Assembly: GCF_030068615.1 (NCBI RefSeq)
Contig: NZ_JASJOC010000019.1
Coordinates: 1 to 43,489, forward strand
Source of the DNA: Halostagnicola sp. A-GB9-2
GTDB lineage: Archaea > Halobacteriota > Halobacteria > Halobacteriales > Natrialbaceae
Direction of reading: 5' to 3'
Length of the DNA: 43,489 bases
Shown: in pieces, positions 1-43,489 of the stretch
Layout of the letters: every line of letters starts with the position of its first letter
How positions within the stretch are numbered: position 1 is the stretch's first letter
The notes under the pieces: generated by a model
Told to the model about the DNA's origin: nothing
The model's database searches: none
Seen by the model: only the letters and a program-made list of their open reading frames with translations
Program-made: the position numbers and the translations under genes

Positions 1-143
1 CGTCAAACGATTCCATCCCCACGACTGATACGGAATGTCGTACCGGTACACCGACGCAGCCGCTGTTCACGTCGCGGTCGCGCCGGAAACGACCGTCTGA
101 GTTGGAAGCTTCGGTCAGCGTCCTCAGTGCTCGCCAAACCAGT

Positions 144-168
144 ATTGTGCAATACGAGCAAACCTTAT
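144..168 (+). promoter_or_regulatory. Promoter with ATTGnnCAAT palindrome
   Basis: The palindrome ATTGTGCAAT (144-153) lies 9 bases before a TATA-like CCTTAT (163-168). The TATA box is about 28 bases before the ATG at 194, which fits a leaderless transcript. Near-identical arrangements precede the paralogous regulator (4114-4140) and the VKOR gene (minus strand, 2650-2625). I infer an operator read by one or both regulators. Confidence 0.5.
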
Positions 169-193
169 GCCAGTGCGCCGCTTATGTTCGAGT

Positions 194-604
194 ATGACTA
201 TGCAGCCGTCGATAACCGATCAACTGAAACGAGATATAGCCTGTGAAGGGCTGCTCGAATGCTTACACGGACTCAAACCGCTCGACAGAGATTGCTACCG
301 CGTGATGGTCGAGAGCGACGACCCGTTTACCATCGACGAGGTCGCCGACCGGATCGACCGCGAACGCTCGACCGCGTACCGCTCGATCCAGCGGTTGCTG
401 GGACGTGGCCTGCTCGAAAAAGAACAGATCAACTATAATCAGGGTGGCTACTACCACGTCTACTCCCCGACTGATCCCGAGCAGATTGCGACCGACATGC
501 GACACCAACTCAACGACTGGTACGCGAAGATGGGACAGCTCGTCCAGGAGTTCGAGGACAAATACGACTCCATCGACGAACCGACGCCAGATGAGGCGTT
601 CTGA
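194..604 (+). CDS. Short TrmB-type HTH regulator with three cysteines (OxsR-like), copy 1
   Basis: This is a cytoplasmic DNA-binding regulator of about 136 residues. The central winged helix (roughly residues 39-80, TIDEVADRIDRERSTAYRSI) matches the TrmB HTH family. The C-terminal part (DWYAKMGQLVQEFEDKY) looks like a dimerising helix, and there is no sugar-binding TrmB domain. It has only three cysteines (C17, C23, C34), all before the HTH. All three recur in the paralogue at 4171-4575, which suggests thiol- or metal-based sensing. As I recall, Haloferax volcanii OxsR is a thiol-based TrmB-family regulator of this kind. I chose the ATG at 194 over the one at 167 because the TATA box at 163-168 places transcription start there. 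The next gene begins 9 bases after the stop, so they may be co-transcribed. Family certain, ligand inferred. Confidence 0.85.
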   Translation: MTMQPSITDQLKRDIACEGLLECLHGLKPLDRDCYRVMVESDDPFTIDEVADRIDRERSTAYRSIQRLLGRGLLEKEQINYNQGGYYHVYSPTDPEQIATDMRHQLNDWYAKMGQLVQEFEDKYDSIDEPTPDEAF

Positions 605-612
605 CTGACTCC

Positions 613-1866
613 ATGTCCAGTCGCGAACGTCCGCTTAAAATTCCTCGGGAACGGCTGGTCAAGACGACGTTCGACCTCGTCTCCTTCGACACGTCGAATC
701 CCCCAGGCGACACCCGCGAAATCGTCGACTGGATCGAATCGACAACCACCGATCTCGGTCTCGAAACCGAACGGATAGCAACCGATCCGACGAAACCGAA
801 CCTGCTGGCGACGCTACCTGGTGAACGATCGACGACCCTGCTGTTCAGCGGACACCTCGACACGGTTCCGTACGATCCCGACGGCTGGTCGTACGACCCA
901 CTTGGTGAGCGCGTCGGTAATCGCCTCTACGGGAGAGGGACGACGGACATGAAGGGCGGGGTGGCCGCGATGCTCGAACTCGCCCGTGCCTTCGCCGTGG
1001 CCGATCGACGCCCACCCGTGACACTCGAGTTTGCGTTCGTCAGCGACGAGGAAGTTGCCGGCGACGCTGGACTGCAGACGATACTCGACGCGGATCGGCT
1101 CGCGGCCGACGCCTGCGTGATCGGCGAACCGACTGGCCCACTGAATGCCCCGTCGATCACCGTCGCCGACAAGGGCAGCCTCTGGTTGACGCTCGAGGAT
1201 ACCGGTGAAGCGGCCCACGGCTCGCGGCCGATGCTCGGCACTAACGCGATTGATGCGCTCTGGGACGCCCTCGAGCTGATTCGGGCGCGACTCGAGGCCT
1301 ATCACATCGCAGTTCCCGAACCGGTTGCGCCGATTCTCGAGGAGTCAATCGACTACTACGGAACGTCGATGGACGAGGACGTCGCTCGGCGCCTATTCGA
1401 CCGGCCGACCGTCAATCTCGGGACAATCGAGGGCGGGGAAGCCGTCAACAGCGTCCCCCGATTTGCCAGCGCAGAACTCGACGTGCGGCTTCCGGCAGGC
1501 GTCGACACGGAGGCCATGCTCGAGAACGTCAGGGAGTGGCTCCGCGAGAACGAGGGCGAGACCGTCTCGATCGCCGACGTCAGCTGGAGCGTTGGAACGT
1601 ACGAAGCGCCCGAGTCACCGCTCGTGGACGCAACGACGGCTGCAGCGACTGCAGTTCTCGACGGCCGAGTCTATCGACGTAGCGCGACCGGCGGTGGCGA
1701 TGCGAAGCGACTCCGCAACGCTGGGGTTCCGACTGTCGAGTTCGCCGTTGGAACCGATACAGTCCATGCCTGCGACGAATACACGACGGTCGAGGCGCTC
1801 GAGACGACGGCAGCGGTGTACGCACAGCTCCCGGACGCGTTCGCACGTCGATACGCAGGCGAGTAA
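613..1866 (+). CDS. M20-family metallo-deacylase/peptidase (ArgE/DapE-like)
   Basis: This 417-residue cytoplasmic zinc amidohydrolase belongs to the M20 family (ArgE, DapE, CPG2). Zinc and catalytic residues are visible: H81 and D83 in GHLDTVP, D112 in GRGTTDMKGG, E146/E147 in SDEEVAG, E172 in GEPTG, and a final His in GTDTVHACDEY. Length is normal, with the lid domain between about residues 185 and 295. The substrate cannot be read from sequence; N-acyl amino acids, succinyl-diaminopimelate or dipeptides are all possible. It starts 9 bases after the upstream regulator, probably as part of the same transcript. A cysteine-conjugate deacylase would fit the thiol theme of the neighbours, but that is speculation. 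Confidence 0.85.
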   Translation: MSSRERPLKIPRERLVKTTFDLVSFDTSNPPGDTREIVDWIESTTTDLGLETERIATDPTKPNLLATLPGERSTTLLFSGHLDTVPYDPDGWSYDPLGERVGNRLYGRGTTDMKGGVAAMLELARAFAVADRRPPVTLEFAFVSDEEVAGDAGLQTILDADRLAADACVIGEPTGPLNAPSITVADKGSLWLTLEDTGEAAHGSRPMLGTNAIDALWDALELIRARLEAYHIAVPEPVAPILEESIDYYGTSMDEDVARRLFDRPTVNLGTIEGGEAVNSVPRFASAELDVRLPAGVDTEAMLENVREWLRENEGETVSIADVSWSVGTYEAPESPLVDATTAAATAVLDGRVYRRSATGGGDAKRLRNAGVPTVEFAVGTDTVHACDEYTTVEALETTAAVYAQLPDAFARRYAGE

Positions 1867-1963
1867 CTCACTTTTGTTGGTTGAACACTCCTATTTTCGG
1901 ATCTCGTTACAAGAGCGCTTCACCCTGAGCCCAGTGGGTTGGGAAACTCGCGCTGCCTTTCGT

Positions 1964-2599
1964 TTAGACGAATGGGACGGCTTCTGGCAGCGGGAGCAGG
2001 GGCACCATGAACAGATCTACGATGGTGACCAGTCCCATCAGGACCGGGACAAGGACGACTGCGTAGTTCGTCTGCTCGAGGACGCGACCGAGGTCGCTAC
2101 CCATGCTGGACAACGACGGGGTCGTGCTCTGGCGGACGATCACCAGTTCGAGAGCGAACAGGACGACCGTCGCCGCGGCGGACACCATGCAGAACGGGCA
2201 GATTTCGCCGATGACGCCCAGCTGCAGGTAGACGAAGTATGTCGAGAACACGACGCCGCTCGCCGTGATCGGCGTTAGGATCTTGATGAGCAGCGGGTGC
2301 CGGGTGTCGAACCACCAGAGGGCGAGCCCGATCGTCGTCAGGTAGTAGAATCCGCCCAGCGTCGCGAGCGGGATTCCGAAGACGTACGCCCACGGGCTGG
2401 TAATCACTTCGATACTTCCTTGAACCGGTGCATCGGCTGGGATTGCGGGAATCGAGAACAGATGGATCGCTGTCAGAATGACTGTGACGAACCAGCCGAG
2501 AATCGCGACGAACGCGAATAGGCCAAATAGCGTCGTTACTCGTGGTGAGTACTCCCACTCGTAGTCGAACGCCATCGGCGATTGTGTTTCGGCCGACAT
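1964..2599 (-). CDS. Vitamin K epoxide reductase (VKOR)-family membrane protein
   Basis: This is an integral membrane protein of about 211 residues with four or five predicted membrane segments. It carries the VKOR active-site pair CPFC (C134, C137) in GEICPFCMVSAA. VKOR homologues pass electrons between quinones and thiols and help form disulfides in exported proteins. The FGIPLATLGG stretch is the usual VKOR signature after the first helix. The loop before it (PADAPVQGSIEVITSPWAY) lacks the two shuttle cysteines normally found there. I prefer the start MSAETQSP at 2599 over 2650: on this strand the box near 2625-2632 fits a leaderless transcript from 2599, and 2600-2650 holds the shared TTGAGCAATA element. 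A redox role beside cysteine-bearing regulators is plausible. Confidence 0.8.
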   Translation of the reverse strand: MSAETQSPMAFDYEWEYSPRVTTLFGLFAFVAILGWFVTVILTAIHLFSIPAIPADAPVQGSIEVITSPWAYVFGIPLATLGGFYYLTTIGLALWWFDTRHPLLIKILTPITASGVVFSTYFVYLQLGVIGEICPFCMVSAAATVVLFALELVIVRQSTTPSLSSMGSDLGRVLEQTNYAVVLVPVLMGLVTIVDLFMVPLLPLPEAVPFV

Positions 2600-2621
2600 A
2601 CAATACTGCGTTGGCAGAGCT

Positions 2622-2650
2622 GGTGCAAATGTATTGTGTGTATTGCTCAA
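2622..2650 (-). promoter_or_regulatory. VKOR promoter with shared TTGnGCAATA element
   Basis: Read on the minus strand, TTGAGCAATA (2650-2641) precedes an AT-rich box (ACATTTGC, about 2632-2625) by 11 bases. The box is about 26 bases before the ATG at 2599. Element and spacing match the two regulator promoters at 145-168 and 4114-4140. Confidence 0.45.
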
Positions 2651-2824
2651 TTCTATAGAAAAGTATTCGAGGCGAATGCTGGCGAAGTCAGTATTCGAAC
2701 TGTATCGGGAATCTTGTAGTACGGGAATCTTTTCAATTCAACAGTACAGTCGCTAAAATCCACTTATACAATATTTGGTTTCGACTATCGTAGCTACCGT
2801 TGTTGATCGCCCCAGGATCTAATA

Positions 2825-2850
2825 TTGTGTGTTAATCCCAAAACTATTAT
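2825..2850 (+). promoter_or_regulatory. Aminotransferase promoter
   Basis: A TATA-like CTATTAT (2844-2850) follows TTGTGTGTTA (2825-2834) at the same spacing as in the copy-2 regulator promoter. The upstream element matches the TTGnGCAATA consensus only partly. A transcript starting 25-27 bases downstream would begin at about 2874, exactly at the ATG of a short upstream reading frame. Confidence 0.35.
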
Positions 2851-2873
2851 GTGGGTAACACCTTCGTTTTGAC

Positions 2874-2909
2874 ATGGGCGTATCTACAATGGGGTTGATC
2901 CGATGCTAA
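2874..2909 (+). other. Possible leaderless upstream mini-ORF
   Basis: ATG at 2874 opens an 11-codon frame (MGVSTMGLIRC) that ends with TAA at 2907-2909. It overlaps the aminotransferase start codon (2903) in another frame. The TATA box at 2844-2850 predicts a transcript beginning on this ATG. It could couple or limit translation of the next gene. No homology is visible, so this is inference from position. Confidence 0.3.
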
Positions 2910-4021
2910 CCCCGACAGAGCTCCGAGCCGACATTCCTGCACTGCAGGAGGCCACATATCTGAACTATGGTGCACACGGACCGAGTCCGAAGTACGTAGT
3001 CGAGGCCGCTACGGACTTCGTTCAACGCCACGAGTACGACGTGCCTGCTTCGGCTGACCCCTACGAAACGGCGTTTGGCGAGTTTGATGAAACGAGGAGC
3101 CAGGTCGCGTCATTTGTTGGCGCACAACCAGACGAGATCGCCCTTACAGAGAGTACGTCCGCCGGAATCAACGCGATCGCCGGCGCGATCGACTGGCAAC
3201 CCGGCGACGTCGTGGTCCGTACCGACCTTGAGCACCCGGCCGGGATTCTTCCCTGGAAGCGTCTCGAGCGTGAGGGCGTTGAGGTTCGAACCGTCGAGAC
3301 CAGTGGTGGCCGACTCGACCACGAGGCGTACATCGAGGCAGTCGCTGATGCGAGACTCGTTTCGTTTAGCGCCGTCACCTGGACTCACGGGACGAAACTC
3401 CAGGTGTCGGAACTCGTCGACATCGCGCACGATGCGGGCGCACTCACGCTTATCGACGCCGTTCAGGTACCGGGACAGCTGCCGATGGACGTCGCCGAGT
3501 GGGGCGCAGACATCGTCGCCGCCGCTGGCCACAAGTGGCTGCTCGGACTTTGGGGCAGTGGCTTTCTGTACGTCGATGCCGACGTCGCCGACCGGCTCGA
3601 ACCGCGTGCGGTCGGCTACCGGAGCGTCGACACGCCTACGGCGGCCGAACCAGTGTTCGCCGCGGGTGCTCGTCGCTTCGAGATCGGATCTGCGAATCCA
3701 GCCCCACACGTTGCGCTGCGAGAGGCCATCCACACTGTGTCGGACGTCGGTCTCGATACTATCGAACGCCGAATCCGTGACCTCTCCGGTCGACTCGCGT
3801 CGGGCGTCCCCGAGGACCGTCTACTCAGTCCCGCATCTCCCGAGTCGGGCCTCGTAACGATTGACGTCGATGCACCCGACGAAACCGTTAGCCGCCTCAG
3901 TGACGAGGGGATCGTCGTCCGGGCGCTTCCGTCTCCGAACGCAATTCGAGTCTCGGTTCACGCTGTCAACACCGCTGCCGAAATCGACGCGCTTCTCGAC
4001 CTGCTTGCCGACGATTGGTAA
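2903..4021 (+). CDS. Aminotransferase class V (cysteine-desulfurase-like) PLP enzyme
   Basis: This is a 372-residue fold-type I PLP enzyme of the class V/SufS-like group. The N-terminus YLNYGAHGPSP and the phosphate-pocket region TSAGINAIAG (after residue 70) are typical. The PLP Schiff-base lysine is K211 in AAGHKWLLG, and D181/H-type contacts appear in LIDAVQ. I see no catalytic cysteine loop near the C-terminus, so it may be an isopenicillin N-epimerase-like or other class V enzyme rather than a true cysteine desulfurase. The ATG at 2903 is used because two earlier ATGs (2874, 2889) are in a frame that stops at 2909. It is transcribed away from the VKOR gene, and both promoters share an element. 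Confidence 0.82.
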   Translation: MLTPTELRADIPALQEATYLNYGAHGPSPKYVVEAATDFVQRHEYDVPASADPYETAFGEFDETRSQVASFVGAQPDEIALTESTSAGINAIAGAIDWQPGDVVVRTDLEHPAGILPWKRLEREGVEVRTVETSGGRLDHEAYIEAVADARLVSFSAVTWTHGTKLQVSELVDIAHDAGALTLIDAVQVPGQLPMDVAEWGADIVAAAGHKWLLGLWGSGFLYVDADVADRLEPRAVGYRSVDTPTAAEPVFAAGARRFEIGSANPAPHVALREAIHTVSDVGLDTIERRIRDLSGRLASGVPEDRLLSPASPESGLVTIDVDAPDETVSRLSDEGIVVRALPSPNAIRVSVHAVNTAAEIDALLDLLADDW

Positions 4022-4113
4022 CAGTCACTATCGGATGTCCAAGCAACGATGCCACGGTTTGACCGTTGGATCCAACCGTGGGTCTCAAACGCTAGATCCG
4101 GCGCTCATCGAAC

Positions 4114-4140
4114 TTGCGCAATATTCACACAACCCTTATA
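4114..4140 (+). promoter_or_regulatory. Promoter of regulator copy 2 with TTGCGCAATA element
   Basis: TTGCGCAATA (4114-4123), whose core TTGCGCAA is a perfect palindrome, precedes CCCTTATA (4133-4140). The ATG lies at 4171. The arrangement is the same as in front of copy 1, which suggests auto- or cross-regulation by the two paralogues. Confidence 0.5.
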
Positions 4141-4170
4141 CCTGCACGGTCTCTACTTCAAAACAGAATA

Positions 4171-4575
4171 ATGGCTAATTCGATGGCAGAACAACTCCAG
4201 CAGGACATGGAATGTGAGGGATTGCTAGAGTGTATTCACGGTCTCAAGCAACTTGATAAGGACTGCTTTCGGGTGATGGTCGAAAGCGACGAACCACTGA
4301 CGATCGACGAGGTTGCGGAGGGCGTCGACCGTGAGCGATCGACCGCCTACCGCTCGATCCAGCGGCTGCTCCAGTCCGGATTTATCCAGAAAGAACAGAT
4401 CAACTACGATCAGGGCGGCTACTACCACGTCTACTACCCGACGGATCCGTCCCAGATCGCCGACGATATGCAGCGAAAGCTTAACGACTGGTACGCGAAG
4501 ATGGGCCAGCTCATCCAGGAGTTCGAGGACAAGTACGAGAGCGTCGACGAGAGTGCTGCGGTTGCCGAAACCTAA
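4171..4575 (+). CDS. Short TrmB-type HTH regulator with three cysteines, copy 2
   Basis: This regulator of about 134 residues is a close paralogue of the one at 194-604. Most residues of the winged helix and of the C-terminal helix (LNDWYAKMGQLIQEFEDKYES) are identical. Its only cysteines (C15, C21, C32 in CEGLLEC and LDKDC) sit at equivalent positions. The start MANSMAEQ at 4171 is set by the TATA box at 4133-4140; an upstream ATG at 4114 would lie inside the promoter. It is probably a cytoplasmic redox- or metal-responsive repressor/activator. Two near-identical regulators around one small locus suggest a local duplication. Confidence 0.85.
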   Translation: MANSMAEQLQQDMECEGLLECIHGLKQLDKDCFRVMVESDEPLTIDEVAEGVDRERSTAYRSIQRLLQSGFIQKEQINYDQGGYYHVYYPTDPSQIADDMQRKLNDWYAKMGQLIQEFEDKYESVDESAAVAET

Positions 4576-5252
4576 GCGAACGCTCCCGGCTGACCAATTT
4601 GAACTCGTCAGCCCGTCCGACCTGCGCTCGGTTCCGCGCTCGTTTTCCCATTCGTCACCCTCGTCACCCGCGGTTGCTATTCGTCACCCGCGGTTGCTAT
4701 TCGTCACCCACTCGCTCACTGAGACCGACCGCTGACCGTCGGTTCCGGTGCAGCCGTCGTATTCCGCCCGTATCGGATTCCTCGAGCAAGGGCCGGGCGG
4801 TCTACCTGCGGAAACCACGACTTTGAATTGCTTAAAGATAGCAATACTGTGGCCCTTAGCCGACAAGAGCGCTGCAATAGTCTGGCAGGGGTGTAGCCTC
4901 TTCTCGAAACGTACCCGATTAATTCGTTCGCGACGCCGACTCGAGGGAGAGGCAAACCGACAATCTCTCCGTCCGTATCGTCGGTACCCACGATCGGAGA
5001 CGCCCGATTTCGTGTTCCTACTCATCATGGAAGAAGGCAAACGGGTGATTGAAACCGGGGCGAAACTGGTACCTATACATGGCTAACACCGGAGGGACAA
5101 AGGCTGACAACTAGCCAGTCCACTCACACCCTAGTTTTTGGAACGGTGTATAACGATCAAAGTAATAACATCTATTCTATTTAGACACCTACAATAATCG
5201 ATATACGAACATTAGTTCCGCTAGTCTACAAGTAATTCTCTGAGTAGTTCAG
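4576..5252. other. Gene-poor stretch
   Basis: No convincing gene is seen. It holds a 20-bp tandem repeat (4661-4709) and a GC-poor region from about 5100. The repeat ATTGC-N9-GCAAT (4827-4845) is followed by GCAATACTGTGGCCCTTAG, which recalls the regulator promoter element, but no good start codon follows at promoter distance. A 112-codon open frame (4748-5086) lacks recognisable features. Confidence 0.4.
4661..4709. repeat. Tandem 20-bp repeat, 2.4 copies
   Basis: TCGTCACCCGCGGTTGCTAT occurs exactly twice (4661-4680, 4681-4700), followed by the first nine bases of a third copy (4701-4709). Partial copies of CGTCACCC also occur just upstream (4652-4660). It is intergenic, downstream of the regulator gene. 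Confidence 0.9.
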
Positions 5253-5781
5253 TTGAAGAATTCATACACATCAGTTCTCATACCTTCACCTACTGTGTCA
5301 CACGAATTGACCCCAACGCTAGACGACAATGCTCCCGCGGTGGCGGGAGCAATCGTCTATCATGCGAAGATACTTTGTAATAATGTTGATGAACTTTGCC
5401 GGCTGCTCAACCGGGTCTCGATTCCAGTTGCTGAACTCACCGATACCTGCGACCAGAACAGAGCAGTCTTTAGCACCGAGTCGATGGCACGGCTCTACAT
5501 CTACCAGACGATCCATGACCTCACACAGTGCGAACTTGCAGATCGCCTTGCAAACCGACCAGCACTCCTGAAGGGTTTTGGGATGACCAGACCACCGAGC
5601 CAGCAGAACATCTCGTATGCGGCTGTTCACGTTCACCTTCGCAGCACTGTTGTACAACCTCTGGCGACTCACGGATTATCTGGTGAAAGTCGGGATGGGC
5701 CGTGATATTCGCTCCCCACCAGTCGTGACCGCCAGGACGTTCGTCCGGGCGGTCGGACAATATCTCCGCGAGGGTGGCTAA
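5253..5781 (+). pseudogene. Transposase relic, N- and C-terminal ends joined by internal deletion
   Basis: The frame starting at 5253 gives a transposase-like N-terminal helical domain (MARLYIYQTIHDLTQCELADRL, then KGFGMTRPPSQQNISYA). It stops resembling a transposase at about 5619. From 5617 a +1 frame reads MRLFTFTFAALLYNLWRLTDYL and continues to a stop at 5779-5781, which looks like the C-terminus of a haloarchaeal IS4/IS5-type DDE transposase. The catalytic middle, probably several hundred codons, is missing. The element cannot move by itself. I could not identify terminal inverted repeats or a target duplication, so the outer limits are uncertain. A hairpin (5330-5351, stem TGCTCCCGC) lies inside the N-terminal part. 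Confidence 0.65.
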
Positions 5782-6423
5782 AACTGCGGTCACGCTCTGC
5801 AGGCCGCTTGTGGAGAGCCGCAGCACTCGTACTCTCCGCTGGATCTTGCGTGGTGAGTCGTCGTTTACTGCATATCACCAGTCGTCGGTGAACTACACCA
5901 GCCGGTCCAGATACAAATGTCTCAAATCGGACTACCTTCTCTCCGATCTCGTTTGTAGCGGTGTTAGATCCCGAAAACGTGGATGATGGGCACGTAGAAT
6001 ATAATCGCTTGGATTGGCCGGGTTATGGATCTAACAGAATTTTTATCAGTGCGGCTTTCGCGAACCCGCCTCTTCGAACGTGAGCCGTTTTCTCGAGAAA
6101 CAGGCGTTCGTTGGCTCCCAGCCAGCTCGTCGCATGATCTTGAGAACATCGCCTGGCCGGTCCCGTGGTTATCGTCGAAGTTGCAGAATTCGGAAGATGG
6201 ATTCCGACAAACCACTAGATATCATATGTGTATTTGAAGTAACCGTCGGACAGTACGACGCGATCTATCGATCGATGAAACGGACGGAGAGTTCCGTTTC
6301 GAGACCGGAACCTTCGGTTGTAGGTAGACACTCGCTGACTCGTTTTGGACTCGAACTACACTTAAACACCTGCAGTATTCATCACATATCCTCATGCTTG
6401 TGCATGGTGAGATAACATATACC
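5782..6423. other. Gene-poor stretch downstream of the transposase relic
   Basis: No gene can be supported. Short open frames (6025-6237, 6080-6415) have no recognisable domains. The palindrome TTTCTCGAGAAA (6089-6100) and an AT-rich box (ATTTTTATC, near 6040) are present. The stretch is probably decayed insertion-sequence DNA plus the promoter of the next gene; a CTTAAAC box lies near 6361-6367. Confidence 0.35.
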
Positions 6424-7404
6424 ATGGATGTCGGCAATACCCTTCAGAACCTGGGTCTCTTTCTCGAGGAATTCGACGAGGAGGTCGGCACCATAACGAG
6501 CGTCGAATTCGCCGATCGACTCGATCCGGAAACGAGGCCGACCGCCGAGGTCGAACTGACGGTACCGTCGTTATCGAGCCAACAGTGGACGCCGCTCGGC
6601 CCCGACAACGTAACCGCCGACGACGACGGCCGACTCCAGTTCACCCTGGAGTCGGTACCGTTCGTTCCGACGACCAATCCGGATTTCGAGGTCGATCCGA
6701 CGAGCGTGACGATCGACGACGGGTCGATAACGATCGCGCTCAGTGTCTCCGTCGCTACCGAGGATAACGAGACCGGCGGCGCTACTTTTGAAACGGACGA
6801 ACGGAACTCGAGTCCGCCTGCGGTTTCCGACGACACCGACGACACGGCGACTGACGATCGAGAACGGAACGTGCCGCCGTTCAGAGACCCGGAGCTGCTC
6901 ACGGAGGTGTACGAATCCTGTGACACGTTCACGGAAATGAGCGAGGTTATCGAGATGGACGTCACCGCAGAGACGGTCAGACGGTATATGATCGATTACG
7001 ATATCCACGAGCCGAACTCGCATACCGACGGAACCGAGGACGGCGACTCGGGCGGGCGTCCCCAGATCGACAGCGATTCGGATGCGTCGGCACGGAGTCC
7101 CTCCGACGACCGGTCGGCCGACGGTTCAGAACACACGCAGTCGTCGCCGGTCGTTCTCACCGACGGAATTGGGCTTCCCGAGGATGTTACCGCTGAAACA
7201 CTCGTCGAGACGGTGTCGCGGTCGAATACGATCTACGAAGCCAAACAGGATCTCGGACTGGATCGAGACGAGACGCTCGAGCTGTTACGCCAACTCGACC
7301 TCGTCGACCTCGTGGTGGGTCGCGTTGCCAACGAGTCCGAGCGCAGGATCGGCCGCGAAGAGATCGTCGACCGCCTCCGCGAAGCCTCCGTTCCACAGTC
7401 CTAA
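6424..7404 (+). CDS. Uncharacterised acidic protein with two HTH-like modules
   Basis: About 326 residues, with no family I can name. The N-terminal 120 residues are predicted beta-rich (alternating hydrophobics, e.g. PTAEVELTVPSL). A helix-turn-helix-like module follows (about residues 150-192, LLTEVYESCDTFTEMSEVIE then TAETVRRYMIDY). After a low-complexity Asp/Ser linker comes a second, related module (about 245-290, AETLVETVSRSNTIYEAKQD then RDETLELLRQLDL). The repeated pattern suggests DNA or protein binding. The start may be 6394 (MLVHGEITYT-), which fits the CTTAAAC box better; 6424 has a GGTGA 14 bases upstream. It lies between insertion-sequence debris and the one-carbon block. Confidence 0.65.
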   Translation: MDVGNTLQNLGLFLEEFDEEVGTITSVEFADRLDPETRPTAEVELTVPSLSSQQWTPLGPDNVTADDDGRLQFTLESVPFVPTTNPDFEVDPTSVTIDDGSITIALSVSVATEDNETGGATFETDERNSSPPAVSDDTDDTATDDRERNVPPFRDPELLTEVYESCDTFTEMSEVIEMDVTAETVRRYMIDYDIHEPNSHTDGTEDGDSGGRPQIDSDSDASARSPSDDRSADGSEHTQSSPVVLTDGIGLPEDVTAETLVETVSRSNTIYEAKQDLGLDRDETLELLRQLDLVDLVVGRVANESERRIGREEIVDRLREASVPQS

Positions 7405-7774
7405 CGAATAGGGTCGGCCCTCGAGAACGATCGCACAGTTCGTGACGGGACGCCAGTCTCGGCGGTCGACAACCGACATCCGCGGGGAATCGAGTTCGAC
7501 CCGGAAACGAGACTGCTCGGTTCGGAGATCACGAGGGAGAGAGGGGTCGTGTTAGACGCCCGAAGGTCGACGGTAGACGACGTGACATCCGCGTGGCGCG
7601 AGCGGTGGTTTTTCCCGGACCTCGTCGGGCTCCGAAGATCGCGAGGCGGTCAAGTACCTGACAGCACGCGCGAGTCGAGGCGGTGCTCGACGACAATTGT
7701 CAGTAGTGAACATTCGTTAGGGTATTCCATACCATTCCAGAATTTTTAATCCGATCGAGGCCCACTGTTCGAAT
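7405..7774. other. Intergenic stretch with a possible decayed reading frame
   Basis: After the TAA at 7402-7404 the same frame stays open to 7749 with plausible amino-acid content (for example IEFDPETRLLGSEITRERG). It may be a former C-terminal extension or a relic. GGTA-N5-TACC (7721-7733) and the TATA-like AATTTTTAAT (7741-7750) form the promoter of the small gene at 7775. Confidence 0.3.
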
Positions 7775-7945
7775 ATGAGTCAAGAACGTACCACGTCGGA
7801 AGAACAGCGCGGCGCGGAATACTATCTCCCCGGGACTCCCGCGATGTCTCCCTCCGATGGCCGACTCGAGCGATTCCTCAAAACCCTGTTCCGTCGTCGA
7901 GGGCGAATTCGAGCGGACCGACAACACGAGCGCAGCGATCGCTGA
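7775..7945 (+). CDS. Small basic-tailed protein (56 aa), function unknown
   Basis: The frame reads MSQERTTSEEQRGAEYYLPG and continues with TPAMSPSDGRLERFLKTLFRRRGR, ending in an Arg-rich tail. A TATA-like TTTTTAAT about 28 bases before the ATG supports leaderless expression. It resembles the 44-residue product at 14466-14600: both have an acidic/Ser start, a YxP...P...S stretch and an amphipathic L..F...L.RR end. Their promoters are also alike (AATTTTTAATCC here, AATTCTTAATCC there). It converges on folD, 43 bases away. Function unknown. Confidence 0.45.
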   Translation: MSQERTTSEEQRGAEYYLPGTPAMSPSDGRLERFLKTLFRRRGRIRADRQHERSDR

Positions 7946-7988
7946 AGCGGTTGCCGGAGAGACTTCATTCCTGTCCGATCGTCGAATT

Positions 7989-8939
7989 CTATCCGTCGGT
8001 ACCTCGGCGCTCGGCGGCGCGAACGACGTTCTTCACGAGCATTGCGAGCGTGATTGGACCGACGCCGCCGGGAACGGGCGTAATCGCGCTCGCTTTCTCC
8101 CTGGCGCTCTCGAACTCGACGTCGCCAACCACGTTGGCAGTCCCTGAACCGTGTCGACTGCTCGAGCCGTCATCCGTTTTGCCAGTCTCGGGTTCGCGGT
8201 TCGCGCTCACGTCGACGACCACCGCGCCGGAGGAGAGCATCGAGCCGTCGACCAGTTCCGGAGCGCCGCTGGCGGTGACGACGACGTCCGCCTGACGGGT
8301 CACCGACGCGAGGTCGGCCGTCTTCGAGTGACAGACGGTGACGGTCGCGTTTCCCGGCGTCCTGTCCTGTAGCAACAGGTTCGCCAGCGGTTTCCCGATG
8401 ATTCCAGATCGGCCGACGATCGCGACGTCCGCCCCCGCGACCGGAACGTCGTAGCTCGAAAGTAGCCGGCACACCGCTGCCGGCGTGGCCGGGACGAACC
8501 GTGGTTCGCCGGCGACGAGCCGGCCGAGGTTCTCGGGGTGGAAGCAGTCGACGTCCTTCTCGGGCTCGAGCCGCTGCCTGACCGCGGGCAGCGCGACGTG
8601 GTTCGGAAGCGGAACCTGGACGAACACGCCGTCGATCTCGGAATCGGTACACAGATCCTCGATCTCCCGATGGAGGCGTCGTGACGGTTCGGACGGGTCG
8701 AGACGGATGTCCCGCGTCGCAACGCCGACATCGTCGCAGGCAGCGTGCTTCAGGTCCATAAAGCGCTTGTCGGCCGGCTCCTCGCTCATCAGTACGGTCC
8801 CGAGCGTCGGGATGATACCTCGATCGCCGAGTTCGTGGACCCGGTCGCTCACCGCCTCGCGGATGTCCGCCGCAACCGGTTCGCCGAGGAGCAGTTCCGT
8901 CGACACGGTCTGAGTTCGACGGCGACGCTCTTGTAGCAT
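7989..8939 (-). CDS. folD: FolD: methylene-THF dehydrogenase/methenyl-THF cyclohydrolase (diverged)
   Basis: This 316-residue cytoplasmic enzyme links 5,10-methylene-THF to 10-formyl-THF using NAD(P). FolD hallmarks are DGVFVQVPLP, EKDVDCFHPENLGRL, the nucleotide-binding motif VGRSGIIGKPLANLL, and the C-terminal TPVPGGVGPIT. The catalytic lysine is K64 (DLKHAA), but the partner position, Tyr in the classic YxxxK motif, is F60 here (RFMDLK). DGFH is DCFH. An insertion of about 15 polar residues lies near residue 265 (TGKTDDGSSSRHGSG). Start at 8939 rather than 8963 is a judgement. It diverges from cysE. An N-terminal fragment of a more orthodox folD lies at 13032-13127. Confidence 0.85.
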   Translation of the reverse strand: MLQERRRRTQTVSTELLLGEPVAADIREAVSDRVHELGDRGIIPTLGTVLMSEEPADKRFMDLKHAACDDVGVATRDIRLDPSEPSRRLHREIEDLCTDSEIDGVFVQVPLPNHVALPAVRQRLEPEKDVDCFHPENLGRLVAGEPRFVPATPAAVCRLLSSYDVPVAGADVAIVGRSGIIGKPLANLLLQDRTPGNATVTVCHSKTADLASVTRQADVVVTASGAPELVDGSMLSSGAVVVDVSANREPETGKTDDGSSSRHGSGTANVVGDVEFESAREKASAITPVPGGVGPITLAMLVKNVVRAAERRGTDG

Positions 8940-9178
8940 TCGGCCCGGTAGCCGATGGTTCACTACGTAGGCGGCTCTCGCGGCCAGCTCCGGATCGAGT
9001 ACCGCGCGGTGTCCAGCCAGGAATCGCTCTGTGAGGCGATCTCTTGGGCCTTCGGTACTGGCTTGCCGTTATCGAACGCTCGGACAGTGTCGGCTCTTCG
9101 GCGCGACGATCGTCCGTTGATCCGCGATGCGTTCGGCCATTTACGTCTTTGTACGTAGCACGCGAAGGACCAACGGAC

Positions 9179-10039
9179 ATGGAGTACAGATACACGGGCG
9201 ATGCACACGCGCAACTCCTCGAGGCCTACGAGGCGGACACCGATCCCTTCCCGACGCAGTCGTCGATGAACTTCCCGAAATCGGAACGGCGGGCGGAGAT
9301 GGGACTGCTCAGACAACTTCTCTTTCCCAGGTGTTGGAACGCCGACGCCCTGCTCGAGGACGAGTCGGCGATACGGGACGTGCTGTCGGAACTGGGGTCG
9401 CTGTACTGTCGCGGGATCCGCCCGTATTCGGGAACGGACCCGTCCGAAACGGTCGACGACGTGCTCGACCGGCTGCCCGAACTCCGGGCGACGCTCAAGA
9501 AGGACGTCGAGGCCGCCTACAAGGGTGATCCCGCCGCGAAGTCCTACGTCGAAGTCATCCGGTCGTATCCCGGCTTTCAGGCCATCACGATGCAACGGGT
9601 TGCACACGAACTGTACGAGGCCGGGACTCCCGAGTACGCGCGGGAACTCACCGAATACGTGAAGACGGTGACGGGGATAGACATCCACCCGGGTGCGAAG
9701 ATCGGCGAGTACTTCTTCGTCGATCACGGTACCGGCGTCGTCATCGGCGAGACGGCGACAATCGGTGACTGGGTTCGCCTCTACCAGGACGTGACGCTTG
9801 GGGCACTCCACTTCGAGGAGGAAGAAGACGAGGAGAAGACGCTGAAGAAGGGGTACAAGCGACACCCGGACATCGGCGATCACGTCGTGATCGGCGCCGG
9901 GACGAAGGTTCTGGGAGCGGTCAGCATCGGCAACCACGTCAGCATCGGCGCGAACTCGTGGGTTACGGAGGACGTGCCGGACAACATGATGGTGTACATC
10001 TCCGAGCACCCGACGCAGGAGCGAAAACGGGGCGAGTGA
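9179..10039 (+). CDS. cysE: Serine O-acetyltransferase
   Basis: This 286-residue enzyme makes O-acetylserine from serine and acetyl-CoA, the first step of cysteine synthesis. The helical N-terminal domain (to about residue 160) and the left-handed beta-helix of hexapeptide repeats (HPGAKIGEYFFVDHGTGVVI, then IGDHVVIGAGTKVLG) are diagnostic. The catalytic His is in VDHGTG. It resembles the EpsC/SatA branch (PxFP-type N-terminus, MNFPKSERR). An acidic/basic insertion (HFEEEEDEEKTLKKGYKRHP) sits in the loop of the beta-helix, as is common in this branch. It diverges from folD, so serine use may be coordinated with the THF pathway. Start at MEYRYTG fits the conserved N-terminus. Confidence 0.9.
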   Translation: MEYRYTGDAHAQLLEAYEADTDPFPTQSSMNFPKSERRAEMGLLRQLLFPRCWNADALLEDESAIRDVLSELGSLYCRGIRPYSGTDPSETVDDVLDRLPELRATLKKDVEAAYKGDPAAKSYVEVIRSYPGFQAITMQRVAHELYEAGTPEYARELTEYVKTVTGIDIHPGAKIGEYFFVDHGTGVVIGETATIGDWVRLYQDVTLGALHFEEEEDEEKTLKKGYKRHPDIGDHVVIGAGTKVLGAVSIGNHVSIGANSWVTEDVPDNMMVYISEHPTQERKRGE

Positions 10040-10162
10040 GCTGTTCAGGACCGAACCTCGACTGACGGCGGGTGATCGTCGATGGTGTCGTCGCCGTGAG
10101 GACCTCGAGCGACGGGTGAGAGGTGTTCTCCGAGTCGACGGCGAGCGTCGCCTCCTGCAGCG

Positions 10163-11029
10163 TCACTGATACCGGCCGAGAGTGTCCGCACGCCACGACT
10201 CGAGGTCCGGAACCTGGTTGAACGCGTAGATGTGAACGCCGCGGATGTCGTGGTAGGGGTCGGTCGCGTACGGCGCGAGACCTTCGATGAGTTCTTCGGG
10301 CACGTAGGTCCCCCGGGAGCCGACGAGCTGGCGGACGAAGCCGAGGACGCCGCTCGTCTTCTGGAGGAAACGGACCGAATCGCCGACGCCGACCTTTTTC
10401 GAGATACCCAGTAACCGCTGGTACTTCATAACGCCCGGAATGCCGACCTCGACCGGGAGCTCGATCCCCCGGTCACGGATGTCCGCGATCCACTCGAGGA
10501 TGGCGTCGGAATCGTAACACAGCTGTGTCACGATATACGTGGCGTAGGCCTCTTTCCTCGCCATCGACTCGGCGAGCACCTCGTCGTCGAGGAACGCGTG
10601 ACCCTCGGGGTAGCCGGTGATGCCGACCTCCTCGAACGCGTAGTCGAGTTCCTCGAGCGCCGAGAGGAGGTCGTACGCCGAGTGAAACTCCCCCACTGGC
10701 TCCTCGCGATCGCCACCCGGGACGAAGACGTCGGTAACGCCCGCGTCGGTGAGCCGTCCCGCGATCTCCTCGAGGTGGTCCTCGTTGCGAACGTAGCGCG
10801 CCGCGACGTGCGGGACGATCTCGTAGCCGCGATCGGTCGCTTTCTCGGTCCAGTCGATCGTCGCCTCGAGGCCGAGCGTCGGCGAGGTCGTGATCGCGAC
10901 CTCCGCGCCGTCCGGGAGGTGCCCCAGTTGTTCGTCGATACTCTCGAACGGCATCAGCTCGAAGCGCGGCTCCTCGAGTAACTCCACTACCCCTTCCGCC
11001 GTCGCAGTCGACTGTATTTCGGATGACAT
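10163..11029 (-). CDS. metF: Methylenetetrahydrofolate reductase (MetF-like)
   Basis: This 288-residue TIM-barrel flavoprotein interconverts 5,10-methylene-THF and 5-methyl-THF. Visible features are FELMPFES (strand 1 with the catalytic Glu region), ITTSPTLGLEATID, VPHVAARY, DVFVPGGDREEPVGEF (the MetF GD.. loop) and the late QLCYDSD and PVEVGIPGVM segments. It lies 235 bases downstream of the DmdA-like gene on the same strand, so the two are likely co-expressed. In that context it would oxidise the 5-methyl-THF released by demethylation. GGAG sits a few bases before the ATG on the minus strand. Confidence 0.85.
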   Translation of the reverse strand: MSSEIQSTATAEGVVELLEEPRFELMPFESIDEQLGHLPDGAEVAITTSPTLGLEATIDWTEKATDRGYEIVPHVAARYVRNEDHLEEIAGRLTDAGVTDVFVPGGDREEPVGEFHSAYDLLSALEELDYAFEEVGITGYPEGHAFLDDEVLAESMARKEAYATYIVTQLCYDSDAILEWIADIRDRGIELPVEVGIPGVMKYQRLLGISKKVGVGDSVRFLQKTSGVLGFVRQLVGSRGTYVPEELIEGLAPYATDPYHDIRGVHIYAFNQVPDLESWRADTLGRYQ

Positions 11030-11230
11030 GGTCTCACTCCTGTGGTGGCTGGTCCGTTCTTCGGCACGAACGCCCGTGACCGGGTCGAGTGAAGTCGGTC
11101 GTCGGCTGGCTCAGGTACCGCGTTGGGTCTCGAGCCCGACGTACGTATCGGCGGTGGCCGACACAGGACCGGTCCGTAGAGGCGTTGAACGGTTCGTTTC
11201 CGGCACCGTCGCGAGCGGTTCGTTCCTTCC

Positions 11231-11268
11231 GTCCCGGTCACGATTCTCCCGTCCCGGTCACGATTCAC
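11231..11268. repeat. Imperfect 20-bp tandem repeat overlapping a stop codon
   Basis: GTCCCGGTCACGATTCTCCC (11231-11250) is followed by GTCCCGGTCACGATTCACTC (11251-11270). The second copy runs into the stop codon and last codons of the DmdA-like gene (minus strand, stop at 11267-11265). The duplication lies between that gene and metF. Confidence 0.8.
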
Positions 11269-12647
11269 TCCGAGGCCTCCTCTCTGGCGTTCAGTTTGGC
11301 CTGCTCCCGGGCGCTCGGGTTGACCGACGGCTTGAACGGGACCTCCGAGACTTTGGCGTACACCGGCTCGCCGGGTTCCTCAGCGTACTCGTCCGGCAGG
11401 TGGACCTGGAACTCCGTCTCGATGTCGCCATCGTAGACCTCCATCGGATCGCCGTCGAGTTTCGCCGCCGGAACGAATCCGAGCGCGAGGTTCGTCTTGA
11501 GTTCGGGGTTGTACCACGGCGACGTGACGTAGCCGCAGTTCTCGCCGGTGTCGGGGTCGGAGATGAGCCAGAAGTCCGGCGCGTAGTCCCGAACCGGCTC
11601 GCCGGCCATCTTGAGGCCGACCATCTTGTGGACGAACGGGTACTCGCCGCTCTCGATCTGTGCCTGTTGGCGCTCGAGTTCTTCCTTGCCGACGTAGTCG
11701 ACGTCCTTGTCGTCGGGGACCTGGTAGCCGAGGTTGACTTGGAACGGCGAGGTCTCGTGATCCATGTCCTGGCCCCACGAGAGGATCCCTGCCGCGATAC
11801 GGCGGTGGTGTGCCGGCGCGACCTGCATCCCGCCGTGATCCCTGACGGACTCGAGGACGGGATCCCAGACCGCTTCGGCGTTTTTCGAGGCGTCCCGGAC
11901 GTAGATCTCGAAGCCTTTCTCGCCGGAGAAGCCGGTCTGGCTCACCAGCACCGAACAGCCGTCGATCTCGGCTTCCATCAGACCGTAATAGGGGATTTCC
12001 TCGACTTCCTCGCCGACGACGTCGGCCATTGCGTCGACGGAGCGCGGGCCCTGAATCTGCATCGGCGCGACGTCGATCTCGTCGATCTCGACGTCGAAGT
12101 CCATGCCAACGTTGACGCCCTGGAGCCACTGCATCAGCGTCGAGTCCGAGATCGAAAACCAGAACTCGTGTTCGCCCGGTCGCAACAACACGGGGTCGTT
12201 GAGGATGCCGCCGTCCTCGTTGCAGAGGATGACGTACTTGCCACGCATCGTCTCGATCTCGGTCGCGTCCCGGGTGATGACGTGGTTGGTGAGCGCCTCG
12301 GCGTCGGGCCCTTGGACGCGGATCTGTCGTTCGACCGCGACGTCCCAGAGCGTCACCCGGTTGACCAGCGCATCGTACTCCTCCATCATGCCGCCGTCTT
12401 CGGGCTCGACGAGGCCCCTCGGGTGGTAAATTCGGTTGTAGACCGTCGCCCGCCAGGCGCCGTTCTCCACGAACGATTTGTGGAAGAACGGTGACTTGCG
12501 AACGCGCGTGGAAACGAGCATCTCGATTCCTGGATCGCCGGACTGGCGCAGATTCCTCGGGAGGGTTCGATCCGACTGATCGACGCTCGGGTAGTTTGGG
12601 TGTTCCGTACTGTCCTGTTCCGGTGGCTGGCTGTCAGACATTACCAT
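11265..12647 (-). CDS. DmdA-like THF-dependent demethylase (GcvT superfamily)
   Basis: This 460-residue GcvT/aminomethyltransferase-fold protein resembles DMSP demethylase DmdA more than glycine-cleavage T-protein. Blocks matching what I recall of Pelagibacter DmdA, in order: STRVRKSPFF, TVYNRIYHPR, WDVAVERQIRVQGPDA, NDPVLLRPGEHEFWFSISDS, LSWGQDMDHETSPF, VTSPWYNPELKTNLALG. DmdA transfers a methyl group from DMSP to THF, giving 5-methyl-THF. With BCCT transporters and a dimethylglycine dehydrogenase nearby, glycine betaine is an equally good substrate guess. It has about 40 extra N-terminal and 50 extra C-terminal residues compared with 369-residue DmdA. A TATA-like TTTATATT (near 12670, minus strand) lies about 23 bases before the ATG. 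Superfamily sure, DmdA subgroup likely, substrate open. Confidence 0.75.
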   Translation of the reverse strand: MVMSDSQPPEQDSTEHPNYPSVDQSDRTLPRNLRQSGDPGIEMLVSTRVRKSPFFHKSFVENGAWRATVYNRIYHPRGLVEPEDGGMMEEYDALVNRVTLWDVAVERQIRVQGPDAEALTNHVITRDATEIETMRGKYVILCNEDGGILNDPVLLRPGEHEFWFSISDSTLMQWLQGVNVGMDFDVEIDEIDVAPMQIQGPRSVDAMADVVGEEVEEIPYYGLMEAEIDGCSVLVSQTGFSGEKGFEIYVRDASKNAEAVWDPVLESVRDHGGMQVAPAHHRRIAAGILSWGQDMDHETSPFQVNLGYQVPDDKDVDYVGKEELERQQAQIESGEYPFVHKMVGLKMAGEPVRDYAPDFWLISDPDTGENCGYVTSPWYNPELKTNLALGFVPAAKLDGDPMEVYDGDIETEFQVHLPDEYAEEPGEPVYAKVSEVPFKPSVNPSAREQAKLNAREEASE

Positions 12648-13031
12648 GCATATGTCTCCCGTAGAATATAAAAGTAGGAGATTTCCACCACTCCACCACT
12701 CTCGAAACCGGCAATAGTGCGCCAGAAGGGGCCTCGAGAAGGGTGATAGCTTAGATTCGACGAGGCGCAGTTGCGGGAGATTTTCGTCCGACTATACATA
12801 ACGTATATTTTACACGATGTGGAATTCGATCCGAACGGGCCCCGAAATCCGCACTCGAATCGGCTGATGCAGTGCATTGATAACTCTTCGCACTGCTAGC
12901 TTTCAGTATCGCCCGACGTGCGCGGACGTCCACAGGGACGACACGACGCACTCGTCGGGAGCGACGCAGCGGTGAGAGAGAATGACCTTCGACGCAACCG
13001 ACACGTACGATAGGACCGACGGTGAGTTTCC
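12648..13031. promoter_or_regulatory. Intergenic region between DmdA-like gene and folD relic
   Basis: There is no gene here. It holds the DmdA-like promoter (near 12661-12675), the inverted repeat TATAC-ATAAC-GTATA (12793-12807) in AT-rich DNA, and the inverted repeat GCAGTGC/GCACTGC (12869-12875, 12890-12896). The last two could be operator or hairpin structures for either neighbour. Confidence 0.4.
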
Positions 13032-13127
13032 GTGACCCACGTCATCGACGGCGACGCGGTGGCGAACCGAATTCAGGACGCCCTCCGCGACTGTATCGAC
13101 GGCCTCGAGCAGATCAAACTCCCGTGA
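13032..13127 (+). pseudogene. folD N-terminal fragment (31 codons)
   Basis: GTG at 13032 opens a frame reading VTHVIDGDAVANRIQDALRD and on to QIKLP before TGA (13125-13127). The (T)xxIDGxAVAxxIxxxL pattern is the universal FolD N-terminus. Nothing of the rest of FolD follows; the dehydratase gene begins 7 bases later. It is best read as the stub of a lost folD copy, truncated by deletion. It could still be translated and couple to the next gene. The intact but diverged folD lies 4 kb away on the other strand. Confidence 0.6.
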
Positions 13128-13134
13128 GACGACG

Positions 13135-14370
13135 ATGAGCCGAGACGAACTTCCCGTCACGTTCGCTGACGTCGAAGCGGCCCGTGAGCGACTCGACGAT
13201 CCGTCGATCGTCAAGCGGACACCAGTCGAGCGGAACACGTCGCTCGAGGCAATGACCGGCGCCACGGAGGTCATGCTCAAACTCGAGCACCTCCAGTGGA
13301 CTGGCTCGTTCAAGACCCGCGGGGCGTACAACAAGATCCAGCGCTGTCTGGAGGAGGGGGAACTCGAGCGGGTCGTCGCGGCGAGCGCCGGAAATCACGC
13401 ACAGGGCGTCGCCCTCGCCGCGACGAAGCTCGGCGTCGATTCGACGATCGTCATGCCGACGACCGCTCCTCAGACGAAGATCGACGCCACGCGCGGCTAC
13501 GGCGGGACCGTCGAACTCGTCGGAAAGGACTTCCAGGAGGCGACGAACTTCGCGCGCGAGTTAGCTGGGGAATCGGAGGCCGAGTTCGTCCACGCGTTCG
13601 ACGACCCGGCGATCGTCGCCGGCCAGGGAACGCTCGGACTCGAGATGGTCGAAGACGTTCCCGAGGTCGACACCGTCGTCGTGCCGATCGGCGGCGGCGG
13701 TCTGATCAGCGGGATCGCAACCGCGTTCGCCGAACGCAGCCCCGAGACGCGGATCGTTGGCGTCCAGGCGGCGGAGGCGGCGACCGTCTCCGACAGCCTG
13801 GACAAGGGTGTCCCACAAACGCTCGACACGGTCGATACAATCGCGGACGGAATCGCAACGGGCGGCATCTCCGAGCTGACGCTGTCGATTATGGAGCGAC
13901 ACGTCGACGAGGTCGTCACGGTGACGAACGGCGAGATCGCCGAAGCCGTACTGGTTCTGCTGGAGCGAGCGAAACAGTTGGTGGAAGGGGCTGGCGCCGC
14001 CGCAGTTGCAGCGATCCGAAGCGACGCGGTCGACGTCGACGGCGAGCGCATAATGCCGCTGCTCTGTGGCGGCAACCTCGACATGACGATGCTCCGCGCG
14101 ATACTCATCCACGCACTGACTCACCGCGAGCAGATCCTGCGATTGCGGGTACACATCGACGACCGACCCGGAAAGATGGCGGAGCTCTCCGGGGTTATCG
14201 CCGACCACGGTGCCAACATCCAGACCGTCCGCCACGACCGTGTCCTCGAGGACCTGGACGTCGGCGAGGCCTACCTGATCTTCCAGGTCGAAACCAGCGG
14301 TGCGGAACACGCCCGAAAGATCATCGAGGCGATCGCTGACCACGGGTACGAGGTCGACGTGGTGAACTAA
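13135..14370 (+). CDS. ilvA: Threonine/serine ammonia-lyase with ACT domain
   Basis: This 411-residue fold-type II PLP enzyme deaminates L-threonine to 2-oxobutyrate or L-serine to pyruvate. PLP binds K60 in TGSFKTRGAYNK; the phosphate loop is PIGGGGLISG (about 184-193), and SAGNHAQG is the conserved asparagine loop. A C-terminal ACT domain (from about residue 333, LRVHIDDRPGKMAELSGVIA) suggests allosteric control, as in the single-ACT short IlvA/TdcB forms. It sits just downstream of the folD stub. In this context it could turn serine made from glycine and methylene-THF into pyruvate. An ordinary isoleucine-pathway role is the simple alternative. Confidence 0.9.
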   Translation: MSRDELPVTFADVEAARERLDDPSIVKRTPVERNTSLEAMTGATEVMLKLEHLQWTGSFKTRGAYNKIQRCLEEGELERVVAASAGNHAQGVALAATKLGVDSTIVMPTTAPQTKIDATRGYGGTVELVGKDFQEATNFARELAGESEAEFVHAFDDPAIVAGQGTLGLEMVEDVPEVDTVVVPIGGGGLISGIATAFAERSPETRIVGVQAAEAATVSDSLDKGVPQTLDTVDTIADGIATGGISELTLSIMERHVDEVVTVTNGEIAEAVLVLLERAKQLVEGAGAAAVAAIRSDAVDVDGERIMPLLCGGNLDMTMLRAILIHALTHREQILRLRVHIDDRPGKMAELSGVIADHGANIQTVRHDRVLEDLDVGEAYLIFQVETSGAEHARKIIEAIADHGYEVDVVN

Positions 14371-14465
14371 CCGAATCCGTCCGGTTAGAGGGAATGAACG
14401 TATTTGCTGGTTACCAAAGATAAATTCGCAATTCTTAATCCCCGGTAGTTCAAATGTCTGAGTGA

Positions 14466-14600
14466 ATGAGAACGGAAAGGAAATCCGACGAAACGTCGAC
14501 AGAAGAACTCGTTAACTATATGCCTGCCATGCCGAACGTGTCCGAGGAGCCGAATTACCTCGTGCAGTTTGTCGCCGGACTGCTCCGTCGCAGTCGCTAG
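14466..14600 (+). CDS. Small protein (44 aa), function unknown
   Basis: The frame reads MRTERKSDETSTEELVNYMP, then AMPNVSEEPNYLVQFVAGLL and RRSR before TAG. A TATA-like CTTAAT (14434-14439) lies about 30 bases upstream. Just before it is a 3-codon frame, ATG TCT GAG TGA (14454-14465), abutting this ATG. Layout and promoter resemble the small gene at 7775-7945, so these may be paralogues. TGGTTACCA (14408-14416) is a nearby palindrome. Function unknown. Confidence 0.45.
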   Translation: MRTERKSDETSTEELVNYMPAMPNVSEEPNYLVQFVAGLLRRSR

Positions 14601-14678
14601 AGGAACCGATCACGCTTTTGATTACTCGAGTCCAGAGACGGGGTACGCCTTTTTATTGTTTCAGCGAGAAGTTAGTAT

Positions 14679-14984
14679 ATGCGTCCGTTCACTGGTGGGG
14701 TGCCCCATTGCAAACGGTGTGGCTGCGGGCTCGAGGGGGGCGAAGAAGGGTGTCCCAGGTGCGGGTTCAATCCGCGACAGATGGGGCTTCGCGTCTCGAT
14801 GGTGTTTTTGATGGTCGTCGTGGTTTCGATGTCGGTGATCACGCTGATGATTCCCTTCTGGACGGGATTGGCGCCGTTTCTCGTCGGACTCGCGGCCGTC
14901 TCGTTCGGACTCGCCGTCGTGATGTTCGTCGTTTCGTTTCTCGCCACGCCGTACCGGCTTGGTTCCATCTTCGCCCGATTTTGA
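14679..14984 (+). CDS. Zinc-ribbon membrane protein
   Basis: This 101-residue protein has an N-terminal zinc ribbon (CKRCGCGLEGGEEGCPRCG, two CxxC pairs at about residues 11-28). Two strongly hydrophobic membrane helices follow (about 38-62 and 65-90) with a short basic tail. Such proteins are common in haloarchaea and are mostly uncharacterised. A TATA-like TTTTTATTG (about 14649-14657) lies 25 bases before the ATG, consistent with a leaderless start. It precedes the BCCT gene on the same strand, but a 318-base gap with its own promoter signals makes co-transcription doubtful. Confidence 0.7.
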   Translation: MRPFTGGVPHCKRCGCGLEGGEEGCPRCGFNPRQMGLRVSMVFLMVVVVSMSVITLMIPFWTGLAPFLVGLAAVSFGLAVVMFVVSFLATPYRLGSIFARF

Positions 14985-15302
14985 GAGTGCTATCCGACGC
15001 TCGCGATGTCGGATTTTGAACCGGAGATGGTCGTAATTAACTGCCTGACGATACGATTTCTCGTAAAATATCGGTATATTTACCAAAACTATATACGGAA
15101 ATGCATGGAATCGAAGTAATGGGATTGGTAATGAATACCACTCGATACGCATTCGCACGATGAGTGGAGGTCGGACCAGGCGGTTGGAGATGGTCAGTAC
15201 GATCGACTGGGTCGAGCGTGATGCTACGACTGACCGCTTCGAAACGACCGACGGACGGCCTCGAACGGACAAAACACGACAGGACGAACACGGAGGGTAA
15301 CT
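14985..15302 (+). promoter_or_regulatory. BCCT promoter region with GGTA...TACC inverted repeats
   Basis: No gene is seen. GGTATATTTACC (15073-15084) lies directly before a TATA-like ACTATATAC (15088-15096), and GGTA-N5-TACC (15127-15139) lies after it. GGAGGG (15292-15297) is a strong Shine-Dalgarno 5 bases before the ATG at 15303, which implies a leadered mRNA of roughly 180 bases. Confidence 0.45.
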
Positions 15303-17099
15303 ATGGCAGACGAAGACAAACGCGGAATACAGGAAGGTCTGTTCTACGCGGAGACGGACCGAGAACCGGGCGACAAGAACTGGCGAGGATACGGGTTCGA
15401 CATCAACCCACCCGTATTTCTCATCGCGGGAGGGTTGATCATCCTCTTTATTGCTCTCTCGCTCGTGTTCCCGGATCAGGCGGGGACGATGTATCAGGAC
15501 ACTCGAGTCGCAGTGTCCGATTACTTCGACTGGCTGTTCATCCTGGCCGCTAACATTTTCATTATCTTCATGGTCTATCTTGCGATAAGCAGGTACGGCT
15601 CGATACGACTCGGCGGCGTCGACGGCGAGAAGGAGTTCAGCGACATCTCGTGGGTCGCGATGCTGTTCAGCGCGGGTATGGGGATCGGCCTCATGTTCTT
15701 CGGTGTCGCCGAACCGGTGTTTCACCTCTTCGACCCGCACCTGGGTGCCGAGGCGGGAACCGAGGGTGCCGGCGAAGTGGCGCTTGCGGTGTCGCTGTTC
15801 CACTGGGGCTTTCACCCGTGGGCGATCTACGCGTTGGTCGCGCTCAGCCTGGCGTTCTTCTCGTACAATCGCGGGCTGCCACTGACTTTCCGGTCGGTGT
15901 TCTACCCGGTGCTCGGTGATCGGATCTACGGCTGGCCGGGACACCTCATCGACATCTTCACCATCTTCGCGACGCTGTTCGGCCTCGTGACCTCTCTCGG
16001 GTTAGGCGCATTGCAGATCAATGCGGGGCTGACGTTCGTTGGCCAGGAGGTGGGCGCGTTCCCCGCAGTGCCCGACTCGATCTGGGTTGCAGTCGCCATC
16101 ATCGGAGTCGTCACGGGGATGGCGATCGTCTCGGTCTACCTCGGCCTCGACAAGGGGATCCGACGGCTCAGCAACCTGAACCTCACGCTGATGATGATTC
16201 TTCTGGCGTCGGTGTTCGTCCTCGGGCCGACGCTGTTCATCCTCGGTGCGTTGCCACAGGGCATCGGCGGCTACCTCGGCAACTTCTTCGAGCTGTCCTT
16301 CTTCGGCAACTCGTTCGACAACCACTACTTCCAGGGTTCGGAGTACTACGGCTCGGGCGGCGAGGGTGAGGGTGCCTTCCTCGTCGACTGGACGGTGTTC
16401 TACTGGGCTTGGTGGATTTCCTGGTCGCCGTTTGTCGGGATGTTCATCGCCCGAATCTCGAAGGGCCGCTCCATCCGGGAGTTCGTCGGTGGAGTGCTCT
16501 TGATCCCCGTCGTATTCTCCTTCGCCTGGTTCGCGGCGATGGGCGGGAGTGCCCTCAGCTTCGAACTGAACGAGGCGACGGAAGGGGCGATCAGCGGACC
16601 GGTGTTCGAGGTCGGTGAAGAGGTCGCGATGTTCGCGATGTTCGATCTGATGCCGGGAACGGTGCTCCTGTCCCTGCTCGCGATCATCCTGGTGACGACG
16701 TTCTTCGTGACCTCCTCGGACTCGGGATCGCTCGTTCTCGAACACCTGAGCACCGGCGGCAAACACGAGACGCCGCCAGCCGGCCGCGTCTTCTGGGCCG
16801 CATCAGAGGGGCTAGTCGCCGCCACGTTGCTGATCGCCGGCGGCGACGCGGCCGTCGAGGCACTCCAGGCGGCCGCCATCGCCAGCGGACTCCCGTTCAC
16901 CGTTATTCTGCTGTTCATGATCTACGCCGTGATGATCGGTCTCAGGCGGGAGTACAGGCTCCTCCAGTCCGACGAGTTCACCGAGTTGATAGACGATCTC
17001 GAGGAGGAAGAGGAGATCGTCGTCACGAGCCAGACCGGTGACCTCGTTACCCACGTCAGGACCAGAGAGGACAGAGTTATCGACGTCAGTGACGACTGA
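15303..17099 (+). CDS. BCCT-family betaine/choline-type transporter 1
   Basis: This 598-residue secondary transporter has 12 core membrane helices. BCCT hallmarks are the glycine stretch SAGMGIGLMFFGVAEPVFH (GMGIG at 125-129) and the signature FYWAWWISWSPFVGMFIARI, then SKGRSIREFVGG. GMGIG is the form found in Na+-coupled betaine carriers such as BetP. Substrates of the family include glycine betaine, DMSP, carnitine and choline. The C-terminus is acidic (DDLEEEEEIVV), which in relatives can carry osmosensing. UspA genes follow on the other strand. It likely supplies the methylated osmolyte used by the neighbouring demethylating enzymes, or serves osmoprotection alone. Confidence 0.9.
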   Translation: MADEDKRGIQEGLFYAETDREPGDKNWRGYGFDINPPVFLIAGGLIILFIALSLVFPDQAGTMYQDTRVAVSDYFDWLFILAANIFIIFMVYLAISRYGSIRLGGVDGEKEFSDISWVAMLFSAGMGIGLMFFGVAEPVFHLFDPHLGAEAGTEGAGEVALAVSLFHWGFHPWAIYALVALSLAFFSYNRGLPLTFRSVFYPVLGDRIYGWPGHLIDIFTIFATLFGLVTSLGLGALQINAGLTFVGQEVGAFPAVPDSIWVAVAIIGVVTGMAIVSVYLGLDKGIRRLSNLNLTLMMILLASVFVLGPTLFILGALPQGIGGYLGNFFELSFFGNSFDNHYFQGSEYYGSGGEGEGAFLVDWTVFYWAWWISWSPFVGMFIARISKGRSIREFVGGVLLIPVVFSFAWFAAMGGSALSFELNEATEGAISGPVFEVGEEVAMFAMFDLMPGTVLLSLLAIILVTTFFVTSSDSGSLVLEHLSTGGKHETPPAGRVFWAASEGLVAATLLIAGGDAAVEALQAAAIASGLPFTVILLFMIYAVMIGLRREYRLLQSDEFTELIDDLEEEEEIVVTSQTGDLVTHVRTREDRVIDVSDD

Positions 17100-17185
17100 C
17101 GTCCGCTTACGTCGACACGGCAGACTATCGCTCGGACGCCGTGACGATCCTGGCACGGGGGAATCCGAACCGACCGGGTGCGGAC

Positions 17186-17608
17186 CTAGGAGCGAACGAC
17201 GGTGACCGGTTTCGGACACATCCGCACGACCTTCTCCGTGCTGGATCCGAGGTACTTCTCGAGCGTACCGCGGCCACGCTCGGCCATGACGACGGTGTCG
17301 ATATCTTCTTGTTCGGCGTAGTCGACGATTTCCTGTGCGACCTTTCCGGTTGTGACCGCGCCGACGCCATCGAGACCTCGTCCCTCGATTTGCTCTACCA
17401 CGTCGGTAACGACGTCCTCGCCGTACTGTCGATACTCTTCCATTTCCGACTCGCTCACCCCGACTGTGAGGATGTACGACGCCTCCGTCTCGATGACGTA
17501 GATCACGTGTACCTCCGCGTCGAACACCTCCGCGAGATCTAGCCCGTGTTCGATCGCTTTCGACACCCTGTCGCTGCCGTCCGTCGCAATCAGTATCTTG
17601 TCTAGCAT
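17186..17608 (-). CDS. Universal stress protein (UspA family) A
   Basis: This 140-residue UspA-fold protein starts MLDKILIATDGSDRVSKAIE; the start at 17608 matches the family N-terminus rather than 17674. The ATP-loop (MAERGRGTLEKYLGSSTEK) has Ala where the first Gly of GxxG usually stands, so nucleotide binding may be weakened. It is closely related to the protein at 18176-18601 (shared EASYILTVG- and EIVDYAE- segments). In haloarchaea such proteins often lie next to BCCT genes, and transporter control has been suggested for other Usp-transporter pairs. It converges on the BCCT gene. Confidence 0.88.
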   Translation of the reverse strand: MLDKILIATDGSDRVSKAIEHGLDLAEVFDAEVHVIYVIETEASYILTVGVSESEMEEYRQYGEDVVTDVVEQIEGRGLDGVGAVTTGKVAQEIVDYAEQEDIDTVVMAERGRGTLEKYLGSSTEKVVRMCPKPVTVVRS

Positions 17609-17686
17609 AACCGTGCTACTGTCTGAGTCTTCGTAGGGCTGTACAAAATAGTTTGTCTCCCGGGGGTGTGTCACGCGCCAATCGGT

Positions 17687-17842
17687 TCAGTCCGTGTTGG
17701 TCTCCCTGAGATAGATGGAGAACGCGACGAACGTCAACAGTACGCCGGCGAAAAAGTGACGGCCTGCCAGAAGAAGGAGGAGGCTCGCGATGGCTAGTAC
17801 CACCGCGAGAATCGTGGAAACAGTCGCGACGCGTCCGGACAT
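17687..17842 (-). CDS. Small membrane protein (51 aa)
   Basis: The protein begins MSGRVATVSTILAVVLAIAS, and two hydrophobic helices (about 8-27 and 30-45) end in RETNTD. The start at 17842 removes a non-hydrophobic upstream frame. No family is recognised. It sits between two UspA genes with a second small membrane protein (17880-18050), all on the minus strand, so an operon with the UspA genes is likely. A helper role for the BCCT transporters is only a guess. Confidence 0.6.
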   Translation of the reverse strand: MSGRVATVSTILAVVLAIASLLLLLAGRHFFAGVLLTFVAFSIYLRETNTD

Positions 17843-17879
17843 GTGAGAACAACTGTGAGGATGGGACTTATACGTGTCG

Positions 17880-18050
17880 TCAGACCGACGACTCCCGCCA
17901 CTCGGAGGCCAGGCCGACGCCGCCGAGACCCACCGCGGCGGCCCCGATGGCAATCTCCAGCAGCTCACCGCCGAGGATCCCATTGGCAAGGAGGAGTGTC
18001 CCGCCAACGAGAAGGAAGAGTCGGAGGTACGTCCGGGGGCTCCAGTGCAT
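17880..18050 (-). CDS. Small membrane protein (56 aa)
   Basis: MHWSPRTYLRLFLLVGGTLL is followed by a Gly/Ala-rich second helix (EIAIGAAAVGLGGVGLA) and an acidic tail. Two membrane segments are predicted. An in-frame ATG 30 bases earlier (18080) would add MLPLEEGTER; the upstream DNA there holds an inverted repeat (CCCCTC-TTC-GAGGGG, 18060-18074). It is in line with the neighbouring small membrane gene and the UspA genes. Function unknown. Confidence 0.55.
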   Translation of the reverse strand: MHWSPRTYLRLFLLVGGTLLLANGILGGELLEIAIGAAAVGLGGVGLASEWRESSV

Positions 18051-18175
18051 ACGTTCTGTCCCCTCTTCGAGGGGGAGCATATCAATTGTAACGGTTCGAA
18101 AGCGCACGCGGGGTCGTCGGGGCGTCCTCGGAATCGATGCGTGGAACCGGCGTCCATCCTCTCCGCGCTCGCTCG

Positions 18176-18601
18176 TCAATCCCCGGCGACGACCGTCACT
18201 GGTGTCTCGGCCATCCGCATGACTTTCTCCGCGGTACTCCCGAGGTGCCTCTCGATTGCCCCGTGACCCTGTTTGCCCATGATGATGGCGTCGATGTCGT
18301 TTCCCTCGGCGTAGTCGACGATCTCCTCGGATGGGCGCCCGGTCCTGACCACGCCTTCCCCGCCGAGGTCTCGCACGGAGGCGCTCTCGATCACTTCGGT
18401 GACGGCATCCTCGCCGTATTCTCTGTAGGACTCTAGCTCCTCGTCGGAGAGACCGACGGTCAGGATGTAGCTGGCTTTGGTCTCGACCACGTACAGCGCG
18501 TGTACCTTCGCATCCATCGCCTCGGCAATGTCGAGACCGTGGTCGACGCAACCCTCGGCCTTGTCGCTGCCGTCAGTCGCGATCAGAACGTTATCGTACA
18601 T
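18176..18601 (-). CDS. Universal stress protein (UspA family) B
   Basis: This 141-residue UspA-fold protein starts MYDNVLIATDGSDKAEGCVD at 18601. The nucleotide loop reads MGKQGHGAIERHLGSTAEK, with GxxG intact and a G(S/T) one residue earlier than in the textbook G-x2-G-x9-G(S/T) pattern. It is a paralogue of Usp A (17186-17608), probably from local duplication. It lies in the block between the two BCCT genes and diverges from the K+ channel gene. A role in osmotic or energy stress is inferred from the family and the neighbours. Confidence 0.88.
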   Translation of the reverse strand: MYDNVLIATDGSDKAEGCVDHGLDIAEAMDAKVHALYVVETKASYILTVGLSDEELESYREYGEDAVTEVIESASVRDLGGEGVVRTGRPSEEIVDYAEGNDIDAIIMGKQGHGAIERHLGSTAEKVMRMAETPVTVVAGD

Positions 18602-18762
18602 TTGTACTCGTCCCCGTCTGTAGTATCGGGGGTATCTCGTATAATCCTTACCTCTGTTAACACATTTCACGATCTGATTGCGGTTCCCGGGCGGAGCGAG
18701 TCGGAGCGCAGAGCCTGGTTCGACACCAATTATATATCCCGCTCCCGTATCGTCAAGCGGTC

Positions 18763-19986
18763 GTGTCCGATACCCCAGATTCGTCGGAGCCCGCTCTCGA
18801 GCGCCTGTTCTATCACTCCGAGAGGATCCGGCTCGTCTACTGGGACGAGTTCTCCGGGGCGAAGACGGCGGTGCTGTTGACCGGTTTCGTCGCCGTCCTC
18901 ACGTTCGTTACCGGACTGTCGAATCTTAGCCAGCCGAACGTGACCTACGACGGTCCCCTGGCGGCGGCCATTCCAGTCGACCCGGGCTTCGTGCAGTTTA
19001 CGGGCGTTCTAATCGCGTTCGTTCTTGCGGGACTCGTCTTCGGCCTGCAGCGCCGAAAGCGTCTCGCGTGGTACCTCACGCTTGCCGTTCTGGCGCTGGT
19101 TACGCTATTGGCCCTGACGACGCTCCAGACTACTGACGTTCCCCTCCTGCTTTCGATCCTCGTGACGCTCCCGCTCTTGTTCACCAACCGGGGCGCGTTC
19201 GACCGGCGGATTGAACTCTCTTCGCTCCAGATCGCCTCACTCTCCTCGATCGTGGGTGTCGTCCTGTACGGCACCATCGGCTCGTATGCCCTCCAAGACC
19301 AGTTTAGCGAGATCGATACCTGGAGTGACTCGCTTTATTACGTTGTCGTCACCATCGCGACCGTCGGCTACGGCGACATCACCCCGCTGACGACCGGGGC
19401 GAAGTGGTTTTCGGTGTCGGTTATCCTCTTTGGGACCGGCGCGTTTACGGTCGCGATTGGGTCGCTGGTCGTGCCGGCGATCGAGAAGCGAATGGCCGCG
19501 GCATTCGGAACCATGACACTGTCAGAACTCACCCTGCTCGATGACCACGTGCTGGTCCTCGGCTACAGCGACATCACGGAATCACTGCTTGACGAACTCG
19601 CTGACCAAGTCGACGTCGTGGTCGTCACGCTGGACGCCGACGAGGCCTCCACGTTGAACGATCGAGACGTCAACGTCCTCACCGACGATCCGACCCACGA
19701 GGAGACGCTTTCCGACGCCAAGATCGACGACGCTTCTGGCGTGGTCGTCGCGACGCGGGACGACGCCAACGACGTGCTGGCCGTCCTCGCGGCGCGGAAG
19801 TCGAATCCGGAGGTCCGCATCGTCGCCGCGGCGAACGACCGACAGCACGTCGACAAGTTCGAGGAGGTCGGCGCAGACGAGGTCATCAGCCCGATGGAGA
19901 TCGGTGGCCGACTCCTCGGTCGATCGATCCTCGAGGAGGCGTCCGCCGAGTCACTGTTCGAGAATCTTGACGAGGATTCGGACTGA
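18763..19986 (+). CDS. K+ channel with TrkA-N (RCK) domain
   Basis: This 407-residue membrane protein has several N-terminal helices (about residues 33-170), then a pore loop with the selectivity filter TVGYGD (200-205) and an inner helix. A cytoplasmic RCK/TrkA-N domain follows from about residue 260 (DHVLVLGYSD). The nucleotide motif is degenerate (GYSDIT in place of GxGxxG), so NAD sensing may be lost. The N-terminus has more membrane segments than a two-helix MthK-type channel. The start codon is GTG at 18763; a TATA-like ATTATATATC about 29 bases upstream supports it. It probably balances K+ together with osmolyte uptake. Confidence 0.88.
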   Translation: MSDTPDSSEPALERLFYHSERIRLVYWDEFSGAKTAVLLTGFVAVLTFVTGLSNLSQPNVTYDGPLAAAIPVDPGFVQFTGVLIAFVLAGLVFGLQRRKRLAWYLTLAVLALVTLLALTTLQTTDVPLLLSILVTLPLLFTNRGAFDRRIELSSLQIASLSSIVGVVLYGTIGSYALQDQFSEIDTWSDSLYYVVVTIATVGYGDITPLTTGAKWFSVSVILFGTGAFTVAIGSLVVPAIEKRMAAAFGTMTLSELTLLDDHVLVLGYSDITESLLDELADQVDVVVVTLDADEASTLNDRDVNVLTDDPTHEETLSDAKIDDASGVVVATRDDANDVLAVLAARKSNPEVRIVAAANDRQHVDKFEEVGADEVISPMEIGGRLLGRSILEEASAESLFENLDEDSD

Positions 19987-20168
19987 AGCGGACACGACAC
20001 GGCCGTTCGAACGGGACCGGTCCGACTGTCCGGTAGCTGGCGTTCGGGCGGGAAATCCACGCGCGGGCCAGAACGAGGACTGGGCCCCCCGTATCCATTC
20101 CGTAACGGGAGTCCACTTGACCCGACTGACTGGGGTATTTATAATGGAACGGGAGGTCATTCCTTCTT

Positions 20169-22028
20169 ATGGGGCTTCAGGGAGTCAGCCCAGCCGAACG
20201 GGTGCTTCGGAAGCTGCTGGCTCCGCTCTGTGTCCTCTCGGGGGCCGTCGTCGTGTTGGGTTTTTTCTTCCCCGAACTCGTGGGGGAAACGATCTCCGGG
20301 CGAATCTGGCTCGTCATCTCGCTCGTCTTCTTCGGGTCGGGGTTGGCATACCTCGCCGTGTTGCCGGCCGAGAGTGACGAAAGCATGAGCGAGCTTGATC
20401 CGGAGTTTCTGCTCCGGGTCCGTCGGCTCGGGCTGACTGGCACCGTCAGGGGATTTCTCTCCCGCCAGGATCCAGTTACGTTTGGGGTTCCGGTCGCTGC
20501 GTTCGCCCTCTTTTTTCTCGGGCAGTTGCTGGTGCCGTCAGGAACGATCGCCACCGTCGGTGCCACACAGCGGGCCGTCACCACGTACGGAGGCTGGCTG
20601 TTCGTCGCGGTCATGCTGCTCGCGGTGGTGTTCTCTCTGTACCTGTTGGTGGGGCCGTGGGGAACGGTAAAACTCGGTGGTCCCGACGCCGAACCGGCGT
20701 ACACCTACCCCGTCTACTTTACCATGTTCTTCACAGCCGGCATCGCCGCCGGAATCGTTTTTTGGGGGCCAGCCGAGGCGCTGTTTCACTACGAGACGCC
20801 ACCGCCGTACTTCGACGCCGAACCACAGTCGGAGGCGGCAGCCGGGGCGGCACTCACCTACGCACTGTTCCATTGGGGCTTCTGGGCCTGGAGCGCCTAT
20901 ATCGCCGTCGGCGTGCCGATCGCCTACTACGTCTACCAGCGGGGAGCACCGTTACGGGTTTCGACGATCCTGACGCCGTTTCTCGGCGTGGAAAACCTCG
21001 ACTCGGTGTGGTGTCGGATCGTCGACCTGCTTGCAATCTTCGCGACGATCGGCGGGATCGCCACCTCCATCGCGCTCGTTGGCGAGCAGTTCCTCACCGG
21101 GATCCAATTCCAGTGGGATGTGGCGTTCGGTACCGTTGGATCGGTACTCTTTGTCGCCGGGTTGACGTTCGTCTTCGTCGTATCGGCACAGAGCGGCGTC
21201 CACCGGGGAATCAGACGGATCGCGGCCGTCAACCTCGTCCTGTTCGGCCTGTTTGTGGTGTTGTTTTTCGCCGTCGCACCGCGAACGGTCGTCGTCGAGA
21301 GTTCCTCGCGAGCGATTGGGAGCTACGCCGTCAACGCGGTCCCGATGACCCTCCATCTGGGGAACGGATTGGTCGCCGACCCGTGGGTCGCTGACTGGAC
21401 GATCTGGAACTGGGCGTGGTGGTTCTCCTGGGCTCCGTTCGCCGGCCTCTTCCTGGCCGCCCTCTCTCGTGGCCGGCGGATCCGAACGGTCGTCCTGACG
21501 GGCTTTGTCGCGACCGCATTGGCGACGATGGTCTGGTTTCTCCTGTTGGGTTCGACCTCGCTTCACCTCCAGCAGACGAGCGCTGTGGACGTCCTCGCAG
21601 CGATCGATGCCTACGGCGGCGCCGAGGCCGTCGCTGGCTTCCCGGTCTTCGAGGCACTCGCGATAAGCCAGCTCTTCATGTTCCTCTTTCTCGCGTTGAT
21701 CGTCGTCTTCATGGCGACTTCCGCCGACACGTCTACACTCGTCGTAGCGGTGCTGGCGACGAGACGCGAATTCGCACCGACGACTGGCGCGATCATTTTT
21801 TGGGGAATATTTCAGGGACTCGTCGCCATCTCGGTGCTCGTCACCGGTAGCGCCGAAGTCCTGCAGGCGATGGCCGTGTTGACCGGCGGCCCGTTCGCCC
21901 TGGTCGTCCTGATCGCCCTGGTCGGCCTCGTCGGAACGTTCTACAGACACGAACGCGGTCGGAGATCGATCGTCGGTACTGCACGCGTGAAGCTGGCTAG
22001 AGAAGCTGAAGACGACGACCGGGAATAG
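20169..22028 (+). CDS. BCCT-family transporter 2 (diverged, N-terminally extended)
   Basis: This 619-residue transporter has about 100 extra N-terminal residues containing two further membrane helices (about 17-65) before the 12-helix BCCT core. The BCCT signature is present (WTIWNWAWWFSWAPFAGLFL, then AALSRGRRIR). The glycine stretch is changed: FFTAGIAAGIVFWGPAEALF instead of the GMGIG form of transporter 1. This suggests a different substrate or coupling ion. TATA-like TTTATAAT lies about 31 bases before the ATG. It follows the K+ channel on the same strand with its own promoter. Confidence 0.88.
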   Translation: MGLQGVSPAERVLRKLLAPLCVLSGAVVVLGFFFPELVGETISGRIWLVISLVFFGSGLAYLAVLPAESDESMSELDPEFLLRVRRLGLTGTVRGFLSRQDPVTFGVPVAAFALFFLGQLLVPSGTIATVGATQRAVTTYGGWLFVAVMLLAVVFSLYLLVGPWGTVKLGGPDAEPAYTYPVYFTMFFTAGIAAGIVFWGPAEALFHYETPPPYFDAEPQSEAAAGAALTYALFHWGFWAWSAYIAVGVPIAYYVYQRGAPLRVSTILTPFLGVENLDSVWCRIVDLLAIFATIGGIATSIALVGEQFLTGIQFQWDVAFGTVGSVLFVAGLTFVFVVSAQSGVHRGIRRIAAVNLVLFGLFVVLFFAVAPRTVVVESSSRAIGSYAVNAVPMTLHLGNGLVADPWVADWTIWNWAWWFSWAPFAGLFLAALSRGRRIRTVVLTGFVATALATMVWFLLLGSTSLHLQQTSAVDVLAAIDAYGGAEAVAGFPVFEALAISQLFMFLFLALIVVFMATSADTSTLVVAVLATRREFAPTTGAIIFWGIFQGLVAISVLVTGSAEVLQAMAVLTGGPFALVVLIALVGLVGTFYRHERGRRSIVGTARVKLAREAEDDDRE

Positions 22029-22143
22029 ACCAGCCGAAGACGACGACCGACTGGAGAGCTAGAACCGATGGGAGTGGTATCCGTAGCGACCGCGTGTCCG
22101 CAGGTTCTCGATCCGGAGACGCATCTCGAGCCCGCTGTCCGGG

Positions 22144-23862
22144 TCAGAAGAGCCCGGAGACGTCCCCATCGGAGTGAAGATCCATCCCGGCGGCAGCAGG
22201 TTCGGCAGGAAGGCCGGGCAGCGTGAGGACGTCGGCGGTGAGCACCACGAGGAAACCGGCACCCGCCGAGGGGTAGATTTCGTTTACCTCGAGCGTCCAG
22301 TCGTCGGGCGCACCCTTGCGACTCGCGTCGTCACTGAGCGAGTGGAACGTCTTCGACACACAGATCGGGACCTCGTCGAAGCCAAGGTTCGTGAGCCGCT
22401 CGATGTCGTCTTCGGCGTCGCTGTGGTACTCGACGGCGTCGGCACCGTAGATTTCGGTGGCGACGGTTTCGATCTTCGATTTGATCGACGCGTCGACGTC
22501 ATAGAGCGGTTCGAACGTCGATTCGGACTCTGCAGCCTCGACTAGGCTCTCGGCGAGGTCGATCCCACCCTCTCCACCGTCGGTGAAGACGTTCGACTCG
22601 GCGACCCTGACCTCGAGTTCGTTCTCACAGTGGCCGACGACCGCGTCGACCTCCGCGTCGGAATCGTCCGGGAAGCGGTTGAGGGCGACGACGACCGGAA
22701 CGCCGAACTGCTGGAGGTTGGCAACGTGTTTGTCGAGGTTCTCGAACCCGTTGCGAACCGCGTCCACGTCTTCTGCCTCGAGTTCGTCGAGGTCGGGCGG
22801 CCACATCTCTTGGCCGTGGTACTTCAGTGCTCGCACCGACGCGACGAGCGTCACCGCGTCGGGTTCCATCTCACCGAACCGGCAGACGATGTTCATGAAC
22901 TTCTCGGCGCCCAGATCGGAGCCGAAGCCGGCCTCGGTGATGAGATAGTCGGAGAGGTGGGCGGCGACCCCGTCTGCGATCAGCGAGTTGGTCCCGTGGG
23001 CGATGTTCGCGAACGGGCCGCCGTGGACGAACGCGGGCGTGCCCTCGATCGTCTGGACGACGTTTGGTTTCAACGCGTCTTTCAGCAGGATCGCAGCGGG
23101 ACCCGTCGCGCCGATGTCGTCTGCGGTAACCGGGTCGCCGCTCTCGTCGTAGGCGACGATGATGCGAGCCAGCCGTTCCTTGAGATCGTCGATCCCGTCG
23201 GCGAGACAGAGGACGGCCATCAGTTCCGACGCGGCCGTCAGGATGAACCCGTCCTGGCGAGGGACGCCGGTGACGTCACCACCGAGACCGATCACGGTCT
23301 CGCGGAGCACGCGATCGTTCATGTCGATCGCACGCGGCCAGTTGACCCAGTTGACCGCGATGTCGAGTTCGTTCCCGTGTTTGATGTGGTTGTCGAGCAT
23401 CGTCGCGATGAGGTTGTGCGCCGACGTGAGCGCGTGGAGGTCGCCGGTGAAGTGGAGGTTGATGTCCTCCATCGGGAGTACCTGGGAGTACCCGCCGCCT
23501 GCAGCGCCACCTTTGACCCCGAAGACGGGACCCAGCGACGGTTCGCGGATCGCGATGAGCGCGTCCTTGTCGATCTGATTGAACGCCTGTCCGAGCCCGA
23601 CCGTCGTCACCGTCTTGCCCTCGCCCAGCGGCGTTGGGGTCATCCCGGTGACCAGAACGAGCTTGCCGTCAGCCGATCGTTCCTCGTGGATCCGCTCGAT
23701 CGCCTCGAGTGTGACCTTTGCTTTGTGTTTGCCGAACAGTTGCAGGTCGTCCCGCATAAGCCCGAACGGCTCGACGACGTCGGCGATGTGGCTCGTCTCA
23801 GCGGACTGTGCAATTTCGTAGTCGGTCGGTATCGACTGGTCGGTTTCCTCAGAGGCTGTCAT
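22144..23862 (-). CDS. fhs: Formate-tetrahydrofolate ligase
   Basis: This 572-residue enzyme links formate, ATP and THF to 10-formyl-THF; the reaction is reversible, so it can also recover ATP from 10-formyl-THF. Family motifs are the P-loop TPTPLGEGKTVTTVGLGQAF, REPSLGPVFGVKGGAAGGGY, the adjoining LPMEDINLHFTGD, and the late LTADVLTLPGLPAEPAA. Length is close to the usual 555-560. Fhs is not universal in archaea, and its presence beside folD, metF and folC-folP points to a working THF one-carbon route. The promoter (near 23904-23911) carries a palindrome. Confidence 0.93.
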   Translation of the reverse strand: MTASEETDQSIPTDYEIAQSAETSHIADVVEPFGLMRDDLQLFGKHKAKVTLEAIERIHEERSADGKLVLVTGMTPTPLGEGKTVTTVGLGQAFNQIDKDALIAIREPSLGPVFGVKGGAAGGGYSQVLPMEDINLHFTGDLHALTSAHNLIATMLDNHIKHGNELDIAVNWVNWPRAIDMNDRVLRETVIGLGGDVTGVPRQDGFILTAASELMAVLCLADGIDDLKERLARIIVAYDESGDPVTADDIGATGPAAILLKDALKPNVVQTIEGTPAFVHGGPFANIAHGTNSLIADGVAAHLSDYLITEAGFGSDLGAEKFMNIVCRFGEMEPDAVTLVASVRALKYHGQEMWPPDLDELEAEDVDAVRNGFENLDKHVANLQQFGVPVVVALNRFPDDSDAEVDAVVGHCENELEVRVAESNVFTDGGEGGIDLAESLVEAAESESTFEPLYDVDASIKSKIETVATEIYGADAVEYHSDAEDDIERLTNLGFDEVPICVSKTFHSLSDDASRKGAPDDWTLEVNEIYPSAGAGFLVVLTADVLTLPGLPAEPAAAGMDLHSDGDVSGLF

Positions 23863-23889
23863 GTACAGATACGTTTCCGCGCCTGGTGT

Positions 23890-23911
23890 TAAGTGTTAAC
23901 ACACTTATAAC
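23890..23911 (-). promoter_or_regulatory. fhs promoter with TAAGTGT-taac-ACACTTA palindrome
   Basis: A perfect 7-base inverted repeat (TAAGTGT 23890-23896, ACACTTA 23901-23907) overlaps the minus-strand TATA-like TTATAAGT (23911-23904). The ATG is at 23862, giving a leader of roughly 18 bases. A regulator bound here would block or stabilise initiation. Confidence 0.45.
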
Positions 23912-24208
23912 GTTCCGGATACGACGTGGGTGGCGCGCCGAATCGCGGCGATAGCTGTCGTACAGTGCTTGGTAGTTCAGTCCCCTCTCGAGTGCCGGAA
24001 GCCGTGGTATTTCTGTGGCACGGTACCGGCGGCGGCCTGCGGATGGCGACTGGCGCGAGTTACGTCCTCAAATCGGCGTCCGAACGTGGACGGAAGCTGA
24101 CGACAGAACGGACACAGCCACACGGCAGAACGTGTAAGAAAATGTACTACTTGTGGGCCGACACCGGTCAGTAGGAACTTTATTGGCTGGCGTGTGATCC
24201 ACCATGTT
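23912..24208. promoter_or_regulatory. Divergent intergenic region fhs / folC-folP
   Basis: No gene is seen. A TATA-like CTTTATTGG (about 24177-24185) lies about 28 bases before the ATG at 24209 and fixes that start as leaderless. Confidence 0.4.
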
Positions 24209-26674
24209 ATGGAGTACCACGAATCCGTCTCCAGGATGGAACGACTGCGACGGCTCCGTCCGGAAATGGGGACGGAAACGACCGCTGCGATGCTTTCGAA
24301 TCTGGGGGATCCACACGAGGACCTGGTCGCCGTTCAGATCGCCGGATCGAACGGCAAGGGGAGTACGGCTCGCGTTCTCGACCGAATCTTCCGAGCGGAA
24401 GGGCACACTGTCGGCTGTTACACCTCTCCCGACCTGAACGACCGGCGTGAGCGTATCACGGTCGGGGGCCGGAAGATCCCGAAACACGAGGTGGTGCGGT
24501 TCGTCGAGACCGTCTGGCCCTTCGTCGTCGACCGGGCCGTTGAGGGTGCGTCGCCGACGTTCTTCGAAGTGTTCACCGCCATGGCCTTCTGGCACTTCGA
24601 CCGCGAGGATGTCGACGTCGCCGTCCTCGAGGTCGGCATCGGCGGCCGCTACGACGCGACGAGCGTGGTCGATCCCGCGGCGGCCGCGGTCACGACCGTC
24701 AGCCTCGAGCACACCGACATCCTCGGCGACACGGTTGAAGAGATCGCTCGCGACAAGGCCCAGGTCGCGCCGGCGGACGCGCCGCTGGTGACCGGCGCAA
24801 CGGGCGCAGCGCTGGACGCGATCCGAGAGGAGACCGACGTCGTACGGGTCGGCCTCGACGCGAAATCCGATCGCGACGGAGACTCGACCGGTCGATCAGC
24901 CGAAACAATCGACGTGGTAGCAGAAGAGACTGGGATGGTTTTGCCGACGACGTCGTCGATCTCACTGGTCGGTCCCGACTGGGAGGTCCAGAGCCGAACG
25001 CCGCTACTCGGTCGCCACCAGGCGGTTAACGCGGGAATCGCCGCCACGCTCGCCAGACAGATCGCCGGAACGTCCGAGCGAGACATTGCGGCGGGGATCC
25101 GCAACGTCCGGTGGCCGGGCCGGTTTGAAGTGATGGACGACGAGCCACTCGCGATTCTCGACGGCGCGCACAACCCCGACGCGTGTGCGACAGTCGCGAC
25201 GCTTCTCGAACGGTTCGAGTACGACGACCTCCACCTCGTGTTCGGGGCATTACGTGACAAGGACTACCCGGAGATGTGTCGGATGCTCCCGGATCCCGAC
25301 CGGGTCTATCTCGCCGCGGCGGACGTCGACCGTGCCCTTGGAACGGACGTGCTCGCCGAGACGTTCGACCGCGAGACGGACGCCGAGACCGATCGATTCG
25401 GGTCGGTCCTCGTCGCCCTGGATCGGGCACTCCGGACGGCTGAGCCGTCGGACTGCGTGCTCGTGACCGGATCACTCTCCGTCGTCGGGGAAGCCCGCGA
25501 CTGGTGGACGCGGACGCTGCAATCGGTCCAGACGCCCACCCCAGAACGCGCTCGAGCAGTCATGCGGCGTGCGGACGTCCCCGCTTCGGAGCGCCGGGAC
25601 CGCGCGGATCGGTTTCCCCACCGAACGCTTCGGTTTCATGTCCGCCAGAAGGAGGCGTCCGAACTGTGCACACTGATGGAGTCACTAGGCGGCACCTGTG
25701 CGGTCGCCGGTATCGGTGCGACGGATCTGCACGTCGAAGTCGTGCTCGGTGGCACGCTCGCGCAGTTTACGGATCTCGTCGTCCGACTGCGCGGGCGGGC
25801 GGTCGGCGGCCGTCGGTTGGCCGAACAGCTGACCGACGCGCTCGGCATCGGGGCCGACGGCTCGAGCGGCGAGTACCCGTGGAACGAGGGGACGGCGGTG
25901 ATGGGGATCCTGAACGTGACGCCGGACAGCTTCCACGACAGTGACGAGTACGACGCGGTCGACGAGGCCGTCGCTCGCGCCGAGGAGATGGTCGCGGCGG
26001 GGGCGAACGTCGTCGACGTCGGCGGCGAATCGACCCGACCGGGAGCCGAGCCGACCTCCGCCGAGACGGAACGTGAGCGTACTCTTCCAGTTCTCGAGCG
26101 CCTCGGCGGGCTCGAGGCGATGGTCTCGATCGACACGCACAAACCGTCGGTCGCAGAGGCTGCGCTCGACGCGGGCGCAGACATGGTCAACGACGACACC
26201 GGGCTCGCGGACGCAGAGATGCGACACATCGTTGCCGAACGGGAGGTACCGGCCGTGCTCATGCACAGTCCCTCCGCCCCGGTCAACCCCGGTCGACAGC
26301 ACACCTACGACGATGTCGTCGACGACGTGCTCGAGCGGCTCACGGAGCGTGTGCTCCTCGCCGAGCGCGCGGGGATCGATCGCTCGCGACTCGTGCTCGA
26401 CCCTGGGCTCGGCTTCGGAACGACTGCCGCCGAGAGCTTCGAGTTGCTCGATCGGATCGCGGAGTTCCGTGCGCTGGGGACACCGCTGATGATCGGCCAC
26501 TCCCGCAACTCGATGTTCGAGCACGCGGCGCGTCGCGACGAGGATCGAGTCGTGCCGACCGCCGTCGCAACGGCGCTGGCGGCCGAGCGCGGCGTCGATC
26601 TCGTTCGTGTCCACGACATTGTTCCGAACGCCGCCGCGATCGCCACCGCCGAGCGGACTGTCGCCGACCGGTAG
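24209..26674 (+). CDS. folCP: FolC-FolP fusion: folylpolyglutamate/dihydrofolate synthase plus dihydropteroate synthase
   Basis: This protein of about 821 residues has two parts. The N-terminal half is FolC: P-loop AGSNGKGSTARVLDRIF, the substrate loop TSPDLNDRRERITVGG, VGIGGRYDATSVVDP and DGAHNPDA. A short linking region follows (about 440-555). The C-terminal DHPS has GILNVTPDSF, DVGGESTRPGAEP, SIDTHKPSVAEAAL and DPGLGFG. Such fusions are known in haloarchaea. Two lysines usual in DHPS are replaced: GFGK is GFGT (T738) and SRK is SRN (N767). The ATG at 24209 is preferred over GTG at 24194 because of the TATA box at 24177-24185. It makes the THF cofactor needed by neighbouring enzymes. Confidence 0.88.
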   Translation: MEYHESVSRMERLRRLRPEMGTETTAAMLSNLGDPHEDLVAVQIAGSNGKGSTARVLDRIFRAEGHTVGCYTSPDLNDRRERITVGGRKIPKHEVVRFVETVWPFVVDRAVEGASPTFFEVFTAMAFWHFDREDVDVAVLEVGIGGRYDATSVVDPAAAAVTTVSLEHTDILGDTVEEIARDKAQVAPADAPLVTGATGAALDAIREETDVVRVGLDAKSDRDGDSTGRSAETIDVVAEETGMVLPTTSSISLVGPDWEVQSRTPLLGRHQAVNAGIAATLARQIAGTSERDIAAGIRNVRWPGRFEVMDDEPLAILDGAHNPDACATVATLLERFEYDDLHLVFGALRDKDYPEMCRMLPDPDRVYLAAADVDRALGTDVLAETFDRETDAETDRFGSVLVALDRALRTAEPSDCVLVTGSLSVVGEARDWWTRTLQSVQTPTPERARAVMRRADVPASERRDRADRFPHRTLRFHVRQKEASELCTLMESLGGTCAVAGIGATDLHVEVVLGGTLAQFTDLVVRLRGRAVGGRRLAEQLTDALGIGADGSSGEYPWNEGTAVMGILNVTPDSFHDSDEYDAVDEAVARAEEMVAAGANVVDVGGESTRPGAEPTSAETERERTLPVLERLGGLEAMVSIDTHKPSVAEAALDAGADMVNDDTGLADAEMRHIVAEREVPAVLMHSPSAPVNPGRQHTYDDVVDDVLERLTERVLLAERAGIDRSRLVLDPGLGFGTTAAESFELLDRIAEFRALGTPLMIGHSRNSMFEHAARRDEDRVVPTAVATALAAERGVDLVRVHDIVPNAAAIATAERTVADR

Positions 26675-27063
26675 CTGTTACTGTGGATCGGCGTGGGACT
26701 CCGATCGTTCGGCGCTGTGGCTCCGACTGAAATTGGCCGTGCCGTTCGTCCTGGCCCGACCACAGAATCATCGGTCGAACGGCACAACCTCTAGAACGAG
26801 GGACACGTTGTGGATGTCTTGTGAGTCGCCTCGGACGCTGCTCGACTGGTGCTCGGGGCTGTTACGGGCCGGTTCGCAAACTGGCTGTCACCATCGATCG
26901 GCGTTCGAATCGCTCGTTGTATATGTTCGGTGTCAGGTTTGCGGACGCTTAATACCCTGTGAGGTAGTACCAAACGATCGAAGATGCTACTGTACGGTAC
27001 CAACTCGAGAGTAGGGATCGACTCGAGGAACGGACAGCTACGTGACGGAGGTATCGACCGACG
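26675..27063 (+). promoter_or_regulatory. Upstream region of the dimethylglycine dehydrogenase-like operon
   Basis: No gene is seen. Candidate TATA boxes lie near 26920 (TTGTATATG) and 26948 (CTTAATACC). GGTA-G-TACC (26963-26971) and GGTACC (26996-27001) follow. GGAGGT (27047-27052) is a full Shine-Dalgarno 11 bases before the ATG at 27064, so the operon probably has a long leader, unlike most genes here. Confidence 0.4.
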
Positions 27064-29598
27064 ATGAGCGACAGCGACTTCCCGTCGAGTGCGGACACAG
27101 TCATTATCGGGACGGGCATCGTCGGGAACAGTCTCACCTATCACCTCGCAGAACAGGGTCGGGACGATATCCTGTTGATGGACAAGGGGCCGCTCCCCGA
27201 TCCGGGTGGCTCGACCGGTCACGCGTCGAACTTCTTGATGCCGGTCGAGCACTCGAAGGAGATGACCCACCTCACTCGCCGGAGCATCGAACAGTACGAC
27301 GACATGGACACGTTCACGAACAGCGGCGGGATCGAGGTGGCCCGGACCGACGAGCGGATGGACGAACTCGAGCGACGCGTCCAGTCGGCCAAATCGTGGG
27401 GCGAAGCCGGGCGACTGCTCACCGTCGAGGAGATCGAAGAGATGGTGCCGTACGTCAATACGGACATCATCAAGGGCGGCTTCTACAGCGAGGGTGCCGG
27501 AACCTGCGATCCGCTCCGCGCTGGCGAGGTCATGCGGGCGCGGGCGGACGATGCGATGGAGGGCGGTCTGACGCTCTCGCCGAACACCGAGGTGATCGAT
27601 CTGCACGTCGAGAACGGAGCGATCCAGGCCGTCGAAACTGACCGCGGGACGGTCGAGGCCGGCGAGGTTGTGATCGCCGCGGGGCTGTGGAGCCCCAAGA
27701 TCGCCGAGATGGCCGGCGCCGAGATCCCCCTGACCCCAGCAGTCCACCAGATGGTCAGCGTCGGACCGATCTCGTTCTTCGAAGACTACGAGGGCGAGAT
27801 TTCCTTCCCCGTCGTGCGGGACATGGACACCCAGATGTACGAGCGCCAGCACGGTAACGACCTCGAGGTCGGCTCTTACCAGCACCGGCCGATCCTCTGG
27901 GACGTCGAGGACATCCCCTCGATCGACGAGGCGCCGCTGTCGCCGACACAGCCGCCGCTGACCGACGACGCGTTCGAGCAGTCGATGGCCGATGCGCTCG
28001 AGATCGTTCCGGAACTGCTCGACGATCCCGAGGCCGGAATCCGCCACGAGATCGACGGGTTGCTGTCGGTCACCCCGGACGGAATGCCGCTACTGGGTCC
28101 GATTCAGGACGTCGAGGGGCTGTGGTCGTGTGCCGCGGTCTGGATCAAGGAAGCGCCCGCGATCGGCGAGGCCGTCGCCCAGTGGATGACGCGGGGCTGG
28201 TCGGACATCGACCTCCACGGCTCGGACGTCAACCGGTTCTACGAGTACGGAACCTCCAGGAAATTTGTCGAGAACCGCGCCCACGAGGGGTTCCAGAAGA
28301 TCTACGGTATCGTTCACCCGGCCGAACAGTGGCAGAGTTCGCGACCGCTGCGGACCAGCCCGTTTTACGACCGGCAGGACGCCCTCGGCGCGCGGTTCTT
28401 CGAAGCCGCCGGCTGGGAACGGCCGCAGTGGTTCGAGTCCAACGAGGATCTCCTCGAGCGCTACGATGACGACCTCGAGGGGCTGAAACGACCCAACGAG
28501 TGGGACTCGCGGTGGTGGTCGCCGATCATCCTGGCCGAACATCTGCACATGCGGGACAACGTCGCCATGGTCGGGGACATGGGCTTTGGCAAGTTCGACT
28601 TCGTGGGTTCGGACGTCGTCGACTACATGGAACGGATGGCCGTCGGCCGGACCGACGTCGACGTCGGGAAGACGGTCTATACGCCGATTCTCGCCGAGAA
28701 CGGCGGCTTCGTCTCGGACCTGACGATCGCCCGGCTCGGTCCCGAACACTACCGGGTCATCACCGGCGGGGCGGCGGCTGGCGGCGACCGCGCATGGTTC
28801 GGGGATCACATCGGCACGGACGAGGACGTGACGCTGATCGACCGCTCCGAGTCGCTGTGCACGCTCGGCGTTTGGGGCCCCGACGCCCGTGCGGTCGTCG
28901 ATAGCGTGGTCGAGGAGGACGTATCCCACGAATCGTTCCCGCCGTACACCGCACAGGAACTCACCATCGGCGAGGTCGACTGCTGGGCGATGCGCCTCTC
29001 CTACGTCGGAGAACGGGGCTGGGAGATCTACACATCAATGGGCCAGGGCCAGCGCCTCTGGGATATCATCGCCGAGGCCGGCGAGGAGTACGATATCCGG
29101 CCCGTCGGCATGGGCGTTTACGGAACGACCGGCCGCATGGAGAAGGGGTACCGCCTCCACGGCCACGAGCTCGAACTCGAGTACACCCCGGCGGAGGCCG
29201 GACTTACGTTCCACGGCGTCAAGGACGCCAACTTCATCGGGAAGGAAGCCTACGCCGAGGCGCTCGAGGAAGACAACGCAGCCACGCTCTGTACCCTCTC
29301 GGTGGACGATCACACGTCGTCCGACGGCGAACGCCGGTTCATGCTCGGCAACGAGCCGGTACTGAACGAGGACGGCGACGTGATCGTCGACGAGGAGGGC
29401 CGGGAGTCCTACGTCACGAGCGCGGGAACCGGTCCGAGCGTCGGCAAACACCTGCTGATGGCGTACCTCCCGCCGGAGTACGCCGACGAGGGGCAGGGAC
29501 TGCACGTCGAGTACATGGGCGAGCAGTACCCCGTGACCGTCGACGTCGTCGGGAGCGAGCCGCTGTTCGATCCGGAGAACGAACGGATCCGCAGCTAG
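27064..29598 (+). CDS. Dimethylglycine/sarcosine dehydrogenase-like flavoprotein with GcvT domain
   Basis: This 844-residue two-part enzyme is a FAD-dependent amine dehydrogenase (DAO fold, residues 1 to about 390) joined through a linking domain to a GcvT domain (about 480-844). The dinucleotide motif is GTGIVG (16-21). H53 in GSTGHASN lies where eukaryotic dimethylglycine dehydrogenase attaches FAD covalently (WHAAG). In the GcvT half, D552 (GGFVSDLTIARL) matches the folate-site Asp of T-protein. Family enzymes demethylate dimethylglycine or sarcosine, trap formaldehyde as 5,10-methylene-THF and pass electrons to ETF, and etfB-etfA follow directly. It has a strong Shine-Dalgarno. The exact substrate is not decidable here. 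Confidence 0.85.
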   Translation: MSDSDFPSSADTVIIGTGIVGNSLTYHLAEQGRDDILLMDKGPLPDPGGSTGHASNFLMPVEHSKEMTHLTRRSIEQYDDMDTFTNSGGIEVARTDERMDELERRVQSAKSWGEAGRLLTVEEIEEMVPYVNTDIIKGGFYSEGAGTCDPLRAGEVMRARADDAMEGGLTLSPNTEVIDLHVENGAIQAVETDRGTVEAGEVVIAAGLWSPKIAEMAGAEIPLTPAVHQMVSVGPISFFEDYEGEISFPVVRDMDTQMYERQHGNDLEVGSYQHRPILWDVEDIPSIDEAPLSPTQPPLTDDAFEQSMADALEIVPELLDDPEAGIRHEIDGLLSVTPDGMPLLGPIQDVEGLWSCAAVWIKEAPAIGEAVAQWMTRGWSDIDLHGSDVNRFYEYGTSRKFVENRAHEGFQKIYGIVHPAEQWQSSRPLRTSPFYDRQDALGARFFEAAGWERPQWFESNEDLLERYDDDLEGLKRPNEWDSRWWSPIILAEHLHMRDNVAMVGDMGFGKFDFVGSDVVDYMERMAVGRTDVDVGKTVYTPILAENGGFVSDLTIARLGPEHYRVITGGAAAGGDRAWFGDHIGTDEDVTLIDRSESLCTLGVWGPDARAVVDSVVEEDVSHESFPPYTAQELTIGEVDCWAMRLSYVGERGWEIYTSMGQGQRLWDIIAEAGEEYDIRPVGMGVYGTTGRMEKGYRLHGHELELEYTPAEAGLTFHGVKDANFIGKEAYAEALEEDNAATLCTLSVDDHTSSDGERRFMLGNEPVLNEDGDVIVDEEGRESYVTSAGTGPSVGKHLLMAYLPPEYADEGQGLHVEYMGEQYPVTVDVVGSEPLFDPENERIRS

Positions 29599-29647
29599 CA
29601 CAGCACGCGAACCACACCGAGGCCGTCTGCGGCCTCCCATCCACACA

Positions 29648-30421
29648 ATGAACGTACTAGCCTGTATCAAACGGGTACCGAACACCGGTGCAAAGATCGT
29701 ACTAACGGACGACAACCAACGGATCGACACGAGTAATCTCGGGTTTACCATGAGCCCGCACGAGGAGTGTGCCGTCGAGGAAGCCATCCAGCAAGTCGAA
29801 ACCCATGGCGGTTCGACGCACGTCCTCACGCTCGGCCCGGAGGAAGCGACCGAACAGCTCCGGACGGGACTTGCCATGCGGGCCGACGAGGCGACGCTGC
29901 TCGAGACTGACGGCGAGGAGTGGGGCCCCCGGGAGACCGCGTCGGCCATCGCGACCGCCATTCGCGACCTGCCCGAGGACGACGCCGAGTTCGACCTGCT
30001 GCTGTTCGGGAACGAGTCGGCCGATATGGCCAACTACCAGGTCGGCGTCCGCGTCGCGACCGAACTCGATCTCCCCTGCGTGACGGGGATCAAATCACTC
30101 GAGGTCGAGGACGGCGTGGCGACCGCGAAACGCGAGATCGGCGGCGGCGAGGAAGTGTACGAGATCGACCTGCCAGCGGTCGTCTCGGTAAAAGAAGGGA
30201 TCAACGAGCCCCGATACGCCTCGATGCGCGCCAAGATGCAGGCGCGTCGCCAGGAGGTCGGCCGCCTCGAGCCCGATCGGACGGAGGCTCCGGGCACGTT
30301 CGAGAAAACCCGCCTGGAGGCTCCCGAAGCGGACGACTCCGACGCCATGGTTCTCGGCGAGGGGACCGATGCTGTCCCGGAGATCGTCGAACTACTCGAG
30401 TCGGAGATCGAAGTACTATGA
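29648..30421 (+). CDS. etfB: Electron transfer flavoprotein beta subunit
   Basis: This 257-residue soluble ETF beta chain begins MNVLACIKRVPNTGAKIVLT. The SPHEECAVEEAI region and the later NESADMANYQVGVRVATELD belong to the conserved AMP-binding beta fold. It takes electrons from acyl-CoA or amine dehydrogenases together with EtfA. It begins 49 bases after the dehydrogenase-like gene and overlaps etfA by four bases (ATGA at 30418-30421). The gene order makes the dimethylglycine/sarcosine dehydrogenase-like protein the probable electron donor. Confidence 0.92.
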   Translation: MNVLACIKRVPNTGAKIVLTDDNQRIDTSNLGFTMSPHEECAVEEAIQQVETHGGSTHVLTLGPEEATEQLRTGLAMRADEATLLETDGEEWGPRETASAIATAIRDLPEDDAEFDLLLFGNESADMANYQVGVRVATELDLPCVTGIKSLEVEDGVATAKREIGGGEEVYEIDLPAVVSVKEGINEPRYASMRAKMQARRQEVGRLEPDRTEAPGTFEKTRLEAPEADDSDAMVLGEGTDAVPEIVELLESEIEVL

Positions 30422-31389
30422 TCCTCGGATTCGTCGAACACGAAAGCGGCGTTCCCGAAGAGACCTCCCTCGAGATGCTTACCATGGCCCGCGAGCTCGC
30501 TACGGACGAAGAGGCGGTGCTTTGCGCCGTCGTCTTCGGTGACGAGGGGGCCGCCCTGAAAGACGAGCTCGGCCCGTACGGCATCGAAGAAATTCACCAC
30601 GTCACTCACGACCGCCTCGAGGGCTACGCACCGGAGGGGTGGGGTGAAAGCGTCGCCCAGCTCGTCTCTGATCTGGGCGCGAGCACGGTCGCGGCCGCCG
30701 GGACGGATCGTGGGCACGAAGTGCTGGCCCACGCCGGTGCCACGCTCGACGCCCCGATGGCCACCAACTGCGTCGACGTCACCGGGGCGGGAGAGAGCTA
30801 CGAGGTGCGCCGTGACCGCTGGGGCGGTAGCCTCGTCGAGCACGCCCGCCTCGAGGGTGAGACGAAGCTGGTGACCGCCGCCGAGCACGAATACCCGATC
30901 GAGGAGGCCGCGTCGACGACCGAGCCGACGGTCAACGAGTTCACGCCGTCGCTCGAGGACGCCCATCTCCGGGTCCGCGTCGAGCGAGTCGAGACGGCAG
31001 ACGAGGAGGGTATTCCCCTGGGCGAAGCCCGTGTCGTGGTCGGCGGTGGCCGCGGCGTCGGTGGCCCGGAGGACTACGACAAACTCGAGGAGTTGGCCGA
31101 TCTGCTCGGCGGAACGGTCGGTGCGTCGCGGGCCGCGATCAACGAGGGCTGGCGGCCCCACGACGATCAGATCGGGCTAACCGGCGCACAGATCAGTCCC
31201 GACATCTACATCGCCTGTGGGATCAGCGGCGCGGTCCAGCACATGGTCGGCTGCAAGGGTGCCGACAAGATCCTCGCGATCAACACCGACTCGGAGGCCG
31301 CCATCGTCCAGAAAGCCGACTACGCCGTGATCGGCGACCTTCACGAGGTCGTTCCGGAGTTGACCGATGCGATACGCGAGGTGACGTAA
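30418..31389 (+). CDS. etfA: Electron transfer flavoprotein alpha subunit
   Basis: This 323-residue ETF alpha chain has a variable N-terminal domain (to about 200) and a conserved C-terminal FAD domain: GGGRGVGGPEDYDKLEELAD, LGGTVGASRAAINEGW, TGAQISPDIYIACGISGAVQ, and INTDSEAAI. The ATG at 30418 overlaps the etfB stop (ATGA), a sign of translational coupling; longer upstream frames are shadows of etfB. It passes electrons onward to an ETF-quinone oxidoreductase, which is not in the window. Confidence 0.93.
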   Translation: MILGFVEHESGVPEETSLEMLTMARELATDEEAVLCAVVFGDEGAALKDELGPYGIEEIHHVTHDRLEGYAPEGWGESVAQLVSDLGASTVAAAGTDRGHEVLAHAGATLDAPMATNCVDVTGAGESYEVRRDRWGGSLVEHARLEGETKLVTAAEHEYPIEEAASTTEPTVNEFTPSLEDAHLRVRVERVETADEEGIPLGEARVVVGGGRGVGGPEDYDKLEELADLLGGTVGASRAAINEGWRPHDDQIGLTGAQISPDIYIACGISGAVQHMVGCKGADKILAINTDSEAAIVQKADYAVIGDLHEVVPELTDAIREVT

Positions 31390-31724
31390 CTGACGGCGCC
31401 GTCGCACTCGAATTCGATCACGAATACGGTTCGTTCGCTACGCTTCGCCAGTCGGTCCTCACCGAGCCGGCACCGAAAGAGAGCCCACGGACGAGTGGTG
31501 CCCTGGCTCCGACGAGTTGGCCGCGGCACAAGCTATCTCTGTATTGATATATTATGGTTTGACAATGAGTGATTTACAGACGTGTGTTTGTAATTACATC
31601 GAGTATATTTCAGTTACTCGGCAACCGACCGAACTGGCCGGAACGACGTTGACCCGAAACTCTCCATTGGCTCAGCCTGACAATTATGGGGCACTTCTTG
31701 CCGACGAATCCGACTCTCGACTCG
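31390..31724. other. Stretch without a convincing gene
   Basis: A GC-poor region begins at about 31540 with an AT-rich box (ATATATTATGG). A 59-codon frame from the ATG at 31565 (MSDLQTCVCNYIEY...) ends at 31744, but it lacks recognisable features and the box is only 17 bases before its start. Confidence 0.3.
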
Positions 31725-32090
31725 TCAACAATCACCATCAGTAGCCAGTTCGTCGACAGTCATTGATTCGTCGGGTGTGTGAAGGACTTCGAGCCCGCGG
31801 TCGTCTTGCTTTGTCAGTTCTTGGACGCGGTCCTGGATCGGCGTACTGACTCCGTATCGCTCCTCGAGTTCGGTCAAGGCTTCGTTCGCGGAGGTGACGG
31901 ACTGGTCGTCGCCGAGTCGATCGATCTCCGGCTCGAGCAGAACCGACTCGGATGGTCGTAGACAAGACGATCCAACGGAGAGGAGTCCCTCCGGTCGAAC
32001 TCGCCGACACCGGTCTCCGTTGAAGTGGTCTAATAGCGTCGCTGAACCTTCGTACGGAGGGTACACGAACTGGAACTTCTCCTCATTCAA
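31725..32090 (-). pseudogene. Hypothetical gene, probably frameshifted
   Basis: The minus-strand frame ends with EALTELEERYGVSTPIQDRV and continues LTKQDDRGLEVLHTPDESMT before its stop; this half has haloarchaeal codon use. The upstream half of the same frame is poor and has only a TTG start. In another frame GVGEFDRRDSSPLDRLVYDH then PSRF reads more naturally into LEPEIDRLGDDQSV, which suggests a frameshift near 31935. No family is recognised. It shares its upstream DNA with the ArsR-type gene at 32130. Confidence 0.3.
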
Positions 32091-32097
32091 CTAAAAG

Positions 32098-32138
32098 GTT
32101 AAATAATACCGCGGCATATATTCAACTGGATGGTTGAA
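32098..32138 (+). promoter_or_regulatory. arsR-type promoter with TTCAAC operator
   Basis: GTTAAATAAT (32098-32107) is a TATA box about 26 bases before the ATG at 32130. The perfect inverted repeat TTCAAC-N6-GTTGAA (32121-32126, 32133-32138) spans the start codon, and another TTCAAC lies at 32087-32092. ArsR-family proteins often bind such sites over their own promoters. Confidence 0.45.
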
Positions 32139-32468
32139 CGAGACCCGAACGACATCGATCTTGACGCGATCTTCGGAGCCCTGGCTCACCCGACTCGGCG
32201 GGAACTCATCGAGCAGTTAGCCAGCGGACCGGAACGCGTCGGCGACCTGGCCGAGCCACACGACATGTCCCTGGCAGCAGTCTCGAAGCACTTGCAGGTG
32301 CTCGAAGATGCGGATCTCATCGACGTCGAGAAGGACGGACGCGTACGTCAGTGTCACCTGGACGCCGCTCCGCTGAGCGACGCCTTCGGGTGGCTCACTC
32401 GATACCGCGTCTTCTGGGAGGATCGATTCGACGCACTCGAGGACCATCTGGAGGAAGCAAACCAATGA
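32130..32468 (+). CDS. ArsR-family HTH regulator
   Basis: This 112-residue winged-helix protein contains DAIFGALAHPTRRELIEQLA, then LAEPHDMSLAAVSKHLQVLE and an acidic C-terminus. The ALAHPTRR and AVSKHLQVLEDADL stretches are classic ArsR/SmtB. No metal-binding cysteines are present, so it is of the non-metal group usually found beside AHSA1/SRPBCC proteins. The stop overlaps the next start (ATGA at 32465-32468). It probably represses this operon through the inverted repeat at 32121-32138. Confidence 0.9.
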   Translation: MVERDPNDIDLDAIFGALAHPTRRELIEQLASGPERVGDLAEPHDMSLAAVSKHLQVLEDADLIDVEKDGRVRQCHLDAAPLSDAFGWLTRYRVFWEDRFDALEDHLEEANQ

Positions 32469-32926
32469 TAGACGACACGGCGAACACCGAAGCAGTATCC
32501 GAATCGCGCGCCGAGCACCTGACGATCAGACGGACCTTCGACGCCCCACGGGAACGCGTTTGGCGGGCGTTCACCGATCCGGACGAACTCGAGCAGTGGT
32601 TCGTACCGGAGGGCATGACGGCGGAGGTTCGCGCCAACGAACTCGAGTCTGGCGGCGAGATGGCCATCCGCTGGACGGATGGGGAGACGCACGTGGACAA
32701 CGAGGGGTACTACATCGACGTTGTCGAAGCCGAACGCCTCGTTTCGGGCGAGGAGACCGAGGCTGGCGAACTCCGTCTCACGTACGAGTTCCGCGACGTC
32801 GGCGGCGGCACCGAGGTCGTGATCACCCAGGAGTTCCCCGGTCCGGTTCCCGACGGTGCCAAAGCGGGCTGGACGGGCATGCTCGCTCAACTGGCGGAGG
32901 TACTCGAGGAGGGATCGAACCGATGA
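32465..32926 (+). CDS. SRPBCC/AHSA1 domain protein 1
   Basis: This 153-residue START-like protein begins with polar residues, then LTIRRTFDAPRERVWRAFTD (strand and first helix), LEQWFVPEGMTAEVRANELE, and GGGTEVVITQEFPGP late. The fold holds a hydrophobic ligand cavity; functions vary and are mostly unknown for ArsR-linked members. The start at 32465 overlaps the arsR stop, and the stop overlaps the next gene at 32923. It is the first of three related genes in the operon. Confidence 0.85.
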   Translation: MIDDTANTEAVSESRAEHLTIRRTFDAPRERVWRAFTDPDELEQWFVPEGMTAEVRANELESGGEMAIRWTDGETHVDNEGYYIDVVEAERLVSGEETEAGELRLTYEFRDVGGGTEVVITQEFPGPVPDGAKAGWTGMLAQLAEVLEEGSNR

Positions 32927-33825
32927 CGGACGTTCCGACGCCGGAAACGCGAACGATGACAGTGAGTCGCGTGATCGAGGCGTCGCCCGAGCGGGTATAC
33001 GACGCCTTCCTCGATCCGGACGAACTCGCAGCGTGGTTGCCGCCGACCGGTTTCACGGCCGAGGTCCACCACCTGGAACCGGAGGAAGGCGGCACGTACC
33101 GCATGACGTTCTACGGCGACGCCGAAGAGGTCGCGGACTTCGAGCAGTCGTTCGGCGGGACCTACGTGGAGCTCTCTCGAGGCGAACGGATCGTCCACAC
33201 GGACGAGTTCGAGAGCGACGAACCGGAGATGGCCGGCGAGATGACGGTCACCGTCACCTTCGAAGCAGTTGCCGACGGGACGGAGGTCACCGTTCGTCAG
33301 GAAAACATCCCCGAGGCGATTCCACCCTCGGATGCGAACGAGGGATGGAACGACTCCCTCGAGACCCTGGCGGATCTCGTGACGGCGGGTTCCTCGCTCG
33401 AAACGACGGAGACGAGCCTGACCGTCCGGCGCACCGTCAACGCGCCGACCGAGGCCGTCTGGCGAGCGTTCACCGACCCCGACGAGGTTGGTCGGTGGTA
33501 CGGATCGGACATGATGGACGTCGAGATTCACGCGCTCGAGGCCGAACCTGGGGGTTCGTTCTCGATCACCATGCGTAACGACGAGGACGACCACGACATC
33601 GAGTGCGAGTTCCTCGAGGTGATCGAGCGCGAGCGCCTCGTCCACACCTGGTACGTCGGTCGAGTCACGGTAGAATTCGACGAGGTCGGTCAGGGCACCG
33701 AGGTCGTGCTCACTCACGAGGGTCTTCCGGACCGAGAGACCACCGAGGAACACGCCGAGGGATGGATGGCGGCGATCGAAACGGTGGCGGAGACAGTGCG
33801 GAACGAAGAGACCCGAGAACGATGA
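32923..33825 (+). CDS. Tandem SRPBCC/AHSA1 protein (two domains)
   Basis: This 300-residue protein has two SRPBCC domains. Domain one begins TMTVSRVIEASPERVYDAFL (about 12-150); domain two begins LTVRRTVNAPTEAVWRAFTD (about 165-295). Each has the W/F..PDE(L/V) and GGT/GGS(Y/F) elements. The domains differ clearly, so the fusion is not recent. Both ends overlap neighbours by four bases (ATGA), which implies tight co-translation and perhaps a complex with the single-domain proteins. Confidence 0.85.
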   Translation: MTDVPTPETRTMTVSRVIEASPERVYDAFLDPDELAAWLPPTGFTAEVHHLEPEEGGTYRMTFYGDAEEVADFEQSFGGTYVELSRGERIVHTDEFESDEPEMAGEMTVTVTFEAVADGTEVTVRQENIPEAIPPSDANEGWNDSLETLADLVTAGSSLETTETSLTVRRTVNAPTEAVWRAFTDPDEVGRWYGSDMMDVEIHALEAEPGGSFSITMRNDEDDHDIECEFLEVIERERLVHTWYVGRVTVEFDEVGQGTEVVLTHEGLPDRETTEEHAEGWMAAIETVAETVRNEETRER

Positions 33826-34328
33826 CCGAAGACACGACCGGCGAGCACGAATTCGACCCGAGCGAGTACGACACGACGATCACGCGAACCTTCGACGCCC
33901 CCCGCGAAGCGGTGTGGGCGGCGTGGACCGATCCCAACCAGGTAGCCGAGTGGTGGGGCCCCCAGGGATTCACCGTCCCCGACTGTGAGGTGGACGCGCG
34001 CCCCGGTGGCGCATTCAGCATCGATATGGAAGCGCCCGACGGCACCGTTTACCCCGACGAGGGGGTGTTCCACGAAGTTGTCGATCCCGAGCGGCTCGTG
34101 AGCACGAGTCGGGCGTTCGAGGACGACGACGGTGGCTACCAGCTCGAGGTCCGAAACACCGTCACGTTCGAGGACGACGGCGATCAGACGCATCTCACGC
34201 TGGAAGCGGAAGTCGTCTCGGCGACGCCGGCGGTGGAGGAGTCCCTCGGCGGGATGGAAATGGGCTGGAGCCAGAGCTTCGAGAAGCTCGAGGAATACCT
34301 CGACGAGTCGGGAGACGCTCGCACATGA
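33822..34328 (+). CDS. SRPBCC/AHSA1 domain protein 3
   Basis: This 168-residue START-like protein contains DTTITRTFDAPREAVWAAWT, then VAEWWGPQGFTVPDCEVDAR, with the typical EWWGP motif of AHSA1 proteins. It is the last of the three SRPBCC genes in the operon. Start and stop overlap the adjoining genes by four bases. The ligand is unknown. Confidence 0.87.
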   Translation: MTEDTTGEHEFDPSEYDTTITRTFDAPREAVWAAWTDPNQVAEWWGPQGFTVPDCEVDARPGGAFSIDMEAPDGTVYPDEGVFHEVVDPERLVSTSRAFEDDDGGYQLEVRNTVTFEDDGDQTHLTLEAEVVSATPAVEESLGGMEMGWSQSFEKLEEYLDESGDART

Positions 34329-35020
34329 CGGCGACGACCCCATCTCTCGAGCACCGCAGCGATCGTCCCTGCGTGGAGATCCCGATCGAGGCCACGCTCG
34401 CCGAGTGGGGGCAGGTTAACGCGCTCGTCGGAGAGCTCCTCGAGTGGCTCGAGCGCCACGAAGAGCCACTTGTTGGTGCCCCGTTCTACCGGTATCGGGT
34501 CCTCGGCGACGAGACGAGGCCGTTCGAGCTCGAGGTTGGCGTCCCGACCGAGGGGCGACTCGACGGCGACGATCGGGTGCAGCCTGGAACGATCCCCGCC
34601 GGCACGTACGCGATCCTAGTACACGAGGGAGATCCCGACGATCTTCCCGGCCGACACGCGGCGCTCGAGGACTGGGCGGAGGCGAGCGGACACGATATCG
34701 CCCGTCGAACGGACGGCGAGACAACCCGATGGGAGGGACGATACGAGCATTTCCAAACCGATCCGACGGCGGAATCCGATCGATCGAAGTGGATCACCGA
34801 AATCACCTACCTGCTTCGAGACGACTTCCCCGAGGAACTGACCGCGCCGACACGCCGCGCTCTCGCCGGGGCCGGCTACTCCCGCCTCGACCAGTTGGAC
34901 GGGGCCGACCCGTCCGAAATCGAGGCGTTGCACGGAATCGGCCCGTCGGTCCTCGAGACGTTACAGGACAGTCTCGAATCGGAAGAAATGGGGTTCGCAG
35001 ACGGAGGAACTCGACCATGA
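34325..35020 (+). CDS. GyrI-like/SOUL-type effector-binding domain fused to helix-hairpin-helix
   Basis: 231 residues. Residues about 10-150 resemble the GyrI-like small-molecule binding fold (CVEIPIEATLAEWGQVNALV, then FELEVGVPTEGRL and VQPGTIPAGTYAILVHEGD). The C-terminus (about 175-220) is a helix-hairpin-helix segment, LAGAGYSRLDQLDGADPSEI then EALHGIGPSVLETLQDSL, of the DNA-repair type. I do not recall this pairing as standard. The GyrI-like domain may bind the ligand of the operon, and the HhH may bind DNA or protein. The reading frame overlaps both neighbours. Confidence 0.7.
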   Translation: MTATTPSLEHRSDRPCVEIPIEATLAEWGQVNALVGELLEWLERHEEPLVGAPFYRYRVLGDETRPFELEVGVPTEGRLDGDDRVQPGTIPAGTYAILVHEGDPDDLPGRHAALEDWAEASGHDIARRTDGETTRWEGRYEHFQTDPTAESDRSKWITEITYLLRDDFPEELTAPTRRALAGAGYSRLDQLDGADPSEIEALHGIGPSVLETLQDSLESEEMGFADGGTRP

Positions 35021-35151
35021 GCTCCGACCCCGCGAAGGCAGCGAAACTCACGGCGGCTGCGTTCGAAGCGGACCTCGAACCGCTCCGAACGGACGAGCAC
35101 CTGGCGGCGAACGGAGGCGACGACGAAGCGGCGAGTGGAGGTGGACCCTGA
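35017..35151 (+). CDS. Small protein in the SRPBCC operon (44 aa)
   Basis: MSSDPAKAAKLTAAAFEADL is followed by an acidic, Gly-rich tail. It starts with the ATGA overlap to the previous stop and ends 1 base before the next start. The coupling supports real translation. The Ala-rich first half may form one amphipathic helix. No family is recognised. Confidence 0.55.
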   Translation: MSSDPAKAAKLTAAAFEADLEPLRTDEHLAANGGDDEAASGGGP

Positions 35152-35152
35152 G

Positions 35153-35818
35153 ATGACCGAGGTCCGTGCCAGCATCTCGGTCTCGGTCGACGGCTTCGTC
35201 GCCGGGCCGAACGACAGTCGCGAGAATCCCCTCGGCGACGGCGGCGAGCGCCTCCACGAGTGGATCTACGACCTCGCGAGCTGGCGGGAGGTCCACGGTC
35301 TCGAGGGCGGCGAGACGGGTCGGGCCGACGAGATATTCAGCGAGTCGATCGAGAACGTCGGCGCGGTGGTGATGGGTCGGCGGATGTTCGACAACGGCGA
35401 AGGACCGTGGCAAGACGACCCGTTCGAGGGTCACTGGGGCGAGGATCCACCCTTCGGCGTGCCGGTGTTCGTGCTCACGCACCACGAGCGAGAGCCCCTC
35501 GAACTGGGCGAAACGACGTTCACATTCGTCACCGAAGGGATCGAGTCCGCGGTCGAACTGGCGAGAGAGGTTGCGGGCGACGCGGAGGTTTCGGTCGCTG
35601 GCGGTGCGAGCACGATCCAACAGTGCGTCGAGGCGGGTTTGCTCGACGAACTCGAACTCCACCTCGTGCCGGTGGTGCTCGGTGACGGCGTTCGGCTGTT
35701 CGGACGATCGGATCACGACGGAATCGAACTCGAGCGAACGAGGGTGGTCGAGTCACCGGTCGTGACGCACCTAACCTATCGCGTTCCCCCACGAGCGGAC
35801 GAACGAGAGAGACGATGA
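35153..35818 (+). CDS. RibD/dihydrofolate reductase-like oxidoreductase
   Basis: This 221-residue protein has the RibD C-terminal (DHFR-like) fold. VRASISVSVDGFVAGPNDSR is the usual N-terminus; VVMGRRMFDNGEGPW, PVFVLTHHER and VAGGASTIQQCVEAGLLDEL follow. It likely uses NADPH; the substrate may be a pterin, flavin precursor or other small molecule. These proteins commonly accompany ArsR-SRPBCC operons. It is not an orthodox folate DHFR, but a pterin link to the THF block cannot be ruled out. The start at 35153 is preferred over GTG at 35135. A further ATG overlaps its stop at 35815. Confidence 0.85.
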   Translation: MTEVRASISVSVDGFVAGPNDSRENPLGDGGERLHEWIYDLASWREVHGLEGGETGRADEIFSESIENVGAVVMGRRMFDNGEGPWQDDPFEGHWGEDPPFGVPVFVLTHHEREPLELGETTFTFVTEGIESAVELAREVAGDAEVSVAGGASTIQQCVEAGLLDELELHLVPVVLGDGVRLFGRSDHDGIELERTRVVESPVVTHLTYRVPPRADERERR

Positions 35819-35902
35819 CCAAACCCCGTGCTACCGAACGGGAAGAATCGACGACGGACACCGGGTCGAACGACGACGATCCGCGTTCCGCGATCGGCCT
35901 TG
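35815..35902 (+). pseudogene. Possible truncated next gene of the SRPBCC operon
   Basis: ATGA overlap at 35815-35818 opens a frame MTKPRATEREESTTDTGSND and on to DDPRSAIGLVTD with native codon use. It then runs straight into DNA that is antisense to the VOC gene and loses any protein-like character. It may be the 5' stub of a gene cut off by rearrangement, or a very short protein extended by chance. Confidence 0.3.
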
Positions 35903-36307
35903 TTACTGATCCGGCGCTTGTACGCAGAAGCCGTTGTCCTCGGGATCGGTCATCACCGTCCAGGTTTCCGTGTGCGGGCCGATTTCCATCGTCTTCGTCT
36001 CCCCTTCCGTCGCCCCACGCTCGACGAGTCGTTCGACCGTCGCCTCCCGGTCGTCCGTCGTGAGGTCCAGGTGGATGGGGATCGATTCGGTCGGCGTCTT
36101 CGGCTTCTTCTGGAAGAGTAGCCGTGGTCCGTTGTCGTCGGGATCGACGATCGCAGCAGCACCGTTGGGATCACGACCTGCGTCCTCCCACGCTTGCTGG
36201 AACTCGGCCGGCCACTCCTCGCGTTCGTACTCGAGTGCGCTTGCCCAGAAGGTTGCCAGTCGGTTGGGGTCCGTACATGCGAACGTGACGTTACCAATGG
36301 ATGTCAT
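35903..36307 (-). CDS. VOC/glyoxalase-like protein
   Basis: This 134-residue protein has two beta-alpha-beta-beta-beta modules: MTSIGNVTFACTDPNRLATF begins the first, and PIHLDLTTDDREATVERLVE begins the second. It is nearest to the glyoxalase-like group found with DUF-type VOC proteins (Glyoxalase_6). The C-terminal TWTVMTDPEDNGFCV carries the last strand. The start at 36307 matches the family; 36343 would add an odd N-terminus. It faces the SRPBCC operon. The substrate is unknown. Confidence 0.82.
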   Translation of the reverse strand: MTSIGNVTFACTDPNRLATFWASALEYEREEWPAEFQQAWEDAGRDPNGAAAIVDPDDNGPRLLFQKKPKTPTESIPIHLDLTTDDREATVERLVERGATEGETKTMEIGPHTETWTVMTDPEDNGFCVQAPDQ

Positions 36308-36657
36308 AGCTGTTGTTCCTCGATTACTCGACGGAATCCACAACCAAGACGGTTCGTCTTAGAGTGGAACTGAAACGACCGCGCTCTAGATCACTCGGAA
36401 TCATGCTCCCAGCGTCTGGCTCGAAGTGCCATACGCGCGTTACCCGTAGGGGGCCACGGGGTGCCTGTCGCGATTTCCCGCGGATCAGCAAAACGGATGG
36501 GTGGCCGCCCAACACACCCCACCGGTACAGTATCGCATCTTTCGATGAGGTCGCACTGCCGGTCTCCCGTATGGCGGTGTCATAGGACGATTTGCATCGC
36601 CTCTCTGTGACTACCCGACGAACAGTACGTACAGAGGAGATAGTTATCGACGACCTC
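36308..36657. other. Intergenic stretch
   Basis: I see no gene. Frames on the minus strand here (36324-36761) read through from the membrane-protein region without recognisable domains. Confidence 0.3.
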
Positions 36658-37119
36658 TCAATCGTGTTGAAACCAAGCGACGGCGGTTCCAATACTGTAT
36701 CCAATTGTTCCGACGAAAAGAGCAAACGAGAGGCCAGATCTAACGCCCCGATTGATCCCACCCATTAGCTCGTGGTAGGCTGAATCGTACCCGTATCCCA
36801 ACGTCCGAGGGTACGTATATCGGGAGGCCGCTTCCCAATCGCCGGTGAGATAGCCCACGAGCGGTGGAAAGGTATACCACCAGAAGGCGAAAAACCACAG
36901 CGAACCGATAGCCGGTAGGAGGCCTGCCCTCACCCCTCCTGCGACGATCGCGATCCCGAACGCTACGACGACCCAGCTAAGTGAGAAGCCCACATCCAGT
37001 ATTTCGAGCACAAAACCACCGGAGAAGAGCAACGAGAGAGCGATCACTGCCAGTAAGAAAAGCCCACCTCTCCACCCTTCTCCGATGACGTGCGGTCGAA
37101 CGCGATCGAGACCGTTCAT
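36658..37119 (-). CDS. Membrane protein, unknown function
   Basis: About 153 residues with four predicted membrane helices: GLFLLAVIALSLLFSGGFVL, SWVVVAFGIAIVAGGVRAGL, a short aromatic segment LWFFAFWWYTFPPLVGYL, and LSFALFVGTIGYSIGTAVAW at the end. A soluble loop (GDWEAASRYTYPRTLGYGYD) lies before the last helix. I do not recognise the family. The ATG at 37143 would add MTTVTSVA; 37119 (MNGLDRVRP) looks better as the start of a membrane protein. No clear operon partner. Confidence 0.55.
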   Translation of the reverse strand: MNGLDRVRPHVIGEGWRGGLFLLAVIALSLLFSGGFVLEILDVGFSLSWVVVAFGIAIVAGGVRAGLLPAIGSLWFFAFWWYTFPPLVGYLTGDWEAASRYTYPRTLGYGYDSAYHELMGGINRGVRSGLSFALFVGTIGYSIGTAVAWFQHD

Positions 37120-38172
37120 TGCAACTGATGTGACCGTTGTCACTGATAGTTGTTTTGGCGAGGGTGAGGGTCGTTTCGCAGTCGATCTATCGGATGGTTC
37201 AGCGGAGTCGGGATGAAAAACACCTCCTCGAGAATAGTCCTATGACGGCATCACCCGTCTCGGATTTAGTCGGTAACACAGTCACACGATCCGGACGGGT
37301 TGCTTAGGGACCGCAGAGTGGAGTTCATCGAAGCCGTCTCTTCACCGCTCCGTGGACGATACCGTGGATGAGATTGTTGTGTTTGGTCGGGAGCGTGTGT
37401 TTGCTGCGTTCGATACAGGACGAGCATCGAACGCGAAGGACAGAGATATATTATCAACAATCTGTCTGTACCGGGAGAGTATCAGTATGCAGTAGCTGAT
37501 TGTTCGAACCCGAATCAGTCAGCAGTTCTCGAACCAAATCGAGTAACTCGCCCTATCTAAAGGAAGACCACACGGACGGATACGAGTACGTAACGCTCTC
37601 AATTGATGGTCGGAACACGCCATTGTCATCGCAGTCGAACCGGTTCGCCGAAAGTCTACGTGGGGGTGATGATAGCGAACCGTAGCCAAATTATCAATTA
37701 TCGACTTCTTTCGTTTCAGGTAACCCAATATGTCGATTTTCATAAGATGGTGGTCGATTGGGAGTTTGATCTGCCTGATTAGGAACTAAAACTTCTCTCG
37801 AGCCTCTATTTTCTAGTTAGACCTGTTTGAGAAACAAGCAGGTCGTAGAGTTTGTTTGAGACAATACTCACAGACTGCTTAGCGAGTCTTGTGCGGCGTA
37901 TCGGTTAGTCTCATACCGCTCGACGACTCCAGTACGGTAGGGACCGCACAGCATGAACGCCACCCGTCGACGGACGAACCATCGACGGCTCAATCACGGT
38001 TCGCGGCGGTAATCGGGTTGATCCGATGGGCTGACGGTGACCGCGTGATCGCCGATGACCGACGGGAGTTCCTCGAGAGGCGGATCGGCTACGGTGAGGC
38101 GATAACCGATACGACGCTGGTCCCACTCGAGAAGACGCTACATCGCGATCGTTCGACCGCTTCAGCCTTCTC
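37120..38172. other. About 1 kb without a convincing gene
   Basis: Short fragments look protein-like but do not join into a gene. Plus strand near 37330-37500: VDDTVDEIVVFGRERVFAAF. Minus strand near 37812-37905: KQSVSIVSNKLYDLLVSQTG. Plus strand near 38030-38150: DRVIADDRREFLERRIGYGE. A direct repeat GTTTGAGA(A/C)A occurs at about 37826 and 37853. The region is GC-poorer than its flanks and is probably decayed genes or insertion-sequence debris. Confidence 0.35.
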
Positions 38173-39327
38173 TCAGTGGAGACGCTCGGTCGCTATCTCG
38201 CTCCCCTCGACGAGCGCCTCGAGTTTCGCCCACGCTATTTCGGGATCGACCATGCCGATCCCGGCCTGGGTGTCGAAGCCGCAGTCGGGCGCGGCGACGA
38301 TCGGCGTCGAGTCGTCGACGACGTCGGCGACCCGCTCGAGACGGTCCGCGATCGTCTCCGGGTGGTCGATGATGTTCGTTTTCACGTCGACGACCCCCGG
38401 CATTAGGGTCCACCCGTCCGGAACCGGCTGTTCGGCGAACGCGCGGTACTCGTGCTGGTGGCGCGGGTTGGCCTGTTCGACGTGCAATCCCGTGATATCG
38501 GCTTCGTATATCTCCGGCAGGAGATCGACGAGATTCGCGTCGAGATGGTGGGGCCCCTCGTAACTCCCCCAGCAGGTGTGAAGCCGGACCTGCTCGGCGG
38601 GGACGTTCTCGAGAGCTTTGTTGAGCGCCTTGACGTGGAGATTCGTGGCGTTCTTGATATCCTCGATGGGTTCGTCTGCGAATGCCGACGTCTGGCCGAC
38701 GGTGAGGAGTTCAGGGGCGTCGATCTGGATGGTCATCCCGGTTTCGGCGACCAGTTCGTACTCGTCTGCCATCGCGTCCGCGACGTCGAAGAGGTACTCC
38801 TTGTAGGAGTCGTAGTAGTCGTTGACGTGCGTGGTCGTAACGATGCTCGGCGACGCTGAGGTCATGAACGTCTCCTCGTATTCGGCGTCGACGGTTGTAA
38901 GCGCCTCTCGGAACTCCTCGCATTCGGCGGCGGCCTCCTCCTGGCCGGTGTACTCGATCTCGTCGACGACGACGGGCTGCATCGAGAGGTCGATGACGTC
39001 CGTCTTGAACGTTTCATCGGCGTACTCCGGGTAATCCTCGAGGTCAGCCCAAATCTCCTGCTCGCGCTCGCCGTCGATGCCGCTGAGTCGATCTGCGACG
39101 TACCAGTTGAACGAGACTCGAGACTGCTCGCCGTTGTTGACGACGTCGAGGCCGATGTCTGCTTGGCGTTCGAGGACGGTCCGTGTGGCGTCGGTGACGG
39201 TCGCCTCCCACTCGTCTTCGTCGACGTCCGCGCCATCCTGGCGCGCTTTGAGAAGCTCGAGCAGTTCTGGCGGACGGGGGAGACTTCCGACGTGCGTCGT
39301 GCTGATTCGGTCTTCGGTAGTCGTCAT
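38173..39327 (-). CDS. MetE-like (cobalamin-independent methionine synthase family) methyltransferase
   Basis: This 384-residue TIM-barrel protein corresponds to the catalytic half of MetE. Zinc ligands are all visible: H250 and C252 in LHTCWGSYEG, E284 in HVEQANPRH and C349 in APDCGF. The N-terminus STTHVGSLPRPPELLELLKA is typical of the short MetE/YxjG group. It should move a methyl group to a thiol such as homocysteine. The donor may be a methyl-folate or another methyl compound. The start at 39327 follows a TATA-like GATATACT about 31 bases upstream; 39387 would place the box inside the gene. It is a possible sink for methyl groups made in the one-carbon block 7 kb away. Confidence 0.82.
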   Translation of the reverse strand: MTTTEDRISTTHVGSLPRPPELLELLKARQDGADVDEDEWEATVTDATRTVLERQADIGLDVVNNGEQSRVSFNWYVADRLSGIDGEREQEIWADLEDYPEYADETFKTDVIDLSMQPVVVDEIEYTGQEEAAAECEEFREALTTVDAEYEETFMTSASPSIVTTTHVNDYYDSYKEYLFDVADAMADEYELVAETGMTIQIDAPELLTVGQTSAFADEPIEDIKNATNLHVKALNKALENVPAEQVRLHTCWGSYEGPHHLDANLVDLLPEIYEADITGLHVEQANPRHQHEYRAFAEQPVPDGWTLMPGVVDVKTNIIDHPETIADRLERVADVVDDSTPIVAAPDCGFDTQAGIGMVDPEIAWAKLEALVEGSEIATERLH

Positions 39328-39552
39328 TGAGTACTCGAGGATTCGTTGCGTCGGGTAGTATATCTCACGATACTCTACTGTAACCATGATCGCCTGCTAA
39401 AACCCGGGTGAAACGCCGTTCTCCGTCTTCGGAACACATCGATAGAGGGGTGTCTCCTTCCCCAGTCTTGTAACTAAACGGAGGCGACAACGTCGCTCAC
39501 ATCGCTGTGTCTCAAACTGTTCCAGTTATCGTATCCAAAACTCCCATTCCAC

Positions 39553-40527
39553 TCAGTTAAAGGTATCGAGTCTGTTAATATCCGTCTGGATATTGTTATG
39601 TGCGGTTTCTACCCTCTGGGCTTCCGAACTCGAGAGGTCCCACTCTATCGTTCGTTTCACCCCGCTCTCGTTCAACTCTACCGGGATACTCAGACATCCG
39701 TCTTCCAATCCGTATTCTCCATCGACCGGAACGGAGAGACACAGGTGATCCTGAAGGGTCTCGTCGAACATGTTTCTAAGTACGCGACTCAATCCCGCGC
39801 TGGTTACCCATCGCGATGAGTCTTCTATTCCGCGACCCTCTGCGATTTTGAACGGAATCTCGAGCACTCGTTCCGTGATCTCCGCTCGTTGTTCCTCCGA
39901 GAGGCTCACGCGGTCCCCGTTTACCGTCGCTTTCGAAAAGATGGGGACGACGTTATCGCCGTGTTCGCCCATCGTCGGACAGTACACCTTGGACGGGTGA
40001 ACATCATACAGCGATGCGATCGTCTCCGCGGCTCTTGCCGTTTCGGCTAACGAAAATCCGAGAAACCGCTCGCGGTCCCACTTCAATCGATCCCAGAGTC
40101 TGTACGTGATCCTATCGATCGGGTTCGTAACGACGATCACGGGCAACGGACCGATCGACCGCAACTGAGTGGCGATATTGTCGATGATCGGAACGTTTCC
40201 TGCTAGCTCTTTTTTCCGTACGTCTCCGTTCTCGGCTTCTTTCGGATCGATCTCCAGGGGGGCGCGAGCAGTAATCACTACCACATCCGGTTCTATCGTC
40301 TCGAGTTCGTCCGTTCCGATGCTCTCGATCGTTCCGGAAGCGGACGAGCCCTCCTTCGGAGAATCGGCGAAGTGATACTGGCTATGCGTAATATCTGTCG
40401 CGTGCCCCCACGCGGCATCTTCGGCTTTTTCGACGATCGTGACGTCGGCGTTTGGATTATTTGCGATAATTGTGTAAGCGAAGGTCGATCCGATCGTACT
40501 CGCTCCGCCGATAATTGCGACGTGCAT
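39553..40527 (-). CDS. Lactate/malate dehydrogenase-family protein, atypical
   Basis: This 324-residue Rossmann-fold 2-hydroxyacid dehydrogenase homologue starts MHVAIIGGASTIGSTFAYTI. The catalytic His is in MGEHGDN, and NPIDRITY holds the usual Asp/Asn region. The substrate loop that normally reads (A)GxPRKPGMxR is RAPLEIDPKEAENGDVRKKE, and the usual Asp of LDxxR is Glu (LAETAR). It is therefore probably not a standard LDH or MDH, and the substrate is unknown. A TATA-like TGCTTATTG about 28 bases upstream supports the start at 40527 rather than 40554. Confidence 0.78.
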   Translation of the reverse strand: MHVAIIGGASTIGSTFAYTIIANNPNADVTIVEKAEDAAWGHATDITHSQYHFADSPKEGSSASGTIESIGTDELETIEPDVVVITARAPLEIDPKEAENGDVRKKELAGNVPIIDNIATQLRSIGPLPVIVVTNPIDRITYRLWDRLKWDRERFLGFSLAETARAAETIASLYDVHPSKVYCPTMGEHGDNVVPIFSKATVNGDRVSLSEEQRAEITERVLEIPFKIAEGRGIEDSSRWVTSAGLSRVLRNMFDETLQDHLCLSVPVDGEYGLEDGCLSIPVELNESGVKRTIEWDLSSSEAQRVETAHNNIQTDINRLDTFN

Positions 40528-41089
40528 TGCTGTGAAGAATCTGCGCGGTAACAATAAGCATACTGATCGCCAAACTAGAGATTTCCTTCAGTTATACCCC
40601 TCTTAGTTACTCAGCGCTCTGTAACGTTTAACTAGTGTTCGTACTTGTCTGCGGGCTACGAACCGTCTTCTACCCCTTCCGATATGGTCGGATGGTGGCT
40701 CGTCGAATACGTCCTACTGATATCTTACAAACATATGGTTGTAATATGCCTGGCAGACTGTATAAATCCCACAAACTAAATAATGAATTTTACTATGTGC
40801 GCATTTATAATTCTCTGGATCCGAGTAAATCGGAACTGCGGCATTCTACTGTCGGGCGAGATATCATCTGCCCGGTACCGTTAAATGAAACGACTTTCGA
40901 GAACAATTCTCGAGTAGAAATGTCCGAAGGAGTCTGATCCCAACTGTCTCGATTCCGAGAATGGAATCGCGGGTGGGAAACGCTTTGAAAAGGCGCGGGT
41001 GGTAGACGTTTTGTCAAGGTCCGCGCTTCGCTTTCGCTGTCTCGCCGGCCGAAACGCTTCTCACGCGCCGGTCGGCGGCACTCGCATCT
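40528..41089. other. Gene-poor stretch with a strong palindrome
   Basis: Low GC. A 20-base near-palindrome TTACAAACATATGGTTGTAA (40725-40744) precedes the TATA-like GTATAAAT (40760-40767). Downstream ATGs (40783, 40795) open only a frame of about 33 codons ending near 40886. I cannot support a gene. GC-rich direct repeats (GCGCGGGTGG) lie near 40970-41005. Confidence 0.4.
40725..40767 (+). promoter_or_regulatory. Operator-like palindrome and TATA box
   Basis: TTACAA-acatatgg-TTGTAA (40725-40744) is a palindrome with only two central mismatches. It sits 16 bases before the box GTATAAAT. This looks like a regulated promoter, but no clear gene follows it on the plus strand. Confidence 0.4.
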
Positions 41090-41455
41090 TTACTCGTCGT
41101 CCGACACTACCTGAAACCGTCGACCGTCGGGGTCGCGGAAGTTCGTAATAGTCCGGCCGGTCTCTTCAACGTCGTACGGACCGACGATCGAATCGATGTC
41201 TTCCTCCGCGAGTTGCTCGGAAACCTCGTCGATATCGTCGACCCCGAAGGCGATGTGGTTGATTCCTGGGACCTCTTCACCTTCGACGGTGTGGATTTCG
41301 AAGAGCGGACCGTCCCCGGATGACGGTTCGAGTTCGAAGGACTCGCCGTGGTGTTCCGTCGTTCGAAGCTCTTCGTATCCGAGCTTCTTCAGGAATCCGG
41401 CCATTTCCTCAGCGTTACTTGCCTCTATCTCGATGTGGTCGATTTCTCCAATCAC
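41090..41455 (-). CDS. VOC/glyoxalase-family protein
   Basis: This 121-residue protein has two VOC modules: MIGEIDHIEIEASNAEEMAG and, later, PGINHIAFGVDDIDEVSEQL. The metal-ligand pattern (His in DHIEI, Glu in LFEIHT, His in NHIAF) resembles methylmalonyl-CoA epimerase and glyoxalase I; the last ligand position has Gln (RRFQVV) instead of Glu. A TATA-like AAATATTC about 27 bases upstream supports a leaderless start. The substrate is unknown. Confidence 0.85.
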   Translation of the reverse strand: MIGEIDHIEIEASNAEEMAGFLKKLGYEELRTTEHHGESFELEPSSGDGPLFEIHTVEGEEVPGINHIAFGVDDIDEVSEQLAEEDIDSIVGPYDVEETGRTITNFRDPDGRRFQVVSDDE

Positions 41456-41771
41456 ATGTGACCGGAATTTCCCTAGCCGAATATTTCTTTCGATAGTGGC
41501 AATCTATATCGATACTAGCACTGTTGACTAGTGGGTACTCCGCTTCGGAGTTCTTATCTCGTGAAGTTGGTTGCTAGTTCCGATTCGTGCTAGTGTCCCA
41601 CCAAGATGGCAGTGCGAGAAGAAAACCTGCCGCGTGACCGCACGGAGAACTGTGCTACAACCGCCCCGAAATTCGTGTGAACCGTTCGGTCGTATTACTG
41701 GAATCTAGTCTCGATAACAATATCAGTCACCGAAGAGTGTATAGCACTCTGTATACGATGTACTAACACGC
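41456..41771 (+). promoter_or_regulatory. Promoter region of the E2-lpd operon
   Basis: No gene is seen. The perfect inverted repeat AGAGTG-TATAG-CACTCT (41734-41750) encloses a TATA-like sequence about 31 bases before the ATG at 41772, so a bound protein would cover the promoter. Confidence 0.45.

Positions 41772-43489
<1,718 letters not shown>

Follow-up and report, generated by a model that had tools for sequence, protein, structure and literature searches.

A DmdA-like protein of haloarchaea, predicted to be a glycine betaine:THF methyltransferase, associated with MetF and dimethylglycine dehydrogenase

In hypersaline waters glycine betaine is one of the main osmolytes. To our knowledge, three enzyme types other than the one considered here are known for its first demethylation. 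GbcA Rieske proteins, MtgB (MTTB) acting with a corrinoid, and BHMT all carry out the step from betaine to dimethylglycine that is predicted below for a haloarchaeal protein; unlike them, the proposed route would require neither iron and O2 nor a corrinoid nor homocysteine, and would pass the methyl group directly to THF. In the open-licence literature we found no account of a DmdA-type enzyme that demethylates betaine with the help of THF. In R. pomeroyi growth on betaine proceeds via MtgBCD, with MetF2 and a serine ammonia-lyase raised (PMC12478193), which is a good parallel to the MetF and IlvA-like enzymes encoded at the locus described here. For haloarchaea the use of betaine has been mentioned only as a 'possibility' (PMC3102087).

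A characterised relative of the haloarchaeal protein is the DMSP demethylase DmdA (NF009133/PRK12486), which has the same fold, the THF residues E204 and Y206 (in 3tfh, from Ca. Pelagibacter ubique) and the redox-neutral methyl transfer to THF that we predict for the haloarchaeal protein as well. Marine bacterial homologues (Lichenihabitans, Loktanella, Halomonas, Pelagibacteraceae and possibly SAR11_1265, PMC3160333) belong to the same supergroup. Sun et al. 2011 (PMC3160333) reported a SAR11 relative of DmdA beside metF and proposed a separate AMT, SAR11_1303, for betaine. Hernandez et al. 2020 (PMC7487153) assigned haloarchaeal homologues (AEM59334, CCC39909 and CAJ51984) to a clade distinct from DmdA and reported F at the position that contacts DMSP, the Trp of which they number W171 (W197 in 3tfh). 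These homologues very probably belong to the family studied here, and AEM59334 is, from its accession series, probably the protein of Haloarcula hispanica. That study interpreted the clade as dimethylglycine-dehydrogenase-like by threading; the present analysis draws on gene neighbourhood and a replacement profile.

The window, by which we mean the whole stretch of DNA analysed, comprises the first 43,489 bases of its contig in a genome of 4.68 Mb, and its gene content is a one-carbon and betaine set (Table 1). The DmdA-like gene is an uninterrupted ORF that starts at 12647 and ends at 11265; the original prediction had its coordinates exactly right and had given no strand. An overlapping ORF on the plus strand (10890-12494) was rejected as a shadow frame because the minus-strand protein has homologues in 97 of 390 other haloarchaeal genomes, with identities of at most 91%. 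A TATA-like sequence, TTTTATATTCTA, lies about 20 bases ahead of the ATG, as expected of a haloarchaeal gene that is probably leaderless. A MetE-like protein (38173-39387; 120 bits to the PRK04326 methionine synthase, cut-off 406) is encoded apart from the one-carbon cluster.

Table 1. Genes of the one-carbon and betaine set in the window
Feature	Coordinates	Strand	Basis and remarks
THF-dependent demethylase, DmdA-like (460 aa); predicted to be a glycine betaine:THF methyltransferase	11265..12647	-	NCBIfam, PDB match, tree, residues
MetF-like (5,10-methylene-THF reductase family)	10163..11029	-	Pfam MTHFR 48 bits; co-occurrence in 96 genomes
FolD (methylene-THF dehydrogenase/cyclohydrolase)	7989..8963	-	Pfam; 12/29 related loci
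Threonine/serine ammonia-lyase, IlvA-like	13135..14370	+	TIGR01127 over cut-off; 15/29 related loci; candidate for the serine-to-pyruvate step
BCCT transporter	15303..17099	+	best match glycine-betaine uptake family, under its cut-off; 15/29 related loci
Second BCCT transporter	20169..22028	+	8/29 related loci
Fhs, formate-THF ligase	22144..23862	-	806 bits, over cut-off
FolC-FolP fusion (folate synthesis)	24194..26674	+	
Dimethylglycine/sarcosine dehydrogenase-like (DMGDH)	27064..29598	+	FAD-dependent oxidoreductase domain and GCV_T domain
EtfB-like	29648..30421	+	inferred electron acceptor for the dehydrogenase
EtfA-like	30433..31389	+	

The best NCBIfam match of the DmdA-like protein was DMSP demethylase with 238.9 bits, 171 bits short of the equivalog cut-off of 410. 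The scores for GcvT (PRK00389, 154.5 against 300; TIGR00528, 126.2 against 235.85) and TMAO demethylase (152 against 1100) were also below their cut-offs. Pfam recognised a GCV_T domain (PF01571, 138.9 bits, cut-off 25.6), with GCV_T_C just under its cut-off, and no N-terminal FAD oxidoreductase domain; dimethylglycine/sarcosine dehydrogenases have ~850 aa, almost twice the length. The closest solved structure is 3tfh (~31% identity), whose 369 aa bear out the earlier remark that about 90 extra residues are found at the two ends. Identities to marine bacterial homologues are 34-41%, and those to homologues from Loktanella, Phaeobacter and Lichenihabitans are 35-39%.

In a maximum-likelihood tree of 61 rows, which held only two GcvT rows and a partial 3tfh sequence and had a long haloarchaeal stem, DmdA (99/96), a marine bacterial clade (98/98) and a haloarchaeal clade (100/100) formed one group against GcvT and Tdm (100/99). 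The AU test did not separate the possible orders of these clades (p 0.46-0.48; 0.457 for DmdA and haloarchaeal sisters), and the bacterial scan, which started out from a bacterial homologue and yielded bacteria only, may have missed the closest bacterial relatives of the haloarchaeal clade. Forcing the haloarchaeal proteins together with the two GcvT rows was 16 log units worse, a grouping thereby disfavoured though not formally rejected (AU p 0.153). On this basis the haloarchaeal proteins, within the GcvT fold family, appear to stand on the side of DmdA as a sister-level clade, and not to be members of DmdA. As regards the original designation of a DmdA-like demethylase, the protein is indeed nearer to DmdA than to GcvT (239 versus 154 bits); it may work like a DMSP demethylase, but by membership it is not one.

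The residues point in the same direction. All sequence blocks that had been taken as typical of DmdA occur in the expected order (RVRKSPF, TVYN, WDVAVERQ, NDPVLL, GQDMDHETSPF and TSPWYNPELKTN), but not all of them are diagnostic: GQDMDxxTxPF is also present in Thermotoga GcvT (1woo) and an RTSPF block in the window's own DMGDH-like protein, whereas YN, ERQ, NDP, the W and S of FWFSISD, and E190 do distinguish the protein from GcvT. Twenty-six columns that do not vary among five DmdA and whose residues are found in neither GcvT nor Tdm were scored in 41 haloarchaeal proteins, which retained 12 of them at a level of at least 90% (including Q65, N107, W120, S122, E147, S198 and Y206); V150 and S246 are further DmdA-class columns common to DmdA and the haloarchaeal protein. 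P97, S195, K199, Q200, G201 and E238 of DmdA are missing in the haloarchaeal and bacterial clades alike, and both clades, unlike DmdA, have Gln at position 154 and Arg at position 238 (numbered as in 3tfh). The position of W197 is occupied by Phe in all 41 haloarchaeal proteins and by Trp in 82 of 83 bacterial homologues; since two roseobacter DmdA carry Tyr there, we regard this position as a soft marker and rejected it as a decisive switch between DMSP and betaine. The T-protein aspartate (D108 in 3tfh, D151 here) and the THF-contacting Glu and Tyr (E204 and Y206 in 3tfh, E247 and Y249 here) are conserved; the active-site roles of DmdA residues are those given in PMC5395565 and PMC7487153. 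An AlphaFold model had 3tfh and 1woo as its top PDB fold matches, but with a pLDDT of 66 and a pTM of 0.62 it supports the fold only and not the docking of a substrate. In any case, substrate specificity in the GcvT family cannot be read from sequence.

As had been pointed out, the DmdA-like gene lies just upstream of metF: the MetF-like gene, whose product is above the Pfam gathering threshold for MTHFR and under the NCBIfam equivalog cut-off, is located 235 bp downstream on the same strand, and this linkage is conserved. Of the 391 Halobacteria genomes surveyed, 98, belonging to 34 of 86 genera, had a DmdA-like gene; it was absent from the other three sampled genomes of the genus to which the window belongs. 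The products fall into two paralogue groups (63-71% identity for the second). Within ~10 kb of the 29 first-group loci, homologues of MetF were found at 24, IlvA-like proteins and BCCT transporters at 15 each, DMGDH-like proteins at 14, FolD at 12 and Fhs at 8. Gene order varies among these loci, so the association outlasts rearrangement. A protein of ~400 aa lacking a Pfam match also recurs near the MetF and DmdA-like genes (16 of 29 first-group loci, 31-78% identity; for example at 12661-13860 of a related locus), and the ORF at 6394-7404 of the window may be a homologue. MetF was found in none of the 11 second-group loci in the stretch read; most of these loci contain HTH_10 regulators.

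The original prediction had also stated that DmdB, DmdC and DmdD are not seen. This was confirmed for the larger ORFs of the window and for 40 related haloarchaeal loci, with the exception of one generic AMP-ligase, whereas reference dmdA loci on roseobacter plasmids do have these partners. That the protein is a DMSP demethylase, passing a methyl group of DMSP to THF and releasing methylmercaptopropionate, is therefore quite unlikely, even though DmdA is the top-scoring family and the nearest solved structure, and BCCT carriers, with their broad substrate range, are able to import DMSP. Besides the missing partners, the position outside the DmdA clade, the score below the cut-off, Phe at 197 and the loss of S195, K199, Q200, G201 and E238 speak against it, and it leaves the tight association with DMGDH, and the betaine/dimethylglycine setting in general, unexplained.

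The marine bacterial homologues differ from the haloarchaeal proteins in their setting. A few adjoin MetF, FolD, PurU and BCCT genes, but many are found between genes for Lrp, OsmC, enoyl-CoA hydratase and acyl-CoA synthetase. This arrangement (Lrp, DmdA-like, OsmC, enoyl-CoA hydratase, acyl-CoA synthetase) was seen at two bacterial loci and ~20 others, also on a conjugative Phaeobacter plasmid, and is possibly an alternative DMSP demethylation operon. Because one marine bacterial clade at sister level includes SAR11 proteins and a DmdA relative adjoining metF has been reported in SAR11, one might suppose that the haloarchaeal enzyme demethylates methylmercaptopropionate or another thioether, as speculated for SAR11_1265 (PMC3160333). 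We consider this extremely unlikely: genes of the DMSP pathway are absent from the haloarchaeal loci, and MetF is near only 3 of 85 bacterial loci, which may or may not be orthologous to SAR11_1265.

A compact version of the gene set, in a cluster without a Rieske gene, is present on pHH400 of Haloarcula hispanica, where the DmdA-like protein is WP_014031189, while in H. marismortui a GbcA-like Rieske gene lies inside the same cluster. The neighbourhood alone is thus ambiguous, and it was the genome-wide profile that clarified the relation. MetF-like genes occur in 102 of 391 genomes and share 96 of these with the 98 genomes that have a DmdA-like gene, leaving 2 and 6 exceptions, respectively (Fisher p 3e-81). 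DMGDH-like proteins were encoded in 61 of 61 tested genomes with a DmdA-like gene and MetF and in 29 of 30 with only a GbcA-like Rieske gene, but in 1 of 50 with neither (pooled Fisher p 1e-35); the genomes are related, so both p-values overstate independence, and the profile is correlational, with a non-random DmdA-negative sample. The DMGDH-like gene lies no more than 25 kb from the DmdA-like gene in 54 of the 61 genomes (median 7.3 kb). GbcA-like Rieske and MTTB/MtgB genes were absent from 60 of the 61, and BHMT-family proteins (PF02574) from all, controls being positive. Hence no known betaine demethylase remains to supply DMGDH in these genomes. MetF, in turn, was present in 60 of 62 genomes with a DmdA-like gene and neither Rieske nor MTTB, but in only 3 of 48 with Rieske alone. 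In other words, DMGDH travels with a partner, either the Rieske protein or the DmdA-like protein, and MetF travels with the latter and not with the former. This is the core of our argument. A monooxygenase releases formaldehyde, and methyl transfer of the DmdA type leaves 5-methyl-THF; MetF is needed for the second product alone, and the observed pattern is as expected if only the DmdA-like route produces methyl-THF.

The GbcA-like Rieske genes (72 genomes; best NCBIfam match glycine betaine monooxygenase, 132-138 bits, cut-off 670) showed no significant tie to the DmdA-like gene (24/98 versus 48/293, p 0.10). MTTB exceeded its cut-off in 14 genomes, all of them with a DmdA-like gene, from which it is often 13-28 kb away on the same contig; corrinoid-type demethylation genes (MTTB, MtrH, RACo) do occur in haloarchaea. 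The genome studied here also encodes two GbcA-like Rieske proteins, on a different contig, and need not depend on the DmdA-like enzyme. Their genes lie in a second betaine-type island (first 57 kb of contig C37) together with two DMGDH-like proteins, GlyA, FolD, BCCT and an IlvA-like protein.

Other haloarchaeal copies of MetF have other producers of methyl-THF as neighbours. The second MetF of the genome (contig C6) adjoins a LigM/DesA-like O-demethylase, another methyl-THF producer, and more distant haloarchaeal copies adjoin RACo and MtrH genes. Six genomes carry MetF without a DmdA-like gene; in one of them MetF has a LigM-like protein encoded next to it, and in the other five no obvious partner was seen over ~6 kb. 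The contig C6 set (8435-9787 and 10698 onward: O-demethylase, with 472 bits to syringate O-demethylase and under the cut-off, AMP-ligase and MetF) possibly serves the use of methoxy-aromatics.

The almost perfect co-occurrence of MetF also bears on the idea that the protein is a free-standing T-protein, which would either capture the formaldehyde released by the FAD dehydrogenases or work for the glycine cleavage system. The common fold and the AU p of 0.15 for a forced GcvT grouping would fit, but 5,10-methylene-THF, the product of such an enzyme, needs no MetF. Moreover, the genome has a separate GcvT, the DMGDH-like proteins already carry a T domain and the GcvT cut-offs are not reached (154 against 300), which makes a T-protein very improbable. 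The same chemistry on another methylated onium compound (e.g. proline betaine, carnitine, choline or TMAO) is unlikely: DMGDH-like enzymes occur almost only with the DmdA-like gene or Rieske, which points to a product usable by DMGDH. Still, BCCT carriers are broad, the islands hold varied demethylases (MTTB, Rieske, LigM-like), and the second paralogue, with no MetF linkage, may use a different substrate.

The co-occurrence with DMGDH, the missing Rieske, MttB and BHMT and the pattern of MetF suggest that the DmdA-like protein most likely replaces betaine monooxygenase. It is probably a redox-neutral glycine betaine:THF methyltransferase, with MetF reoxidising 5-methyl-THF. We observed the fold family, the clade, the conservation of the aspartate and of the residues for THF, the linkage of the genes and the pattern of co-occurrence and replacement; for the reactions that follow, we infer substrate and direction throughout. 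Betaine imported by BCCT carriers would donate a methyl group to THF in a reaction that needs no B12, oxygen or flavin and leaves dimethylglycine and 5-methyl-THF. The MetF-like enzyme would work in the oxidative direction to 5,10-methylene-THF, from which FolD and Fhs would take the one-carbon unit on to formate. FAD/THF dehydrogenases with ETF would convert dimethylglycine to sarcosine and glycine, an activity on dimethylglycine assigned to DMGDH-like proteins by homology. Glycine and methylene-THF would give serine, which the IlvA-like lyase would deaminate to pyruvate. The reverse direction, betaine synthesis from methyl-THF, was set aside because the favourable course is for a quaternary ammonium to give up its methyl group to THF. 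Against betaine, characterised DmdA is reported to be specific for DMSP and close analogues (PMC5395565), and Haloquadratum walsbyi, which according to PMC7487153 appears to have homologues, gained no growth from betaine (PMC3102087). Nevertheless, the suggestion in the original prediction that betaine may be the true substrate is better supported by the profile than the DMSP activity of its title, although it is a prediction.

On balance, we favour the view that betaine breakdown can also begin by a fourth biochemical route, a direct, cofactor-light transfer from betaine to THF by a DmdA-type enzyme that exchanges with Rieske proteins across haloarchaea and is nearly always paired with an oxidative MetF. 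DmdA-family matches would then be no evidence of DMSP demethylation. Many haloarchaea have DMGDH and betaine carriers but no recognised enzyme for the first demethylation, a gap that the DmdA-like family would fill. If this is true, the gene behind the fourth route has a name and is open to testing in the model species Haloarcula hispanica, and the role of the patchily distributed haloarchaeal MetF would be explained.
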